Assembly: GCA_017626405.1 (NCBI GenBank)
Contig: JAGAIS010000001.1
Coordinates: 1 to 64,000, forward strand
Origin: Bacilli bacterium
Lineage (GTDB): Bacteria > Bacillota_I > Bacilli_A > RF39 > UBA660
Reading direction: 5' to 3'
Length of the DNA stretch: 64,000 nucleotides
The notes below the pieces were generated by a model that was given only the letters and a program-made list of their open reading frames with translations, made no database searches and had not been told where the DNA came from. The translations under genes and the position numbers were made by a program. This document shows, one piece after another, positions 1-64,000 of this stretch (position 1 is the stretch's first letter; each line of letters starts with the position of its first letter).

Positions 1-154
1 CATCCTCCGCAGCAGCAGCAGGAGCAGCAGCTACAGCTACAGCACTAGGATCAACTCCAAATTCTTCTTTCATAGCGTCAACTAAATCTTTAACTTCTAA
101 AATAGTCATTTCTTTAATTGCATCAATAATTTCACTTGTAGATAATTTTGCCAT
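1..154 (-). CDS. rplL: 50S ribosomal protein L7/L12 (N-terminal part, runs off window)
   Basis: L7/L12 is the acidic, multi-copy stalk protein that recruits translation GTPases to the 50S subunit. The visible protein begins [20 protein letters not shown] and continues through the N-terminal dimerisation domain into the Ala-rich hinge, where the window ends. The ATG complement lies at 152-154 and is preceded by an SD-like AAGGAATTG. It follows rplJ by 20 nt, the standard rplJL arrangement, so it should be translated from the rplJ transcript and share its L10-leader control. The C-terminal domain is outside the window. Confidence 0.95.
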
Positions 155-174
155 TCTAATCAATTCCTTTCCAA

Positions 175-672
175 TTACTTTTCTTCACCTAATTTTTCGG
201 CGTATAAATTAAGTGCAATAGATAGATTTTTAACGTGCTCTATCAAGCCACCAGCAAACATAGTAAGTAAACCTTCTCTTGATGGTATTGAAGCATAATT
301 ATTAATAGTATCTAAGGTAACTACTTCTCCATCAACAATACCAGTAATAACTTGGATATTGTTATGTTTTTTAGCAAATGAATCTAATGCTTTGATTGGT
401 TCAAGTATTTCACTACCGAAAACGATTGCATTAGGTCCTTCTAAGAAACTATTTAAATCAATGTTCATATCATCTAAAGCTCTCTTAACAAGAGTATTCT
501 TATAGATTTTTACTTCACTATCAACTTTTTTAAGTTCTCTTCTCAATTCTTGCATGTCTTTAACTGTAGATTCTGAATATTTGAAAAGTACTACACTCTT
601 AGAGTTCTTTAACTTATCAGTTATTTCAGCAACAGTTTGACGCTTAGCATCAAGGATCTTTTCGCTTGCCAT
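175..672 (-). CDS. rplJ: 50S ribosomal protein L10
   Basis: L10 anchors the L7/L12 dimers to 23S rRNA and represses its own operon by binding the mRNA leader. The 165-residue length and the sequence (N-terminal region of the [10 protein letters not shown] type, a central VKRAL segment, and a C-terminal helix that carries the L12 dimers) fit the bacterial family. The start is set by a strong AAGGAGG 6-7 nt upstream. Directly upstream is a typical Bacillota L10 leader with its own promoter inside the end of rplA, so rplJL can be transcribed apart from rplKA. Confidence 0.97.
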
Positions 673-696
673 AATTTATCCTCCTTAAATTTTTTA

Positions 697-723
697 TAAA
701 AAAACTTTCCGCACAGGAAAGTT
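697..723 (-). terminator. Attenuator hairpin of the L10 leader
   Basis: On the minus strand AACTTTCC and GGAAAGTT form an 8-bp stem around a 5-nt loop, followed directly by a run of T. It sits between the conserved leader core and the rplJ SD sequence. In this family such a hairpin ends transcription when L10/L12 is bound to the leader. Confidence 0.85.
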
Positions 724-806
724 ATATTCTTAAAAAGATATAAACTCTCCCTCGGTAGGATTATTAAAGTATTTACTCCCTACTGTCTTCGGTACTCGTT
801 TTTTCA
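697..806 (-). ncRNA. Ribosomal protein L10 (rplJ) leader
   Basis: The minus strand between the promoter at 812-840 and rplJ contains the hallmarks of the Bacillota L10 leader: a CCGAAGACAGUAGG block and, about 25 nt later, a complementary CCUACCGAGG block. These form the kink-turn-containing stem bound by the L10(L12)4 complex. The attenuator hairpin at 697-723 follows. Seen directly: the paired blocks, their spacing and their position before rplJ. Known: this leader gives autogenous control of rplJL. Confidence 0.88.
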
Positions 807-811
807 TTCGT

Positions 812-840
812 ATAATATCAAATTATAAATTACATGTCAA
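812..840 (-). promoter_or_regulatory. Promoter for the L10 leader / rplJL
   Basis: Minus-strand TTGACA (835-840) and TATTAT (812-817) are separated by exactly 17 nt. The promoter overlaps the 3' end of rplA and places the start point just before the leader. Confidence 0.8.
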
Positions 841-1528
841 TACTATTTGCATCTACACGGATACCAGGACCCATAGTAGTAGAAATAGATATGTTTTGAA
901 TGTATTTACCTTTAACTGTTGTTGGTTTTGCCTTAATAATAGTATTAATAACAAAATCAATATTTTCCTTTAATGATTTTTCATCAAAAGAAACTTTTCC
1001 AACTGAACAATGTATATTTCCATATGAATCAGCTCTGTATTCAATCATACCTTTTTTAACATCTTCAACAGTTTTTTCAGGTGTTGGTGTTACTGTTCCA
1101 GTCTTAGGATTTGGCATTAAACCTTTAGGTCCTAAAACTTTACCAATCTTACCTAATGCAGGCATCATTTCTGGAGTTGCAATGATTGTATCATAATCAA
1201 ACCAATTTTCATTAGCGATTTTATCAATCATATCTTGTTCTCCAACAAAATCAGCTCCTGCTTTCTTAGCAGCTTCTGCTTGAGCTCCCTTAGCTAAAAC
1301 TAAAATCTTCTTAGTTTTACCATTACCATTAGGTAATACTAAAGAGCCTCTAAGTTGTTGATCAGCTTTTTTAGTATCAATATTAAGTTTAATTGCTATT
1401 TCAACTGAACTATCAAATTTAGTAGTACTAGTTTCTTTAGCTAACTTAACAGCTTCTTCTATAGTATACTTTTTAGTTTTGTCTACTTTTTCAGAAGCTT
1501 CCACATATTTCTTTCCTACTCTTTTCAT
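830..1528 (-). CDS. rplA: 50S ribosomal protein L1
   Basis: L1 forms the mobile stalk at the E site of the 50S subunit and in many bacteria also binds its own mRNA. The 232-residue protein has the usual length and the family signature around the MPALGKIGKVLGPKGLMPNP segment. It lies 56 nt after rplK in the same direction, so the two are co-transcribed. The last codons overlap the rplJL promoter. The start is an ATG preceded by a purine-rich GGAGGGTATGT stretch. Confidence 0.97.
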   Translation of the reverse strand: MKRVGKKYVEASEKVDKTKKYTIEEAVKLAKETSTTKFDSSVEIAIKLNIDTKKADQQLRGSLVLPNGNGKTKKILVLAKGAQAEAAKKAGADFVGEQDMIDKIANENWFDYDTIIATPEMMPALGKIGKVLGPKGLMPNPKTGTVTPTPEKTVEDVKKGMIEYRADSYGNIHCSVGKVSFDEKSLKENIDFVINTIIKAKPTTVKGKYIQNISISTTMGPGIRVDANSIDM

Positions 1529-1584
1529 ACATACCCTCCAATCGTGGTTTATTAGCGGATTTTTTTATTATTAATTTTTCGTTA

Positions 1585-2166
1585 TTATTCTTCAGTAGAT
1601 TCTTTTTCAGTTATTACTTCAGTATCTACATTAGTGTCACTTGCACTAGCTTCCATTGCTTCAAGTTTAGCTTCGCGTTTTGCCTCTTCAATTTCAGCAG
1701 CGTGTGCAGCTTCAACTTCTTCAGCTAATTCAGCATCATTAACACCCTTAACTGCAACACCCATGTTTCTAGCAGTTCCTTCAACAATTTTCATTGCTTC
1801 TTCAACTGTATAAGCATTTAAATCAGGCATTTTAGTTTCTGCTATAGCTTTGATATCTTCCTTACTAATAGTTGCAACAATTTCATGTGCACCTTTTTTA
1901 GATCCAGATTTAATCTTAGCATATTTCTTGATTAACTCAGCAGCAGGTGGAGTCTTTAGTACAAAATCAAACGTTCTATCTTCATAAACTGAGATTTCAA
2001 CTGGAATAATGTCGCCTTTTTTATCTTTAGTAGCGTCATTATATTTTGTACAGAACTCTTGTAAATTAATACCAGCAGGTCCTAAAACAGTACCAACAGG
2101 TGGTGCTGGTGTAGCAGCTCCGGCTGGAATTTGTAACTTAATTCTCTTTACGACTTCTTTTGCCAC
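1585..2166 (-). CDS. rplK: 50S ribosomal protein L11 with an acidic C-terminal tail
   Basis: L11 is part of the GTPase-associated centre. Residues 1 to about 140 carry the full family pattern (KLQIPAG near the start, PAPPVG, and the GTARNMG segment at the end). I chose the GTG at 2164-2166 because AAGGA lies 10 nt upstream of it; the alternative GTG at 2173-2175 has the same SD only 1 nt away. Unusual: about 50 extra residues follow the normal C-terminus, rich in Glu and Ala, whereas L11 is usually about 141 residues. The tail has no family I recognise. Confidence 0.95.
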
Positions 2167-2256
2167 GTAAAACACATCCTTCCCGTATTTTCGCTTTGTG
2201 GTATTGGGCTAATCCGCATTTCCCTCCCACGTGCTAATTAAACTTTAGCAATTAAG

Positions 2257-2285
2257 ATACTAACACAAAATAATCAAAATTACAA
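2257..2285 (-). promoter_or_regulatory. Promoter for rplK-rplA
   Basis: Minus-strand TTGTAA (2280-2285) and TAGTAT (2257-2262) are spaced by 17 nt. The leader that follows (about 2176-2250) is GC-richer than its surroundings and contains GGGAGGG and AGCCC blocks. It could fold and serve in autogenous control, but I cannot assign a family. Confidence 0.6.
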
Positions 2286-2341
2286 CTATATTATTAAATT
2301 TTTGTTGCTTTTTATATTTTATGTTGATAACTATTAACTTT

Positions 2342-2746
2342 TTAACAATTATTTTCTTTTCTGCTTAATTTTTTTTGATATATAGTATCTTCCGTTTTCT
2401 CCTTTAGAGAATAAACCATTTTCCAAACATCATCGATAGGATATACTCCCATTCCATTAATTACCTTAAATAAATAATTCCAACACTCATAAAGATCTGG
2501 ATCAGCTGTTTGTAAAATATTCAGTTTTCTGTGACTTTTAACTCCCAGAATAGCTCCGTTTTCTCTTGTTGCCGAGGTATCCTTTTTATGTGTTCTCAAC
2601 TCATGAACTTCTTCTATATGATGATAAGTTGGTCTATTTTTATTAGTAAGAGGACTCCCCATCCAATCTATCTTTTTTGCATCTTTCGGATAGAATTCTT
2701 CCAGCAATTCTGATAATACAATTTTAGTGATTTCATTCTTATTCAT
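2342..2746 (-). CDS. HNH-like nuclease-domain protein
   Basis: A 134-residue protein. The ATG at 2744-2746 is chosen because a GGGGGT SD lies 6 nt upstream; a longer reading frame upstream lacks one. The middle reads YHHIEEVH, then ENGAIL about 30 residues later, then SHRKLN, which is the HH / N / H spacing of a small HNH (His-Me finger) fold. Such proteins are metal-dependent nucleases, though many phage and genomic relatives are uncharacterised. It stands alone between the rplK promoter and nusG, an odd place for a nuclease. Catalysis is inferred; the other catalytic residues cannot be judged by eye. Confidence 0.6.
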   Translation of the reverse strand: MNKNEITKIVLSELLEEFYPKDAKKIDWMGSPLTNKNRPTYHHIEEVHELRTHKKDTSATRENGAILGVKSHRKLNILQTADPDLYECWNYLFKVINGMGVYPIDDVWKMVYSLKEKTEDTIYQKKLSRKENNC

Positions 2747-2822
2747 ATATTGACCCCCATTTAAAAAAAGAGTATTCCGTTCTTTTTGGCAACATATTAT
2801 AACATCATTTATTTTAAATAAC

Positions 2823-2852
2823 AAAAAATACATTCTATTACGAATGTATTTT
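2823..2852 (-). terminator. Terminator after nusG
   Basis: An 11-bp perfect inverted repeat (AAAATACATTC / GAATGTATTTT) is followed on the minus strand by TTTTTTG. It ends the secE-nusG transcript just before the HNH-like gene. Confidence 0.8.
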
Positions 2853-2866
2853 CAAATTTTATATAT

Positions 2867-3409
2867 TTAATTATTCATTACATTTACTTGGAATAATTCT
2901 ACTTCAACAGGTGTCTCTTGACCAAATAAATCGATAAGAACTGTAAGGCGAGAATTCTCAGTATCGATAGAATCAATATTTCCTTCCATACCTTTGAATG
3001 GACCATCAACAATAGTTACTCTTGTACCAACTACTAATTCAGCATCTACATCAACTCTACTCATACCCATACTAATTAATATCTTATCAATTTCTTGTGG
3101 TAATAGTGGAGTTGGTTTTGCTCCCTTACCTGATGAACCAATAAATCCTGTAACACCTGGAGTATTACGAACAACATACCAAGCTTCATCTGTCATTATC
3201 ATTTCAACTAAGATATAACCTGGGAACATCTTATGATGTTTTTCTTTCTTTGATCCATCTTTCATCGTTTCAATTACTGTCTCTTCAGGAATGATAACTC
3301 TAAATATATAATCAGAGAAACCCATAGATTCAGCACGCATCTCAAGTTTTTCTTTTACTTTTGCTTCATGTCCAGAATAAGTGTTAACAACATACCATAA
3401 TTTTTCCAT
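2867..3409 (-). CDS. nusG: Transcription termination/antitermination factor NusG
   Basis: NusG binds RNA polymerase and controls pausing and Rho or ribosome coupling. The 180-residue protein shows the NGN domain start (WYVVNTYSGHE), the FPGYILVEM segment and a C-terminal KOW domain with VDGPFKGMEG. Its ATG overlaps the secE stop by 1 nt (TAATG at 3409), so translation is coupled to secE. The pair is conserved across Bacteria. Confidence 0.97.
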   Translation of the reverse strand: MEKLWYVVNTYSGHEAKVKEKLEMRAESMGFSDYIFRVIIPEETVIETMKDGSKKEKHHKMFPGYILVEMIMTDEAWYVVRNTPGVTGFIGSSGKGAKPTPLLPQEIDKILISMGMSRVDVDAELVVGTRVTIVDGPFKGMEGNIDSIDTENSRLTVLIDLFGQETPVEVELFQVNVMNN

Positions 3410-3801
3410 TAATCAATCAAATCCTTTACTAATGCGAATAAAAAGTCAATTCCATAGAAGAAGAGTGCGAAGAATGCAACAAATATCAAACAAGCAACTG
3501 AATATTTGAATACTTCTTTAGCGCTTGGCCATCTAACAAGTCTCATCTCAGCTCTAACATCAGATAAGAATGTATCTTTCTTGCCAATTCTACTTAGTTT
3601 AATCTTTTCGTTCTTAATTTCCTTTTTTAATTCTTTTTTTCGTGCCTTATCTTTAGTTGCCTTTTTTTCTTCTACTAACCTATCAATTTTTTCTTCTACC
3701 TCAAGTTTTTCTTTAAGTATAGCTTTTCTTAGTTCTTTTTTTTCATTTCTAGGTGATTTAGAAGACTTAGCCTTTTTATTCTCTGTTTCCTTTTTTGCCA
3801 T
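3409..3801 (-). CDS. secE: Preprotein translocase subunit SecE with a long charged N-terminal extension
   Basis: SecE clamps the SecY channel in the membrane. The C-terminal ~55 residues carry the family core: the amphipathic helix with VRWPSAKEV, then one membrane span. The N-terminal ~75 residues are almost all Lys/Glu/Arg and probably form a cytoplasmic coiled coil. Single-span SecE proteins of Bacillota are usually about 60-75 residues, so this is about twice the normal length. The nearby nusG overlap and gene order leave little doubt about identity. The usual rpmG between sigH and secE is missing. Confidence 0.93.
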   Translation of the reverse strand: MAKKETENKKAKSSKSPRNEKKELRKAILKEKLEVEEKIDRLVEEKKATKDKARKKELKKEIKNEKIKLSRIGKKDTFLSDVRAEMRLVRWPSAKEVFKYSVACLIFVAFFALFFYGIDFLFALVKDLID

Positions 3802-3828
3802 ATAGCCACCTCTTATTTTTTTTGTATA

Positions 3829-3872
3829 AAAAAAACACTTTCGTGTACGTCATTAATATAACACACAAAAGT
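3829..3872 (-). terminator. Terminator between sigH and secE
   Basis: On the minus strand CCACTTTTGTGTG pairs with CACGAAAGTG and is followed by TTTTTTTT. It separates the mrnC-rlmB-sigH unit from secE-nusG. Confidence 0.75.
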
Positions 3873-3890
3873 GGGACTTGCAACTATAAT

Positions 3891-4487
3891 TTATAATATT
3901 TTTCTTATCTTCACTCTAATTCTCGATACGGTATTATAAACATACTTTATATCTCGATTTAGTATGGAAGATATATCTTCATAAGAAAAATCATTTATTA
4001 ATAATTCATAGATTTCTTTTTCTGCGGGACTTAATAGTGCATCTATTTGTTTTTTAAGATTTATTACATCCTCTTCTTCTTGAATTTTAACTTGGGGATC
4101 ATTTGCCGATGAACCAATTTTATTTTCAAGAGGGGAATCCGCACCAAACATATTATCATCTAAAGAAAAAGCACTTCTTAGTAGACGATGTTTAAGTGTG
4201 TCTGCCTGTCTTAAATAATTTCTTACTCTTCTTTCAACACATAGAGTAATGAATGTAGGCAATGTCGTACTTTTATCTTGATTGAAAGATACTAAAGCAT
4301 CACTGAATCCAAGTCTTGCTTCCTGAGTTAATTCATTTATATCGACACTTAAGTAATATGCTCCCCTTTTATACTTATTAATAATAATATCTATTATATA
4401 GTTATATTTATCATATAATACATCATTTGCTTCTTCACTGTTTTCACAAACTAGATTAACTAGTTCATTATCAGGATATTCATTCAT
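3891..4487 (-). CDS. sigH: RNA polymerase sigma factor, SigH-like
   Basis: A 198-residue sigma-70 family protein with region 2 (about residues 25-95, INELTQEARLGF) and region 4 (about residues 145-198, LSPAEKEIYELL followed by an HTH). Position and order (mrnC-rlmB-sigH-secE-nusG) match the Bacillota SigH locus. SigH controls entry into sporulation and competence in Bacillus, but in non-sporulating relatives it mainly drives competence-type genes. Nothing in the window shows which applies here. It starts 2 nt after rlmB. Confidence 0.85.
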   Translation of the reverse strand: MNEYPDNELVNLVCENSEEANDVLYDKYNYIIDIIINKYKRGAYYLSVDINELTQEARLGFSDALVSFNQDKSTTLPTFITLCVERRVRNYLRQADTLKHRLLRSAFSLDDNMFGADSPLENKIGSSANDPQVKIQEEEDVINLKKQIDALLSPAEKEIYELLINDFSYEDISSILNRDIKYVYNTVSRIRVKIRKIL

Positions 4488-4489
4488 AG

Positions 4490-5164
4490 TTATTCTCCTA
4501 TTCCGTATATTAATATAGAAGCTGCGACAGAAGCATTTAGACTGTTTACAACACCATTCATCGGAATACTTACTACTTGATCAACATTCTCTTTAACTAA
4601 TTTAGATATACCATTACCTTCACTACCAATAATAAGTAAGACTTTATCACTATAATCTACTTCTCTATAGTACTTACCATCCATATCGGCAGCATAGGCA
4701 AAGTAACCTCGATTCTTTAATTTGTTAATGGCATTTACTAAATTAGTAACCATTATTATATTGACATGATTCAAAGCTCCTACAGATGTCTTCATAACTG
4801 TTTCATTAACTATTACACTTCGGTCTTTTGGAATTATAATTGATTTTATTCCTCGAGCTTCACAAGTTCTAATAATAGCACCAAAGTTATGTGGATCTTC
4901 CAAATGGTCCAACATAACAACAAAATTTTCTTGATTATCGATATCTTCAAGAGTTTTATATTCATAATCATTTATTTCTATAATTATACCTTGATTATGA
5001 GGAATCATTTTATCCATTATCTTAGAATCGGTAATAACATACTTAAGTCTATTAGACTTTATTTTATCTAATATGTCTTTGTCTTTAAAATTTGGAGATA
5101 ATAAAACTTTTCTAACACGACTTAAATCAAGTTCATTAAATACATTCTTTCCACATACTCTCAT
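4490..5164 (-). CDS. rlmB: 23S rRNA (guanosine-2'-O-)-methyltransferase, RlmB/SpoU family
   Basis: A SpoU-type knotted SAM-dependent methyltransferase, 224 residues. The motifs visible are the N-terminal substrate domain, LEDPHNFGAIIRTCEA at about residues 90-105, the IGSEGNGI motif 2 and the SLNASVAASI motif 3 near the C-terminus. The family methylates G2251 (E. coli numbering) of 23S rRNA. Its ATG overlaps the mrnC stop (ATGA, 5161-5164). Gene order supports rlmB rather than a tRNA SpoU enzyme. Confidence 0.9.
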   Translation of the reverse strand: MRVCGKNVFNELDLSRVRKVLLSPNFKDKDILDKIKSNRLKYVITDSKIMDKMIPHNQGIIIEINDYEYKTLEDIDNQENFVVMLDHLEDPHNFGAIIRTCEARGIKSIIIPKDRSVIVNETVMKTSVGALNHVNIIMVTNLVNAINKLKNRGYFAYAADMDGKYYREVDYSDKVLLIIGSEGNGISKLVKENVDQVVSIPMNGVVNSLNASVAASILIYGIGE

Positions 5165-5516
5165 AATTCACCTACTATGTAATCTAATATAGAGTTACAT
5201 CTTTCTAAATTGTTTTTATATAGATAGCCAATTAAACATTCAAGACCTGTTGCTTTTTTATATGTAATTATATCTGTTGTTTTATTAGAATGACTAGAAG
5301 CATTTCTTCCACGATTGACAATTACAAGTTCTTCTTCTGTTAAAAACTCGCGATTTATTAACTCTTCAAGAATTCTTCTCTGTGATGTTGCACTTACATA
5401 TTTAATTGCTTCATTTTGCAGTTCTTTAACTTTAGAAATACCTTTATTAATTAAGTATTCTCTAATATGCAATTCATAAACAGCATCCCCAAGATAAGCA
5501 AGTACTAAATTATTCA
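5161..5516 (-). CDS. mrnC: Mini-ribonuclease III (MrnC)
   Basis: Mini-III is an RNase III catalytic domain without the dsRNA-binding domain; it matures 23S rRNA. The 118-residue protein carries the family start (LAYLGDAVYELHIREYL) with the catalytic Asp, and a C-terminal ATGLECLIGYLY segment with the catalytic Glu region. I chose the ATG at 5514-5516 with GGTGAG just upstream; a longer frame has no SD. In other Bacilli it follows cysS, which is not found here. Confidence 0.93.
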
Positions 5517-5577
5517 TTTTCTCACCGACTAAATAATAACATAAAATAGATAAAATTACCAACTAAACATATATTTT

Positions 5578-5585
5578 GGTATAAT
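5578..5585 (+). promoter_or_regulatory. Extended -10 promoter element
   Basis: TGG-TATAAT (TATAAT at 5580-5585) precedes the plus-strand gene at 5602. The same extended element occurs upstream of xth on the other strand. The -35 region is poor. The first in-frame ATG of the following frame overlaps this box, which argues for the later start. Confidence 0.5.
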
Positions 5586-5601
5586 GATTATAGGTGATGA
5601 T

Positions 5602-6567
5602 ATGAGTAAGAGATATTATTTTAATAATACTGATATATTTAGCATCATAGATGAATTCTACCCTATATCTATAAACGGTTCTTTAAATCACTTTTCATTT
5701 AACAATGATAATTTAAATAAGTTTATCGATCGAATCGGAGATATATTGGAAGATGTCGAAGTTAAAGATATAAAAGAGGAGAAGATTGATTTAGATGATA
5801 TGGATTTCTTGAGCGATCAAGTTAATGAAAGATTAAAGAGTATTTTTTCAAATCCTGACAATCTAGTTTTTGGAAATGGAGGGGATTCCGATATTATATT
5901 GTATACAAATCATTTCTATTGCCGATTCCCCAATCTAGATTCGCACTTTTTACCACTTTCATGGAATAGTGATTTAGAAAAATTAAATAAATGGCCTCAT
6001 AATGATGCAAGTAAAGTACTTTTATTAGTTTTAAATAAAAGAGAAAATAATCCAATATTTAAAGATATTGATTCTAGTAATCCCGATTCTAATTTTAGAT
6101 ATGAGATTCCTATTGAATACTTTGCAGGTTACTATGATCGTGATAGAAAAGAATTTATTCCAAACGATAAATTCTTGCTAGAGCATGACTATGATGAAGA
6201 TTGCACAATATATCATAATCCTGTTCCCTCTATTTTACTTAATAATGAACCGGAAATTATTCAAGAATTTTACTCTATTATGAGAGAATTTGCATACGCA
6301 ATAATTAATACAAATGATGGATTAAGTAAAAAGGGATATGAAGGAATATGTAATCAATATCTTTCTATGATAAAGAGATTGAGAAAATTGCAAATGGAGA
6401 TTACTCCCGAATTTTTAAACAAGCTTCAAAATGATGCTGTTGACGATACACTTAAACTTCTAGATGAATTAGAAGATAGAGAGAATTTAGTTCAAGAAGC
6501 GAGTTATGATGACTCGGGATGGGAAAATGATTGGAATTTTGAAGAAGATATTACTCCCAAATTATAA
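5602..6567 (+). CDS. Hypothetical protein
   Basis: A 321-residue acidic, soluble protein with no signal peptide or membrane span. The ATG at 5602 follows an AGGTGATGAT ribosome site. The sequence alternates acidic stretches with Trp/Tyr-rich segments and includes DCTIYHNP and MREFAYAI in the second half. I recognise no family. It is a single gene between divergent mrnC and convergent xth, with its own -10 element and a terminator at 6566-6595. Confidence 0.75.
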   Translation: MSKRYYFNNTDIFSIIDEFYPISINGSLNHFSFNNDNLNKFIDRIGDILEDVEVKDIKEEKIDLDDMDFLSDQVNERLKSIFSNPDNLVFGNGGDSDIILYTNHFYCRFPNLDSHFLPLSWNSDLEKLNKWPHNDASKVLLLVLNKRENNPIFKDIDSSNPDSNFRYEIPIEYFAGYYDRDRKEFIPNDKFLLEHDYDEDCTIYHNPVPSILLNNEPEIIQEFYSIMREFAYAIINTNDGLSKKGYEGICNQYLSMIKRLRKLQMEITPEFLNKLQNDAVDDTLKLLDELEDRENLVQEASYDDSGWENDWNFEEDITPKL

Positions 6568-6595
6568 AAAGCATTTATAAAAATGCTTTTTTATT
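6566..6595. terminator. Bidirectional terminator between 5602 gene and xth
   Basis: AAAAGCATTT / AAATGCTTTT stem with A and T runs on both sides. It overlaps the end of xth and serves the two convergent genes. Confidence 0.8.
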
Positions 6596-7340
6596 TTAAA
6601 TCAATTCCAATTGGGCAATGATCACTGCCAAAGATGTCATTGTAGATATAACTATCAATTACATTTTCTAATAAACTCTTTGATACTACAAAGTAATCTA
6701 ATCGCCATCCAGCGTTTTTCTCTCTTGCATGAAATAGATAACTCCACCATGAATATTTAACTTCAGTCGGATGAAAATATCGGAAAGTATCGATAAATCC
6801 CGAATCCAATAGTTCAGTAAATTTATTTCTCTCTTCAATAGTAAATCCTGCACTTCTTTGATTGCTCTTAGCATTTTTTATATCTATCTCTTCATGAGCA
6901 ACATTTAAATCTCCACATAGTATAACTGGTTTGCTCTCTTCTAAGGTTTTAAGATAATCTCTAAAATTATCTTCCCAAGAAATGCGATATTCTAATCTTT
7001 CTAATTCTTTCTTTGAATTAGGTACATAGGCATTTACTAAAAAGAAATTATCAAATTCTAGAGTTATTATTCTACCTTCCAAATCACTTATCTCTTCTCC
7101 AATACCATATTCTACATTTATCGGTTTAATGCGAGTAAATACAAGAGTACCAGAATAACCTTTCTTCTCAGCAGGATTTAAATACATCTCATAGTTTTCA
7201 GGTATATATGGTATTTCTTTTTCCAAACACTTTACTTCTTGCAAACAAATAATATCCGGATTTAAACTATTCATACTATTTTCAAAACCTTTATTAACTA
7301 CTGAACGATAACCAGCAACATTCCAAGATACAATTCTCAT
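6591..7340 (-). CDS. xth: Exodeoxyribonuclease III / AP endonuclease
   Basis: A 249-residue endonuclease/exonuclease/phosphatase-fold enzyme of the ExoA/Xth type, acting at abasic sites in base-excision repair. Motifs in order: WNVAGYRS at the start with the catalytic Asn, LQEVKC with the metal-binding Glu, CGDLNVAH with Asp/Asn, and GSDHCPI with the catalytic His. Length is normal. It is a single gene; an extended -10 (TGGTATAAT, minus strand at 7359-7367) lies just upstream. Confidence 0.95.
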   Translation of the reverse strand: MRIVSWNVAGYRSVVNKGFENSMNSLNPDIICLQEVKCLEKEIPYIPENYEMYLNPAEKKGYSGTLVFTRIKPINVEYGIGEEISDLEGRIITLEFDNFFLVNAYVPNSKKELERLEYRISWEDNFRDYLKTLEESKPVILCGDLNVAHEEIDIKNAKSNQRSAGFTIEERNKFTELLDSGFIDTFRYFHPTEVKYSWWSYLFHAREKNAGWRLDYFVVSKSLLENVIDSYIYNDIFGSDHCPIGIDLK

Positions 7341-7363
7341 ATAATCACTTCCATTTTAATTAT

Positions 7364-7398
7364 ACCAAAAAGAGGAATTACTTTTCAAATTCCTCTTT
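7364..7398 (-). terminator. Terminator after glycosyltransferase
   Basis: Stem AAAGAGGAATT / AATTCCTCTTT with a minus-strand T run that also forms part of the extended -10 element (7359-7367) of xth. Confidence 0.75.
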
Positions 7399-8451
7399 GT
7401 TTTTTTTGAGTCTTTCATCATTAGGATTAAGTTCTATTGCTTTTTTGATATAGAATAAAGCTTCATCTTTTAAGCCAAGATTATAATAACTCAAAGATAG
7501 TAAATCATCGATTGTCGAATCCCAGCAGAATACTTCGTTCGTATATATTAAATCTTTAGTTAATATACTCTTTGCTTTTATACAATTATTTATTACATCA
7601 AAATAATTCTTTTTACTATATTCGAGCATTGCTTTTTCAACATATGCTTCTCTCGTATTTGGGCATTCCTCTATTGCTCGATCTAACCAATATGATGCTT
7701 CATCTAATCTTCCTAAATTTATGTATGCACGAGAGATATATCTCATCGATGCACTTCTTTCATTACTCCATGTTGAAGTTTCTAGATTAATATGTTTTAT
7801 TAGCGTATCAATGCATTCGTTCCATTTTCCATAATACATATATTCTCTTCCTAAATAGTGTAAATTACGATCGTTATTAGGATTTTCCTTAACGGATAAT
7901 TCTAATAATGGTAAATAAGATGATCTAGATTTATTACTATCGGGATAATGGTTTAAAACTATCGACTTATCAACAACTACTTTTTCATCATCTAGGGAAC
8001 ACGACAATACTTCATGAACAGGATAAACCCATTTATAGTGAGTTCTATCATGTATTTTTTCATAGAGAAATGATACTAATGGCACATCGTTTTTATCTAA
8101 TGACCAATTATATAAGTATCTTAATCTATTGGAATCATTCCATGAACTCTCTAGTTTACTTCGCCATCCAGGAGAAAAAACTTCATCTAAGTCGGTACAA
8201 ACACATATATCCGCATCTTCAGGAACGAGTTTTAATGATTCGTTTCTAGCTACATCGAATCTCCAAGGAGTTATTATTTTTGTTTCAACATGTACCCCTA
8301 AACTTTCTAGTTTAGATACGGTGTCATCAGTAGATCCTGTATCTAAAACATATATTTCATCAGCTTCTTTCATTGAATTATACCAACGTTCGACAAATGA
8401 AGATTCATTTTTACAAATAGCATAAACTATTACCTTATATTTTTTTGACAT
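7378..8451 (-). CDS. Family 2 glycosyltransferase with C-terminal TPR repeats
   Basis: Residues 1 to about 190 form a GT-A domain: the start YAICKNESSFVERW, EIYVLDTGSTDDT, and the DLDE metal site at about residue 87. The remaining half is made of TPR-like helical repeats (NLHYLGREYMYYGKW, YNLGLKDEALFYIKKAIELNP). This is the architecture of GT2 enzymes that glycosylate proteins or surface polymers. It is transcribed in the same direction as, and just downstream of, the collagen-like protein gene. I infer that it glycosylates Thr residues of that protein, as glycosyltransferases near Bacillus bclA do. Confidence 0.85.
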   Translation of the reverse strand: MSKKYKVIVYAICKNESSFVERWYNSMKEADEIYVLDTGSTDDTVSKLESLGVHVETKIITPWRFDVARNESLKLVPEDADICVCTDLDEVFSPGWRSKLESSWNDSNRLRYLYNWSLDKNDVPLVSFLYEKIHDRTHYKWVYPVHEVLSCSLDDEKVVVDKSIVLNHYPDSNKSRSSYLPLLELSVKENPNNDRNLHYLGREYMYYGKWNECIDTLIKHINLETSTWSNERSASMRYISRAYINLGRLDEASYWLDRAIEECPNTREAYVEKAMLEYSKKNYFDVINNCIKAKSILTKDLIYTNEVFCWDSTIDDLLSLSYYNLGLKDEALFYIKKAIELNPNDERLKKNKEEFEK

Positions 8452-8465
8452 ACTTACCTCCTATC

Positions 8466-8495
8466 AAAAAAGGAGAATTAATTCTCCTTTTTTAT
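8466..8495. terminator. Terminator after collagen-like gene
   Basis: Perfect palindromic stem AAAAAAGGAGAATT / AATTCTCCTTTTTT, strong on both strands. It separates the collagen-like gene from the glycosyltransferase, so the two may be transcribed partly apart. Confidence 0.85.
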
Positions 8496-8497
8496 AA

Positions 8498-9487
8498 TTA
8501 ATTTAAGCGTTTAACACTCAATGAAGCATTATTTACAGAACCTGTTGCAGCTTCAGTTGATGTAAGAGTCATATCTATTACGTCGCCTACTTGTAAGGTT
8601 CTAACTACACTACCGCTGTAGATATTATTTTCTCCATCGGAGTAAACATTTGTTAGAGTTGCTGAGTCTATTGCTATTCCGTTTTGTCTGATTGTCAATG
8701 ATATTGTTGCTGAGTTTGTCGATGTTACATTAGCTGAATAATTAATTTCATAATCTCCGGCTACATTGATAGTAATACTATTTGATGGAGTATAAGTAAC
8801 ATTATTAATTGGCATTGATGAAGGAATTTCAATGTTTGTTGGAACTCCATTAGTTAATGCTAATAATTGAGTTGCATCATTGTATTTTCCGCCATAAGCA
8901 GCTAAACCATTTTCACCACTTGGTCCCGTTGCTCCCGTTGGACCTTGTATTCCTTGTGGCCCTGTTGCACCTGTTGCACCTGTTGGTCCTGTTGGTCCTT
9001 GTAATCCCGTTGGCCCTATTGGTCCTTGAGGTCCTGTTGGTCCTGTTACTCCTGTTGGTCCTGTTGGTCCTGCTATACCTTGTAGTCCTTGAATTCCTGT
9101 TGGTCCTATTGGTCCGGTTTCACCTGTTGGTCCTGTTGGTCCTTGAATTCCCTGTGCACCCATTGGCCCTTGTGGTCCTGTTGGTCCTTGTAATCCTGTT
9201 GCACCAGTTTGACCTGTTGGCCCTGTAGGTCCTTGCAATCCTTGTAGTCCTTCTGCTCCTGTTGGTCCTGTTGCACCCATTGGTCCTTGTAGTCCTTGAA
9301 CACCTTGGGCTCCTGTTGGTCCCATTGGCCCTGTTGGCCCGATTGGCCCTTGTGGTCCTGTTGCTCCCGTTGGTCCTGTTGGTCCGGTTTTACCTTGAAT
9401 TCCTTGAAGACCTTGAATTCCTTGAGGTCCCGTTGGTCCCATTTTACAATCACAACATCTACTGCCGCATCTACAATTGTTATTCAT
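8498..9487 (-). CDS. Collagen-like surface protein (GXY repeats, BclA-type C-terminal domain)
   Basis: A 329-residue protein. It has a short Cys-rich N-terminus (six Cys in the first 15 residues), then about 180 residues of unbroken Gly-X-Y triplets dominated by [12 protein letters not shown] and GLQG units, then a ~135-residue beta-rich C-terminal domain of the BclA/C1q-TNF-like kind. The triplets should form a collagen triple helix with the C-terminal domain as trimerisation knob. There is no classical signal peptide or LPXTG anchor, as in exosporium glycoproteins. Thr in the Y position is a known glycan site in bacterial collagens, and the next gene downstream is a glycosyltransferase. Confidence 0.9.
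8900..9445. repeat. Gly-X-Y coding repeat array
   Basis: Short 9-bp and 18-bp units encoding Gly-Pro-Thr and Gly-Leu-Gln triplets are repeated dozens of times within the collagen-like gene. Such arrays change length by slipped pairing, so the size is likely to vary between strains. Confidence 0.9.
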
Positions 9488-9558
9488 TTTTTCACTTTCC
9501 TTTCTAATATAATCTATGATTATACTTTAAAAGAGTATGTATTTATGTCCTATTAAAT

Positions 9559-9587
9559 AAAAAAAAGTGCTTATTTAAGCACTTTTA
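9559..9587 (-). terminator. Terminator after 9575-9907 gene
   Basis: Stem AAAAGTGCTTA / TAAGCACTTTT followed by T run on the minus strand. It overlaps the end of the preceding gene. Confidence 0.8.
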
Positions 9588-9907
9588 ATTTGACTATTTT
9601 GTAATTTATATTCTGGAAAACATAATAGAATAAAATCCATAGCTGAATTTATATTGGCATATGCTTCTGCTTTCTCAGAATCTAGCAAATTATCAATACC
9701 ACTAGGCAATGTTAAATTTTCAGCTGAATCTGCAACATTTAATGCATAAGCATAGAACTCTTCTTCACTATAATCTGCTGGAAGTGAAACTTGTGTAGAA
9801 TAATCTTCAATTTCTTGAGCTTTTTTTACAAGTCTTCGCACCGCTGATATCTTATTTGAAATTTGCATGTCTTCTAAATTATTAATTATTAAATCTGTTT
9901 CCATCAT
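9575..9907 (-). CDS. Hypothetical protein
   Basis: A 110-residue acidic protein. I chose the ATG at 9905-9907 because AAGGAG lies about 10 nt upstream; the longer frame to 9931 places that SD inside the gene. It is predicted mostly helical and soluble, with Asp/Glu-rich and Asn-rich helices. I recognise no family. It is alone between lgt and the collagen-like gene on the same strand. Confidence 0.65.
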   Translation of the reverse strand: MMETDLIINNLEDMQISNKISAVRRLVKKAQEIEDYSTQVSLPADYSEEEFYAYALNVADSAENLTLPSGIDNLLDSEKAEAYANINSAMDFILLCFPEYKLQNSQIKSA

Positions 9908-9964
9908 TTCTTCTACACTCCTTATAAACATTTTATCATGATGTCAAATTATTAACAAGGAATA

Positions 9965-10780
9965 TTAGAATTTTATTTCATTTATATTGCTACTGTCATT
10001 ATAAAGATCATCAAATCGAGCTTTTCTACTATTAAACATGAATATTCCAATTCCAATAATGACCATAATTACTGAAACGATTTGTGCAACTTTAAATCCT
10101 CCAAGAATTAAAGCATCAGTTCTCGACATTTCGATGAAGAATCTCAATATTCCATATATTAACAAGTAAGCACCAGTTAAAGAGCCTACCTTCAAATACT
10201 TAGTACGTCTTACAAACAGAAGCACGATAAAGCTTATAAAACATCCAAGCGATTCAAATAGGAATGTTGGAGTATAGACTATTCCATCAATTGTCATTCC
10301 CTCAATAATAAAATCTGGAATAAGCAATGATTTTAAAGTTGCAATAGTAGTTACTGCACCATGAGCTTCTTGGTTGAAGAAGTTTCCCCATCTTCCGATT
10401 GCTTGAGCAAGCAATAGAGGAACGACAATAAAGTCTAATACTCTAATTAATCTGACTTTATATTTTTTACAATAAATGGTTAATGAAATTAAACCGAATA
10501 TTAGCCCTCCGTGAATGGCAAGGCCACCCTTCCAAATTTTTAATATTTCAATTGGATTTTTTAGATAGATATCATAGTTAAATACACAGTAATATAATCT
10601 AGCTCCAATGACTCCAAAAATTAATGCCCAGAATAGTGCATTAAAAACAAACTCTCTTGTCATACCAAAGCGATTCGCTTCATTTTGACTCATAAGAAGC
10701 ACCATAAATGCTCCAATTAAAATTAATACTGAATACCATCTTATCTCAAATCCACCTATCGTGATTAGTATTGGATTCAT
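9965..10780 (-). CDS. lgt: Prolipoprotein diacylglyceryl transferase
   Basis: Lgt transfers diacylglycerol from phosphatidylglycerol to the lipobox Cys of prolipoproteins in the membrane. The 271-residue protein has about seven membrane spans, the IRWYSVLI start, GARLYYC, the KGGLAIHGGL segment and the RWGNFFNQEAHG signature with its essential Arg and His. Length and motifs are normal. It is likely a monocistronic gene upstream of the small 9575 gene. Confidence 0.96.
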   Translation of the reverse strand: MNPILITIGGFEIRWYSVLILIGAFMVLLMSQNEANRFGMTREFVFNALFWALIFGVIGARLYYCVFNYDIYLKNPIEILKIWKGGLAIHGGLIFGLISLTIYCKKYKVRLIRVLDFIVVPLLLAQAIGRWGNFFNQEAHGAVTTIATLKSLLIPDFIIEGMTIDGIVYTPTFLFESLGCFISFIVLLFVRRTKYLKVGSLTGAYLLIYGILRFFIEMSRTDALILGGFKVAQIVSVIMVIIGIGIFMFNSRKARFDDLYNDSSNINEIKF

Positions 10781-10831
10781 GTTATCACATCCTCTATAAT
10801 ATTATAAATGAAAATCATTATTTTAGCAATT

Positions 10832-10860
10832 TAAAAACTACAATAATAATTGTAGTTTTA
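10832..10860 (-). terminator. Terminator after uvrA
   Basis: Stem AAAACTACAAT / ATTGTAGTTTT with loop AATA and minus-strand TTTTTAAATT, directly after the uvrA stop. Confidence 0.8.
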
Positions 10861-13677
10861 TTACTTATCTGCTTCTAACTTTTTCTTCAAAAATTCACCA
10901 GTATATGATTCTTTGACTTTGGCAATACTTTCCGGAGTACCAGTTGCAATGATTGTTCCACCTCCATCGCCTCCATCAGGTCCTAAATCAATGATATAAT
11001 CAGCCACTTTAATAACATCTAAGTTATGCTCAATAACGATTACAGTATCACCGTTATCAACTATGCGATTCAATATGGTTAATAGTTTTTTAATATCATC
11101 TGTATGCAATCCCGTCGTTGGTTCATCTAGTATAAATACTGATTTTCCAGTAGGTTTCTTTTGAAGTTCTTTAGCAAGTTTTACACGACCTGCTTCTCCT
11201 CCCGATAATGTTGGTGCCGATTGACCTAGTTTAATATAGGAAAGTCCAACATCCATTAGAACTTGTAATTTACTTTTAACTTTAGGGACTGATGCAAAGA
11301 ACTCTATTGCTTCTTCGACGCGCATATCCAGTACTTCTGCAATGTTCTTACCCTTAAATTTAATATCCAAAGTTTCCCTATTATATCTAGTGCCATGGCA
11401 TACATCGCATGGAACATATACGTCAGGTAAGAAATGCATTTCAATCTTTTTTACTCCGTCTCCCCAACAAGCTTCACATCTTCCACCTTTAACATTGAAA
11501 GAAAATCTACTCTTATCATATCCTCGTATTTTCGCTTCTTTCATTTCTGTGAATACAGAACGAATATCATCAAATACTCCCGTATATGTTGCTGGATTAC
11601 TCCTTGGAGTTCTACCTATTGGATCTTGAGTTATTTGAATGACTTTATCGACATTCTCCAACCCTTCAATTGATTTATGTTTGCCTACTATTACTTTAGA
11701 ACCATAAATGGCTTTTTGAAGACTTTTACATAAAATTTCATTCACTAGTGAGGATTTCCCTGATCCTGATACGCCTGTTACGCAAGTAAATGTTCCTAAA
11801 GGGAATTTAACATTAACATTCTTTAAGTTGTTTTCTTTTGCACCTTTAATTGTAATATAGTTTCCATTTCCCTTTCTTCTTTTCTTAGGAACATCAATTT
11901 TTAATTTGTGAGATAGATATTGACCAGTTAGAGATTTTTCGCATTTCATAACTTCATCCGGTGTGCCCGCGGCAACGACATATCCCCCGCCTTCACCAGC
12001 TACTGGACCAATGTCAATTAGATAATCGGCCTCTAACATAGTATCTTCATCATGTTCGACAACAATAAGTGTATTTCCCAAATCTCTCATGTTCTTTAAA
12101 CTATTAATCAAACGATTGTTATCTTTTTGATGAAGACCAATACTCGGTTCATCGAGAACATATAAAACACCACTCAATCGAGAACCTATTTGTGTTGCTA
12201 ATCTAATTCTCTGTGCTTCTCCACCTGATAATGTACCTGCACTTCTCGATAGTGTTAAGTATGATAAACCAACATTATCTAAAAATTCAAGTCTACTTCT
12301 AATCTCTTTTATTAGTAAATCACTTATCTCTTTTTCACTCTTATTTAATTTTAATTTATCAAAAAAGACTATTAAATCTTTAATCGATAAATTTGTTACT
12401 TCATGAATGTTCTTTCCACCAACTAAGACGTTAAGTACACTCGCCAATAATCTAGAGCCCTTACATGTTGGACAAGTGTTTTCTTCCATATATCCATCGA
12501 TCCAATCTCTTATCCAACCGGAAGATGTTTCAATATATCTTCTCTCCAAATTATTGACAATTCCCTCATAACTTTCCGTCGTATATCTCTTGTTCCCATT
12601 TTTTGATGTATATTCAAAATCAAACTCTTCATCGGTACCAAAGAGAATTAAATCGACGATATCTTTATCTAATTCTTCAAATGGTACAGTTAAATCTATT
12701 TTCTTCTTTTTAGCAATTGTCAATAATCTATTAGTCTCAATATTATCATCGATAGTCAATGTCTTTATTGCACCATCAAGTATCGATATTTTTTTATCTG
12801 GAATCAATAAATCGATAGAAATATGTTTAGTAATTCCTAGTCCCTTACAAGTAGGACATGCCCCATATGGTGCATTAAAAGAGAATATTCTCGGTTCTAA
12901 TTCTGGCAATGAAAAATCACATTTAGGACAAGCATAGTTCTCACTCATCAGAATTTCTCGATCACCAAGTATATTGAATAGAACTTTTCCATTTGCCATC
13001 TTTGTTGATATTTCAATTGCTTCAAATAATCTGCTTCTCTCTGTTTCTTTTAAAACAATTCTATCAACTACCACTTCAATGTTATCTTTCTTATTCTTCT
13101 CTAATTTTATTTCGCCAGATAAATCTTGAGTTTCACCATTTACTCTTACTCTTGTAAATCCATCTTTTCTCAACTTTTCAAACAAATCTGCGTGTGTTCC
13201 CTTTTCGCCATGAACGACAGGAGATAATACTTCTAACTTCGTACCTTCAGGATATTCCATTATCTTCAAAGTCATCTCTTCTATACTTTGACTCTTGATT
13301 GGTTCATGATGATTTGGACAGTAAGGTGTCCCAATGCGAGCAAATAACAGTCTTAAATAATCATATATTTCAGTTACTGTTCCGACCGTACTTCTCGGAT
13401 TATTATTGGTTGTCTTCTGATCGATTGAAATACTTGGACTAAGTCCCTCAATTGAATCTACGTCGGGTTTTGATTCCCCACCTAGAAATTGACGAGCATA
13501 TGCAGATAGAGATTCTACATAGCGTCTTTCTCCTTCAGCATAGATCGTATCAAATGCCAAACTCGATTTGCCAGATCCCGATACTCCCGTCATAACAACT
13601 AACTTATTTTTAGGTATCTCAATATTTATATTCTTTAAATTATTCTCTCTTGCGCCCTTAACGATAATCTTATCCAT
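10861..13677 (-). CDS. uvrA: Excinuclease ABC subunit A
   Basis: UvrA recognises bulky DNA damage and loads UvrB in nucleotide excision repair. The 938-residue protein has the family layout: a first Walker A (GVSGSGKSS, about residue 32), zinc modules CPKC...CPTC and CEAC...CDVC, two ABC signatures (LSGGEAQRIRLA and LSGGEAGRVKLA) and two DEPSIGL/DEPTTGL Walker B motifs. No uvrB is nearby, which is common in compact genomes. The start has a modest SD. Confidence 0.98.
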   Translation of the reverse strand: MDKIIVKGARENNLKNINIEIPKNKLVVMTGVSGSGKSSLAFDTIYAEGERRYVESLSAYARQFLGGESKPDVDSIEGLSPSISIDQKTTNNNPRSTVGTVTEIYDYLRLLFARIGTPYCPNHHEPIKSQSIEEMTLKIMEYPEGTKLEVLSPVVHGEKGTHADLFEKLRKDGFTRVRVNGETQDLSGEIKLEKNKKDNIEVVVDRIVLKETERSRLFEAIEISTKMANGKVLFNILGDREILMSENYACPKCDFSLPELEPRIFSFNAPYGACPTCKGLGITKHISIDLLIPDKKISILDGAIKTLTIDDNIETNRLLTIAKKKKIDLTVPFEELDKDIVDLILFGTDEEFDFEYTSKNGNKRYTTESYEGIVNNLERRYIETSSGWIRDWIDGYMEENTCPTCKGSRLLASVLNVLVGGKNIHEVTNLSIKDLIVFFDKLKLNKSEKEISDLLIKEIRSRLEFLDNVGLSYLTLSRSAGTLSGGEAQRIRLATQIGSRLSGVLYVLDEPSIGLHQKDNNRLINSLKNMRDLGNTLIVVEHDEDTMLEADYLIDIGPVAGEGGGYVVAAGTPDEVMKCEKSLTGQYLSHKLKIDVPKKRRKGNGNYITIKGAKENNLKNVNVKFPLGTFTCVTGVSGSGKSSLVNEILCKSLQKAIYGSKVIVGKHKSIEGLENVDKVIQITQDPIGRTPRSNPATYTGVFDDIRSVFTEMKEAKIRGYDKSRFSFNVKGGRCEACWGDGVKKIEMHFLPDVYVPCDVCHGTRYNRETLDIKFKGKNIAEVLDMRVEEAIEFFASVPKVKSKLQVLMDVGLSYIKLGQSAPTLSGGEAGRVKLAKELQKKPTGKSVFILDEPTTGLHTDDIKKLLTILNRIVDNGDTVIVIEHNLDVIKVADYIIDLGPDGGDGGGTIIATGTPESIAKVKESYTGEFLKKKLEADK

Positions 13678-13788
13678 AATATCACCAAATTTCTTTACTA
13701 TTTTACCACAAATTAATTAATTTAATTATAAAAATTTTTATTTATAAATCTATTATAATATATCATACATTTGTTTGCAATTGAATTT

Positions 13789-13820
13789 TAAAAAAAGAAT
13801 ATATGTTTTTCATATATTCT
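13789..13820 (-). terminator. Terminator after zinc-ribbon protein
   Basis: Stem AGAATATATG / CATATATTCT with loop of five T, then TTTTTTT on the minus strand. Confidence 0.8.
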
Positions 13821-14392
13821 CAATGTACTTCAATTATCTTTGAATTAATTATTGGGGTATTGCCAGACAATCTTTTATATTTACCATAGATTGTTATTTC
13901 ATCACCTATTAATAAACCAATACTCTCCTTATTATTATATCTAACTTTAACTATTTCTTTTTGGTTGTCAATAAACATCTCTATCTCTATTCTGTTAAAT
14001 AGTCTATTCACTTCCTCAACTTTCATAACTTTACCAGTTAATGTAACATATGATTCATCATAGTATTTATTCTTTTTTATTAAATCTTGATAAGTAACAT
14101 TAGTACAATATTTTTTATAATTTTTATCTAGCATATAGTTATCACCGTATAGATTTATAAACAAATATACATTTATTATTATAGTTAATAGTATTATTAA
14201 TTTAATTACTAAACTTCTTTTACTGTCTTGTCTTTTTTTGCAATATGGACATTTTTTATAATTAATTGGTATCTCGCGATTGCAGTGACGACACTTCTTA
14301 CTTACATCTGATTCATATCCTAATATATGTCCGCATGACAAGCATACTTCTTGTCCCGGATTTATTTTCTCATGACATTTTGAACATTCCAT
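13820..14392 (-). CDS. Zinc-ribbon membrane protein with OB-fold-like domain
   Basis: A 190-residue protein. Residues 1-55 hold two zinc ribbons (CSKC...CLSC and CRHC...CPYC). A single membrane span lies at about 64-84. The C-terminal ~90 residues look like a tRNA_anti/OB-fold beta barrel (TLTGKVMKVEE, GDEITIYGKY). The topology suggests cytoplasmic ribbons and an extracellular OB domain. The function is unknown. It is divergent from the HEYAH protein gene 14483, with about 90 nt between them. Confidence 0.75.
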   Translation of the reverse strand: MECSKCHEKINPGQEVCLSCGHILGYESDVSKKCRHCNREIPINYKKCPYCKKRQDSKRSLVIKLIILLTIIINVYLFINLYGDNYMLDKNYKKYCTNVTYQDLIKKNKYYDESYVTLTGKVMKVEEVNRLFNRIEIEMFIDNQKEIVKVRYNNKESIGLLIGDEITIYGKYKRLSGNTPIINSKIIEVH

Positions 14393-14426
14393 AATATCAC
14401 CTGTTGTTAATTATAGAATAGTTTTG

Positions 14427-14455
14427 TTGAAACATCAATTGGTTTATGTTATTAT
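14427..14455 (+). promoter_or_regulatory. Promoter for 14483 gene
   Basis: TTGAAA (14427-14432) and TATTAT (14450-14455) with a 17-nt spacer. An AAGGGG SD follows before the ATG at 14483. Confidence 0.7.
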
Positions 14456-14482
14456 AGTAGCAATTTTTAAAGGGGTAATAAT

Positions 14483-15550
14483 ATGAAAAAGGCCGTATGG
14501 AAACAAGAAGTAATTGATGAATATAGATATAGAATAACAGAATCTTTAGCAAATGAAAAAGATTACAAAATATTGAATTCATACTATAATGACTTAGTTA
14601 TATTAGAATCTATCGAGGACTATCAAAAAGATGGTAAATGCTTTATTCAATCCGATAATTTTAAAGAAAAATCTGCCCAAGATATATATTGTTTAACTCA
14701 ATTTGAAGATTTCTATGATGATATTTGTAGTTTTGATAAAAAGAGAAAATTAATTCCTGGATTTAAGGTAGGAAATATTGATACTCGAGAAATTAAGAGC
14801 AGTGATGTAATGACTTTTGTATTTGATTTCTTTCATCAATTCGATGATGACTATTCTAAAATACTAGATAAAATATATGTTGACAATAAAGATAATTTAA
14901 TATTCTCTAATCATCGAAGTGTAACATTCTCTCTATCAAACAATCAAGGTTATTTCATTAATATAGAAAATAGTAAAACCATTGAAGAATATATTAACGC
15001 TGTACACGAATATGCTCATGCAATTGCAGACTATATAAAGCTTAGATACTATTCATCTTCTAATTATCCATTCTTTGAAACGTTACCAATATTTGCTGAG
15101 GTCAATGCTCTTGATTATTTGGAAAAAACGATTCCAAATTATAAAAATGATATATATACCTATAAGAAAAGTATCTTATTAACTTTGCTTAATATGGCGA
15201 GAAAACTTATATATCAACATGATTTCTATACGAGAGATTATACTAACAGTAGATTAATTGGAATTCTCTCAACAATGTTAAAGAATCATGATTCATTTAG
15301 TTTTGTCTGTGATGCTATCAATGGTTCTATATATGAAAAATATATGTATTTAATATCATATCTAGTTAGTATTGAATTATTATTGTGCGATGATTTTGAA
15401 TTGGCAAAGTTTAGATTAAATAAAATATTAGAGACAGACGATTTAGATAGTTACATATTATTCTTATACGATATAGGAATTAACTTAAACGAACATACTG
15501 ATGAATATATTAAAAGTATTAGAGATAATAAAAAGATCATAAAATTTTAA
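14483..15550 (+). CDS. Putative zinc metallopeptidase-like protein (HEYAH)
   Basis: A 355-residue soluble protein. It contains HEYAH at residues 175-179, a complete HExxH zinc motif, followed by Glu at 199 and 206. The spacing fits the third ligand of a gluzincin such as an M3 oligopeptidase. The flanking FETLPIFAEVNALDYLEK helix resembles the M3 active-site helix region. Overall it is far shorter than PepF (about 600 residues). Peptidase activity is an inference from the motif. It has its own promoter and shares its 3' end (4-nt overlap) with dusB on the opposite strand. Confidence 0.65.
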   Translation: MKKAVWKQEVIDEYRYRITESLANEKDYKILNSYYNDLVILESIEDYQKDGKCFIQSDNFKEKSAQDIYCLTQFEDFYDDICSFDKKRKLIPGFKVGNIDTREIKSSDVMTFVFDFFHQFDDDYSKILDKIYVDNKDNLIFSNHRSVTFSLSNNQGYFINIENSKTIEEYINAVHEYAHAIADYIKLRYYSSSNYPFFETLPIFAEVNALDYLEKTIPNYKNDIYTYKKSILLTLLNMARKLIYQHDFYTRDYTNSRLIGILSTMLKNHDSFSFVCDAINGSIYEKYMYLISYLVSIELLLCDDFELAKFRLNKILETDDLDSYILFLYDIGINLNEHTDEYIKSIRDNKKIIKF

Positions 15551-15566
15551 TTATGATCTTTTAATT
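15534..15566. terminator. Bidirectional terminator between 14483 gene and dusB
   Basis: Stem AAAAGATCATAA / TTATGATCTTTT, which includes the overlapping stop codons of both convergent genes. Confidence 0.75.
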
Positions 15567-16530
15567 TTTCTATATAGTTATCAAGAATAGTAAACATTTC
15601 ATCCTTAGTCTTTGTCTTGCATATTTCATTTTTTATCTCGGCATTTCCCGGTAGACCTTTTATATACGATAAAGCATGCGTTCTAATTTCTAGATTAGCT
15701 AGTTTTTCTCCTTTATCTTTTTCCAATAATTCATAGTGATGCTTTAGCATATCTATTCGTTCCTGTTCACTTATAACTTTTGGTTCAATACCGCTTTCTA
15801 AATAATCGACACATTCCTTAATTATCCATGGATTTCCAATACATGCACGTCCTATCATGACGGCATCACATCCAGTTTCTTCAATCATTCTCTTAGCATC
15901 ATAGCAACTTTTAATATCCCCGTTTCCAATTACAGGAATAGAAACTGCATCTTTTACTTTTTTTATGATACTCCAATCTGCATGTCCACCATATCCTTGA
16001 GAGCGCGTTCTTGCATGAATGGCAATTGCCGATGCTCCAGCACTTTCAATTTTCTTTGCTACTTCTACGGCATTGATTGATGATTCGTCCCATCCACTTC
16101 TTATTTTTACAGTAACTGGAACACTCACTGAACTAACTACGGCAGAGACAATTTCATATATTTTATCAGGATTTTTTAAAAGTGAAGATCCCGCTTGTGC
16201 ACGAATAGCAACTTTAGGTACTGGACAACCCATATTGATATCAATTATATCAGGATGCATAGTCTTTTCAATATACTTAGCTGATGTAACAAAAGTTTCA
16301 ACACTAGATCCAAATATCTGCTGCGCTATTGGTCTTTCCTCATCACTCATTTTTAATAAGTCTAGTGTTTTCTTAGATCCATATGTAACAGCTTTATCAC
16401 TCACCATTTCTGCATAGATTAATCCTGCACCCATACTTTTTATAATCTTGCGATATGAAGTATTACTAATACCAGCCATTGGAGCTAGTACCACTTGATT
16501 TTTTATTTCTATATTACCAATCTTAAACAT
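15547..16530 (-). CDS. dusB: tRNA-dihydrouridine synthase, DusB type
   Basis: FMN-dependent reduction of uridine to dihydrouridine in tRNA. The 327-residue protein shows the TIM-barrel signature: VLAPMAGISN at the start, DINMGCPVPKV with the catalytic Cys region, KIRSGWD, HARTRSQ, GNGDI and MIGRACIGNPW. The ATG at 16528-16530 has GGTGAT upstream. DusB is the Dus usually present in Bacillota, but DusA/C cannot be excluded by eye. Confidence 0.92.
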   Translation of the reverse strand: MFKIGNIEIKNQVVLAPMAGISNTSYRKIIKSMGAGLIYAEMVSDKAVTYGSKKTLDLLKMSDEERPIAQQIFGSSVETFVTSAKYIEKTMHPDIIDINMGCPVPKVAIRAQAGSSLLKNPDKIYEIVSAVVSSVSVPVTVKIRSGWDESSINAVEVAKKIESAGASAIAIHARTRSQGYGGHADWSIIKKVKDAVSIPVIGNGDIKSCYDAKRMIEETGCDAVMIGRACIGNPWIIKECVDYLESGIEPKVISEQERIDMLKHHYELLEKDKGEKLANLEIRTHALSYIKGLPGNAEIKNEICKTKTKDEMFTILDNYIEKLKDHN

Positions 16531-16578
16531 AAGAATCACCAACACCAAGATTATATTATATTTGAGATTTATTTACAA

Positions 16579-18468
16579 CTAAACACTCTTTAAACTATCT
16601 ACTATATTTATTTTATTTATTCTATGGAGAGGAACTAAGCTACCAATAAGTGAGAATATAATTGCAAGAACAAATATAATTAAAATATTATTGTTTGATA
16701 ATATCATTACATTAGATAAATCTGTAAGATCATATATTAATTTATTTACTGGTAAACTTATAGCTACTTCAATGGCAATAGAAAGAAATGAGGAAATAAG
16801 TGCTAATAGAATATTTTCGATAACAAATATTTCTTTAATATATCTATTAGAAGCTCCAAGAGATTTATATATACCTATCTCCTTAGTTCTTTCCATTATG
16901 GAAATCATAGTAACAATACTAATCATTATAGTTGATACAACTAAAGAGATTAAACTAAACACAATTAGAATGGTTGAAATGCTATCCATAATCATTTTAG
17001 ATAAACTCTTTATCGAATTCGCATAATCAGTAAATTTAACTTCACTTTTATTTCTTAGTGTATTAATAATACTTTCTTTATTAGCATAATCTTTTGGATA
17101 TATACTAATAGAATACGGAGAGCCTATTCTCCTATTTATAATTATTCCCGAATTATCACTCATCACAGAATTTTCATAATTTTTGATAATCCCAACTATT
17201 CTATATCCTTCATTATTAATATTAATTTTTTTATTTAGAATTTCATCTAATTTATACTGCTTTTTGTTTAGATTGAATATCATTAGTAGATTTGAATCTA
17301 TTGTATTATTATAATCTAACATAATTAGAGCTTCTTTATCATTTATAGTATTTTTGCCATTTAATAGTTTAACATTATCTAAATAATTATTACTTACATT
17401 GGTAATTATTTTATTATCATTAGTAATATAGTTATACACTTTATATTTTGAATCTAAAGAATCAATTAAGTTAATTAATCTATCATCTATAATATTTTTA
17501 TTAAAAGTATTCTTTGAATATATATATTCTTCACTCATGCTTTTATTTTCAAATATTTCATCTAATTCCTCCAGAGCATCCGTAGAAGTTTCCGATATAA
17601 AAATTGGATATTCACTCAGAGATTCTTTCTCTGCTTTTTCGAGTGATTTAGTAAATCCATTTGATATACTAAGCACGCATGATAATGCCAATAAACCAAT
17701 CGTAAATGCAAAGATAATTAAGATATTCCTCTTATATTTAATTCTTATATTGTTTAACACTATTCTCATTATTTTACTCATTTTTATTTTAAACTTGCCT
17801 TTATAATATGTCACTTTTTCATTCTTAATAGATATTGGTTTGGTGTCGTCAATAATCTTTCCATCCTTTATTTTTATTATTCTATCCGAATAAAGATTTG
17901 CTAAGTTTTCATCATGAGTAACCATAATTACTAAGCTCTTTTTACTTAGTTTTTTTAGAATTTTCATTATCTTTATTCCATTTTTAGAATCAAGTGCACC
18001 CGTTGGTTCATCGGCTAGGATTAATTTAGGATCGTTTACAATTGTTCTTGCTATACTTACTCTCTGTTGTTCTCCACCCGATAGTTTATTTACATTCACT
18101 TTCCTATACTTTTCTATTTTTAGATATTTTAAAACATTTAAATTATTATTGCTTAACAAATTGATATTGTCTTCGACATTCATAGAATTTATTAGATTAT
18201 AGTTTTGATATATAAAACCAATATAGTGATGATGATAATAATCGAGTTCACGAGATTTAATATGTGTTATATCTCTACCATTTAAATAAATAGATCCCGT
18301 TGTTGGTTTATCAATTAAACCAATCATATTTAGCAAAGTCGATTTCCCACTTCCCGAAGATCCGAGAATAGTAACTAATCCCCTATTATCAAAAGCTAAA
18401 TTTATATTCTTTAAGACTTCCCTTTTACTGCCATTATACTTCTTACTTATATTCTTAAGTATAAGCAT
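16579..18468 (-). CDS. MacB-type ABC transporter, fused ATPase and permease
   Basis: A 629-residue fusion. Residues 1-220 form the ABC domain with GSSGSGKST, LSGGEQQR and DEPTGALD. Residues about 245-270 are the first membrane span, followed by a ~220-residue extracellular domain. Three C-terminal spans form an FtsX/MacB permease region. Such proteins act as mechanotransmission exporters of lipoproteins, peptides or antimicrobials and work as dimers. No partner membrane-fusion protein or two-component system lies beside it, so the substrate is unknown. It is probably monocistronic. Confidence 0.88.
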   Translation of the reverse strand: MLILKNISKKYNGSKREVLKNINLAFDNRGLVTILGSSGSGKSTLLNMIGLIDKPTTGSIYLNGRDITHIKSRELDYYHHHYIGFIYQNYNLINSMNVEDNINLLSNNNLNVLKYLKIEKYRKVNVNKLSGGEQQRVSIARTIVNDPKLILADEPTGALDSKNGIKIMKILKKLSKKSLVIMVTHDENLANLYSDRIIKIKDGKIIDDTKPISIKNEKVTYYKGKFKIKMSKIMRIVLNNIRIKYKRNILIIFAFTIGLLALSCVLSISNGFTKSLEKAEKESLSEYPIFISETSTDALEELDEIFENKSMSEEYIYSKNTFNKNIIDDRLINLIDSLDSKYKVYNYITNDNKIITNVSNNYLDNVKLLNGKNTINDKEALIMLDYNNTIDSNLLMIFNLNKKQYKLDEILNKKININNEGYRIVGIIKNYENSVMSDNSGIIINRRIGSPYSISIYPKDYANKESIINTLRNKSEVKFTDYANSIKSLSKMIMDSISTILIVFSLISLVVSTIMISIVTMISIMERTKEIGIYKSLGASNRYIKEIFVIENILLALISSFLSIAIEVAISLPVNKLIYDLTDLSNVMILSNNNILIIFVLAIIFSLIGSLVPLHRINKINIVDSLKSV

Positions 18469-18546
18469 GTATTCGCCTCTTTCTTTTTTGCATCTATTAT
18501 AAAAATATAGATTTCTTTGTCAAATGACGTTTTTATTTTTTTAAAT

Positions 18547-18575
18547 ATAAAAAATACAGATATTAAATATCTGTA
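18547..18575 (-). terminator. Terminator after HAD phosphatase
   Basis: Stem TACAGATATT / AATATCTGTA followed by TTTTTTA on the minus strand. Confidence 0.75.
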
Positions 18576-19126
18576 GGTATTATTTTCTCTCCCTTAACGT
18601 AAAAACTATTTTTAGCAAGCTTTAACATTGGAATATCTGTTTTAGAATCAGAATAGGCATTTATAACTTCAATATTCTTATATTCTTTTTTTAATCTTTT
18701 AACTTTTTCTTCATCATGGCAGTTTAATCCTTTGAATACTCCCGTATGTTTGTCGACTTTAGAACCAATTAATCCTTTTACTTTTAAAATATCACATATT
18801 GGAGAAAGTAAAAACTCAGGAGATGCCGAAATAATAATATCATGAGAGTGATCAGTGCCCTTATAGAAATCCTTTATATATTGATTATGAGACTTCCAAA
18901 ATGATTCGACATATAGATCGACATCAATATACTTTAAAAATGCAAAAATAGCTTCTTTGAATTTAGTTTTATTTATAATTCCTAGTTTATATTCAATTGC
19001 ACGTATTATAATTTTTGGTAAAGTTATCAATATAATAGGTTTTCTAGTTAGAGAATAAAAGAAAAAATCTGTTGAAGAATCTCCCTTATATATTGTATTA
19101 TCAAAATCATATAGATTTACTTTCAT
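18563..19126 (-). CDS. HAD-IB family phosphatase
   Basis: A 187-residue haloacid-dehalogenase hydrolase. Motif I is YDFDNTIYKGD with the nucleophilic Asp, motif II is ISASPEF, and motif IV is AYSDSKTDIPML. The HAD-IB subgroup includes phosphoserine and phosphatidylglycerophosphate-type phosphatases; the substrate cannot be told from sequence. Its ATG overlaps the stop of the upstream TagO/WecA-type gene (19123-19126). The two are translationally coupled, so a role in a polyprenyl-linked glycan pathway is possible. Confidence 0.85.
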   Translation of the reverse strand: MKVNLYDFDNTIYKGDSSTDFFFYSLTRKPIILITLPKIIIRAIEYKLGIINKTKFKEAIFAFLKYIDVDLYVESFWKSHNQYIKDFYKGTDHSHDIIISASPEFLLSPICDILKVKGLIGSKVDKHTGVFKGLNCHDEEKVKRLKKEYKNIEVINAYSDSKTDIPMLKLAKNSFYVKGEKIIPTDI

Positions 19127-20208
19127 TTTTTCTTACCCTTCGATTTAGTACTCTTAGTATTCTCCACTACTTCTTCTTTAGAATATAGAATATCAGTCTT
19201 TAATACAAGAATAATAAATAGTATTAATAGTACAGCATATAATAACATACTAGATTTTTTATCTCCTAAAGTATATAAAACTGATACAAAGGCAAATAAA
19301 GCATTTATTGCATACATAATCAATACTGATTTTCTAGTTGATTTAGTTCTCTTTAGCAATTGATGATGAAGATGTTGACGATCAGCTGAACCAATTGATT
19401 CACCTTTTAATATTCTTCTCATCATAGCTAGAGCTGTATCAATAATTGGTACGAATAAAATTAGCAATGGAATAATTAGAGAAGTAATAGTTGCTGTTTT
19501 AAATCCAAGTAGGGCAACTACGGAAATGATAAATCCTAAGAACATACTTCCAGAATCTCCCAAATATATTTTAGCCGGATAAAAATTATATATTAAAAAA
19601 CCTAGACAAGCACCAGCCATGATTAAACATAGAATAACATCCAATCCTCCAAGTTTATTCATGATAAGTCCAATAATAGCAATTGCCACAAAGTAAATTG
19701 TTGAAGTTCCTGTTGCAAGTCCATCCAATCCATCAGCAAAGTTAATTGCGTTCACTATAGCAACAACAAATATAACCGCTAAAGGATAAGCAAGTAATCC
19801 AAACTTGAACTGAACTCCAAAGATTATCATATCATCAAAAGTAATATTGCCATATAAAACGACAATCAATGCTGCTACTGTTTGACCAATAAACTTTGGA
19901 AGTGGAGGAATAGATTTAATATCATCTATCATTCCGACTAGAATAATAATGAAGCCCCCGATAAGAATTGCAAGCATTTGTGTTGTCTTTGGAGCAAATA
20001 TCATGTATCCAAGCAAGAAGGATGCAAATATTGCAAGACCTCCAAGTCTAGGCATTACCTTATCATGAACTTTTCTCTTATGATCCGGCACATCTAACGC
20101 ATTAACATGGTAAGCTATTCTTTTAACTAAAGGAGTTAATATAGCCGTAGTTAAAAAAGCTATTAAGACTATTAAATATATATTGTGTCCATTTATAAAA
20201 GCTTTCAT
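19123..20208 (-). CDS. tagO: Undecaprenyl-phosphate GlcNAc-1-phosphate transferase (MraY/WecA/TagO family)
   Basis: An integral membrane enzyme starting lipid-linked synthesis of wall teichoic acid or another surface glycan. The protein is 361 residues, with about ten spans. Visible motifs are DVPDHKRKVHDKVMPRLGG near the N-terminus, DDIKSIPP, the NFADGLDGLA active-site loop and YLGDSGSMFLGF. The ATG at 20206-20208 has AGAGGTGATG upstream; the 24 extra N-terminal residues of the longer frame lack an SD. The first three family features separate it from peptidoglycan MraY. Confidence 0.88.
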   Translation of the reverse strand: MKAFINGHNIYLIVLIAFLTTAILTPLVKRIAYHVNALDVPDHKRKVHDKVMPRLGGLAIFASFLLGYMIFAPKTTQMLAILIGGFIIILVGMIDDIKSIPPLPKFIGQTVAALIVVLYGNITFDDMIIFGVQFKFGLLAYPLAVIFVVAIVNAINFADGLDGLATGTSTIYFVAIAIIGLIMNKLGGLDVILCLIMAGACLGFLIYNFYPAKIYLGDSGSMFLGFIISVVALLGFKTATITSLIIPLLILFVPIIDTALAMMRRILKGESIGSADRQHLHHQLLKRTKSTRKSVLIMYAINALFAFVSVLYTLGDKKSSMLLYAVLLILFIILVLKTDILYSKEEVVENTKSTKSKGKKK

Positions 20209-20263
20209 ACCATCACCTCTATAAATAATTATACAATAAATTAAGTTAAATAAACAATAATAA

Positions 20264-20290
20264 GCAAGAAAAAAGCACATATTATGTGCT
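20264..20290 (-). terminator. Terminator after tRNA-Glu
   Basis: Minus-strand stem GCACATA / TATGTGC followed by TTTTTTCTT, 14 nt after the tRNA 3' end. Confidence 0.8.
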
Positions 20291-20303
20291 TTAGTATACT
20301 AAA

Positions 20304-20380
20304 TGGTGATCTGTATGGGATTCGGACCCATGTATGTAACCTTGAGAGGGTTATGTGTTAAACCACTTCACCAACAGACC
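20304..20380 (-). tRNA. tRNA-Glu (anticodon CUC)
   Basis: The minus strand folds as a full tRNA of 77 nt with an encoded CCA end. The acceptor stem is GGTCTGT / ACAGATC, the anticodon stem TAACC / GGTTA encloses loop CTCTCAA with anticodon CUC reading GAG, and the T arm has GGTCCGAATCC. The D arm and overall sequence match Bacillota tRNA-Glu. It is a single tRNA between the tagO gene and a hypothetical gene, with its own terminator. Confidence 0.93.
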
Positions 20381-20433
20381 AGTTAATAGTCAAATGACTA
20401 TTACATTTTATCAAAAAAAATTAATAATAACAA

Positions 20434-21252
20434 TTATTTTAATACAATTTTATAATTTTCTATAACTTTATCGACATTTTCTTCCGTTAAGGAAGCTCCA
20501 ATTAGTTCTAAATAGTCTGGAATTGATAAAGCCCCTTCCAATATTTTGTTAAAGTGTATCTCGAATTCTTCCCTATCTTTTTTATATGCTAAATATATTT
20601 CATTTGCTAAATAAGAACCTATCGTATATGGTAAAATTACAGGAGTTAAACTTGGATATAATAAATTAATGTAATTATTGTATTTAAATTCTTCGATTTG
20701 AGTGGAAAGTGTACTAGTAACAAAATTTCCATCCTTGGTTATAGTATCCAAATAATCTGCAACTATCAATTTAAATGCTTGAGGAAATAGTTCTAATTCC
20801 ACAACTTTCTTATTATTCCGATATACCAAGATATGAAGAATTTCATAAAAAAGCACCATTAAGTCACTTAAAGTCTCATAACTTTTCAACATTATAGTTC
20901 GATTTTCAATATCACTTGCAGCAAAGGGGAACTCAGGATCAATGGTTTTACTCCTCATTAAACTTCTAAAAATAAACATTGATGGTCCATTAAAGATATC
21001 GCTAAAGTTTTTGATAGCTATTTCGTCTAATTCATTTGCACGTCTTACTTCATCGTTGCATTCAGGTTTTAGTGGATTAATTTCCGGCATTCGATATATT
21101 GCCTGTTCAATAGTATCCACATACTTTTCAGGATATGATAAATCCATATTCTTATTTTGCATTTGTTGCATAAAAATCTTATATGTTCTATATAAATCAT
21201 AGTTTCTAATCTTTTCCCATGTAAGACTTACAAATTTGCCATTAATTACCAT
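20434..21252 (-). CDS. Hypothetical protein, possible inactive relative of the 14483 HEYAH protein
   Basis: A 272-residue protein. The start ATG at 21250-21252 follows AAGGTGAT. Residues 136-140 are YEILH, and 14 residues later comes a Glu followed by LFPQAFKLIVADYLDT. This lines up with HEYAH and the ETLPIFAEVNALDYLEK helix of the protein at 14483. The first zinc His is replaced by Tyr, so the protein would not bind zinc as a peptidase does. The similarity is short and judged by eye. Nothing else identifies a function. Confidence 0.65.
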   Translation of the reverse strand: MVINGKFVSLTWEKIRNYDLYRTYKIFMQQMQNKNMDLSYPEKYVDTIEQAIYRMPEINPLKPECNDEVRRANELDEIAIKNFSDIFNGPSMFIFRSLMRSKTIDPEFPFAASDIENRTIMLKSYETLSDLMVLFYEILHILVYRNNKKVVELELFPQAFKLIVADYLDTITKDGNFVTSTLSTQIEEFKYNNYINLLYPSLTPVILPYTIGSYLANEIYLAYKKDREEFEIHFNKILEGALSIPDYLELIGASLTEENVDKVIENYKIVLK

Positions 21253-21282
21253 ATAATCACCTTTTTGTTTTATATAATAACA

Positions 21283-21313
21283 CAAAAAAATAAAAGTACA
21301 AACTTTTATTTTT
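21283..21313 (-). terminator. Hairpin between 21313 operon and 20434 gene
   Basis: Stem AATAAAAGT / ACTTTTATT followed by TTTTTTTG on the minus strand; it ends the 24222-21313 operon. Confidence 0.75.
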
Positions 21314-21612
21314 TATATTCCTAAAAGAATCAAATCATCAATATTAAAACTAACTAATCGAGAGAATACATCAATATCTATCTTTCCAAGTAAATCTCTC
21401 AGATTCTCTAATGATATTAATATTAAATCAGGCCTTTTAATTATAATCTCAGAAATATCATGTGTAATACCAATAGAGTTATAGTACTCAAGTACTTTTC
21501 TAACAGCAGGTTCTGATAGAGCCATAAGTTCAATATAATTCATCTTAACATTGTGCATAATATACTCATAATCAAGATTAGTTATTCCATATTCCTTAAT
21601 ATACTCAATCAT
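21313..21612 (-). CDS. Hypothetical protein (third gene of 24222-21313 operon)
   Basis: A 99-residue helical protein. Its start overlaps the end of the 465-residue protein upstream by 8 nt, so translation is coupled. The sequence contains ALSEPAVRKVLEYYNSIGI and RPDLILISLENL, reminiscent of the repeats in its neighbour. I recognise no family. It probably works with the two upstream products. Confidence 0.7.
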   Translation of the reverse strand: MIEYIKEYGITNLDYEYIMHNVKMNYIELMALSEPAVRKVLEYYNSIGITHDISEIIIKRPDLILISLENLRDLLGKIDIDVFSRLVSFNIDDLILLGI

Positions 21613-22987
21613 GGTTCACCTCTTTTTGTGTCTCTTTAACTATTTTACCAATAATATATTTACTTAATAATTCGTAATCTAATGGATCAGTATTAATCTT
21701 ATTAGTATGTTTCAAGATATCAGATATCTTTTCTTCTAAATTATTTATTTTAAGCAAACTATAATTTTTATTTTTTTCACTAAAGTATTCCTCTAAATCA
21801 ACATTGTATTTTTTTAATACTTCAACATTATCGATTAATAGAGATGGATTAGTAGCAAGTACTTTATAACACCTATTGATTATATATTTTCTATTAGCTC
21901 CATACCCCTCTAAATATTTTAAAGTGTACTCTAATACTTTATTATCCGTTATCATGAATAATGGTGTTTTATTAATAAGTGATTTATAGTTTATATTTAA
22001 TTCTCTCAATAGTATCATATTCTTGATAAAGTCTTCATATTTAGGTTTATAGAATTCATTATTCTTAACTAGGAAACATGTCATAATATTGTTAAGTAAT
22101 ATCTTTAATATGTTTATATCTACAGACTTTTTTGAATCCTTAATACTATTAATTATACTCTTGATTGAAGTTTCATTAGCATATAAAAGAATCGTTATGA
22201 TAGCTAGAGAATTATCTTTATTTATTAAATGGAGAATTCCCCCATCTTCTGCTTTATTCTGTCTGATAATGTTATAAGTGTTTTCAAAAACTTCAATATC
22301 GCATTTTTTTAATTCACTTAGTAGATAGTTTGGAAGTTCCTTCGCATCAATTTCCAATCTGTTTAATATATCTATTATTTGAGGATTTAGTTTAGGTCTG
22401 CGAATAAAATTAATATCAAATAATGGAGCATTTTTCTTAACTGTCTTTAGAATACTAATATTATGAACATTTATAAATTTCATAACGCTTACTAAATTAA
22501 GATCGTAGTTACCCTTATCGTATTCCATTAATAAATCTTCTATTAAATCAAAGTCATTAATTATCTCTCGATTTAAAATACTTTGCTTTAGGCGATTAAT
22601 AGATGTTTCTAACTCATTAATATCTACTACGCCCGGTGAAATTTTACCTAGTATTTTATTCAGATATTTTACAAAAGTATTTATTGTACTTTTATATTCT
22701 GTATTGAGTTCAACTTTTAAGTTATAATCCCTTTTACCAATTAGTAAATCTCTTACTTTAATCGTATTACTTTTAAAGTTTTCTGGATTTTTAACGGATA
22801 CATTTTCTATAACATAATCGATTACATCATTAGTTACATTTGCAAAATTATCTTCATTTTTTTCAATTGACTTTACTAAATCAACAAGATTAATACCATT
22901 ACACATTACATCATCTTTGTTGAATTCATTTAATGTTTTTAATTTTGCATCAAGAATATTTAATAATAATTCTTGTCCTCCATCCAT
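21605..22987 (-). CDS. Hypothetical all-helical protein (second gene of operon)
   Basis: A 460-residue soluble protein rich in Ile, Asn, Lys and Leu, apparently made of irregular helical repeats. The ATG at 22985-22987 has GGAAGTGAT upstream. There is no membrane span or catalytic motif that I can see. It starts 17 nt after the end of the 405-residue gene and overlaps the 99-residue gene. The operon looks specific to this lineage. Confidence 0.75.
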   Translation of the reverse strand: MDGGQELLLNILDAKLKTLNEFNKDDVMCNGINLVDLVKSIEKNEDNFANVTNDVIDYVIENVSVKNPENFKSNTIKVRDLLIGKRDYNLKVELNTEYKSTINTFVKYLNKILGKISPGVVDINELETSINRLKQSILNREIINDFDLIEDLLMEYDKGNYDLNLVSVMKFINVHNISILKTVKKNAPLFDINFIRRPKLNPQIIDILNRLEIDAKELPNYLLSELKKCDIEVFENTYNIIRQNKAEDGGILHLINKDNSLAIITILLYANETSIKSIINSIKDSKKSVDINILKILLNNIMTCFLVKNNEFYKPKYEDFIKNMILLRELNINYKSLINKTPLFMITDNKVLEYTLKYLEGYGANRKYIINRCYKVLATNPSLLIDNVEVLKKYNVDLEEYFSEKNKNYSLLKINNLEEKISDILKHTNKINTDPLDYELLSKYIIGKIVKETQKEVNHD

Positions 22988-23004
22988 AAAATCACTTCCC
23001 ATTT

Positions 23005-24222
23005 TTATCCTTTTATCTTTTCTAATTCTACTTTTTCAATTTCTTCAAACTCATCTAATGTTGCTCCCAATTCAGATAGTTTATCTAAAGTTAAATAATA
23101 TTCTTCTTCCTCTTCTTCACTTAAGTTTCTCAAATCAATACTTTTAATTGTTTGAATATTCTCAATGATATTTTTGATAATGGCACTTTTTTTAAGTTGG
23201 ATAGCAATATCGATAGATCCATATTTAACACTCAATTCATTTAGAGATAGCTTTTCATATTCTTCGTAGCTAGTATAGCCTTCTTCTTTTAAACTTTCAA
23301 AAATATCTAAGTATTCATCGACTGATGCGGAAGAAGTTTGAATTATCTCTTCTTCAATTCCAATAATACTCTGAATAAGTGATGTAATATAATCCTTAAG
23401 TTCTGTCTTTTTACTTATATCATTCTCCCCATAAAACTCTTCTAAGTGTAAATTTGCTAAATATGCAAGAATACTATTGTAGACTAGCGAATACGAACAC
23501 TTAGTTTTTCGACATAATTTAGAAGATATAACACTTATTTCAGATACGGATTCATCTCCTCTAAATGGATATTCAGATATAATTTTATATTCCAAAGAAT
23601 CCTTTTCAGGGTAGTATTTACTCATCATACTATTCATTAGTTTAGATATATCATAGTTCATCTTCTCAATGTAATTTTGACTATTTTTATTGGCAATATG
23701 AGCTAAAATTTGCCCTTTAGAATCATTTGCTAAGTTAACTGAGTTCATGATGTTCATTAAGTGATTGATATCATCAGCAAGTTCAAAAGTGCTATCAGTA
23801 CTCAATAGATCGATTATTCTCTGATATTCTTGAATACTATTGGAAATTACTGCACCCTGACTTTTTTGCATTGAATAAAATTCACTTACATAGTCGACAA
23901 TCATCTTTCGAATTGCTTCATAAATATTTAAATCTTTACCATTCTTCTTTAGCATTTCCAAAGTTTCTTCAATATATTCACTACTGCGACCAATTAATTT
24001 TAATAATTTTTTGATATCAATTAAACTAATAGAATATACATCGGATATCGTTAAGTTCTGAAGTGGAGTTTCCGTATAAAGTTTTACTATTTCTTGTATC
24101 TTTTCAATGCTTTCTTTATTACTACTTACGTTACTTGAAACCAAGCTGCTATTGAGTAAATCAATACGCGCTTGAAGTTCATTAACAAATTCATCAATAC
24201 TAATCTTTATTGACTTACTCAT
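23005..24222 (-). CDS. Hypothetical coiled-coil protein (first gene of operon)
   Basis: A 405-residue protein with long charged helices (Glu/Ser/Ile-rich) and coiled-coil-like heptads, especially the final 60 residues with a run of five Glu. The start ATG is preceded by AGGAGGCTAAG. No known domain is visible. It heads a three-gene minus-strand operon ending at 21313 and is divergent from the membrane protein at 24366. Confidence 0.75.
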   Translation of the reverse strand: MSKSIKISIDEFVNELQARIDLLNSSLVSSNVSSNKESIEKIQEIVKLYTETPLQNLTISDVYSISLIDIKKLLKLIGRSSEYIEETLEMLKKNGKDLNIYEAIRKMIVDYVSEFYSMQKSQGAVISNSIQEYQRIIDLLSTDSTFELADDINHLMNIMNSVNLANDSKGQILAHIANKNSQNYIEKMNYDISKLMNSMMSKYYPEKDSLEYKIISEYPFRGDESVSEISVISSKLCRKTKCSYSLVYNSILAYLANLHLEEFYGENDISKKTELKDYITSLIQSIIGIEEEIIQTSSASVDEYLDIFESLKEEGYTSYEEYEKLSLNELSVKYGSIDIAIQLKKSAIIKNIIENIQTIKSIDLRNLSEEEEEEYYLTLDKLSELGATLDEFEEIEKVELEKIKG

Positions 24223-24365
24223 TTCTTAGCCTCCTATCATATATTATATTACCAAATATAGGGCTATTTGTAAATAATAACCCATTTTTTGAGCATTAAC
24301 CAATATTGTAAAAATTACACAAATATGTTAGTATTATAATAGTTATAAAAAATAGGAGGATATTT

Positions 24366-24749
24366 ATGGATACTAAAACTATTAGATTATTCGATGCTAA
24401 TGATAATTTAGTTTCTAATTTCGATGAAGAAGTAGAAAAAGTGCTTATCAGTATTCATGGATATGACTACTATGATACTGATGAAGAATTAGTAAATACT
24501 AATCTTATACCTGTATCTAATGTAATAGATTCAGATAAAATAGATAATGAAGAATTAGAGAAGACAATGGAATATGTCGACCTGATAACAGAAGATGCCA
24601 AAGCAGTAAAGATAGTCGATAAGAAAAGTAATAAAGTATCGGTTAAAGATTTTATTCCCGTATTATTCTTTATGTTGATATTTGGTATAATAATTGCTGC
24701 AGGATACTATTTTTTAAATACTATAGATCTTATGAGTTTAATTAGTTAG
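24366..24749 (+). CDS. Small single-span membrane protein
   Basis: A 127-residue protein with an acidic cytoplasmic-type N-terminal region of about 95 residues and one C-terminal membrane span at about 98-120. It has an AGGAGG SD. Upstream, TTGTAA is followed after 17 nt by TAGTAT, a plausible promoter. It is followed after 26 nt by the 84-residue gene. No family recognised. Confidence 0.7.
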   Translation: MDTKTIRLFDANDNLVSNFDEEVEKVLISIHGYDYYDTDEELVNTNLIPVSNVIDSDKIDNEELEKTMEYVDLITEDAKAVKIVDKKSNKVSVKDFIPVLFFMLIFGIIIAAGYYFLNTIDLMSLIS

Positions 24750-24775
24750 ACTCTTTTTTTACGAGGTGAACATTT

Positions 24776-25030
24776 ATGGATTTCAGTGACTTAGAAGTTG
24801 AGATTAATCCCGATTATACGATGATGAAAAGATTAGATAACGGTATATATCTATCACAAGAGCAAATAGATATACTAGAATCCTTTGACATTGATTATAA
24901 GTCGGCAACTAATTTAAATGACTTAATTAGATTAGTTGAAGAAGTATATGATGATACACTTGAAGATGTACTCGATAACTTGCTAGATGTTTTACAAGAG
25001 AGAAATTATTATGAAAACTATAACAAATAA
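24776..25030 (+). CDS. Hypothetical small acidic protein
   Basis: An 84-residue protein, highly acidic (Asp/Glu in every second or third position). It contains LSQEQIDILESFDIDYKSATNLNDLI and then an acidic helix, which suggests a small helical adaptor. The SD is GAGGTGAA. It is probably co-transcribed with 24366. Function unknown. Confidence 0.7.
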   Translation: MDFSDLEVEINPDYTMMKRLDNGIYLSQEQIDILESFDIDYKSATNLNDLIRLVEEVYDDTLEDVLDNLLDVLQERNYYENYNK

Positions 25031-25033
25031 TTA

Positions 25034-25061
25034 TTGATATTCAATAAATATGTGTTATAAT
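25034..25061 (+). promoter_or_regulatory. Promoter for XRE regulator
   Basis: TTGATA (25034-25039) and TATAAT (25056-25061), 16-nt spacer. Confidence 0.7.
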
Positions 25062-25085
25062 ATAATAAAGAAAGGTAGATGAGAA

Positions 25086-25310
25086 GTGGGAATAATTGTA
25101 AGATTAGATCGTATAATGGCAGATAGAAAAATAAGTTTAAATGAACTAGCTGAAAACGTTGGAATTACTACAGCAAATCTATCAAATTTAAAAACGGGTA
25201 AAGCTAAAGCAATTAGATTTTCAACTCTAGAAGCTATCTGCAAGGTATTAAAATGCCAACCTGGAGATATATTAGAATATCGCGAAGACGAAAGTACAGG
25301 TTTGTTATAA
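25086..25310 (+). CDS. Small XRE/Cro-type transcriptional regulator
   Basis: A 74-residue helix-turn-helix protein starting with GTG. The HTH is ISLNELAENVGITTANLSNL, followed by KAKAIRFSTLEAICKVLKCQPGDILEYRED, the pattern of the YozG/Cro-like group of Bacillota. Proteins of this group often pair with a membrane protein as antitoxin-like or regulatory modules, but here the upstream partner is not clearly one of them. It has its own promoter and a terminator, so it is monocistronic. Confidence 0.88.
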   Translation: MGIIVRLDRIMADRKISLNELAENVGITTANLSNLKTGKAKAIRFSTLEAICKVLKCQPGDILEYREDESTGLL

Positions 25311-25335
25311 TCACATTTATATGTGATTTTTTTTA
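25306..25335 (+). terminator. Terminator after XRE regulator
   Basis: Stem AATCACAT / ATGTGATT followed by eight T on the plus strand. Confidence 0.85.
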
Positions 25336-25338
25336 TTT

Positions 25339-25797
25339 TCAAAAGTAAAATATATTAAAACTGTCAGGTATGTTTGAATATATAGTTTTATCATCTATTT
25401 GAATTTTATATAAATGCATTGCTATTCTTCCGATTGGATTCAAACCTGATTTATTCCTATAGTCACCAATTATTGGATGTCCTATATTTTTAAACTTTTT
25501 TCGAATATATAAATCATCGTTGGATGTTGTATATGTAAGTATCGAGTATTTCTCTTTTTTGTTTATTATATTGCATTCACATATATTATCTTCTAAGTAT
25601 CCTTCTACTATCAATAGATAACTATATTTAATATCATATTTTCTATTAACTTTAAGAACTGGGATAATACCTGATATCTCTTTTGACAAATCTATCAATG
25701 GTATCATATCTTTTTCATTTATTACCTGATTAGAATTTTTATATACTATAATTAAATAACTATCTTCATAAATAATATTCAGTTTAACGCGCTTCAA
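25339..25797 (-). CDS. Divergent, short RluA-like pseudouridine synthase
   Basis: A 152-residue protein that starts with TTG after AAGGGATGA. It follows the RluA pattern in outline. IIYEDSYLIIVYKN matches the entry strand of the family. RKYDIKYSYLL lines up with the HRLDxxTSGLL catalytic loop and keeps the Asp. KKFKNIGHPIIGDYRNK matches the GHPI(V)GD segment, and RIAMHLYKIQI the final strand. The S4 domain and much of the catalytic domain are missing compared with the ~300-residue family. It may be a reduced or inactive enzyme. Confidence 0.6.
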   Translation of the reverse strand: MKRVKLNIIYEDSYLIIVYKNSNQVINEKDMIPLIDLSKEISGIIPVLKVNRKYDIKYSYLLIVEGYLEDNICECNIINKKEKYSILTYTTSNDDLYIRKKFKNIGHPIIGDYRNKSGLNPIGRIAMHLYKIQIDDKTIYSNIPDSFNIFYF

Positions 25798-25964
25798 GTA
25801 ATCATCCCTTCCATGTCGTTTAAGATAAATTCAATTCAGTATATACTTATTAAATATTGGAATTATTTAGAACTAGAAGAGGATGATATAAAGACCATAT
25901 ATTGCTTTTTTTGCTTGTATTTTAATTATCTTGTTGTATAATTATATTTAGAGGTGAGTAATAA

Positions 25965-26672
25965 ATGGCAGAAACAAAAAAGACTACTAATAAAAAGTCT
26001 AATGCAACTACTAAAAAAACTACTACAACTACTAAAAAATCTACTGCTACAAAAGCAAATACAACAGCTAAGAAAACTAGTACACAAAGTACTTCTAAAA
26101 AGACAACAGCTGCAAAGAGCACAACTAAGAAACCAACTAATAAAACTGTAGCTAATAACAAGACTGCTACAAAAACAAATACAACAGCTAAGAGTACTAA
26201 GAATTCCACACCAAAAAAAACTACTAGTACACAAAAGAAAACTAATAGTACACAAAAGAAAACAACTAGTGCACCTAAGAAGACTACTAAGACTGCACCT
26301 AAGAAAGTTGTTGAAGAAACTAAGGTAATTGAAACACCAAAAGTAGAAGAAAAACCTATAGTTCAAGAAAAGCCTAAAGTAGTTGAAGAAGTTAAAGTTC
26401 AAAAAGAAATTAAAGTAGAAGAAGAACCAAAAGTAATTGAAACACCAAAAGAGAAATCAAAAGAAGTAGTTAAAAGTTCAAAAGCAGACAAATTAGTTGA
26501 TTTAGGAATTATTATAATTATAATCGGTTTATTTGTATTAGTATTAACAGCATACTTAACAAATAAAATTAATATGTCATTTGAATTAACAAATACACTT
26601 GCAATTTTATCAGTACTTGTTGAAATTGTTGGTATTATTATTGTAGTAGTTAATTCAATTAAAAAAGATTAA
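25965..26672 (+). CDS. Lys/Thr/Ala-rich low-complexity protein with two C-terminal membrane spans
   Basis: A 235-residue protein. Residues 1-110 consist almost only of Lys, Thr, Ala, Ser and Asn, very like histone H1-type tails. Residues 110-175 are Glu/Val/Pro-rich spacers with repeated KVxE and ETPK units. Residues about 180-203 and 210-232 are membrane spans. I infer a membrane-anchored nucleic-acid or polyanion-binding tail; a cell-wall spacer is the alternative. It has a GAGGTGAG SD and heads a plus-strand run with sirtuin and VanY genes. Confidence 0.7.
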   Translation: MAETKKTTNKKSNATTKKTTTTTKKSTATKANTTAKKTSTQSTSKKTTAAKSTTKKPTNKTVANNKTATKTNTTAKSTKNSTPKKTTSTQKKTNSTQKKTTSAPKKTTKTAPKKVVEETKVIETPKVEEKPIVQEKPKVVEEVKVQKEIKVEEEPKVIETPKEKSKEVVKSSKADKLVDLGIIIIIIGLFVLVLTAYLTNKINMSFELTNTLAILSVLVEIVGIIIVVVNSIKKD

Positions 26673-26674
26673 AA

Positions 26675-27388
26675 ATGAACAATATTGAAGAATTACAAAA
26701 AATAATTGATAGTTCCTCCAATATTGTTTTTTTTGGCGGAGCTGGTGTTTCTACTGAAAGTGGTATAAAAGATTTTAGAAGTAAAGATGGTTTATATAAT
26801 CAAGTATATGACTACCCTCCCGAAGAAATACTCTCACATACATTTTATAAACAAAATCCGGAAGTGTTTTTCAAATTTTACTTTGATAAATTAGTAGTAA
26901 CGGGAATAGAACCAAATGAATGTCATAAATTTTTAGTAAAACTTGAAAGGTCAGGAAAATTAAAAGCAATTATTACTCAGAATATTGATGGTCTTCATGA
27001 GTTGGCTGGTTCAAAAAATGTATTGAATTTACATGGAACTATATATAAAAATACATGTGAAAAATGCTTAAAAAAATATACTTTAGATGAAATTGATCGC
27101 AAGGGAATTCCAAAATGTTCTTGCGGAGGAATTATTAAACCAGATGTTGTTTTATATGAAGAAGCACTAGATGAAAAAGTAATGATGAGTGCTATAAAAT
27201 ACATCAGTGAATGTGATACAATTATTGTCGGTGGAACTAGTTTAAATGTCTATCCCGCTGCCGGATTAATAAGATTTTTTAAGGGTAAAAATCTAGTAGT
27301 AATCAATTTAGAAAAGATTAATCAACCTTGCACATTACAAATTAATGATAAAATTGGCGAAGTATTTAGTAAAATTAAATTGAGGTGA
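26675..27388 (+). CDS. cobB: NAD-dependent protein deacylase, sirtuin family
   Basis: A 237-residue sirtuin. Motifs are GAGVSTESGIKDFRS (NAD loop), TQNIDGLHELAG, the catalytic His in LHGT, zinc ligands CEKC and CSC, and GTSLNVYPAAGL. It removes acyl groups from Lys side chains using NAD+. It starts 2 nt after the stop of the Lys-rich membrane protein with no clear SD, so it is probably translated by coupling. Whether the Lys-rich neighbour is a substrate is a tempting but untested idea. Confidence 0.92.
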   Translation: MNNIEELQKIIDSSSNIVFFGGAGVSTESGIKDFRSKDGLYNQVYDYPPEEILSHTFYKQNPEVFFKFYFDKLVVTGIEPNECHKFLVKLERSGKLKAIITQNIDGLHELAGSKNVLNLHGTIYKNTCEKCLKKYTLDEIDRKGIPKCSCGGIIKPDVVLYEEALDEKVMMSAIKYISECDTIIVGGTSLNVYPAAGLIRFFKGKNLVVINLEKINQPCTLQINDKIGEVFSKIKLR

Positions 27389-27394
27389 TAAATA

Positions 27395-28390
27395 ATGAAT
27401 ACACAACTAATAATTTATTATGGATATTTAGCAATAGCTATTTTGCTACCCATACTCTATTTAATAAGTTATAAAAATCATAAATCAAAACATAAGAATT
27501 GGGGAAAGGCTTTCACGATTGCCATTTTAATTTTATTTTTGTTTCTATCAGTTAAAGGAATTGCATATCTATTAAATAATGATAAATTGAATTGTTATTT
27601 GAATAATAAATGTGTAAATAAAATTGAAAGTGGTGAATCTACGAAAAAGAAAACTGATAATAAGAGAACGACAATTACTACTACCACTACAACTAAAATT
27701 GAAGAAATAAAATATAAAAAAATAGAAGAACCAACAGGCGAAAAGATAGTTATTGGTAAATCTAGCAAAGGTTATGATATTTATACAATTGATGGAGTAA
27801 CATATGTTATGGGTTATTTAATTGCTAATAAGTCTTATCCTCTACCTGAAGATTTTATTCCAAAGAATACTAAATCAACTCCAACTAATTTAGAAAAAGT
27901 TTGCAATAATTGCATTAATATTCAAGCATATCTTGCATTTGAAGATATGAAAGCTGATGCGCAAGCTGTTGGATTGAAATTATGGAATCAAAGTGGATTC
28001 AGATCTTATAAGGTTCAAACTATTCTATATAACAATTATATAACTAGGGAACAGAATAAAGGATTGAGTTATAGTCAGGCTAAAAAAGAAGCAGATACTT
28101 ATTCGGCAAGACCTGGATATTCAGAACATCAAAGTGGAGAATGTTTTGATTTAAACAATGCTGGAAGAAACTTCAATGGAACTAAAGAAGCTTTATGGGT
28201 TGCACAAAATGCATCAAAATATGGATTTATTATAAGATATCCGGAGGGAAAAACTAATGAAACTGGATATATCTATGAATCATGGCATTTGAGATATGTC
28301 GGCGAAGACTTAGCAAGCAAACTATACAACAATGGAGATTGGATAACGATGGAAAGTTATTTTGGTCTAACAAGTAAATATGCGGAATAA
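27395..28390 (+). CDS. D-alanyl-D-alanine carboxypeptidase, VanY (M15B) family
   Basis: A 331-residue membrane protein. Two N-terminal spans (about 5-25 and 37-57) are followed by a linker with a Thr run. The C-terminal ~170 residues are the VanY domain with SGFRSYKVQ, the SARPGYSEHQSGECFDL zinc site (His, Asp) and the ESWHLRYVG motif with the catalytic Glu and His ligand. It trims D-Ala from peptidoglycan stem peptides outside the cell. The SD lies in the end of cobB, 6 nt apart. A terminator follows. Confidence 0.9.
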   Translation: MNTQLIIYYGYLAIAILLPILYLISYKNHKSKHKNWGKAFTIAILILFLFLSVKGIAYLLNNDKLNCYLNNKCVNKIESGESTKKKTDNKRTTITTTTTTKIEEIKYKKIEEPTGEKIVIGKSSKGYDIYTIDGVTYVMGYLIANKSYPLPEDFIPKNTKSTPTNLEKVCNNCINIQAYLAFEDMKADAQAVGLKLWNQSGFRSYKVQTILYNNYITREQNKGLSYSQAKKEADTYSARPGYSEHQSGECFDLNNAGRNFNGTKEALWVAQNASKYGFIIRYPEGKTNETGYIYESWHLRYVGEDLASKLYNNGDWITMESYFGLTSKYAE

Positions 28391-28420
28391 AACGGGAATT
28401 AAAATTCCTGTTTTTTTATT
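28386..28420 (+). terminator. Terminator after VanY gene
   Basis: Stem AAACGGGAATT / AATTCCTGTTT followed by TTTTATT. Confidence 0.8.
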
Positions 28421-28472
28421 GTTTATTCAGATAAAGTCCAATTTCATGATATAATATTTTAGAGGTGTAATC

Positions 28473-30827
28473 ATGAATATTTTAAAATGTATCGAAGAAA
28501 ATTCAATTTTAATAATACCAGCGTCTTTAAGAAATAAAGTTTTAAAATATTTTAATGATGAAGAAATCTTTAACAATGTAAAAATTATTACTTTTAATGA
28601 TTTAAAAAAAGGATTACTATTCGATTATACAAACGAAACTATAAACTATGTAATGTCTAATTATAATACTAGTTATCAAGTATCAAAAGAATATATAAAT
28701 TCCCTTTATTATTTAGATGATTCTATAGAAAATGAGAAGTTTGTTTTTTTAACTAAATTAAAGAATGATTTGGATGATAATAGTTTACTAATTTATGATA
28801 ATTTATATGATAACTTTTTGGAATCAAAAAATAAATTATATGTCTTTGGTTTTAATTTTATCGAGAGTTTTAATAGATATTTATTAGATATAGCTTCTAA
28901 ATACATTAGTATTGATTATTTAGAAACGAATGAAGAAAATTTTGAACATACAGTATATGGTTTTAGATCGATGGATGAAGAAGTTCAATTTGTCGCTGAA
29001 AATATTGCTAAACTATTGAGTAAAGGTATTGATCCAAATGATATATTTATTGCTAACTATAATAATGAATATAGATTCTCATTTAAATATATATTTAAGA
29101 ACTATGGAATACCTATCTATTTACCTAGCGAAGACTCACTTTATAGCACAAGTATCGCCAAATACTTTTTAGATAATTTAAGTACTAATTTAGATATTCT
29201 CTTTAACAAATTGAGAAAAGAATATGATTGTGAAAATAACAAACAGAATGATTCTATTGTTAATAAATTATTCAATTTAGTTAACAAGTACTATTGGTGT
29301 GATGATTTGTCAAAAGTTGAAAACTTATTAATTAACGAAATGAAACAAATTAAGATTAATCCATTACATATGGAACATGAAGTAACAATATCAAATATAA
29401 TTAATAATTGTTTTAATGATCAAGAATACGTATTTTTGATAGGCTTTAATGATTCTAGCATTCCTAAATTAAAAAGAGATGAAGATTATATTTCCGATGA
29501 TATAAAACCTGAATTTTTAGATAAGACAAATATCTACAATAAACGAATAAAAGAATCTACTATTAAAGCAATAAAGAATATTAAAAATTTAACTATAACA
29601 TATAAACTATCTAGTAAGTTTAACAATTATCTACCTTCTTATTTAATCAATTCTATGAATTTAAATGTTGTTCTAAACTCTGATGATATATCTTATTATT
29701 CCGATAAAATGAATATATTAAATCTAGCAAAAAAATATGATAGTTTAATTAAATATAATGTCGTTGAAAAAAATATAGAATTATTATCCAATACATATGA
29801 TATTAATTATAGAAAATATAATAATCAATTCAATATTACCAATAATAAAAAATTACTAAAACTATTGGACAATAATTTAACTTTATCATATTCAAATATT
29901 AATACTTATTATAAATGTCCTTTTAAGTTTTATATGAGTGATATCTTGCATATAAAGGAATACCAAAGTTTGTTTGAAGCATTTGTCGGTTCCCTATTCC
30001 ATCATTGTCTTGAACTATGTTTGAGTAATGATTCTAATATAGATCAAATATATGATAGTTATATTGAAGAAAACTATAAGAATCCAACTAATAAAGAAAA
30101 ATATTTTTTAAGTATCTTAAAAGATGAAATAAAGGCAATTATCCCATTGATAAGAGAACAGCATACTCATTCTAAAGCAAATAAAGAATCTAATGAAACA
30201 ATGATAGTATATGATTGTGATGGATTAATAAAGTATAGATTAAAGGGAATTGTCGATAAGATTTTCTTCTATGAAGATGAAGCTATTATTATCGATTATA
30301 AGACAAATAATTCTACAATAGATCTAAATAAAATGGAATTCGGAATGGATATTCAATTACCAATATATCTATATCTATTAAATATTAAGAAACCAAATAT
30401 AAAAATAGTTGGTCTTTATCTTCAACATATCTTAACTAATAATAAAAAGATGGATGCTAGATTATCTGTAGAAGAACTTAGAAAGAAGAATTTAAGACTA
30501 TGTGGTTTAACTTTAGATGATAGTATAAAGGACTTTGATGATACTTATGAATCATCTACTATTATTGAAAGTTTGAAAGTAAAAGACGGTAAAATAACAG
30601 GTAAAAATGTATTATCGGAAGAAGATTCAAGGAAACTTACTAATCTAATAGAAGATTTAATTAATAATTGTTTAAATAATGTTGTTAATGGAAACTTCAT
30701 AGTAAATCCACTTATATTAGATAAAAAGTCTTCCTGTGATTATTGTGAGTATAAGGATGTTTGCTATCGAACAAGAGCAAATTACAATTATCAAACAACT
30801 AAGAAAAGTGGTGATGATGATGAGTAG
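28473..30827 (+). CDS. addB: Helicase-nuclease subunit B, AddB/RexB type
   Basis: AddB partners AddA in processing double-strand breaks and recognising Chi. The 784-residue protein has the C-terminal PD-(D/E)XK nuclease: RLKGIVDKIFF and AIIIDYKT (about residues 585-615). Four Cys for a 4Fe-4S cluster are present: one at about 482 (CPFKF) and three at 755, 758 and 764 (CDYCEYKDVC). It is about 400 residues shorter than Bacillus AddB and shows no clear Walker A. The downstream addA start overlaps its stop, so the pair is coupled. Confidence 0.88.
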   Translation: MNILKCIEENSILIIPASLRNKVLKYFNDEEIFNNVKIITFNDLKKGLLFDYTNETINYVMSNYNTSYQVSKEYINSLYYLDDSIENEKFVFLTKLKNDLDDNSLLIYDNLYDNFLESKNKLYVFGFNFIESFNRYLLDIASKYISIDYLETNEENFEHTVYGFRSMDEEVQFVAENIAKLLSKGIDPNDIFIANYNNEYRFSFKYIFKNYGIPIYLPSEDSLYSTSIAKYFLDNLSTNLDILFNKLRKEYDCENNKQNDSIVNKLFNLVNKYYWCDDLSKVENLLINEMKQIKINPLHMEHEVTISNIINNCFNDQEYVFLIGFNDSSIPKLKRDEDYISDDIKPEFLDKTNIYNKRIKESTIKAIKNIKNLTITYKLSSKFNNYLPSYLINSMNLNVVLNSDDISYYSDKMNILNLAKKYDSLIKYNVVEKNIELLSNTYDINYRKYNNQFNITNNKKLLKLLDNNLTLSYSNINTYYKCPFKFYMSDILHIKEYQSLFEAFVGSLFHHCLELCLSNDSNIDQIYDSYIEENYKNPTNKEKYFLSILKDEIKAIIPLIREQHTHSKANKESNETMIVYDCDGLIKYRLKGIVDKIFFYEDEAIIIDYKTNNSTIDLNKMEFGMDIQLPIYLYLLNIKKPNIKIVGLYLQHILTNNKKMDARLSVEELRKKNLRLCGLTLDDSIKDFDDTYESSTIIESLKVKDGKITGKNVLSEEDSRKLTNLIEDLINNCLNNVVNGNFIVNPLILDKKSSCDYCEYKDVCYRTRANYNYQTTKKSGDDDE

Positions 30828-33800
30828 ATTAACAGAATCTCAACAACTAGCAGTCGATAAAAAAAACACAAATATAATCGTGTCCGCAGGTGCTGGTTCT
30901 GGTAAGACAACAGTATTAAAAAACCGTGTTCTAAGAATCCTAAAAAGTGGTATTACAATAGATAAGTTAATTATTTTGACATTTACTAATAATGCTGCAG
31001 GAGAAATGAAAGATAGAATTAGGAAGATTATATCTGACAATCCGGATGTACATAACAATCTAGAATTAATCGACTCTAGTTACATAACAACATTTGATTC
31101 ATTTGCTTCCTCTATTGTAAAAAAATATAATTATTTATGTGATATAGATAAGAATTTTTCTATTATTGATTCAAGTTTAATTAACAGACAAATGGATATC
31201 TATATTGATGAAATATTTGAAGAGTATTATGATAAAAATGAAGATTTTAAAAAGATGATTAAAGACTTTTGTATAAAAAACGATCTTAGAATAAGAACTG
31301 ATATAAAAAAAATATATAAGAGAATAACTAATGTTATAAATAGAAGAGAATTTTTAGATTCCTATATTGATACTTACTATAATGAAGATTTAATAGAAGA
31401 ATTATTTTCCAAATTTGAAGATCATCTATTTAGACTTAGAGATGAAGTTAGTGAACAATATGAATCTCTTAAGGATGAGACAATTGATGAAGAAACACTA
31501 AGAAAGAATGATCAGAGTATAAGTGATTTTCTATATGCAAGTAGTTATGATGAATTAATGAATGCTCTTGATTTTAGTTTTGAAAGATCTTCAACTAAAA
31601 AATATACAGAAGAAGCAAAGCAAATAAAAGAGAGAATTAAAGATATAGTAAAAAGTTTAAAGAGTTTAAAATTAGCAGATACAAAAACAGAAATTATAAA
31701 TAACTATAAGAGCACTATTAACTATACAAAAGTTATTGTAGATATACTTATTAAACTTGATGATAAGTTAAATAAATTTAAACATGATAATAATAGTTAT
31801 GAATTCTTCGATATAGCTTATAAAGCAATTGATATAGTAAAGAATAATGAGAGTGTTAGAGAATCAATTAAGAATAATACATATGAAATAATGATTGATG
31901 AGTATCAAGATACTAATGATATTCAAGAAGAGTTTATTTCCTATATTTCTAATAATAATGTTTATATGGTTGGAGATATAAAACAATCTATCTATCGATT
32001 TAGAAATGCAAATCCATATATTTTCAAAAATAAATATGATTCTTATAAAGATGGAAAGTTAGGATTTAAAATTGATTTAATGGAAAACTTTAGATCCCGT
32101 TTAGAAGTAGTAAATGCAATTAATAAAATATTTAACTCTATCATGTTTGATGATATTGGTGGAGCTAATTATAAAGTTGACCATCAAATGATATATGGAA
32201 ATAAGGCATATTTAGACTTTAAATTAAATGATAATTATAATATGGAAATATTAAATTATAATAATGATAGTAAAAAGTATGATAATCGTGAAGCAGAATG
32301 TTTTATAATTGCTAATGATATCATAAAGAGAATAAACAACCATGAACAAGTAACATATATGGAAAAAGATTCGATGCGCTCAAGAGATGTAGATTATAAA
32401 GATTTTGTCATATTAGTTGATAAGAGTAAAAATTTTGATCTTCTAAAGAGGATTCTCGAAAGTAAGAATATTCCAGCTATTATTGACAAAGATGTAAGTG
32501 TTAAAGAAGATGCTGAAATATATATTTTAAAGAATCTAATAACCTTGATTATTCAGGTTAAAGATAAATGCTTTGATAATGATTTTAAACACGCATGGAT
32601 TTCGATTGCGAGAAGTTATGTTGGTAATATGAGCGATGATGAAATATTTGATGTAGTAACTAATAACACTTATCAAGATACATATATATATAAAACTATT
32701 TTTGAAATATCTCATATCTGTGATTCTGTTGGCATAGTTGAATTATTAGAATTATTAATTGATAGATTCTCTATTATAGATAAAACAATTTTGGATGGAA
32801 ATGTAGATGAAAAACTAACCAAATTAGAATTATTTATTAATAATGCAAAAGGCTTAAATAATATTGGATATGATCTATATTCGATAAATGATTACTTTAA
32901 TGAATTACTAGATGGTGAAAATGACATTAAAATGTCGAGAAATACGAATAATGGAAATGTTGTAACAATTATGACAATTCATGGTTCTAAAGGACTTGAA
33001 TATCCTTATATCTATTTACCGTTCCTCGATAGTGATTTTACTAGAAAACCAGATTTCCCTCTAATTGACTATAATAGAACGGTTGGTATTATTACTCCCT
33101 ATAGTAATAATGGATATAGTAATACCTTCACATATTACTTGAATAATATAATAGAGAGAAAAGAGACATTATCAGAAAAAATTAGATTATTCTACGTTGC
33201 CCTAACAAGAGCAAAAGAAAAAATAATAATTATAAATAGGGAAAACTCAAAAATTGAAAGTGTAGTAGACATTCCATATTCAAAATTACTATCTATTAGT
33301 AAATTATCTGACTTTATAAATATTTTAAGAATCCCTCTATCATCATATTTTACTGATATTAATTTAGACGATGTTGGAATAAGTAAAGATTATAATAATA
33401 CTAAATTAGAATTGAAGATAAATAAAAGTAACGAAGTTATAGAAACGACAAAATTAGTTATAAATAATAAAGTGTTGGATAACAAGCATTTTTCAAAAGC
33501 TCTATCTAAAGTAATTGATAAAGATTTGAAAAATAGATTGGACTTTGGAACTTACATGCACTATGTATTCGAAGTATTTGATTTTAAAAATAGTAATTTA
33601 GATAAATTAAAAATAAGTGATGAAGCCAAAGAAAAGATTAATAATTTTCTAAAACATGAAGAAGTTAAAAATATTAAGAATGCTGATATATATAAAGAAA
33701 AAGAGATCATGTTTGTAAGTGATGGAATTAAATATCATGGTTTCATTGATCTTTTATTAGTCTATAAAGATCATGCAGATATAATCGATTATAAATTGTC

Positions 33801-33930
33801 TAACATAGAAAGCGAAGAGTATAAAGTACAATTAAGTGGTTACAAGAATTATATTGAAAATACACTTAAAAAAGATACTAATATATATTTATATTCGATC
33901 AATAAAGATATATTTAAAAAAATAGATTAA
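30820..33930 (+). CDS. addA: ATP-dependent helicase/nuclease subunit A
   Basis: A 1036-residue UvrD-like helicase with nuclease domain. Motifs in order are SAGAGSGKTT (Walker A, about residue 27), MIDEYQDT, GDIKQSIYRFR, ENFRSR, TIHGSKGLE and RLFYVALTRAK. The C-terminal nuclease is GFIDLLL and ADIIDYKLS. Three adjacent ATG codons (30814, 30817, 30820) overlap the addB stop; I took the last, so 8 nt overlap. Together with addB it forms the RecBCD-equivalent complex and also degrades phage DNA. Confidence 0.95.
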   Translation: MSRLTESQQLAVDKKNTNIIVSAGAGSGKTTVLKNRVLRILKSGITIDKLIILTFTNNAAGEMKDRIRKIISDNPDVHNNLELIDSSYITTFDSFASSIVKKYNYLCDIDKNFSIIDSSLINRQMDIYIDEIFEEYYDKNEDFKKMIKDFCIKNDLRIRTDIKKIYKRITNVINRREFLDSYIDTYYNEDLIEELFSKFEDHLFRLRDEVSEQYESLKDETIDEETLRKNDQSISDFLYASSYDELMNALDFSFERSSTKKYTEEAKQIKERIKDIVKSLKSLKLADTKTEIINNYKSTINYTKVIVDILIKLDDKLNKFKHDNNSYEFFDIAYKAIDIVKNNESVRESIKNNTYEIMIDEYQDTNDIQEEFISYISNNNVYMVGDIKQSIYRFRNANPYIFKNKYDSYKDGKLGFKIDLMENFRSRLEVVNAINKIFNSIMFDDIGGANYKVDHQMIYGNKAYLDFKLNDNYNMEILNYNNDSKKYDNREAECFIIANDIIKRINNHEQVTYMEKDSMRSRDVDYKDFVILVDKSKNFDLLKRILESKNIPAIIDKDVSVKEDAEIYILKNLITLIIQVKDKCFDNDFKHAWISIARSYVGNMSDDEIFDVVTNNTYQDTYIYKTIFEISHICDSVGIVELLELLIDRFSIIDKTILDGNVDEKLTKLELFINNAKGLNNIGYDLYSINDYFNELLDGENDIKMSRNTNNGNVVTIMTIHGSKGLEYPYIYLPFLDSDFTRKPDFPLIDYNRTVGIITPYSNNGYSNTFTYYLNNIIERKETLSEKIRLFYVALTRAKEKIIIINRENSKIESVVDIPYSKLLSISKLSDFINILRIPLSSYFTDINLDDVGISKDYNNTKLELKINKSNEVIETTKLVINNKVLDNKHFSKALSKVIDKDLKNRLDFGTYMHYVFEVFDFKNSNLDKLKISDEAKEKINNFLKHEEVKNIKNADIYKEKEIMFVSDGIKYHGFIDLLLVYKDHADIIDYKLSNIESEEYKVQLSGYKNYIENTLKKDTNIYLYSINKDIFKKID

Positions 33931-33950
33931 AGGATTTATATCCTTTTTTC
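33929..33950 (+). terminator. Terminator after addA
   Basis: Stem AAAGGAT / ATCCTTT followed by TTTC-TTTT. Confidence 0.65.
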
Positions 33951-34000
33951 TTTTGTAGTAAAATATGGATCTTTAGTTAATATATTAATTGGGTGATGAT

Positions 34001-35368
34001 ATGTTTAATATTCTTGGTTTTGATTTAGACGAAACTCAAGTGAAAGCTATAAAGTGCAATGAAAATGCAGTTCTAGTGAGTGCAGGTGCTGGTTCAGGCA
34101 AAACTCTCACCATTATGGGAAAAATAAAATATTTAATTGAAAATATGAATGTTAAGAGTTCTGAGATTCTATGTATCTCATTTACTAATGAAGCAGTTAA
34201 TTCTCTAAAAAACAAATTATTGAGTATAGGTTATAATATCGATGTTTTAACTTTTCATAAATTAAGTTTAAATATTATAGGCAAAAACTATTCAATAGTT
34301 GACGAAAATTACTTAGCTTATATAATAGATGAATATTTTAAATCATATGTAAGATATAATAAAAAGAATTTTAATAAGTTAAAAAGATATCTATATACAT
34401 ATAGAAATGATATATTTAATACAAAAGAATATAAAGCATTAACAAGGACAATTGAAACATTCATAAAACTTGCTAAATCAAATGATTATTCAATAAATGA
34501 AATATATGTTTTCTATAGAAAATCATTCTTGCTTAATCGAATAATACTTAAATTTATAATAGACATAATGTTAATATATAAAAGAGAATTAGAAAGCTTA
34601 AAAAAAATTGATTTTGATGATATGATACACTTAGCAAAGGATAAAGTTAAAACTTCAAGTATCAATTATAAATATATTATTATTGATGAATTTCAAGATA
34701 CATCTCTAGTTAGATTTAATCTAATAAAAGAAATAATTGAAAAATGTAATTCTAAAATCTTTGTGGTTGGAGATGATTGGCAAAGTATATATCGCTTTAG
34801 TGGATGCAATTTAGATTTGTTTATCAATTTTAAAGATTATTTTAATAATGCACGTTATTTTACATTAGAATATACTTATAGAAATAGCAATGAATTAATA
34901 TATGTTACATCTAATTTTATAATGAAAAATAAACATCAATTAAGAAAAAGTATAAAATCAAACAAGAATTTAAAGAGACCAATCAAAATTATCTTCAATT
35001 GCAATATTTATGATTTGATAGAAAGTATTGATGGAGATATTCTAATCATTGGAAGAAATAATAAAGATATAGCTAATATTAATTATGGAAATAAGCTTAC
35101 TATTCATAAATCAAAGGGATTAGAATGTGAAAATGTAATATTAGTTAATTCTGATAATATTCCAAATAAAATGAAAAATGAAAAAATTATAAATAAAGTA
35201 CTAAAGGAACATGATTATATTTTATATGAAGAAGAGAGAAGACTATTCTACGTTGCTCTTACTAGAACTAAAAGCAATGTGTATATTATGGTAAATAAAA
35301 AAATAAGTCCCTTTGTCAAAGAACTTATTCATGAATATAGAGAATATATCGAAATAAAAAAATATTAG
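34001..35368 (+). CDS. Small UvrD/Rep-like superfamily 1 helicase
   Basis: A 455-residue SF1A helicase with all core motifs: SAGAGSGKT, IDEFQDTS, GDDWQSIYRFSG, YTYRNSNE, TIHKSKGLE and RRLFYVALTRTK. The usual UvrD is about 700 residues; the 2B domain is largely missing, so this is a minimal form. The ATG at 34001 has GGGTGATG upstream. It follows addA by 70 nt in the same direction, so it may act with AddAB in recombination repair. Confidence 0.88.
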   Translation: MFNILGFDLDETQVKAIKCNENAVLVSAGAGSGKTLTIMGKIKYLIENMNVKSSEILCISFTNEAVNSLKNKLLSIGYNIDVLTFHKLSLNIIGKNYSIVDENYLAYIIDEYFKSYVRYNKKNFNKLKRYLYTYRNDIFNTKEYKALTRTIETFIKLAKSNDYSINEIYVFYRKSFLLNRIILKFIIDIMLIYKRELESLKKIDFDDMIHLAKDKVKTSSINYKYIIIDEFQDTSLVRFNLIKEIIEKCNSKIFVVGDDWQSIYRFSGCNLDLFINFKDYFNNARYFTLEYTYRNSNELIYVTSNFIMKNKHQLRKSIKSNKNLKRPIKIIFNCNIYDLIESIDGDILIIGRNNKDIANINYGNKLTIHKSKGLECENVILVNSDNIPNKMKNEKIINKVLKEHDYILYEEERRLFYVALTRTKSNVYIMVNKKISPFVKELIHEYREYIEIKKY

Positions 35369-35386
35369 CAATAGCTAATATTTTTA
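35362..35386 (+). terminator. Terminator after UvrD-like helicase
   Basis: Stem AATATTAGC / GCTAATATT followed by TTTAT; convergent with rubrerythrin. Confidence 0.75.
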
Positions 35387-35388
35387 TC

Positions 35389-35928
35389 TTAATAATTTTC
35401 AGCTTTAATTTCAAAATAGCTTTGTGGATGAGCACATACTGGACATACTTCAGGTGCTGATGAACCAATTACAATGTGTCCACAGTTACGACATTTCCAA
35501 ATGCGATCTCCATCTTTAGAGAATACTAATCCACCTTCTACATTTTCAATTAACTTGCGATATCTATTTTCATGTTCTTTTTCAATTTCGCCAACAGATT
35601 CAAATAGAAATGCTATTCTATCAAATCCTTCTTCACGAGCAGTTTTAGCAAATTCTGCATACATATCAGTCCACTCATAGTTTTCTCCATCAGCTGCTGC
35701 ATGTAAGTTTTCTATAGTAGATGGAATTTCACCACCATTCAATTCTTTGAACCACAATTTAGCATGTTCTTTTTCGTTCTCTGCAGTTTCTAAGAAGATT
35801 GCTGCTATTTGCTCATATCCATCTTTTTTAGCCTTAGAAGCGAAATAAGTATATTTATTTCTTGCTTGTGATTCTCCTGCGAATGCTGCCATTAAGTTTT
35901 GTTCTGTTTTTGAACCTTTTAATTCCAT
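35389..35928 (-). CDS. Rubrerythrin
   Basis: A 179-residue peroxidase of anaerobes that reduces hydrogen peroxide. The N-terminal ferritin-like diiron domain has the [14 protein letters not shown] and [13 protein letters not shown] helices with the metal Glu/His ligands. The C-terminal rubredoxin domain has CRNC and CPVC. Length and layout are classical. It points to an anaerobic or microaerobic lifestyle, along with the rubredoxin-type gene at 36546. Confidence 0.95.
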
Positions 35929-35969
35929 TTAATTACCTTCCTTTTCCATAATTTATTATAACATAGACA

Positions 35970-36530
35970 TTATTTTTTAACAATATCATTGATATATTTT
36001 ATCAAGTCTTTTCTTCCTAATTTATCAAGTACTTTTTTATCTTTTTTAATAGTAGTACTCAAGTAATAATTGGTATTCGTACTATATTTATATTTTATAA
36101 TATTATCTAAATCTTTAGAAAAATCATATGACTTAATATTCTTTATAAAACGATAATAATTATTTATATTGTTACCTATTATATATTTATTAAAATTGGT
36201 CTTGGCAAAAGTTTTATATATTGGATGCTTTGTTTTATTAATTGCTTTAATTAATTCCCTTTCACAAGCATCTATCTCCAGTTCCAATTTATTTAGTATA
36301 ATTTTATTCAAGGTAAAATCTTCCGAATAGTAATCGATATTAAATTTATCGAGGTAAGATATTATTTCTTTTTGTTTTTCGATATAAATATCGACTACAT
36401 TTGGTAGATCATCACTTAATTTGCATGACTTTTTAAGTTTAAGTAGTAATTCTTCAATTTTATTATTTAAGATAAGCGTGTTTTGATCAAAGACAAATAT
36501 TCGATCTTTCTTTTTCCATATTTGACTCAT
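35970..36530 (-). CDS. Hypothetical helical protein
   Basis: A 186-residue, Lys/Asn/Ile-rich soluble protein with GAGGTATTT before its ATG. It is predicted almost all helical, with no membrane span and no motif that I recognise. It lies between rubrerythrin and the high-molecular-weight rubredoxin, both on the same strand, so co-regulation with oxidative-stress genes is possible but not shown. Confidence 0.65.
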   Translation of the reverse strand: MSQIWKKKDRIFVFDQNTLILNNKIEELLLKLKKSCKLSDDLPNVVDIYIEKQKEIISYLDKFNIDYYSEDFTLNKIILNKLELEIDACERELIKAINKTKHPIYKTFAKTNFNKYIIGNNINNYYRFIKNIKSYDFSKDLDNIIKYKYSTNTNYYLSTTIKKDKKVLDKLGRKDLIKYINDIVKK

Positions 36531-36545
36531 AAATACCTCAATGGA

Positions 36546-37145
36546 TTAACTCTGCAATTTAAAGAGACTAGCATCTACGCCACAGCGAGGACATACAAAA
36601 TCTTTTGGCAATTCTTCTCCATAATATACATATCCACAAATGGTGCATACATAAGCTTTCTTTCCTAACTCTGTCTCTACCTTAATCAATTCATCTTTAT
36701 GATCTTGATAATAAGCATAAGTCATTGGTTTCTCATCATTATACATATCTCCATCTATTGCTCGAACAATAAATAAAGTATGAGTTTCTGCATCTATTGT
36801 ATCAACTAGAACACATTCTAGATATCCAATGACATTTTCTGGTACTTTTATACCATTAACTTCACTATATTCGCCAGTTTCAAATTTATTGACATCGCGC
36901 ATTGATTGATGCCCAAAATTCTTAATTAGATTCCCATCATTAGATTCAGGTACAATTGATAATATTAGTTTCTTATTCTTACTTACTAATTCATTAGTAT
37001 AATTTCCCTTATTTATAGCAATGCTGATAAGAGGTTCTTCTCCTCCACTAACTTGACTAACGGCATCAACTACACATCCGCCATCTTTAGTAGTTACAAC
37101 ATATACTCCATGAGAAATTTTATATTTTATTTTTTTATTTTTCAT
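36546..37145 (-). CDS. Flavin reductase-rubredoxin fusion (high-molecular-weight rubredoxin, Hrb)
   Basis: A 199-residue protein. Residues 1-150 form an FMN-binding split-barrel flavin reductase domain. Residues about 155-199 form a rubredoxin with CTICGYVYYG and CPRCGV. Such fusions pass electrons from NAD(P)H to flavodiiron proteins or rubrerythrin for oxygen and peroxide detoxification. The ATG at 37143-37145 has GGTGATATAT upstream. Rubrerythrin is encoded two genes away, which fits that role. Confidence 0.9.
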   Translation of the reverse strand: MKNKKIKYKISHGVYVVTTKDGGCVVDAVSQVSGGEEPLISIAINKGNYTNELVSKNKKLILSIVPESNDGNLIKNFGHQSMRDVNKFETGEYSEVNGIKVPENVIGYLECVLVDTIDAETHTLFIVRAIDGDMYNDEKPMTYAYYQDHKDELIKVETELGKKAYVCTICGYVYYGEELPKDFVCPRCGVDASLFKLQS

Positions 37146-37199
37146 ATATATCACCACTTTAATTATAATAAATTTTAAACTTATTTTCTATACTTAAAA

Positions 37200-37230
37200 T
37201 AAAAAAAGAATATTTATAAAATATTCTTTA
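37200..37230 (-). terminator. Terminator after NlpC/P60 gene
   Basis: Stem AAAGAATATTT / AAATATTCTTT followed by TTTT on the minus strand. Confidence 0.8.
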
Positions 37231-38292
37231 CCACATATCCGTTAAATTTCCATCTTCAATATAAAACTCATCCATATCTATTATATATGTCCATTTTTTA
37301 GATAGGTCTTTTTTATTTTGAACTAATACATGTAAGTCTTCATCTAATGCTTCGGCTATATATATGGTATCTCCATTAATTCCAATAATGATTCCAATAT
37401 GACCATATCTACTCATTAAATTTCCAACTTTGATGCCATCATTATTTTTTATAGCTTGATTAATATCGATTTTCTTGCCCAAATCATCCATATCGGTTTT
37501 TAGTTCGGTAATACCAGCTCCTCCATCTCCAGGCGAATATCCAGCATTTAGAAGGGCCCATGAGACAAAACCAGAACAATCAAGACCATTTGCAAGCGTT
37601 CTCTTCTCTACTCCATTATAAAGATCACATCCCCAAATAGCAGGTCCACGGTTTGATACAATTAAATCTTGCTTTTTACTCTCATGTAAATATAGGCCTT
37701 TATGGTAATATCTTCCCTCACCATCGCAGTAAGTTCGATTTCCCGCCGTTATTAATCTGCCGTTTTCTAAAAAGTAAGTTAAGCGGTATGGAAACTCAAG
37801 AGTCAAAAATCTTGCTGCCTCAACAGCTCCAGCTCGCGTTCTTATTCCCGCTTCTTTAATTCGATATTCAAGCAATTCGTCTAAAAGGTTAGATTCCTCT
37901 AAGGAATATCTATTACAAGTTAAAAAATCTTTTTCATTATTGAGTGTTGGCAAAGTAATTAAATCAGTAACAACAACTTCAACACTAGCTTTTGATTTAC
38001 CAATACTTGCATTAATTAGAGTTTTTCCTGCTGATACACCAGTAATAACTCCGTCATTAACAGTTGCAACTAATTCATCTTCACTTGACCAAGAAATATC
38101 TTTTTGATTGGAAGTTATTTCCTTTGACTCATTTATTGCTAAATATACTTTATTATAATTTAATTCTATTTTAACGCTACTTGTTGGCCTTAGTATATTT
38201 GTAGGTCTCATATGAGGATAATATATAGTTATAAACCATATTAATATAAAAACAAATATAACAAGTAAAAGAAAGCGAATTAATCTTTTCAT
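37228..38292 (-). CDS. NlpC/P60 cell-wall hydrolase with Big2 domain
   Basis: A 354-residue exported protein. An N-terminal membrane span (about 5-27) is followed by a bacterial Ig-like (Big2) domain at about 45-115 (WSSEDELVATVNDGVITGVSAG-type pattern). The C-terminal ~130 residues are NlpC/P60 with the catalytic Cys in LDCSGFV and the His in GHIGIII. It should cleave peptidoglycan stem peptides outside the cell. The ATG at 38290-38292 has AGGTGAAT upstream. Its region between Big2 and NlpC has no clear name. Confidence 0.88.
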   Translation of the reverse strand: MKRLIRFLLLVIFVFILIWFITIYYPHMRPTNILRPTSSVKIELNYNKVYLAINESKEITSNQKDISWSSEDELVATVNDGVITGVSAGKTLINASIGKSKASVEVVVTDLITLPTLNNEKDFLTCNRYSLEESNLLDELLEYRIKEAGIRTRAGAVEAARFLTLEFPYRLTYFLENGRLITAGNRTYCDGEGRYYHKGLYLHESKKQDLIVSNRGPAIWGCDLYNGVEKRTLANGLDCSGFVSWALLNAGYSPGDGGAGITELKTDMDDLGKKIDINQAIKNNDGIKVGNLMSRYGHIGIIIGINGDTIYIAEALDEDLHVLVQNKKDLSKKWTYIIDMDEFYIEDGNLTDMW

Positions 38293-38331
38293 ATTATTCA
38301 CCTCAATAATTATATCATAAGCGACAAAATA

Positions 38332-38362
38332 AAAGAAGATTTATAAATTTAATCTTCTCTAT
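38332..38362 (-). terminator. Terminator after Fic gene
   Basis: Stem AGAAGATT / AATCTTCT followed by TTTATTTTG on the minus strand. Confidence 0.75.
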
Positions 38363-39492
38363 AATAATTTTTGTTCTAATGATAAATGTTTGTTTCTCTC
38401 ATCAATTTCTAATAATTTAGGATTTAATCCAAAAAAATTGTTTTCTTGATTATTAGTCTCTCTACCTTCAATTATTACTTCCTTTTCCAATAGCGGAATA
38501 ATAACCTCTCTTTTTATGTCATTTTTCTTCTTATGAGCATTTAGATGATTATAGAAAGAACAGAAGTCAAGATAAGTTAAATTGCTTTTCATAGATAGAA
38601 TATAATACAAAGTTTGAATCTCACCATCAGTTAGTTCATACATTGCATTATCGGAAATCATTTCTATTGTATATTCTTTCTCTAACTCAAATAAAGTATT
38701 TTTTAACATATAGTTTAGGAAATATGTTACATTGTGGAATTTTCTTCCATCTCTAATTACGGTATAATATTTATTTTTATCCAATTGAATAGCTCTATTA
38801 AATATAATATATGGATATGCTTCATTATTTATCAAATACCACATAGCTGTAGTTCTTGCAGTTCTACCATTTATGTCATAGTATGGGTGCAAATAAACAA
38901 AGAAGAAATGAGCGATTTGAGATCTAATAAAGTAATCTGTCATACAACTAAAATTATTATTACTATTTAAATATTCTAATAAGATGTTCATTCTTTCCTC
39001 TAATAAAGAAGCATCTACTCCCATATCAGGTTCTTTACTAAGCACTGATGAAAAGAATATATAAACCGGATCTAATCGGTAGTATTCACCCATATTAGAT
39101 AAATCTTCCTTGCTTAAAAGTCCATCAGATAATATTCTATATAATTCTCTTAAATTATCCTTATTAATCTCTTTATCTTGTAAAATGTATTTATATCCAC
39201 GATACATATTGAGAACTCTTTTTCTCTGTTCTTCATTTAGACAACTAGATGGATGTTTAATAATACTTTTAACTAAAGATATATCATCATAATAACCTTC
39301 TATAGTATTATTAGATTTTATCTCTTGACCAAATAGTACTCTTTTAGAGAAATCTTTATTATTCATATTATTAGTTGTTTCTAGCAATCTTTCCAATTCT
39401 TCTTTTTGTGGATTTAGATCATTCTCAATTAAAAATAATGAACCAGTATCTAATGGCAATGGTAAATAAGTTCTACTTTTTATAACTCTCAT
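38359..39492 (-). CDS. Fic-domain protein (putative AMP transferase)
   Basis: A 377-residue protein. The Fic motif HPYYDINGRTAR (consensus HxFx[D/E]GNGRxxR) lies near residue 218, with the His and the Arg residues kept but Ile in place of the first Gly. An N-terminal helical region with NTIEGYYDD may be the inhibitory or target helix. The C-terminal ~90 residues look like a winged helix. Fic enzymes transfer AMP from ATP to target proteins. The substrate here is unknown. The ATG at 39490-39492 has AAGGGGTG upstream. Confidence 0.85.
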   Translation of the reverse strand: MRVIKSRTYLPLPLDTGSLFLIENDLNPQKEELERLLETTNNMNNKDFSKRVLFGQEIKSNNTIEGYYDDISLVKSIIKHPSSCLNEEQRKRVLNMYRGYKYILQDKEINKDNLRELYRILSDGLLSKEDLSNMGEYYRLDPVYIFFSSVLSKEPDMGVDASLLEERMNILLEYLNSNNNFSCMTDYFIRSQIAHFFFVYLHPYYDINGRTARTTAMWYLINNEAYPYIIFNRAIQLDKNKYYTVIRDGRKFHNVTYFLNYMLKNTLFELEKEYTIEMISDNAMYELTDGEIQTLYYILSMKSNLTYLDFCSFYNHLNAHKKKNDIKREVIIPLLEKEVIIEGRETNNQENNFFGLNPKLLEIDERNKHLSLEQKLL

Positions 39493-39546
39493 ACAAAACA
39501 CCCCTTAAATTTGTTGACTATTCTATCATTTTTTTAAGATTTTTGC

Positions 39547-39580
39547 AAATTAAAAGATTCAAAGTAACTTGAATCTTATC
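39547..39580 (-). terminator. Terminator after 39579 gene
   Basis: Stem AAGATTCAAG / TTGAATCTT (with a GTTACT loop) followed by TTAATTT on the minus strand. Confidence 0.7.
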
Positions 39581-40247
39581 ATAAGTTTTTATTTTTAGTT
39601 TTTAATTCATCTAAGGTAAATTCTTCATTCTTGCGAATAGAATAATTAATACCATATTTTTCCAATATACTAATTGTATCAGAAACAGATAAATTACCTT
39701 CAGAACCTTGAGAGACAAGTAATATAATCTTATTTGATGAAATTAGGGCTCCCATAAATGACCTTCCATCAACTGAATAGCGAACTCTTTCCCTACTTGT
39801 TAGATATCCTAATTCTATATCTGATGGAAGTTCTGGATAATAATCAAAGTTTATATCTCCACATTCAATGGAATCTTTTAAGGCATCTTCTAGAACATAT
39901 GACTCTCTTGCCATCCATATCGGCATAATTAAGTTGTCATCATTATAGTCTGTTATGCTAGGTTCAAAAGTTATCTCTGTATATCTTATACCTTTACTAT
40001 CCAAGTATTCACAGATGTCTTGTTTAGTAACTGGACCCTTACGCATAAACATAGCTAAGAAGTCATTTTGATCACTTACAACAATTTTATCAAATTCGCG
40101 CGATTTAACTAATTCATTACCGACATTAAACTCACATACTAAGTTTGTGTATATTATTACATCTCCATCTTTCTTTATTTGATCAAGGGCAGTATACATT
40201 TCACTCTTATCTGATTGAATTGCCCATACATCTAAGTTACTATTCAT
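39579..40247 (-). CDS. Hypothetical protein
   Basis: A 222-residue soluble acidic protein with GGAGAA before its ATG. It has alternating beta/helix predictions, for example DVIIYTNLVCEFNVG and KIILLVSQGSEGNLS. No family recognised. It follows the 40260 gene by 12 nt on the same strand, so the two form an operon. Confidence 0.7.
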   Translation of the reverse strand: MNSNLDVWAIQSDKSEMYTALDQIKKDGDVIIYTNLVCEFNVGNELVKSREFDKIVVSDQNDFLAMFMRKGPVTKQDICEYLDSKGIRYTEITFEPSITDYNDDNLIMPIWMARESYVLEDALKDSIECGDINFDYYPELPSDIELGYLTSRERVRYSVDGRSFMGALISSNKIILLVSQGSEGNLSVSDTISILEKYGINYSIRKNEEFTLDELKTKNKNL

Positions 40248-40259
40248 GTTTATTCTCCT

Positions 40260-41117
40260 TTAAAGTTTATTTATCTTGATAATATTTATATCATTGTTTT
40301 TAAATTTATACTTTTGATATATTTTGGCATTACTTTCAAATAATAAAACTAGATTGCCAAATTTATCAAATGTAATCTGTTCTAACATAGGTGGCATCTT
40401 AACTTTGTGTAATACTTTTTTAGTTTCATAATCTACAATTCTGATACTCGATTTATTAATACCGTATGAAGAACTAATAAACATAAGTGTTTTAGAATCA
40501 TAATCTTTAAAAGTAATACCTTGAACAAAGGAAAAAAAGTCTATTTCATTTCTTGAATCAAAATTAATATTTCCCTCTTCATTCAATTCATATGATAACA
40601 TTTTACTACTCTTACCTATATTGAAATTCCCCATATATAACCTATTAGAATAATATGTTATATATCCAACAGCATTAAATCCAGCAATGTTAATAAGTCC
40701 CGGTATTTTAACTTTTTTATATTTTGCACTAACATTATTACTGTTTAATATATGATTGTAGTCATAACAACTAATAGTTCCACTTCTATCTGTTATCCAA
40801 ATATTATCATTAATGCTATCATAACAAATTCCACCAACATGTGCTTTATTATCTAACATTGTCGTATGTATTATTCTTCCATTTTTAATAATACACACTT
40901 TTGAATTTAGTTCATGATTAGAATCATACATAGTTACTAGCAAGTAATCATCTATAGAACATATTCCTTGAGGAACATAGTTATCATTAATATTTAAATT
41001 GATATTAGAATTTGTATCTCTCAATAGTTCATTATTAAATATCTTACTAGACCTATAAAAATAAAAATTAAATATTGAATATATAAATGTCCATATTTTT
41101 TTAAAAAACATTCTCAT
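40260..41117 (-). CDS. Predicted beta-propeller protein, membrane-anchored
   Basis: A 285-residue protein. A basic N-terminus with a hydrophobic stretch (about 5-22) may be a membrane anchor or signal. The rest shows repeated strands such as GICSIDDYLLVTMYD, GGICYDSINDNIWITD and QGITFKDYDSKTLMFI, the pattern of a four- to six-bladed propeller. The ATG at 41115-41117 is one of several close candidates; the SD (AAGTGATG) is weak. Ligand or partner unknown. Confidence 0.65.
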   Translation of the reverse strand: MRMFFKKIWTFIYSIFNFYFYRSSKIFNNELLRDTNSNINLNINDNYVPQGICSIDDYLLVTMYDSNHELNSKVCIIKNGRIIHTTMLDNKAHVGGICYDSINDNIWITDRSGTISCYDYNHILNSNNVSAKYKKVKIPGLINIAGFNAVGYITYYSNRLYMGNFNIGKSSKMLSYELNEEGNINFDSRNEIDFFSFVQGITFKDYDSKTLMFISSSYGINKSSIRIVDYETKKVLHKVKMPPMLEQITFDKFGNLVLLFESNAKIYQKYKFKNNDINIIKINKL

Positions 41118-41152
41118 AATCATCACTTAATTATATTATACCATATAATATT

Positions 41153-41180
41153 TTGACTAATTTATAAAATATGTTAAAAT
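41153..41180 (+). promoter_or_regulatory. Promoter for 41208 gene
   Basis: TTGACT (41153-41158) and TAAAAT (41175-41180), 16-nt spacer, then GAAGGGGG SD before the ATG. Confidence 0.7.
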
Positions 41181-41207
41181 ATAAAAATTAAATGAAGGGG
41201 GTTCTTT

Positions 41208-41831
41208 ATGGAATTAGAGAACAAAGATATATGTTCAAAGTGTGGAGGTCTATGTTGTAAACAAACTGGATGTTATTACTCAGCTGATGATTTAAAAGTA
41301 GTAAGTTCAAAAAGTGTTAAAGACTTACTAGATAAAGGTTATACTTGTATAAGCTCTGATGTCTTTTTAATGAGAGAAGATCCAATATTATTGTCATTAA
41401 GATCAAGAAACAAAAATGCCAGTAAAATAGATTTAGTTTCCTATTCTAGATATTGTACTGCTCTTAGTCCTACAGGTTGTATTTATAGTCTTGAAAATAG
41501 ACCTAGTGGTGGTAAATATTTAATCCCAAATAAAGATGGCGATTGTGATTATTATAAGGTTACTCTAATTGATATAATAGAATCTTGGGAACCATATCAG
41601 CAAATGCTAAGAAGTGTATGTGAAAGCGTTAGTGGAATTCCATTTGATGAACTAATTAGAATACAGGCACAAGATTACTTTGAATATATTTATCAACATC
41701 AAATGTATGACCACAATAATCTTACTGAATATCGAATTCTATTTCCTGAAGAAAATGATAGGGCATTAAAAAAAGTATTTGGAATAAGTAAAAGTGACTC
41801 TTTAGAGGCTAGAATGGCGAAAATGTTCTAG
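41208..41831 (+). CDS. YkgJ-type cysteine-cluster protein
   Basis: A 207-residue protein with CSKCGGLCCKQTGCYY at residues 10-25 and two more Cys at about 85 and 93 (YCTAL, GCIY) followed by ENRPSGGKYLIP. This is the arrangement of the zinc/iron-chelating CxxCxxCC family (YkgJ-like), whose members bind a metal or Fe-S centre of unsettled function. It has its own promoter and terminator. Confidence 0.8.
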   Translation: MELENKDICSKCGGLCCKQTGCYYSADDLKVVSSKSVKDLLDKGYTCISSDVFLMREDPILLSLRSRNKNASKIDLVSYSRYCTALSPTGCIYSLENRPSGGKYLIPNKDGDCDYYKVTLIDIIESWEPYQQMLRSVCESVSGIPFDELIRIQAQDYFEYIYQHQMYDHNNLTEYRILFPEENDRALKKVFGISKSDSLEARMAKMF

Positions 41832-41841
41832 TCTTTTTTTT
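41809..41841 (+). terminator. Terminator after YkgJ-type gene
   Basis: Stem CTAGAA / TTCTAG overlapping the stop codon, followed by eight T. Confidence 0.7.
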
Positions 41842-41858
41842 GTTCAAATTCAAATTAC

Positions 41859-41898
41859 AAAAAAAGAACACTATTGATATTAAATTTATAATGTTCTT
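41859..41898 (-). terminator. Terminator after 977-residue protein
   Basis: Stem AAGAACATTAT / ATAGTGTTCTT with a minus-strand T run. Confidence 0.7.
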
Positions 41899-44819
41899 GT
41901 TCCTTCTTGATTTACATTTTCGTTTTCTTCTACTTGTAGTTCTTGAATTTCATCTAATTCATTTAATAAATCTATATAAGTAACATTCTCTTGTAATTCT
42001 TGATCGTGATTGAGTTCTTCAATTAGTTCAAGTGTATCATCTTTTTCTTCTTGTTGGTTATTTGTCTTTTCTTCATATAATTGTTTATTAATTTTGACTA
42101 GTGGAACACCTAAATATGCTGCTGCATCTATCTCCGAAGGAGATGGTTCTGTTCCTCTTATAAACACTCCCGTTGGATATATACTATTTCCATTTGAGTC
42201 CTCCCTATAAATAGTAAATTCATTATAATCTCCAGCATTTGTTTTTGTATTATTTATAGTTTCTGTCGTTGGTAAAAATTCTATTTTATTTTTATACATA
42301 CTAGTCAATTCTAGTGAATTATTATCTCCTTGTGAATATATATCTACAGAATTTGAAAATGCAAACTGGGAAGGTTTTATATCTGTAAAAAGTAGCGTTA
42401 CATGATTAATATCATCACATGCTTGTGAAACACACTTTATACTGTTTTCATTTAATCCCGAAAGGCATATATAAGTTCTTCCTTTTAATCTAGGATTAGT
42501 AAAATCTTTTATGGTTCCTCCTGATCCATATGCATTTAATACGTGTACAAACATCGTAAATTTCTCGCCTTCAAAGTCTATTAAGTCAACTTCTGAAGCA
42601 GGTATTTTTAAATCATCCACATCGTGTTCTTGAGTTTTATACTTACCCTTTTCTATTATCAAATTAGCAGATTCTTCTAATGTATCTAAATTAGTTACTG
42701 TACTAGCCAAATCATGCCCATAATATAATTTAATTCTTGACTCCAGTTCTTTAAACATGTTGCTTACTATAGTAAAGTTTCTACTACCCTTATAGTATTT
42801 TTCATTTAAAATAGTTGCAATTTTTCTTATCGATTCTGGATTTTCTATTTTAATTATTTTTTCCATTAGTTTTATTATTGGATACAATTGACTAAGTTCA
42901 TTTCTTACTTCATCGTCTTTGATTGTTCTTATTAATGATTTAATCTTTTCTGAACTAAATCTATACTCAATTATATCAGACATATTTGTTAAATCCATAT
43001 TTGTTAATAATTTAAATATTACATCTTTAATTTCTGTAATATCGTTACTATTTGTTATTACATCGTTATTTTTATTATATATTACTCTTTTATAGTTTCT
43101 TAACTCTTCAATGGTTTTGATATTATCTGCTACCATAATATTTCCATTTTCATAAAATGAATATAAAATATTAATATCTTCGATTGAAGGACTACTATTT
43201 ATTACGTTCATAGTTAGTTCATATAAATCAACTAAATTTCTTATTATGTGACTGAAAAATACAGTATTAAATTCTTTATCTCCACTATCTTTTTCTAATA
43301 ACTCATATATCTTTTTAGCATCAAATAATAAACCATTATCTACAACCTTATACATATAATTTCTATAATTATCATTATTGAATACATATTTCATGATTTT
43401 ATCTAATTCATTAGTCGTATAATAGTTATATATATTATTGAAATTAGGAGTATTATCTGCTAATTCAAGGATTTCAAATGAATTAAGATATGTTGATAAT
43501 GAACTGACTATATCTTGACTATATTCATTTAATCTAGATTTTACAACTTCAATTACTTCTTCGTTTGTCTTAATTTCATCAACACAATTTGCACTTATCT
43601 TTCCGCCGTTTTTTAAAATACTAGTTAAAAGCTCAGTATTGTGTATAAAACAAGGATTATATAGATTTTCATCTATACTTAAAATTTGAGATAGTTCTGC
43701 CATGTATTTTCTAGTATCTTCTTCATTGAAAAAACAATTTAATCCTAAAAAATTCTTTTTATCAATTAGATTTCTTTTAAAAGTATCACTTTTTGGAGCC
43801 TTACTTTTGGATAACTTATCTTCTATATAACCTCTTACAAAGATTGTTCTGGCTTTTGAATTATACGTATATAATTCAAACAATTCATTACAATAAGAAT
43901 CAAATACATCTTGAGAACAAGAACTTACTGCTTTACTAAAGTTTGATGGAATAATATTTCTTTCATATATAACTTTAAAGTAAAGTGACCAGAATTTATC
44001 TTTATAGCTTTGAAGAATTGTACTATCTCCATAATTTCTTGTTAAATTATCTATCACTATATTTTTATCTTGATTATTCTTTTCTTCGTTTATGTAGTAA
44101 TCTATAAGACTTTCATCAATCATAACATTTTGTGATGTAATTAATATAGAAGTTAATCTTTTTTGAATAGTTTCATTATTAGCTATTATTGGAATTTTAT
44201 ATATTTTGTCTTTATGTTTTAATAATAAATCATCGCTAATATGATTTGTATCTATTAAATAAAAAATTTCAGTATTAAATAAATAATCTATTATTTCACT
44301 ACTTTTAAGTCTTTCTTGACTTATTATAAATTTAATATCTATTCCTTTCTGTCTAAAGAATTCGATTGTATCTATTGGTAAATCTAATGAACACAAAAAA
44401 TCTAATACTCCATCATTAATCATCTTTTCATCATAATGGTTAATAATATAGTTTAATACTAGATTTTTATTTTCAATTTCTATTAAATTAGAATTTCCCC
44501 TTAGCATTGAATCTAGTCTATTATCAGTAAGAAATATTGGATATTTATTAAAAAATTCATAGTCACTACTAGATATATAGTTGCTAATTCTATCAATTTG
44601 TTCAGAATTCAAGTTTGATGGAATTCTATGTTCAAGTAGTTCTTGTTGTAAATCACTTGTTTCGTCTGTAATTGAGGACAATAAGTCTATGTATTCTTCA
44701 TCTGTTAGTGTTAATATTTCAGGCGCAATACCAACTATAAAATCATATAATGTTGTATATTCTCCTAGATCGTCATGATCTTTTAGATAATCTAATACCT
44801 TTTCTAAAATACTATTCAT
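41886..44819 (-). CDS. Large hypothetical protein (977 residues)
   Basis: The N-terminal ~700 residues look like irregular all-helical repeats. The C-terminal ~200 residues form a separate alpha/beta domain containing DLIDFEGEKFTMFVHVL, TYICLSGLNE, NEFTIYRED and GTEPSPSEIDAAAYLGVPLVKIN. I recall similar domains in proteins from uncultured gut Bacillota, but I can give no function. The last ~60 residues are Glu/Gln-rich. The ATG overlaps the 44812-44949 small gene by 8 nt. Confidence 0.75.
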   Translation of the reverse strand: MNSILEKVLDYLKDHDDLGEYTTLYDFIVGIAPEILTLTDEEYIDLLSSITDETSDLQQELLEHRIPSNLNSEQIDRISNYISSSDYEFFNKYPIFLTDNRLDSMLRGNSNLIEIENKNLVLNYIINHYDEKMINDGVLDFLCSLDLPIDTIEFFRQKGIDIKFIISQERLKSSEIIDYLFNTEIFYLIDTNHISDDLLLKHKDKIYKIPIIANNETIQKRLTSILITSQNVMIDESLIDYYINEEKNNQDKNIVIDNLTRNYGDSTILQSYKDKFWSLYFKVIYERNIIPSNFSKAVSSCSQDVFDSYCNELFELYTYNSKARTIFVRGYIEDKLSKSKAPKSDTFKRNLIDKKNFLGLNCFFNEEDTRKYMAELSQILSIDENLYNPCFIHNTELLTSILKNGGKISANCVDEIKTNEEVIEVVKSRLNEYSQDIVSSLSTYLNSFEILELADNTPNFNNIYNYYTTNELDKIMKYVFNNDNYRNYMYKVVDNGLLFDAKKIYELLEKDSGDKEFNTVFFSHIIRNLVDLYELTMNVINSSPSIEDINILYSFYENGNIMVADNIKTIEELRNYKRVIYNKNNDVITNSNDITEIKDVIFKLLTNMDLTNMSDIIEYRFSSEKIKSLIRTIKDDEVRNELSQLYPIIKLMEKIIKIENPESIRKIATILNEKYYKGSRNFTIVSNMFKELESRIKLYYGHDLASTVTNLDTLEESANLIIEKGKYKTQEHDVDDLKIPASEVDLIDFEGEKFTMFVHVLNAYGSGGTIKDFTNPRLKGRTYICLSGLNENSIKCVSQACDDINHVTLLFTDIKPSQFAFSNSVDIYSQGDNNSLELTSMYKNKIEFLPTTETINNTKTNAGDYNEFTIYREDSNGNSIYPTGVFIRGTEPSPSEIDAAAYLGVPLVKINKQLYEEKTNNQQEEKDDTLELIEELNHDQELQENVTYIDLLNELDEIQELQVEENENVNQEGTRTL

Positions 44820-44949
44820 CTTTTAACTTTATTAAAGTGTTAGAAATTTCATCTTTTTCTTCTGCGATTTCCGATACATTGACATCTTCTAATAAATCTT
44901 TTAAAGCTTCTAAAACTTCTTCCATATTTATACTTTCATTATTTTCCAT
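44812..44949 (-). CDS. Small acidic protein, 45 residues
   Basis: A short gene with a strong AAGGATG SD, an ATG at 44947-44949 and a TAG at 44812-44814. The product begins MENNESINMEEVLEALKDLL and is one acidic helix. It overlaps the start of the 977-residue gene by 8 nt, so it is translationally coupled and likely real. It could be a folding partner or regulator of the large protein. Confidence 0.6.
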   Translation of the reverse strand: MENNESINMEEVLEALKDLLEDVNVSEIAEEKDEISNTLIKLKDE

Positions 44950-45007
44950 ATACAACATCCTTTATACTAAAATTATAACATAGCAAAATTTGTTTTACAT
45001 TATATTT

Positions 45008-46114
45008 CTATCTTATATTTATTGAATTGATTACTTCATTATCTAAAACTGATTCTTTTTTATTTGTTATTGTATATGTAATAAATTCATCTGCTTCATA
45101 AGGATATGATGAAATAGATATATCTCCAATATATTGTTCAACTCTTCGAAATGTTCTAATAAACTTTTCAGTTAAATTTGTTTGAATAGCATAATTTCTC
45201 TCTTGTAATTCTTTTTTTCTTTCTTCAGTTGATGCTAAAGAAGATGCATTTTCTCTTGATATATATCTTATCGGTAAATATGGTACTCCTTTTATCTTAT
45301 CTACTTTATCTTTGATTAAGTTAATAAATATAAATAGAGATAAAACAGAACTCACTGAGACATCAGTAATATTTTCTGGATAGTAGTCACTTATTCCATT
45401 CTTATAATCTTCAAATTCTGAAGATTCAATATCTGATATACCTTTATTTAATTTATATAGTTTTCTAGATATGTTTTTCTTAAATTTTAATAGATCTTTA
45501 TCTAATACTTTATCAATATTCTCTTTATTTAAAATACTATAAATATAACATATCGTTTCTCCATTCTCATAGCTAATACCATAAGATATTTCAGGTAATA
45601 TAAATAGTAGATTTGGATTTTCTTTATTTATTATTGATAATTCTACTTTGAAAGGAGATTCCATCATAATAGATTGCTTGGTATTCTTTATGCATAATTG
45701 ATTATCACTAAATATACCATCCATACTATATGATATACCTTCATTATAATTTGACAAAGTTGTATCTCTTAAAAAATTTATATACTTATCAATATAATTT
45801 ATTGGTCTTTTAAAATCTTCTGTAGTTGCATTTGCAAATAAATACAAGATTAAAAATTTTATGTAATCTTTAGAACTATCTTGTCTTATAGTTTTCCTTT
45901 TTAACTCTAATTCTAATAATATATATTCTTTAAGTTTTTCTATAAATAAATCTAAATTATCAATATATAATTCAACATTATTATCTTTATTATATTCTAC
46001 TAATTCATCATTTATATTAGTATTAAAACCAACATAATATTCTTCATCAGAAATTAATATTTTTCCGTTTTTAGCTTCACTTATCAATTCATAGAATATC
46101 TCTTTTATATTCAT
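45008..46114 (-). CDS. Hypothetical protein
   Basis: A 368-residue protein, Asn/Ile/Lys/Glu-rich with mixed helix and strand. The ATG is preceded by AGGTGATATAGT. No membrane span or catalytic motif was seen. It is upstream of the 45-residue and 977-residue genes on the same strand, with a ~60-nt gap, so these three probably form one unit. Confidence 0.7.
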   Translation of the reverse strand: MNIKEIFYELISEAKNGKILISDEEYYVGFNTNINDELVEYNKDNNVELYIDNLDLFIEKLKEYILLELELKRKTIRQDSSKDYIKFLILYLFANATTEDFKRPINYIDKYINFLRDTTLSNYNEGISYSMDGIFSDNQLCIKNTKQSIMMESPFKVELSIINKENPNLLFILPEISYGISYENGETICYIYSILNKENIDKVLDKDLLKFKKNISRKLYKLNKGISDIESSEFEDYKNGISDYYPENITDVSVSSVLSLFIFINLIKDKVDKIKGVPYLPIRYISRENASSLASTEERKKELQERNYAIQTNLTEKFIRTFRRVEQYIGDISISSYPYEADEFITYTITNKKESVLDNEVINSINIR

Positions 46115-46242
46115 ACTATATCACCTTAAACCCAATTATCTAATAGATTGTTAATAACTTATTATTTATTAACTTTCTTATATATAATTATAACATTTAT
46201 AATATAGGTAGTAAATTTACTTTTTTATATCTAAATTTATTA

Positions 46243-46273
46243 CAAAAAAGGAGAACTAATATTTAAGTTCTCT
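46243..46273 (-). terminator. Terminator after 46423 gene region
   Basis: Stem AGAGAACT / AGTTCTCC-type (GAGAACT / AGTTCTC) followed by TTTTTT on the minus strand. Confidence 0.75.
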
Positions 46274-46422
46274 TAGATTTGTATATCCTTGTCCCTAAGT
46301 CTTAAAGATTTTAACAATCTTTCATTAAGTTTTTGTCTTGTTAATTGTTCGTCTAGTGCTAATACACTACTTTTGTATCGTACTTTTTGCTTTGTGGTGT
46401 TGATACTTTTATTATTGGCTTT

Positions 46423-46791
46423 TTATTTTCCATTTATATCACTTCTTTTCTTTATATTTGATAAGATTTCACCTATTTGAAATATAGAATAAGAGATTCC
46501 ATTCATATTAAATTTATCTTCATAATCAGCTAAACATAATTCTAACTCGGAAATAATAGATTCAACTTTTTTATATTTGATAATAATATTTTCATATTTT
46601 TTTCTCTTATAATAATCTTCCCATAGTTTTATTTCTTCGTATACACAATTAATATATGTTATTACTTCAGTTTTAGATAATTCTAAATACTTCTTATCTT
46701 CCAAATTATTTACTTCTTTTTTGTCTTTCTCTAAGTTATCTAATATATATTTTAAATTGCTTAAAAATGAATTATTTACACCTTCATCCAT
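46423..46791 (-). CDS. Hypothetical protein, possibly cut short by a stop codon
   Basis: A 122-residue helical, charged protein with no known domain. After its TAA stop the same frame stays open for 49 more codons to 46273, ending in a Lys/Leu/Arg-rich helix, and the terminator lies only after that. So the gene may be an original ~170-residue one with a nonsense change. Alternatively, an ATG at 46431-46433 in another frame gives only 24 codons. Function unknown. Confidence 0.55.
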   Translation of the reverse strand: MDEGVNNSFLSNLKYILDNLEKDKKEVNNLEDKKYLELSKTEVITYINCVYEEIKLWEDYYKRKKYENIIIKYKKVESIISELELCLADYEDKFNMNGISYSIFQIGEILSNIKKRSDINGK

Positions 46792-46859
46792 AGTCCACCT
46801 TCTTAATCAATATTATAAAATATTATAAAATATTAAACAAATTAATCAATTATTTAATA

Positions 46860-47194
46860 TTATTGTTCTATTAGTAATCTTTGTTTGACTCCTTCTACTG
46901 ATAGTTGCTCTTCTTTTATTTTAAAACTAAAACTCTTTTATTAAGTAACACACTATCTATAGTATTATTATATGGAAAATTAATACTCTTAAATAAAAAA
47001 AGCAAATCGTTAACTCTTGTACGTCTTCTCTTTTTTCTTCTTTAAATACTTCTAGCATTTCTTCTGTTCTCTGCAGATTCAGAAACAGCAAACGATCTTA
47101 CACCAGCTTTTACTAATGTCTTATCTTCAGCATTTAATATAGACCATACAAAATTATTAATACCTAAGTCTAATCCTATTACATATTTTTTCAT
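46860..47194 (-). pseudogene. Decayed N-terminal fragment of cas9
   Basis: From the ATG at 47192-47194 the minus strand reads MKKYVIGLDLGINNFVWSIL, the RuvC-I motif of Cas9 with its catalytic Asp, then GVRSFAVSESAENRRNARSI. A TAA interrupts at 47042-47044, after which the same frame continues with RRKKRRRTRVNDLLFLFKS, an arginine-rich bridge helix as in Cas9. A second stop and a frameshift follow, then KIKEEQLSVEG to 46862. About 110 of roughly 1,000-1,400 residues remain. No cas1, cas2 or CRISPR array is in the window. IscB is less likely because the RuvC-I to bridge-helix pattern reads as Cas9. Confidence 0.75.
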
Positions 47195-47206
47195 AGTCGC
47201 TTCTTT

Positions 47207-47240
47207 TCTTTTATTACTTTTATTATACTATACTTTAAAT
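47207..47240 (-). promoter_or_regulatory. Probable relic promoter of cas9 fragment
   Basis: On the minus strand a TATAAT box preceded by an AT-rich stretch lies some 30 nt upstream of the relic ATG. Its -35 box is poor. It is given with low confidence. Confidence 0.35.
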
Positions 47241-47289
47241 TAATTTAGTATATTTCATTAATAATATAAATTTCTTAAAAAACTAGAGC

Positions 47290-47355
47290 ATATCTTTATG
47301 TTCTCTTCAGGGGGCGATTTCTTTCTTCCAACTGGAGAGAGCAAAATATGTTAAA
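47290..47355. repeat. Core copy (a): CTTCAGGGGG element beside cas9 relic
   Basis: The plus strand carries TCAGGGGG at 47307-47314 inside an imperfect long stem: CATAT-TTT-GTTCTCT (47290-47306) pairs with AGAGAGC-AAA-ATATG. On the minus strand the core CCCCCTGAAG is followed by the small hairpin AGAACAT / ATGCTCT and TTTTTT, like a terminator. The 14-nt block GAAGAGAACATAAA is shared with copy (e) at 61083-61096. It marks the left end of the island. Confidence 0.55.
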
Positions 47356-47440
47356 AATTATTAAATTATAATAAATTAATTTATAATTATTATTGAAGTT
47401 ATTACTATACTACTTCTAAATTTTCATTTATATTGAACCT

Positions 47441-47474
47441 AAAAAAATATCATCTTGTTAGATGATATTTTTTT
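47441..47474 (-). terminator. Terminator after AlbA_2 gene
   Basis: Perfect stem AAATATCATCT / AGATGATATTT with loop TGTT and T/A runs on both sides. Confidence 0.85.
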
Positions 47475-48987
47475 ACTTTCTTATGGTAATATATTTTTGA
47501 TTACTAGCACTTAAATGTTCTTTATTTGTATATTCTAATAATGATTGTTCAATTAATGGCATTATTATTTTTTCTCTTACATAGCTTCTAGAATTCATTC
47601 CAAGATACTTTCTAATCTCTTGCATTGATTTTGGCTCAACACAATAATCCAATACCAATTTTTGATTACGTTTTACTTGATCACCAACTTGATCACTGAC
47701 TTGACCACTGACTTGACCACTAACTTGACTAGTTACTTGATTTGATATGCTATCATTATTTCTAAAAACAACTTTAAAACTATCTCTTTCCTCGTAAAAT
47801 TCGGGTTCTGGTAATCCATATTTTTTCATTTCCCTTTTCATAGTAGGAATTCCTGAATGTCTATTTTCAATAACAGATCCTTTTTCTTCCAGTATTCTTA
47901 CAAGAGTAGGATTTCTTGATTCCATAGTAGTAGCAGTACCTAATTTTTCAAGCTTGTTTGTACCATATAATGTTCCAGGATTAATTATTTCAATTCGATC
48001 ATTATACATGTACACTGATATATATGCATTTTCTGTTTGAGTACTATAATCTCTATGTATTAATGCATTTGCAATTGCTTCTCTTAAAGCTTCTAATGGA
48101 TATTCTGTTCTATCACTTCTAATACCTAATTCATTAATAATTACACTATTTTTCATATTTCTCTTCAAAAAATTCATTGTTCCTTCAAGCATTTGTTCAA
48201 TTGTTCCTTCAATTCTTTTATTATCAATAAATCTTTCTCCTAAATTTCCTGTATCTCCTAATTCAGTTCCAGGAACAACAACACATGCAACAAATAATTG
48301 AGGATAAAAAGATTGAGGATATTCACCAAAAATCATTGTACCCGCTAAAGTAGGATAGACAATGTCGTTATTAGTATCTGTTATACCACATAATTTTAAA
48401 CATTTATCAAAATCATTTTTAGCAAAATTTGGTTTTTCAGTTTTTATTTTGTTAACATATTCACTAATACTATCTTTATTTAAATCATCTAATGAAGCTC
48501 TTTTTGTTGGTCTTGTATCTTCAAATATATGATCATTATAACTTTCCAATGCATATATTTCATAATCTGTCATATGATCATCTTTATCACCAATTCTAGT
48601 ATATGATCCATTTTTTAAACCACTAGACTTGTAATAACATGGTTTTTTATTTTGAGCAATTTCATCAATTTTTACAGCTACAATATTCTTTCCATCATAT
48701 TCCATTGGAAGTATATCTGCTCTAACGGATGGAATCATAGAATCACTACATAACGAGGATATTTGTTTTTGAAGATCATTTACATTATATACGCCTTCAA
48801 CAGCAAAATTATTTTCTTCGTTTACTCCAAATATTATTAGTCCTCCAAATTTATTTGAGAAGCTAGAGATGGTATCATAACATTTTTTAGGGAAACCACC
48901 TAATGCTGTTTTTGCCTCCAACTTATTAGTTTCAGTTTTGTACTTTTGCATATACTTTATAGCTTCTATAACTTCACTCTTTTGCAT
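47473..48987 (-). CDS. AlbA_2 / HATPase / winged-helix protein
   Basis: A 504-residue protein. Residues about 15-130 form a Schlafen AlbA_2 DNA-binding domain (ETNKLEAKTAL, FSNKFGGLIIFGV). Residues about 290-410 form a HATPase_c_4-like region (LREAIANALIHRDYS). A linker with six QV-x-x repeats follows, and then a C-terminal winged helix. Such proteins are usually annotated as ATP-binding or RecG-like regulators and occur often in defence islands and mobile elements. It is the main gene of block 1. The SD is AGAGGAGCAA. Confidence 0.8.
   Translation of the reverse strand: MQKSEVIEAIKYMQKYKTETNKLEAKTALGGFPKKCYDTISSFSNKFGGLIIFGVNEENNFAVEGVYNVNDLQKQISSLCSDSMIPSVRADILPMEYDGKNIVAVKIDEIAQNKKPCYYKSSGLKNGSYTRIGDKDDHMTDYEIYALESYNDHIFEDTRPTKRASLDDLNKDSISEYVNKIKTEKPNFAKNDFDKCLKLCGITDTNNDIVYPTLAGTMIFGEYPQSFYPQLFVACVVVPGTELGDTGNLGERFIDNKRIEGTIEQMLEGTMNFLKRNMKNSVIINELGIRSDRTEYPLEALREAIANALIHRDYSTQTENAYISVYMYNDRIEIINPGTLYGTNKLEKLGTATTMESRNPTLVRILEEKGSVIENRHSGIPTMKREMKKYGLPEPEFYEERDSFKVVFRNNDSISNQVTSQVSGQVSGQVSDQVGDQVKRNQKLVLDYCVEPKSMQEIRKYLGMNSRSYVREKIIMPLIEQSLLEYTNKEHLSASNQKYITIRK
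47690..47745. repeat. 12-bp coding repeats in the AlbA_2 gene
   Basis: Tandem ~12-bp units encode Gln-Val-x-x six times in the linker between the HATPase region and the winged helix. The number of units probably varies. Confidence 0.75.
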
Positions 48988-49056
48988 AACAATTGCTCCT
49001 CTCTCTTAATATTATACTATAAATACTATCTAATATAAAAACCATTATGCAACTTT

Positions 49057-49290
49057 TTATTTTTTTATTAAAGATTCACTTATTACGGTAATAAACGTAT
49101 TAATATACACATTTGCTTCTTCCATATTTAAATTATCTAAAGATTCCAGTAAATCACTTGTATTTTTTAGTGCCTCATACACTTTAGAATATTTTTTTCT
49201 TCCTTCAGGATTCATTTGTTCAATTTGTTTTAAGTAATTGCCAATAAGTTCTATAGCAAGTTTATTATTTTTATTATTATTATTATTCAC
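49057..49290 (-). CDS. Small hypothetical protein under attenuator-like leader
   Basis: A 77-residue, helical, polar protein starting with GTG; the N-terminus is a run of Asn. The SD GGAGGAG lies 6 nt upstream. The overlapping ATGTGA upstream of the GTG is a start-stop mini-ORF. A promoter at 49366-49394 and a terminator hairpin at 49313-49351 lie in its short leader. It is 69 nt upstream of the AlbA_2 gene on the same strand. Function unknown; a role in controlling the AlbA_2 gene is possible. Confidence 0.65.
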   Translation of the reverse strand: MNNNNNKNNKLAIELIGNYLKQIEQMNPEGRKKYSKVYEALKNTSDLLESLDNLNMEEANVYINTFITVISESLIKK

Positions 49291-49312
49291 ATAATCTCCT
49301 CCTATCCATAAT

Positions 49313-49351
49313 TAAAAAAGCAGTCAAAAACCTGTGAGGTCTTATACTGCT
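49313..49351 (-). terminator. Terminator-like hairpin in the leader of the 49290 gene
   Basis: On the minus strand AGCAGT and ACTGCT enclose a nested ACCT / AGGT stem, followed by TTTTTT. The promoter lies only about 15 nt upstream and the SD about 10 nt downstream, so this is a leader terminator and not the end of another gene. Confidence 0.75.
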
Positions 49352-49365
49352 TCCTTCTTTAGCAC

Positions 49366-49394
49366 ATTATAATACTTTTGTTGGTAATTGTCGA
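49366..49394 (-). promoter_or_regulatory. Promoter of the 49290 gene
   Basis: Minus-strand TCGACA (49389-49394) and TATAAT (49366-49371) with a 17-nt spacer. Confidence 0.75.
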
Positions 49395-49440
49395 TAGTTA
49401 ATCCTATCACTGTTTTATATTATTTAATAATCTCTACAAG

Positions 49441-49497
49441 GGCGACTGCTCTCTTCCTCCTGAAGAGGCGTTGAAGGGCGGCTCATTTTTTGTTAAA
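49441..49497. repeat. Core copy (b): inverted CCTCCTGAAG element
   Basis: CCTCCTGAAG at 49456-49465 (plus strand), with a small CTCTTC / GAAGAG hairpin around the core. A GAGGCG / CGGCTC hairpin and ATTTTTT follow, so the core again sits just ahead of a terminator-like structure. It is inverted relative to copies a, c, d and f. Confidence 0.5.
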
Positions 49498-49510
49498 CCC
49501 AATATTTATA

Positions 49511-49530
49511 AGGATTTGTGGGGATTTGCA
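49511..49530. repeat. 10-bp tandem direct repeat next to copy (b)
   Basis: AGGATTTGTG followed directly by GGGATTTGCA, 7 of 10 positions shared, one helical turn apart. Possible arm-type binding site. Confidence 0.45.
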
Positions 49531-49683
49531 ACTTACAACTTTCTCATAAAAACTACAAAAAAAATACAATTTTTCAGTAATAACTTTTAAACCGTAATAA
49601 TTAACAAGATGTAATCAGGACCTAGAAATAGTTCTTTTTGTTTGAAGTTATTTTAAATACTGAAAAAAAGATTGCACCGCTCT

Positions 49684-49701
49684 CTTCAGGAGAATCGAAC
49701 A
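49684..49701. repeat. Core copy (c): CTTCAGGAG element
   Basis: CTTCAGGAG at 49684-49692, same orientation as copies a, d and f. On the minus strand a GATT...AATC stem and seven T follow, which may also end the six-gene operon. Confidence 0.45.
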
Positions 49702-49734
49702 CTTGTATGTTATATGTCTGTGATAAAAGATTAC

Positions 49735-49758
49735 AACCACGTAATTACGTGGTTTTTT
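49735..49758 (+). terminator. Strong plus-strand terminator
   Basis: Perfect 20-nt palindrome AACCACGTAATTACGTGGTT followed by TTTT. Confidence 0.75.
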
Positions 49759-49800
49759 AGTATTCTTCAATTTATAAGAATTTATAAAAATTTAAATATT

Positions 49801-49824
49801 AGTATAGGTAAAAGTATAGGTAAA
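49801..49824. repeat. Perfect 12-bp tandem direct repeat
   Basis: AGTATAGGTAAA occurs twice without a gap, beside core copy (c) and just after the end of the six-gene operon. Candidate arm-type recombinase site. Confidence 0.6.
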
Positions 49825-49861
49825 TTGTTACTACCAAAAAATTATTATCTTAAGAAGTAGA

Positions 49862-50323
49862 TTATTTAAAATAATAATAATCATAATATTGTTCAATTAT
49901 ATCGTTTGCAAATGACATTAATTCAGGATCCCACTCATCAATATACTTTTCAAAATCAGTAATCTTATCTATTTTTGGATAATTAGAATCAATATTAGGA
50001 AAAGGTTGCAATAATTTGTCTAAATTAGCAGTTCCTCCTCTAACATCAATATACAAATCATAATTCATATATTTATAATAACAGCAACAATGCACTTCAG
50101 TTCCTGAATCATTAGAAATAATTACTACATCATATCCAAAACGCAAGTGAAGTACATAAGCAAATACTAGACAATATCCTGATAAAAAATTATAAGCACT
50201 GTAATAAATAGGTTTATCGTTTATAGTTGCTGCAATACATTTACTTTGAATTTGTGTTAATTCGCAAAATGAAGAATCGACATTCGAATAAAAATTATCT
50301 TTAATTAATCGATTATTACTCAT
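49862..50323 (-). CDS. Small Cys/His/Asp hydrolase-like protein (last gene of six-gene operon)
   Basis: A 153-residue protein. SGYCLVFAYVLH (Cys51), TEVHCCCYY (His78) and YIDVRGG (Asp93) give the order and spacing of a papain-like or transglutaminase-type catalytic triad, and the surrounding pattern resembles short phage and island proteins of that fold. Activity is inferred. Its ATG overlaps the TGA of the ATPase gene (ATGA, 50320-50323), so the two are translated together. It is a good candidate for the effector of the ATPase. Confidence 0.65.
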   Translation of the reverse strand: MSNNRLIKDNFYSNVDSSFCELTQIQSKCIAATINDKPIYYSAYNFLSGYCLVFAYVLHLRFGYDVVIISNDSGTEVHCCCYYKYMNYDLYIDVRGGTANLDKLLQPFPNIDSNYPKIDKITDFEKYIDEWDPELMSFANDIIEQYYDYYYFK

Positions 50324-52521
50324 AGTATGTCAAGAATTTGTTGTATAACATATTTTGGAATAGCTTTAAATTCATTTAGCGATAGTTTTGTCCAACATAT
50401 TTCATCATCATCGGAATGCATTATAGCATTTAATAATGTTTTAAACTCTTCCAAGAGATCTCTTTTTGGCGAATCAGTTATTTTCCACATATTTTGAATT
50501 GATTTTTTAAATCTGTTTGGAGAACTAGATTCACTACGCACAACATATTCTGCAATTGTCCTTAAACAACATAGTTCTTCTACTGTTAATTGAAAAGCAT
50601 TTTTTACGCTAATTGTGTTATATAAATTTTCAATTTCACTGAAAATAGTCGTTTCATCCTGTATAGATTCAAAAGTAGTATCATAAGCAAGTCCAAAATA
50701 TTCAAATATTTTTTTTATATCATCTATAAAATTATTATTCCAAGTAGTTGTTGATTCATCTTTTCGGTAATGTACCAATTTACAAATATAATTATAAACA
50801 GGCATATTATTAGGCAATTGATTAATATATTTATATAATTCATATAATTGTCTAAATGCAATGGCGCGTTGAACAATAGAGTAAGTTCCATTAGAATTTA
50901 GTAAAATATTTTTATATAAATCAATTTCTGGCAAATAGTTGTTTTCTAAGCTCATAATTTCAATTTCAGAATTATTTGTTTCAACAAGTATTAAAGGAGT
51001 TGTATTTAAAAAACCTCTAAATCCTTTTTCTACTGAATGAATAAAATCTAACTCGTGAGTAAGCAAAAACATTTTGTTAAAAGATGCATCCCCTAGACTT
51101 CTAAGTATATCAACAGATGTATATCTTCTAAAAATATCATAACTTGAAATAGGATCATCAATAATGATAACTTTATTAGCATTATTATCGTTTAAAATAA
51201 TTTGAATAAAAAAAGCAAACGCTAAAGTACTTTTTTCACCATAACTCAATGTATTAGTAACATTATTAGTTACATCTATATCATTTTTCGACTTTAAAAA
51301 TATATATTCACTATTATCATTTATTCCGTTCTTAACAACTTCACCTTTATCAACCACTATTTTATAATTTAAGCCTAATCTTTCTAAAATATGATTTATA
51401 GAATTTTCTTTGCTTCCTATTAATGAAATTAATTGATTATTTGATTCTATTACCGCTTGTTTTAAAGCTTCTAAACTAAGTATAACATTATTAATATCAT
51501 TAATAATTAATTGAATATAATTGGAATTTACATCAAAAAATTCAAATTGTTCGAATTTGTTTTCAATATCAATTTCTTCAATATTAGATATTTCATTAAA
51601 TTTTTTTAAATCTGAAATTGTTTCTTCAATAAATGTTCTATCATGATCATATTTACTCTTTACTTGTCGCATTAAACTGATTATTTCGTCTTCTTTATTT
51701 ATTTCAATAGAATCATTTATCATAGAAATTATAGTTTGAATTTCATCTTTAATGTTTAAACTGATTTTTTCGTCTTCTATCAATACAGATAATTTTTCTT
51801 TTTTTGCAACTTTATCACTAAATAATTTATCATGAATAGAAGAAACACTATTAATACCATTGATTTGTCCTTTAACATCATCTGAAATATTATCTATATT
51901 ATTTTTACACCAGGGACAATAATCCATATTTAAATTTTTATATAAATAAAGACCTTGATACCACCAATTTTTATGTTGTTCATTATTAATATCAAATATT
52001 TCATTATATGATAAGGGAAGATTGCCTTGAAGAAAAGTAGTTGCAAATCTTTTTTTAGCATCTGAAACATTTCCAGTTGTGGAAAAATCGAACGCTTTAT
52101 CTACTTCATTAAAAACAGGATTTAGAGAATCAATTTTAGATAACAACTGATTAATTGTATCCTTAATAATATTTATATTATTTATTTGTTCCTCTAGTTC
52201 TGGACTATTAAAAATTATTTTAGACTGATTCTTTTGTAATGAATCATTTAAATAAATAAAATTATTTATAAATTTATCATCAAATACTCGCAAATCATTT
52301 TGATTATATATATTATAAATCTCATTAATTTGCTCATCGTTTTGCAGTTCAAAATTTTTAGATAAGTTTTCATTTATTAACAAATCTTTCAAAGTAGATT
52401 TTCCTCTTCCATTAGATCCATAAAATAAAATTATTTTATTATTCGGATCTAACACACTATTTTTAAGTTGTTCTGAAATTTCAAGTTTCTTCATTCCTTT
52501 TTGATTTTTTGCAATTATCAT
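50320..52521 (-). CDS. Zinc-hook AAA ATPase, RloC/PrrC-like
   Basis: A 733-residue SMC-like ATPase. Walker A is GSNGRGKST (35-43). A CPWC zinc-hook-like pair lies at 202-205 within coiled coil, and the signature LSYGEKS, Walker B IIIDDPISSYD and the TH-loop LLTHELDF follow in the second half. After these, an Arg-x-x-x-Glu at 557-561 and a His at 584 recall the anticodon-nuclease triad of PrrC/RloC, though the spacing to His is shorter. If real, it would cut tRNA after phage-induced damage. A strong GGAGGTG SD sets the start. Confidence 0.8.
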   Translation of the reverse strand: MIIAKNQKGMKKLEISEQLKNSVLDPNNKIILFYGSNGRGKSTLKDLLINENLSKNFELQNDEQINEIYNIYNQNDLRVFDDKFINNFIYLNDSLQKNQSKIIFNSPELEEQINNINIIKDTINQLLSKIDSLNPVFNEVDKAFDFSTTGNVSDAKKRFATTFLQGNLPLSYNEIFDINNEQHKNWWYQGLYLYKNLNMDYCPWCKNNIDNISDDVKGQINGINSVSSIHDKLFSDKVAKKEKLSVLIEDEKISLNIKDEIQTIISMINDSIEINKEDEIISLMRQVKSKYDHDRTFIEETISDLKKFNEISNIEEIDIENKFEQFEFFDVNSNYIQLIINDINNVILSLEALKQAVIESNNQLISLIGSKENSINHILERLGLNYKIVVDKGEVVKNGINDNSEYIFLKSKNDIDVTNNVTNTLSYGEKSTLAFAFFIQIILNDNNANKVIIIDDPISSYDIFRRYTSVDILRSLGDASFNKMFLLTHELDFIHSVEKGFRGFLNTTPLILVETNNSEIEIMSLENNYLPEIDLYKNILLNSNGTYSIVQRAIAFRQLYELYKYINQLPNNMPVYNYICKLVHYRKDESTTTWNNNFIDDIKKIFEYFGLAYDTTFESIQDETTIFSEIENLYNTISVKNAFQLTVEELCCLRTIAEYVVRSESSSPNRFKKSIQNMWKITDSPKRDLLEEFKTLLNAIMHSDDDEICWTKLSLNEFKAIPKYVIQQILDIL

Positions 52522-52550
52522 GTTACACCTCCAAAGTTGTTAATAATTAT

Positions 52551-52859
52551 TTAGCAGTATAAATCTATATCGTCATGATCTTCACCATCATAATGATTAT
52601 AATAGTGAAATCCATCTTCTATTTTTTTGTTACAAACTCCACATACATCCCAGTATCCAAAATTTGATGAATCAGTATCTGAATACATTACTGTAACCAC
52701 TTTACATTTGCAAAATTGTTCATTATCTGGTTTATTGTTCACTATCTTACTTTTTAATTCATCAATATTCATTTCTTTATTCAATAAATTATTAGAATCA
52801 TTGTTAATTACTAATTTTTCTTTAGATTTTACATCAATAGTTATATTAGAATTTTCCAT
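52551..52859 (-). CDS. Small zinc-ribbon protein (fourth gene of operon)
   Basis: A 102-residue protein. The N-terminal half is polar and probably disordered. The C-terminal half has CKC, CGVC and a final Cys with His residues, a likely zinc site. The ATG at 52857-52859 starts 1 nt after the stop of the DUF2075 gene, and its SD lies inside that gene, so translation is coupled. No family recognised; an adaptor role is possible. Confidence 0.65.
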   Translation of the reverse strand: MENSNITIDVKSKEKLVINNDSNNLLNKEMNIDELKSKIVNNKPDNEQFCKCKVVTVMYSDTDSSNFGYWDVCGVCNKKIEDGFHYYNHYDGEDHDDIDLYC

Positions 52860-52860
52860 A

Positions 52861-54732
52861 TTATTCACCTCGCATATATTTATTCAATTCTTTATCAACA
52901 CAATAAACATAACAACCTTTCATTCCTCTAGTCATTAATGTTCTATAAGTATTTTTTATAATAGAATCAGCTATTTTATTTGCTACTTCTTGTCCTTGTT
53001 CTTTAGCTGTCTTATTTATACCTCTCAAAGATTGATCGGTTTTTGCTCTCTTAGAATAATCAGTAACTATATGATCATTTTCATATCTCATATCATCACC
53101 AATTATAACTCCAACATAATCAAATTCTAATCCTTGACATGTATGAATACATCCAGCTTCGTTAACTGATTGAGGATCAATTGCCCATGTAGTTGAATTA
53201 CCTAAGTTCCAACTCATTTCAAAATCGTACTCTGGTATTATTATATCATATACATCAGATTTGTTTTTACCTTCACTAATCCAATTCCAACAATATCCTG
53301 CTACTATTCTAGATTTGTTATTGATAGAATTTTTTTCTTCAATTGCTTTTCTCATTTCATTTGGATCATCAAAAACTTTAAAATCATAATCAAATCCATC
53401 TATATCTAAATTAGCAGTTTCTTTAATTTCTAATAAATTATTTAACCATGCAATATAACCGTCTGAACCATTACATCTAAATTGGCTATCTAATTCGTAA
53501 GTATATATACCTGCTCCTAATTCATCAGCATACTTCTTAATCATATCTTCACTACCAATATCTTTAAGAGTTACCTTTTGATTTTCATCTATAAAGAATA
53601 TTGAGAAATTAGAAGCGTTAATAATTTCTTTAATTTGGTTTTCTCCTTTATTTTGAAACATTCCAGATTTGGCATTTAATCTATGAGCTTCATCTACTAT
53701 TAAAACATCTAGTTTATTACTTTCTTCATCTACAAAGTTTCCAGAACCTTGAAATAAATGATTAATATATGTTTGAGTAAAGTTTCCTCGTAATTTTGCA
53801 GAAAACACACTTCTAGGAGCTGAATTTTTTGTAACATAGAAGCAAGTCATATTTCTTCTATTAAATTCAACTAATAAGTTAATAGCTAATACGGATTTAC
53901 CAGTTCCTGGTCCACCTCTTACTATCATTACATTCTTTTTATTACTAGATACTGTATCAATTGCATTACTTAATGCATATTCATATATAATTTTTTGTTC
54001 ATCAATCATATAGAATTCTTTATTACCTTGTAACATTTGAGTTAATGAATCTTGTAACATTTTAGAAGGTCTAATTCTACCATGATCTATTTCATAAAGA
54101 ATACTTCCATCATCGCCAGTCTCTATATATCTTTTAATAAAGTCTCTTAATTTAATAACATCATTATGTCCAAATAAAGGTGCTTTATCTGTATATTCTT
54201 TATAATTATTAGATAATAAAGTATCATCATCTTCAAAATAATAATTATGAAGATATGCACATGGTACTACATTAATATCTTTTAATTGAACTGACTCATT
54301 ATAATCTTTAATTAAATTAGCATAAGTCATGGCTTGATATGATGGATGATTGACATCTCTTAATCCTCCGCCCGTATAAGTATTTACTTTATAAATTCCA
54401 TCTAGATTAGCTACTTCAGTAGCTTTATCCCATTGCTTTAATTCAACAATAACAACATTAGACTTATTCTTATTAAATCCTGACATCATAAAATCTATTC
54501 TACATCCAGTAGGAGGAATATTATACTCAATTGCTATACCGGTATTATTCGGAATTTCATTATCACTTAAAACACCACGCATATATTGCATAGAATTCTT
54601 CCATGAATTAAATTCGGACGCACTAGGTTTTCTTTTAATTACTTCTATATATTTATTTCTAATCTTATCAGCAATTATTCCTAAATCTACATCATTGATA
54701 AAACCAGATTTTATTCCTTCATATACCAACAT
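52861..54732 (-). CDS. PD-(D/E)XK nuclease-DUF2075 helicase protein
   Basis: A 623-residue protein. The N-terminal domain has RIDFMMSG (Asp80) and VVIVELKQW (Glu97-x-Lys99), the core of a PD-(D/E)XK nuclease. Then comes the DUF2075 helicase domain with GGPGTGKSVLA, DEAHRLN, DENQKV, and late TCQGLEFDYVGVIIGDD and a conserved RTLMTRGMKG motif. DUF2075 proteins are Schlafen-related SF1-type helicases often found in defence islands. It follows the Ntn-like gene by 9 nt. Confidence 0.82.
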   Translation of the reverse strand: MLVYEGIKSGFINDVDLGIIADKIRNKYIEVIKRKPSASEFNSWKNSMQYMRGVLSDNEIPNNTGIAIEYNIPPTGCRIDFMMSGFNKNKSNVVIVELKQWDKATEVANLDGIYKVNTYTGGGLRDVNHPSYQAMTYANLIKDYNESVQLKDINVVPCAYLHNYYFEDDDTLLSNNYKEYTDKAPLFGHNDVIKLRDFIKRYIETGDDGSILYEIDHGRIRPSKMLQDSLTQMLQGNKEFYMIDEQKIIYEYALSNAIDTVSSNKKNVMIVRGGPGTGKSVLAINLLVEFNRRNMTCFYVTKNSAPRSVFSAKLRGNFTQTYINHLFQGSGNFVDEESNKLDVLIVDEAHRLNAKSGMFQNKGENQIKEIINASNFSIFFIDENQKVTLKDIGSEDMIKKYADELGAGIYTYELDSQFRCNGSDGYIAWLNNLLEIKETANLDIDGFDYDFKVFDDPNEMRKAIEEKNSINNKSRIVAGYCWNWISEGKNKSDVYDIIIPEYDFEMSWNLGNSTTWAIDPQSVNEAGCIHTCQGLEFDYVGVIIGDDMRYENDHIVTDYSKRAKTDQSLRGINKTAKEQGQEVANKIADSIIKNTYRTLMTRGMKGCYVYCVDKELNKYMRGE

Positions 54733-54741
54733 TTACTTCAC

Positions 54742-55596
54742 CTACGTTTCATTATCATATATCATTTTTGGTAATCTTAAATGACTATAATTATCATTAT
54801 TTAAATGAGCACAATATTCAACTAAACATCCTATTTGATAAATATACATTTTATAATTCGAATTTGATTCTTCAACAAGAAATGAATATCCCCCATCAAA
54901 AACACTATCATCAAAATTTATCATAGAACTATTAGTTTCTAATTGTTTAGGTTTAGAAATAGTTGCAGAATAATAACTTTGATATAAGAATTCAGTTTCT
55001 TTACCAATACATTCTATAACTTTTTCTCCTACTGTTTCATCTATATTTAATTTTAGTACTCTTTTAAAAGATTCCGAATCTATTATTTCTTCTACTAAAT
55101 CTTTCTTCTCATCACCTGTAATTAATTCGCAAACATTTTCACTATAATTTCTTATTTCATCACTTAGTCTTAATTTTTGAAATTCTTCAAAACATTTATA
55201 AACACCTATCCACGAAGAATCAACATTATTAATTTTATTATCTTTTATTTCATATATATTGTTTTCTTTAACTGAGCATACTATAAAGTCTGTTCTATTA
55301 TTTTTTTCAATATTTATTTTTAACGAAATATCACATATTTTTTTTAAATCAGTTATATTTTTATCGTCAATTTCTTTTAATAACAAATTGAAGTCTTCTA
55401 AAACTCCGGCCGAACAGACACAAATATTTTTATCTATAATAACATTTTTAATTATTCCCAAACAGCAAATATCTCTATAATTTTTATTACCAATTTCTCT
55501 TATCAACATTTGTTCATCATTTGGGCTAACATATAATTTGTCATCAGCCATCACTTTTATCTTATTCTTATATTTTTTTGCAACAATAAAACTCAT
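54742..55596 (-). CDS. Ntn-hydrolase (proteasome/HslV)-like protein
   Basis: A 284-residue protein. The start MSFIVAKK, with IKVMADDKLY at residues 13-21 and later VCSAGVLEDFNLLLKEI, resembles the fold of proteasome beta / HslV-type Ntn hydrolases. There Ser2 would be the N-terminal nucleophile once Met is removed, and an Asp (18 or 19) takes the place of the AADxR Asp. The match is by eye and weak in the C-terminal half, which is unrelated. It lies 7 nt after the MazG-like gene and 9 nt before the DUF2075 gene. Confidence 0.5.
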   Translation of the reverse strand: MSFIVAKKYKNKIKVMADDKLYVSPNDEQMLIREIGNKNYRDICCLGIIKNVIIDKNICVCSAGVLEDFNLLLKEIDDKNITDLKKICDISLKINIEKNNRTDFIVCSVKENNIYEIKDNKINNVDSSWIGVYKCFEEFQKLRLSDEIRNYSENVCELITGDEKKDLVEEIIDSESFKRVLKLNIDETVGEKVIECIGKETEFLYQSYYSATISKPKQLETNSSMINFDDSVFDGGYSFLVEESNSNYKMYIYQIGCLVEYCAHLNNDNYSHLRLPKMIYDNET

Positions 55597-55603
55597 ATTA
55601 CAC

Positions 55604-55918
55604 CTAAAGTTTATTATACTTTATACTCTTTCCTTTAGCTTTTTCAACAGGATATTTCTTAGCTGTCTTTTCCATTTTATCTAAAACAATTTGTTTTGGA
55701 TCAACTCCTAACTTATTAGCCATTTGAATACAGTAATTTAAAACATCAGCAAGTTCTTCTTTTACTTCTTCTAAATCATACTCGTTATTCCATTGAAAAC
55801 ATTCTAATAATTCCCCTGCTTCTATTGAAATTGATTTAGCTAAATTTTCTGGAGAATGAAATTGATCCCAATCTCTTTCTTCATTAAACTTTTCTATTTT
55901 TTCTTGTAAATCTTTCAT
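55604..55918 (-). CDS. MazG-like nucleotide pyrophosphohydrolase
   Basis: A 104-residue helical enzyme of the MazG/RS21-C6 group that hydrolyses NTPs or dNTPs to the monophosphates. It shows the metal-binding pattern ISIEAGELLECF, then EEVKEELADVLNYCIQMA. It is the first gene of the six-gene operon. The ATG at 55916-55918 has GAGGTGTATC upstream, and an extended -10 (TGGTAAAAT) lies about 20 nt further. MazG-like proteins beside DUF2075 proteins are a recurring pair in defence islands. Nucleotide depletion is a likely role but is not shown. Confidence 0.85.
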   Translation of the reverse strand: MKDLQEKIEKFNEERDWDQFHSPENLAKSISIEAGELLECFQWNNEYDLEEVKEELADVLNYCIQMANKLGVDPKQIVLDKMEKTAKKYPVEKAKGKSIKYNKL

Positions 55919-56000
55919 AAGATACACCTCTACTAATATTTTACCATAATTACGTATAATTTTAATGTTTGAATACTATTTTTTATTTTTTTAGTCTTTT

Positions 56001-56022
56001 TGGTAGTTGAATGGTAGTTGAG
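56001..56022. repeat. 11-bp tandem direct repeat
   Basis: TGGTAGTTGAA and TGGTAGTTGAG, without gap. The GGTxGTTGA theme recurs at 56198-56220 and, inverted, at 61172-61192. Confidence 0.6.
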
Positions 56023-56069
56023 AGTAAAATAAAACATCACAAGAAGCCCGTAAAATCAACAAAAATGGA

Positions 56070-56100
56070 GCCTTCCGACTCCTTCAGGGGGCGAGTTTTA
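56070..56100. repeat. Core copy (d): CTTCAGGGGG element
   Basis: TCAGGGGG at 56084-56091. On the minus strand CCCCCTGAAG is followed by the hairpin GGAG / CTCC and ATTTTT, the same order (core, hairpin, T run) as in copy (f). It separates blocks 2 and 3. Confidence 0.55.
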
Positions 56101-56130
56101 AACCATACTTCTCAGTCTTACAGCCTACTT

Positions 56131-56180
56131 TTAATTCACGGTAATTACCGCTGAATACCGCTAATTACCGCGGATTACCG
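56131..56180. repeat. Five 10-bp tandem repeats
   Basis: ttaattcacg, gtaattaccg, ctgaataccg, ctaattaccg and cggattaccg follow each other without gaps. The last four share ATTACCG or ATACCG. Helical phasing suggests a cooperative protein-binding site. Confidence 0.65.
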
Positions 56181-56197
56181 CTCACTACTCCTATAAA

Positions 56198-56220
56198 AGT
56201 GGTTGAATGGGTGGTTGAAG
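56198..56220. repeat. 12-bp-spaced GTGGTTGAA pair
   Basis: GTGGTTGAAT and GTGGTTGAAG, with starts 12 nt apart. Similar units are found at 56001-56022 and 61172-61192. Confidence 0.55.
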
Positions 56221-56226
56221 AATAAT

Positions 56227-56257
56227 GTTACCTAAACCCAATTCTTGGTTACCTAAA
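56227..56257. repeat. GTTACCTAAA direct repeats, 21 nt apart
   Basis: Two identical 10-mers two helical turns apart, 23 nt upstream of the excisionase-like start. A close relative GGTACCTAAAAT lies near copy (e). They may be operator or arm sites. Confidence 0.55.
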
Positions 56258-56279
56258 ATAATTAGAAAGGAAATAAAAA

Positions 56280-56495
56280 ATGAAAGAAATAATTACTTAT
56301 GAAGAATTAAAAGAAATAACATCTAAAGCATGGTTAACAGTAAAAGAAATTATGAAAATAATATGCGTAAGTAAAAAAGAAGCATATCGATTAAAAAAAA
56401 TAATAAAAGAAGATTTAGAAAATAAAGGATATTATATTCCAAACGGACTATTACCTACACAAGAAGTTTTAGATTATTTAAAAATAAGCAAATAA
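56280..56495 (+). CDS. Excisionase-like small HTH protein
   Basis: A 71-residue protein with LTVKEIMKIICVSKKEAYRLKKII in the middle, a winged-HTH pattern as in phage and ICE excisionases and small DNA-binding proteins near integrases. The SD is AGAAAGG. It starts right after the dense direct repeats beside core copy (d), where a recombination directionality factor would be expected. No integrase is present nearby, so it could be a leftover or act on an integrase elsewhere. Confidence 0.6.
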   Translation: MKEIITYEELKEITSKAWLTVKEIMKIICVSKKEAYRLKKIIKEDLENKGYYIPNGLLPTQEVLDYLKISK

Positions 56496-56516
56496 TTATT
56501 TGCTTATTTTTTATTA
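56481..56516. terminator. Bidirectional terminator between xis-like and DUF6119-like genes
   Basis: Stem AATAAGCAAAT / ATTTGCTTATT with A/T runs on both sides. Confidence 0.8.
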
Positions 56517-58057
56517 AATATATTTGCTAATTTGACATTATAACCTTTTCTTTTTAAACCATCAATAGCATAACGTATAGAAACTTTACTGAAAAAAGGA
56601 ATAGATGGTCTTTTTTCATTTTTATTAGTTATGATTCCCATAATTACTGTATATTTTTTCGCATTAAAATCATTATCAAAAATTTCTTTTTTAAATTTAG
56701 AATTAACCTTCTTTCTAAAAGATTCATCTAATAACATTTCAGCGGATACACTAGCTTGATTAAATAAATGACTTAAATAACTTGAACCACCATTTTTCTT
56801 TATATGAATCAATTCATTATTAGATGAAAATACATCACATACTTCAATAGAGCTTTTTCCCATACCATCTAATCTAACTGTTTCTTTATCCATTAATATA
56901 GAATCCTTTAAATTAGTATTTAATAATGAATTATATTCATCTTCTCTACTATTATTGTTGTCAGGAAAATCGTAATCAACTAATAAAATATTTTCATAAT
57001 ATTCATTAGTTTCACCAACGAAATCATTGTCTAAAACATACCATTTACCAAAATTTAAACAATACATTTTGTTATCTAATTCAACTTCTCCAATTAAACA
57101 ATTATATAAACTCCAATCATATATTGAGTCGTCACTATCTGTTGAAATAGCATATACCTTTTTTCTTTTTAGTGAATCAACTTTCATACTATCTTGTAAT
57201 TTAAACTGAGAAACTATGTCTTTTATTTCTATATCATCTTTTCCTACATCATTTTTATTATATTTAAACTCTCTAACATTTTCCCATTCTATTAACTCAG
57301 GTACAGCAGCCCATATTTTTTCGTATTCCTCATTTTTTAACATTTCAATCATTTTTTCATCTAATTTTTCTTTTTTGCTTTTTTCTTTTACTTCTTTTAT
57401 ATTATCAAGCCAAGAAAAATTATCTTTATATTTATCTAGTTTATATCTTTTATAACAATTAACTAAAAATTCATCAATATTACTATAATTAACTGGAACA
57501 GTTACTGTTAATAAGTCTCCACCAACAATTGTATTCTTATTAAAAAGATCATCTTCACACTTAGCAGTAGCTTTTCGAATAAAATCATTAAAAATATCAA
57601 AACCAAACTCATTAATATTTGTTTTTTTAGGAACTTGTTCATTTCTAGTTCTATGATCTCCACCATAATTTGATGAAACTAATTGTCTAAACTCATCTAC
57701 CTTAACAGTATTTAACAATACTTTTATACCAAATTGTTCTTCAATAACCTCTTCATTCAATAACGATTTACCACTTCCAAATGGTATAGCAAATAAGATT
57801 TTCTTTCCGTCTATTTCTAATTCATGAATTGAAATAACTTTAGAATTTGATACATTAATATGATCTACATAATCTAATCCATAATATGATCTAATCCATT
57901 TAGGAGTATTAATAATTGTAGGTGTATAATATGTTTTACTTGTATCTGAAGAGCATAGCTCACATAAATTCAAATTATCCTTAAATAATTCTTCTTTATC
58001 AGTTCCATCTTTAATTAAAAATATAGATACCTTATTATTAATTTCTCTTTTTGCCAT
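56504..58057 (-). CDS. DUF6119 / TIGR04141-like sporadic protein
   Basis: A 517-residue protein. Start by ATG at 58055-58057 with GGGAGGAAT upstream. The pattern (N-terminal VSIFLIKDG, a middle with PFGSGKSLL and VVSSNYGGDHR-type segments, and a late GGSSYLSHLFNQASVSAEML) resembles the sporadically distributed TIGR04141/DUF6119 family known from defence and mobile regions. Function is not established. It is next to the R-M genes. The family call is from memory and is not verified. Confidence 0.6.
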   Translation of the reverse strand: MAKREINNKVSIFLIKDGTDKEELFKDNLNLCELCSSDTSKTYYTPTIINTPKWIRSYYGLDYVDHINVSNSKVISIHELEIDGKKILFAIPFGSGKSLLNEEVIEEQFGIKVLLNTVKVDEFRQLVSSNYGGDHRTRNEQVPKKTNINEFGFDIFNDFIRKATAKCEDDLFNKNTIVGGDLLTVTVPVNYSNIDEFLVNCYKRYKLDKYKDNFSWLDNIKEVKEKSKKEKLDEKMIEMLKNEEYEKIWAAVPELIEWENVREFKYNKNDVGKDDIEIKDIVSQFKLQDSMKVDSLKRKKVYAISTDSDDSIYDWSLYNCLIGEVELDNKMYCLNFGKWYVLDNDFVGETNEYYENILLVDYDFPDNNNSREDEYNSLLNTNLKDSILMDKETVRLDGMGKSSIEVCDVFSSNNELIHIKKNGGSSYLSHLFNQASVSAEMLLDESFRKKVNSKFKKEIFDNDFNAKKYTVIMGIITNKNEKRPSIPFFSKVSIRYAIDGLKRKGYNVKLANIFNKK

Positions 58058-58074
58058 AAAATATTCCTCCCAAC

Positions 58075-58117
58075 AAAAAATGAGCACATTTCATTATTAA
58101 AAATGAAATATACTCAT
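58075..58117 (-). terminator. Hairpin between 58138 gene and DUF6119-like gene
   Basis: Minus-strand stem ATGAG / CTCAT plus ATTTCATT / AATGAAAT, followed by TTTTTT. It ends the 58138 gene transcript and sits in the leader of the next gene, where it could act as an attenuator. Confidence 0.75.
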
Positions 58118-58137
58118 ACTTTATATACATTATACTA

Positions 58138-58395
58138 CTAATCATATTTTTTATCATTAAATATTTTTATAGAATCCATAACAAATTGACTCATAAATTC
58201 ATTTTCAAGCAAATCTTCTATTTCAGGTATTATTATTTGATAATAATTAAGATCTATCTTGAAAAAATTAGATTTACTTAAATTTTCATCAATTATTAAC
58301 ACCTCTATATTAATTAGATCATAATGATATATTTTTTTCAAGATCAATAATATGTCTATATATGGACCAATTATACATTTTTTGATAAAATACAA
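58138..58395 (-). CDS. Hypothetical small protein
   Basis: An 85-residue Ile/Leu/Asp-rich protein, divergent from the endonuclease gene with only 16 nt between the frames. There is no convincing SD for the long start; a later start is possible. No family recognised. Its position in front of a restriction gene is where controller or antitoxin-like genes lie, but nothing in it looks like an HTH. Confidence 0.45.
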   Translation of the reverse strand: MYFIKKCIIGPYIDILLILKKIYHYDLINIEVLIIDENLSKSNFFKIDLNYYQIIIPEIEDLLENEFMSQFVMDSIKIFNDKKYD

Positions 58396-58411
58396 CTAGA
58401 GGTGATAAATT

Positions 58412-59122
58412 TTGAAGTTAACTACAGAAATAAGCACACAAATAATAAACAAGATAGAAGAAGCAAAAAATTTAGAAGAAGTTGCTAATATATTAAAAGA
58501 ATATAGTAAATATGAACTAAAAGGAGCTCAACTAGGACGTGCTTTTGAAAAAATGTTTATTCAAGATGAAGGATTTAGCCCATATATAACAATGGAAGAA
58601 TTAGAAAGATATCATCATTCTTTTCATACTACAAACGGTGGAGATTGGTGCAGATCTGACTCAAGTTACTTAGGGAAAAAATATACAATTGCAAGAGAAC
58701 TTCGAGGAGGAAAAATCTTTGCTATAAAAACAGATGGATTTAATAAAAAAAGAAAAATAAATCAAAGCATTCGTTCTGATATATTAAAAGAAATTCAAGG
58801 AAAAAGATGTGCAATACTTGATATCAATACTAACATAGAATGCGATCATAAAGATGGTATGAAAGATGACTGGAGATTAAATAATAAAGATAACCAAAGA
58901 TTAGAAGATTTCCAACCATTAACAAAAACAGCAAACGATGCAAAAAGACAACATTGTAAAAAATGTTTAGAAACAGGTAAAAGATATGACGCTAAAAGAT
59001 TAGGATATAAAGAATCATATATATTAGGTGATTCAAACTCTAAAACTTGTGTAGGTTGTTACTGGTATGATCCTATTAAATTTAATCAAAAAATATCTGA
59101 AAATTTCGATAAAAAAGCATAA
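58412..59122 (+). CDS. ICEA/NlaIII-like HNH restriction endonuclease
   Basis: A 236-residue protein starting with TTG after AGAGGTGAT. The C-terminal HNH region has IECDHKDGMKDD, then RLEDFQPLTKTANDAKRQHC and CKKC...CVGCYWYDP, the pattern of the ICEA1/NlaIII family. NlaIII cuts CATG, but the target of this enzyme is not deduced. It converges on the C5 methyltransferase gene with a shared terminator, forming a type II R-M system. NlaIII itself pairs with an adenine methylase, so the partner differs. Confidence 0.85.
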   Translation: MKLTTEISTQIINKIEEAKNLEEVANILKEYSKYELKGAQLGRAFEKMFIQDEGFSPYITMEELERYHHSFHTTNGGDWCRSDSSYLGKKYTIARELRGGKIFAIKTDGFNKKRKINQSIRSDILKEIQGKRCAILDINTNIECDHKDGMKDDWRLNNKDNQRLEDFQPLTKTANDAKRQHCKKCLETGKRYDAKRLGYKESYILGDSNSKTCVGCYWYDPIKFNQKISENFDKKA

Positions 59123-59124
59123 TA

Positions 59125-59153
59125 AAAAACAGTTAATATATTTAACTGTTTTT
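59125..59153. terminator. Bidirectional terminator between R and M genes
   Basis: Stem AAAAACAGTTAA / TTAACTGTTTTT with A and T runs on both sides. Confidence 0.85.
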
Positions 59154-60410
59154 TTCATTCTCGATCATTTTTTCAACAGATAATCCTATTGCTTTTCCTA
59201 AATAACATGGAACAGCATTTCCAATTTGAGTTAACTGCCACTTCTTTGAGCCTTGAAATACAAAATCATCTGGAAAAGATTGAAGTCGTGCCATTTCTCG
59301 TGCTGTTAAAACTCTTGGTAATTTAGGATGAATATTTACACCACCATGATTTTCTTTTACAGTACATGATGGTTTATTCCATGGACACTTTTTCCAAGAA
59401 TCAGAATAATTTTTATATAAACTTTCTCCTTCCTTAACAGCCATCAGTTTCTTTTGCATATCTTCTGAATGAGTTGTTGGAACATGATTAAACAACGGAT
59501 CTGGTTTCATATTCATCAAATCAGATATTGCATCTTTAGTTGTTATATATTTATCAGGAGAAAGAATTGGTTGAGGATGGTAATTATCAACTCCTATTCT
59601 ATTACCTATGAATATAACTCTTCTTCGAGTTTGTGGAGTATAATAATCAGCTGCATTCAATACTGTTACATTTATTTTATAACCTATATTTTCAAAATCA
59701 TTTATGATTTTTTCTTCAACTTTACCACCAAGCATAGATCTTAACCCAGGAACATTTTCCATAACTACAACTTTTGGTCTTAAATGATCAACAATTTCAA
59801 GCATATCTAAATATAAAGTATTTCTTTTGTCAGTAACAATTCTATTACCTGCCATACTAAATCCTTGGCAAGGAAAACCACCAACTATTAAATCTATATT
59901 TTGTCCCCATACACTGTCATACAAATGACGTTTAACATCAGTTTCTCTAATATCTCTACTTTCAACATTTTCATTAAAACCTTTTTTATCAACAAAATTA
60001 TATTTATAAGTTGAAACAGCTTGATCCATTATTTCAACGCTACCTATTGGGTTCCATCCAGCCATTACTAAACCACAAGATAATCCTCCAGCACCGGAAA
60101 ATAAATCAATAAAATTCAAACCATTTCTTTCATTCTTATTTTTCCAGCCATCTCGTTTCCATTCTTTAGATATATCAATAAAATTAACTTTTTTTGAATC
60201 AACATTTACGTAATCAACATCATCAAAAATGGATTCTTTACAAATTCCATTTTTATATTTTTCATACCAATCATTAAAATCATCTACAGATATTCTATAT
60301 CTATTGTTTATTTTAGAAGCTTTTAAACTTCCTTCAGCAATTTGTCTTCGAATCGTTTTTACACTTTTATTTGTTTTTTTTGAAACATCTTCTACTGTTA
60401 ATATTTCCAT
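59142..60410 (-). CDS. DNA (cytosine-5) methyltransferase with N-terminal HTH
   Basis: A 422-residue enzyme. Residues 1-55 form an excisionase/MerR-like HTH (LTVEDVSKKTNKSVKTIRRQI). The methyltransferase core follows: FIDLFSGAGGLS (motif I), GGFPCQGFS with the catalytic Cys (IV), MENVPGL (VI), TRRRVIFIG (VIII) and QIGNAVP (X). The start ATG is at 60408-60410 with AAGGTGG upstream; the longer frame is unlikely. A perfect TTGACT-17-TATAAT promoter overlaps an 8-bp inverted repeat, so the HTH probably represses its own gene, as in M.SsoII. Confidence 0.92.
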   Translation of the reverse strand: MEILTVEDVSKKTNKSVKTIRRQIAEGSLKASKINNRYRISVDDFNDWYEKYKNGICKESIFDDVDYVNVDSKKVNFIDISKEWKRDGWKNKNERNGLNFIDLFSGAGGLSCGLVMAGWNPIGSVEIMDQAVSTYKYNFVDKKGFNENVESRDIRETDVKRHLYDSVWGQNIDLIVGGFPCQGFSMAGNRIVTDKRNTLYLDMLEIVDHLRPKVVVMENVPGLRSMLGGKVEEKIINDFENIGYKINVTVLNAADYYTPQTRRRVIFIGNRIGVDNYHPQPILSPDKYITTKDAISDLMNMKPDPLFNHVPTTHSEDMQKKLMAVKEGESLYKNYSDSWKKCPWNKPSCTVKENHGGVNIHPKLPRVLTAREMARLQSFPDDFVFQGSKKWQLTQIGNAVPCYLGKAIGLSVEKMIENEKNS

Positions 60411-60421
60411 ATATACCACCT

Positions 60422-60468
60422 TGTCCACTATACATGATAATTATACATGAGAAGTGGACACAAGTCAA
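60422..60468 (-). promoter_or_regulatory. Methyltransferase promoter with inverted-repeat operator
   Basis: Minus-strand TTGACT (60463-60468) and TATAAT (60440-60445) with a 17-nt spacer. TGTCCACT (60422-60429) and AGTGGACA (60453-60460) are perfect inverted 8-mers, one in the spacer and one after the start point. TATACATGA is also directly repeated inside the interval. Confidence 0.8.
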
Positions 60469-60479
60469 CATATTTTTAC

Positions 60480-61028
60480 TTATCTAAATCTTTTACAATA
60501 GTTATTTGCTTCTTCAAAAAATGTATTACCATCAATATTATAATTACATAATTTAATCTTTTGAACAACTTCTCCTCTATTAGTTTTTATATGAAATTTA
60601 TATTTATTTACATTTAAATTCGTAGGCCCATATACTACTAAAAATACATTTTTTGACTCTAACCCAAGCATATTAATTGGAAAAGAAGTTGATTTTAGAT
60701 CATATTCAGAAGTTATAGTCTTATTTTTAGTAGTTTGACCTTCAATTAGTTTTCTAGGAGATTTAATAAAGGTAAATTCATTATCTATTGAAATTTCATT
60801 TATAGAAATTGGCAATCTAGACTTATTAATAAAATCAATATTAAAGATATAAAAATTTCCATTTTCTATCATTGCACTAGTAAAATTATTTATAACCATT
60901 TTTAAATTTTTTTTATTCATTTTATAATTAGAAATTAAAGTTATAATAGATATTGCTAAAGCTAAAAAAGAAATTAGTATTGTTATAATTTCTCTATTAT
61001 TATAAATAAAACATATAAATTTATTCAT
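60480..61028 (-). CDS. Hypothetical membrane-anchored protein
   Basis: A 182-residue protein with an N-terminal membrane span at about 12-34 and a ~140-residue soluble beta-rich domain (ISINEISIDNEF, SFPINMLGLE). The ATG at 61026-61028 has GGTGATATTT upstream. It lies upstream of the methyltransferase but has a separate promoter region in between. Function unknown. It is the last gene before the right end of the island. Confidence 0.65.
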   Translation of the reverse strand: MNKFICFIYNNREIITILISFLALAISIITLISNYKMNKKNLKMVINNFTSAMIENGNFYIFNIDFINKSRLPISINEISIDNEFTFIKSPRKLIEGQTTKNKTITSEYDLKSTSFPINMLGLESKNVFLVVYGPTNLNVNKYKFHIKTNRGEVVQKIKLCNYNIDGNTFFEEANNYCKRFR

Positions 61029-61082
61029 AAATATCACCAAATAAATTATATCATTTTAAAAATTAATTATAAACGCTATTTG

Positions 61083-61135
61083 AAGAGAACATAAAAACAT
61101 CCTCTTCCCCCTGAAGACCGGCATTTAAAGTCGTT
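61083..61135. repeat. Core copy (e): inverted CCCCCTGAAG element
   Basis: CCCCCTGA at 61107-61114 on the plus strand, preceded by the hairpin GAAGAG / CTCTTC. It shares GAAGAGAACATAAA (61083-61096) with copy (a). It is inverted relative to copy (f), 185 nt away. Confidence 0.55.
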
Positions 61136-61171
61136 TTATTTAATATTTTAGGTACCCATTAGATTCATTTC

Positions 61172-61192
61172 TAACCACTTTTCAACCACCCA
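61172..61192. repeat. Inverted GTGGTTGAA pair
   Basis: TAACCACTTTT and CAACCACCCAA, the reverse complement of the GTGGTTGAA theme at 56001-56022 and 56198-56220. Confidence 0.5.
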
Positions 61193-61210
61193 AATTATAA
61201 GTACTCAGCG

Positions 61211-61270
61211 ATACTAATTGAGACAAATTGAGTAAAAAACGGGAATAAACGGGAATAAAAAGGAATAAAA
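61211..61270. repeat. 10-bp tandem repeats
   Basis: AATTGAG at 61216-61222 and 61226-61232. Then gggaataaac, gggaataaaa and aggaataaaa follow without gaps at 61241-61270. The last unit merges with the T run of the RNA terminator. Confidence 0.6.
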
Positions 61271-61378
61271 AAAAAATGCTAGGTCTCTCGACCTAGCTTC
61301 AGGGGGTTTTGGTTGATATACCTTAACATTGTTAAAATCGTTAAGGTTTATCGACATAATACTTTCGTACTATGTCTA
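61268..61378 (-). ncRNA. Candidate structured small RNA downstream of recG (RNA-f)
   Basis: About 110 nt with its own consensus promoter. It has hairpin 1 (GACATAGTAC GAAA GTATTATGTC), hairpin 2 (GATAAACCTTAAC / GTTAAGGTATATC, one mismatch), a single-stranded stretch CAACCAAAACCCCCTGAAG, and the terminator hairpin CTAGGTC GAGA GACCTAG plus a T10 run. The C-rich stretch is core copy (f) (61299-61306 on the plus strand). C-rich loops in Bacillota sRNAs usually pair with SD sequences. A tracrRNA remnant is a second possibility, given the cas9 relic. Confidence 0.65.
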
Positions 61379-61383
61379 TAATA

Positions 61384-61412
61384 ATATTAAAGGAAATTCA
61401 TCAATTTGTCAA
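61384..61412 (-). promoter_or_regulatory. Promoter of RNA-f
   Basis: Perfect TTGACA (61407-61412), 17-nt spacer, TAATAT (61384-61389) on the minus strand, starting right after the recG stop. Confidence 0.85.
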
Positions 61413-61420
61413 TGAAATTA

Positions 61421-63424
61421 TTAATCTGTGTTTATTAATTTATCTAATATTTGTTTATAGTATGAATAGTTATTAAAACTATTTTCTATATTGTCTTTAA
61501 TAAATTCTTCTGTATCTTCTTTGCATTGTAGGAGTATTTTATAATCAGTTCTTAAGTCTGCTATTTTAAATATCATATCTCCTGATTGTCTTACTCCAAA
61601 TAGATCTCCAGATCCTCTAATTTCAAAATCTTTTTCTGAGATATAGAATCCATCATTGCTACTTTCCATAACACTCAATCTTTCTGTATCTTTATCAGAT
61701 ATTAGTATACATTTTGATTCAATACTATTTCTTCCAACTCTTCCTCTTAATTGATGTAGAGTTGCTAAACCAAATCTCTCTGCATTGAATATACACATCA
61801 TAGTAGCATTTTTAACATCTACTCCTACTTCAATTACTGTTGTTGATATTAATACTTCTATTTTACCTTCTTTAAAATTGTTCATAACTGTATCTTTTTC
61901 AACTTGTTTCATTTTACCATGTAGTAATCCAATAGAATGTTTATTTTTAAATTTTTCTTTTAGAGTATCTTCTATTTTCTTTAAATCATTTAATTCATTA
62001 GTTTCTCCATCTTCTGATTCAATTAATGGAGCTACTACATAAGACTGGTATCCATTAAGTAATTCTTGTTCTATTTTTTCTACTACAGTGTTAATTTCTT
62101 TAAAGTTATATACTTTTGTGTGAATTTCTTTTCTCCCTTTAGGTTTTTCTTTGATAATGGATATATCCATATCTCCATATATAGTTAAAGCATATGTTCT
62201 TGGAATAGGGGTTGCTGACATATATAGAACATCTACATGCATACCTTTATTTTGTAATGATTTTCTTTGATTAACTCCAAATCTATGTTGTTCATCGGTA
62301 ATAACTAGTCCTAGATTATTAAATTCGACATTATCCTCTAACATAGCATGAGTACCAATTAGTAAATCTATATCGCCATTTTTTAATCTTTCTAATATAG
62401 AGTTTTTTTCAGATTTTTTTAGTGATCCAACTAATAGTTCTACTTTTAAACCAAGATTACCAAACAAACTCATAAAGTTATCATAGTGTTGGCAAGCTAA
62501 TACTTCAGTTGGTGCTAGTAATGCACTTTGATATCCTGCTGAATGATTTAATAATATTGAAATAAAAGAAACAATAGTTTTACCTGATCCAACATCACCT
62601 AGAATTAATCTATTCATTCTTTTAAGATTTCTAAAATCTTTTACAATATCATTAATGGCATTTAATTGATCACTCGTTAATTCATATGGCAATTCATCAA
62701 TTATTTCTTTTACCGTATCATCACTTATATCTTTTATAACAAAGTCATCAAATATTTGATTCTTATATTTAATTAAATTAATCTTAAACATAAATTCAAA
62801 TAATTCTTCATATTTTAATTTTAACTTTGCCTGTTTAAGATTATTTAAGTTTGTAGGATTATGTATTTCTCTTATAGAATTACTAGTATTCATTAGATTA
62901 TATTTTTCACTTATATATTCAGGAACTATTTCATCTATAAATTCCATTGTTGATAACACATTAGTTATTAACTTATGAATTTGACTAGAAGATATTCCAC
63001 TTGCTGAATGATATACAGGTTCTACTTCAATTGAGTTCATAAATTTAAATTTTATATCTGCTGCCATAAATTGATTTTTAAGTTTATTATATTTACCTAT
63101 TAGAGTAATATATCTATTAATTTTCAAATTTGGTTTATAAAAAGCTCGATTAAAAATGACTACATTGATAGGTATATTATTTGCTTCTACCATGAAAGAT
63201 AAACGATTAAAATTTCTTTTAATATATGATACTTTTGGTTCTGAAATTATCTTAGCAGGAACTACTATAACATCACTATCATTACATTTTGTTATATCGC
63301 TAGGCTTATATATGTTGTAGCGGTATGGGTAAAATCTCATTAAATCATTTACCGTATTTATAGATAATTTATTGAGTATATTTAATGTTTTAGGACCTAT
63401 ACCTTTAATATCTGATAAATTCAT
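61421..63424 (-). CDS. recG: ATP-dependent DNA helicase RecG
   Basis: RecG reverses stalled replication forks and processes branched DNA. The 667-residue protein has the wedge/OB region at the N-terminus, then Walker A GDVGSGKT, DEQHRFG (DExH), MSATPIPRT, LLHGKMKQ, the motif V region TTVIEVGVD, and QLRGRVGR. The length is normal (about 680). A GGAGGAAAAATT SD lies upstream. It is flanked on both sides by structured RNA genes with their own promoters. Confidence 0.97.
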   Translation of the reverse strand: MNLSDIKGIGPKTLNILNKLSINTVNDLMRFYPYRYNIYKPSDITKCNDSDVIVVPAKIISEPKVSYIKRNFNRLSFMVEANNIPINVVIFNRAFYKPNLKINRYITLIGKYNKLKNQFMAADIKFKFMNSIEVEPVYHSASGISSSQIHKLITNVLSTMEFIDEIVPEYISEKYNLMNTSNSIREIHNPTNLNNLKQAKLKLKYEELFEFMFKINLIKYKNQIFDDFVIKDISDDTVKEIIDELPYELTSDQLNAINDIVKDFRNLKRMNRLILGDVGSGKTIVSFISILLNHSAGYQSALLAPTEVLACQHYDNFMSLFGNLGLKVELLVGSLKKSEKNSILERLKNGDIDLLIGTHAMLEDNVEFNNLGLVITDEQHRFGVNQRKSLQNKGMHVDVLYMSATPIPRTYALTIYGDMDISIIKEKPKGRKEIHTKVYNFKEINTVVEKIEQELLNGYQSYVVAPLIESEDGETNELNDLKKIEDTLKEKFKNKHSIGLLHGKMKQVEKDTVMNNFKEGKIEVLISTTVIEVGVDVKNATMMCIFNAERFGLATLHQLRGRVGRNSIESKCILISDKDTERLSVMESSNDGFYISEKDFEIRGSGDLFGVRQSGDMIFKIADLRTDYKILLQCKEDTEEFIKDNIENSFNNYSYYKQILDKLINTD

Positions 63425-63464
63425 AATTTTTCCTCCAAAAGTAGTTATTTTTTTAAAAAAAGTG

Positions 63465-63493
63465 TTGACAAAAATACCTTAATCGATTAGTAT
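63465..63493 (+). promoter_or_regulatory. Promoter of RNA-g
   Basis: TTGACA (63465-63470), 17-nt spacer, TAGTAT (63488-63493), plus strand, divergent from recG. Confidence 0.8.
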
Positions 63494-63499
63494 ATTAAA

Positions 63500-63597
63500 T
63501 ACCAATTCACTTACAGGCGAATTGGTGCTAGTATCACACTAGCCAACCCCTTTTTATTCTTTGGAGCAGTTCTCAGGGGGACTGCTTCTTTTTTTAT
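63500..63597 (+). ncRNA. Candidate structured small RNA upstream of recG (RNA-g)
   Basis: About 98 nt: hairpin CCAATTC / GAATTGG, hairpin GCTAGT / ACTAGC, then CAACCCCTTTTTATTCTTTGG, and the terminator hairpin AGCAGT / ACTGCT with the 10-nt loop TCTCAGGGGG and a T run. CCCC in the linker can pair with GGGG in the loop. There is no plus-strand gene downstream, so it is an RNA gene and not a leader. Its loop TCAGGGGG is exactly complementary to CCCCCTGA in RNA-f. Confidence 0.65.
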
Positions 63598-63628
63598 TTA
63601 TATTTATAACTATATTATAACATTATAA

Positions 63629-63656
63629 AAAGAAAGTTTATTAACTTTCTTTTTTA
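63629..63656. terminator. Terminator after right-end gene
   Basis: Stem AAAAAGAAAGTT / AACTTTCTTTTT with loop TATT. Confidence 0.8.
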
Positions 63657-64000
63657 AATATAAAATTTATATTATCTTCATATTTATAAATAGGTTTATT
63701 AAATTTATCATTTACTTCTGTATCACCAATATTTATTATATATTTTTTCTTTAAATTATTTATTACTTTATTATTATATTTATTTACAACTATATCATTA
63801 TTATTTAAATAGCAATAATATATTCCACTAGTCCATGAAAATAATATTATGTTATCATCGTTTAATAAATCTTTTACAATACTTACATCATTTATTATTC
63901 GATAATTTAATAAACCTATACTATCGAATACATATCTATATACAAATAACTCACTGTTATTTAATGTAGGATCTAGTATAAATATGTATTTTCTCTTTAT
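63641..64000 (-). CDS. Hypothetical protein (C-terminal 119 residues, start outside window)
   Basis: An open frame that enters at the window edge and ends with TAA at 63641-63643. It is rich in Asn, Ile, Tyr and Lys, with segments such as YIFILDPTLNN and FSWTSGIYYCYL. No family recognised. The upstream part is not in the window. Confidence 0.6.
   Translation of the reverse strand: MKRKYIFILDPTLNNSELFVYRYVFDSIGLLNYRIINDVSIVKDLLNDDNIILFSWTSGIYYCYLNNNDIVVNKYNNKVINNLKKKYIINIGDTEVNDKFNKPIYKYEDNINFIFKKES

What the first reader, a model, noticed from the sequence alone, without database searches (positions are those of the whole stretch)
61268..63597. Two structured RNAs flank recG and carry perfectly complementary 8-nt motifs
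RNA-f (minus, 61268-61378) exposes CCCCCUGA just before its terminator. RNA-g (plus, 63500-63597) exposes UCAGGGGG in its terminator loop. Both have TTGACA-17-TAnTAT promoters and three hairpins. The 8-bp match falls in single-stranded parts of both, so RNA-g could act as a sponge or antisense for RNA-f, or both may pair with SD/anti-SD-like targets.
Basis: partly seen in the sequence, partly recalled or inferred. Interest (0 to 1): 0.62.

Follow-up and report, generated by a model that had tools for sequence, protein, structure and literature searches.

The report
Small RNA with triple-use C-rich seed
Two small RNA genes beside recG, kept across a whole order-level group of uncultured gut Bacilli, share a complementary 8-letter motif that also occurs ahead of tiny toxin-like membrane peptides and is the spot where mobile DNA elements insert, so one short sequence seems to serve RNA regulation, its decoy and DNA integration.

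Summary
Both RNAs are real. RNA-g (plus) was found in 215/243 family genomes and RNA-f (minus) in 191/243, with recG between them in 73/77 loci and strong compensatory base changes. RNA-f's unpaired CCCCCUGA is invariant. RNA-g's terminator loop keeps UCAGGGGG in about 70-83% of sequences, but it is lost in some genera that keep RNA-f, and only CAGG is fully unpaired. The pair is therefore real, but RNA-g is not RNA-f's main partner. In this genome UCAGGGGG has only two other sense occurrences: at the Shine-Dalgarno site of a membrane-protein ORF and in the 5'UTR of a 23-aa hydrophobic peptide. Across at least 13 genera UUCAGGGGG lies 26-59 nt before 21-35 aa hydrophobic peptides in par-like type I toxin-antitoxin loci. 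Pairing extends beyond the seed (0/1000 shuffles). Best reading: RNA-f is a trans-acting antitoxin-type regulator and RNA-g a target-mimic sponge. Separately, CCCCCTGAAG is an integration core: 21 RNA-f sites have a tyrosine integrase, nearly all within 300 nt of the core; RNA-f terminators are swapped independently of the RNA body (r=0.06). The window's 14-kb defence-gene island carries three extra copies of the core. Pairing, repression and expression are inferred, with no experiment.

The parts
61268..61378 (-). RNA-f: small RNA with two covarying hairpins, an unpaired linker and a terminator
   Evidence: fold; covariation; family distribution
61384..61412 (-). RNA-f promoter, TTGACA-17-TAATAT
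   Evidence: TTGACA aligned in 8 genomes
61297..61314 (-). RNA-f linker AACCAAAACCCCCUGAAG: antisense seed; 3' part CCCCCTGAAG is also the integration core
   Evidence: invariant in genus; ACCCCCTG invariant in 38 diverse sequences; att evidence
61278..61297 (-). RNA-f terminator, an exchangeable module; the same hairpin follows the core in other genera (L158, L177)
61421..63424 (-). recG, lying between the two RNAs in 73 of 77 loci
   Evidence: ORF; tblastn
63500..63597 (+). RNA-g: small RNA, three hairpins
   Evidence: fold; covariation; 215/243 family genomes
63465..63493 (+). RNA-g promoter, TTGACA-17-TAGTAT
   Evidence: conserved
63528..63561 (+). RNA-g near-invariant hairpin plus unpaired linker CUAGUAUCACACUAGYCRACCCCUUUUUAUUCUU
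63573..63580 (+). UCAGGGGG at the tip of the RNA-g terminator: complement of the RNA-f seed, proposed target mimic
61107..61116 (+). extra copy of the core CCCCCTGAAG, inverted
56082..56091 (-). extra core CCCCCTGAAG plus terminator hairpin; flanked by paired CAACCAC and CAACTACC repeats (11-12 nt apart) like integrase arm sites
47305..47314 (-). extra core CCCCCTGAAG plus terminator hairpin, distal end of the island
47305..61306 (.). island between RNA-f and the distal core: restriction-modification and other defence-type genes, no integrase

Best explanation
RNA-f is a trans-acting base-pairing small RNA. Its unpaired linker AACCAAAACCCCCUGAAG pairs through CCCCCUGAA, often extended, with UUCAGGGGG in the 5'UTR of mRNAs for 21-35 aa hydrophobic peptides that sit in par-like type I toxin-antitoxin loci. 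It most likely blocks their translation or marks them for decay, as an extra antitoxin shared by several dispersed toxin loci. RNA-g shows the same target sequence at the tip of its terminator and most likely acts as a target-mimic sponge for RNA-f, besides some other function of its invariant C-rich linker. Independently, CCCCCTGAAG at the 3' end of RNA-f is the attachment core of many tyrosine-integrase elements. Each brings its own terminator, so the seed is kept and RNA-f is rebuilt after insertion. Shown by sequence: conservation, covariation, shared motif, peptide loci, integrases, terminator swapping. Inferred: transcription, actual pairing, sign of regulation, sponge action, toxicity.
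For: RNA-f in 191/243 genomes (128/148 genera); 92 double-change cells against 28 in shuffles. Seed invariant while the bases before it vary. In G000, UCAGGGGG in sense lies only in the RNA-g loop, at the SD of one membrane-protein ORF and in the 5'UTR of MKNNTLIKLLFIIIFILLYIIII. Family search for UUCAGGGGG before AUG: 112 rows against 41 for the reversed control; at least 30 lead to short hydrophobic ORFs against about 5 expected (background 4.4%). Listed loci cover at least 13 genera, seed to AUG 26-59 nt. Bases outside the seed pair with RNA-f better than all 1000 shuffles, and the G005 target pairs best with its own RNA-f (-37.5 against -29.8 to -34.6). Peptide loci show 5'UTR direct repeats on the opposite strand downstream. 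Integration: 21 RNA-f sites with integrase; body and terminator identity uncorrelated, r=0.06 over 2145 pairs; 11-nt-spaced repeats downstream in 31/89 sites against 5% shuffled.
Against: No expression or interaction data. Targets were gathered by the motif itself, so how many peptide loci lack it is unknown; G162 C13/C26 have one mismatch in the seed and in G020 the motif is in the 3'UTR. Only 70 of 243 genomes gave a row in the target search. Many peptide loci seem to have their own cis antisense RNA, so RNA-f may be secondary. Several targets match only the 9-10 nt seed. The RNA-g loop is missing in 12-25% of sequences, its presence is unrelated to RNA-f presence, and opening it costs about 6 kcal/mol. 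The count of at least 30 hydrophobic ORFs was made by inspection and includes paralogues.
Confidence: 0.68

Rival explanations
1. RNA-f and RNA-g form a dedicated antisense or sponge pair with each other; the peptide matches are incidental.
For: 8-10 nt complementarity kept in most genera; U.G pairs kept in the RNA-g stem (54 of 62) where C-G would be stronger, as if the sequence itself were selected.
Against: RNA-f seed stays invariant where the RNA-g loop is lost; no association of loop with RNA-f presence; peptide 5'UTRs are enriched and match beyond the seed.
Confidence: 0.12
2. CCCCCTGAAG is kept only as a mobile-element attachment site; RNA-f has no regulatory role.
For: Integrases and terminator swapping at the site are very clear.
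Against: Hosts do not keep attachment sites for invaders; RNA-f has its own promoter, covarying hairpins and vertical synteny with recG in sites with and without integrase; it does not explain UUCAGGGGG in peptide 5'UTRs or in RNA-g.
Confidence: 0.08
3. The RNA-g loop is conserved for intramolecular pairing with its own linker CCCCU (pseudoknot), not for RNA-f.
For: CCCCU/AGGGG gives about -9.7 kcal/mol; the linker is invariant.
Against: Linker stays invariant where the loop is lost; the UC before AGGGGG and the fifth G fit RNA-f, not the linker; many loops extend to CUUCAGGGGG.
Confidence: 0.2
4. UUCAGGGGG in peptide 5'UTRs is a ribosome standby site or SD element, and its match to RNA-f is chance.
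For: GGGGG can pair weakly with the anti-SD; in G000 C2 it is the SD itself.
Against: In the peptide loci another SD lies nearer the start; extended complementarity with the RNA-f linker beats all shuffles; CCCCCTGA is almost private to RNA-f in the genome.
Confidence: 0.15

Closest known systems
par/Fst type I toxin-antitoxin loci (PMC7472228)
   Same: Peptide loci have a short hydrophobic ORF, a hairpin after the stop that could serve both strands, and direct repeats shared by the toxin 5'UTR and a convergent downstream strand.
   Different: No Pfam or NCBIfam match; no PXXXG or tryptophan signature; an extra trans RNA (RNA-f) appears to pair with the 5'UTR.
ZorO-OrzO, ShoB-OhsC, TisB-IstR (RNA antitoxins from a separate gene that pair with toxin mRNA; PMC3919570, PMC11264685)
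   Same: Separate small RNA complementary to the toxin mRNA, for OrzO and IstR upstream of the SD; OrzO needs about 15 continuous pairs, and RNA-f reaches 13-16 in several targets.
   Different: RNA-f is unlinked to its targets, one RNA faces several dispersed loci, and its gene is an integration site.
RosA sponge of RoxS in Bacillus subtilis (PMC8216469)
   Same: A dedicated small RNA proposed to titrate another C-rich small RNA.
   Different: RNA-g is unrelated in sequence and carries the mimic in its terminator tip; no experiment yet.
Integration at 3' ends of tRNA and tmRNA genes (general knowledge)
   Same: Short core at the gene 3' end; the element supplies the replaced 3' part.
   Different: The target is a base-pairing small RNA; the core coincides with its seed and the swapped part is its terminator.

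Membership tests
Independent small RNA gene (RNA-f, RNA-g) | own promoter and terminator, conserved structure with compensatory changes | tested here: met
Independent small RNA gene (RNA-f, RNA-g) | detected transcript | not testable with these tools
   no RNA-seq available
Known Rfam family | score above gathering threshold | tested here: not met
   (best for RNA-g is sbrA, 19.1 bits against 45)
Type I antitoxin RNA (RNA-f) | complementarity to toxin mRNA at or near the initiation region | tested here: met
Type I antitoxin RNA (RNA-f) | represses toxin synthesis or prevents toxicity | not testable with these tools
   needs experiment
Fst/Ldr toxin family | TM helix with PXXXG-type motif and tryptophan before a charged tail, or a profile match | tested here: not met
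   peptides
par-type locus architecture | convergent RNAs, direct repeats in 5'UTR, bidirectional terminator | tested here: inconclusive
   direct repeats at or near the top of 200 shuffles in most loci, weak in others including G000 (47/200 shuffles as good); promoters and terminator read by eye
RNA sponge (RNA-g) | carries the target sequence of a small RNA | tested here: met
RNA sponge (RNA-g) | titrates that RNA in vivo | not testable with these tools
   needs experiment
Tyrosine-integrase attachment site | integrase gene next to the site, short core repeated at element ends, sequence changes beyond the core | tested here: met

The most novel reading that the evidence does not exclude
A single conserved trans RNA acts as a common antitoxin for many dispersed par-like toxin loci and is itself titrated by a second RNA. 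Its seed is also the recombination core of integrases, so mobile elements are under selection to preserve the antitoxin when they insert and could change its level by exchanging its terminator.
Probability: 0.4. Interest if true: 0.85.

Novelty: new variant of a known kind. Interest (0 to 1): 0.74.

Why it matters
It names two unlisted RNA families in a large uncultured gut lineage and gives one of them specific, testable mRNA partners. It suggests a trans layer above par-like type I toxin loci, which are usually viewed as controlled by their own cis antisense RNA. It also shows an integration hotspot whose core is a regulatory RNA's seed, with exchangeable terminators carried by the elements, which may help explain defence-gene islands beside recG in these genomes.

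Tried and rejected
Rfam at gathering and at permissive thresholds: nothing credible. A scan of viral contigs with a 15-mer gave 46 hits, mostly chance by size of the collection; one (L332) truly carries RNA-f and an integrase. Reading CCCCCTGAAG purely as a mobile-element mark was dropped after the peptide 5'UTR matches. Coupling of the RNA-g loop to RNA-f presence was tested and not found. RNA-g outside the family: 0 of 216 other-family genomes of the class. The peptides as Fst members by profile: no match.

Full report
Observation. RNA-f's CCCCCUGA is unpaired. In RNA-g only CAGG is fully unpaired, and opening the whole motif costs 5.9 kcal/mol against a -15.2 duplex.

Conservation. The window is part of a 1.245-Mb genome. 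In its genus, RNA-f was found in 8 genomes with an invariant TCAACCAAAACCCCCTGAAG stretch, and RNA-g in 8 of 9. In the family RNA-g is in 215 of 243 genomes, RNA-f in 191. RNA-g was not found in 216 other-family genomes of the class. Compensatory changes are strong: RNA-g 166 double-change cells against 38 shuffled, RNA-f 92 against 28. recG lies between the two RNAs in 73 of 77 loci that show both cores.

The motif. In RNA-f the linker before the seed varies (ACCAAAA, ACCGAA, ACCAAA, TATAAAA, CTAACAAA) but ACCCCCTG does not. In RNA-g UCAGGGGG stands in 53 of 65 distinct sequences and 85 of 119, often as CUUCAGGGGG, the full 10-nt complement; elsewhere it is replaced by plain loops. Loss of the loop is not tied to loss of RNA-f, so the two are not an obligate pair.

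Targets. CCCCCTGA occurs seven times in the genome. Apart from RNA-f, its island copies and the antisense of the RNA-g loop, two places remain, both with UUCAGGGGG in sense orientation before a start codon: GAUUCAGGGGGAUUUUUUAUG before a membrane-protein ORF, and UUUUCAGGGGGUAGUAGAAAGAAGUGAUGUUAUG before MKNNTLIKLLFIIIFILLYIIII. A family search for the motif before AUG gave 112 rows against 41 for the reversed pattern. Some rows are the complement of RNA-f itself, RNA-g loops or two starts for one site. At least 30 rows lead to 15-40 aa hydrophobic ORFs; about 5 are expected from the 4.4% background. Peptides such as MSKKDFLIVILLIIIILLIIYR and MNKLFILNILLILVIIVIVIFN recur in several copies per genome. 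Bases beyond the seed match RNA-f better than all of 1000 shuffles, and the target in G005, a member of the window's genus, fits its own RNA-f best.

Peptide loci. In most loci a stretch of the toxin 5'UTR recurs on the opposite strand downstream of the ORF, often beside a TATAAT-like box, with a hairpin after the stop codon. This is the layout described for par/Fst loci (PMC7472228). For the G000 locus the repeat is not significant alone. The peptides match no Pfam or NCBIfam model, so the comparison concerns layout and not family membership.

Integration. A 409-aa tyrosine integrase with an arm-binding domain ends about 100 nt from the core in G004. tblastn with it found integrase genes at 21 RNA-f sites, nearly all within 300 nt of the core, and always on the RNA-f side of recG where RNA-f is present. 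Across 2145 pairs of sites, identity of the RNA-f body and of the 30 nt after the core are uncorrelated (r=0.06): near-identical bodies carry different terminators and identical terminators follow different bodies. Second copies of the core with their own hairpins lie downstream in several loci. Direct repeats, typically 11 nt apart, lie downstream in 31 of 89 sites against 5% in shuffles, as expected of integrase arm sites. Many contigs end shortly after RNA-f. In the window, three extra cores (61107, 56082, 47305) divide a 14-kb island with an ICEA-like endonuclease and cytosine methylase, DUF6119, MazG-like, a Schlafen-type helicase and AAA genes. No integrase is in it.

Reading. RNA-f most likely pairs with peptide mRNAs as a trans antitoxin-type regulator; RNA-g most likely mimics the target. 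Shared use of the seed as integration core would let elements insert without breaking RNA-f. Conservation, covariation, motif sharing and integration are shown by sequence; pairing, sign of control, sponge action and toxicity are inferred. No expression data were available.

Noticed in passing
window 63528-63561: RNA-g's second hairpin and C-rich linker (CUAGUAUCACACUAGYCRACCCCUUUUUAUUCUU) are almost invariant across the sampled genera, even where the loop is lost, suggesting a further function of RNA-g.
   Followed up: partly
L521-L525 (G020): Multi-copy peptide loci in which the RNA-f-like complement lies in the peptide's 3'UTR, read by an opposite-strand promoter-like sequence.
   Followed up: partly
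L332: IMG/VR viral contig IMGVR_UViG_3300031555_005889 carries an RNA-f core next to an integrase, a likely provirus edge.
   Followed up: partly
L224:5080-5268: Two tandem RNA-g copies 155 nt apart.
   Followed up: no
L088 (G004 C39) near position 497: Decayed integrase 3' end beside a core CTTCAGGGGG that is not at RNA-f.
   Followed up: partly
G000 C2:44395: The motif forms the SD of an ORF with one predicted membrane stretch and a long C-terminal part; not examined in relatives.
   Followed up: no
window 690-810: Ribosomal protein L10 leader, Rfam match.
   Followed up: no
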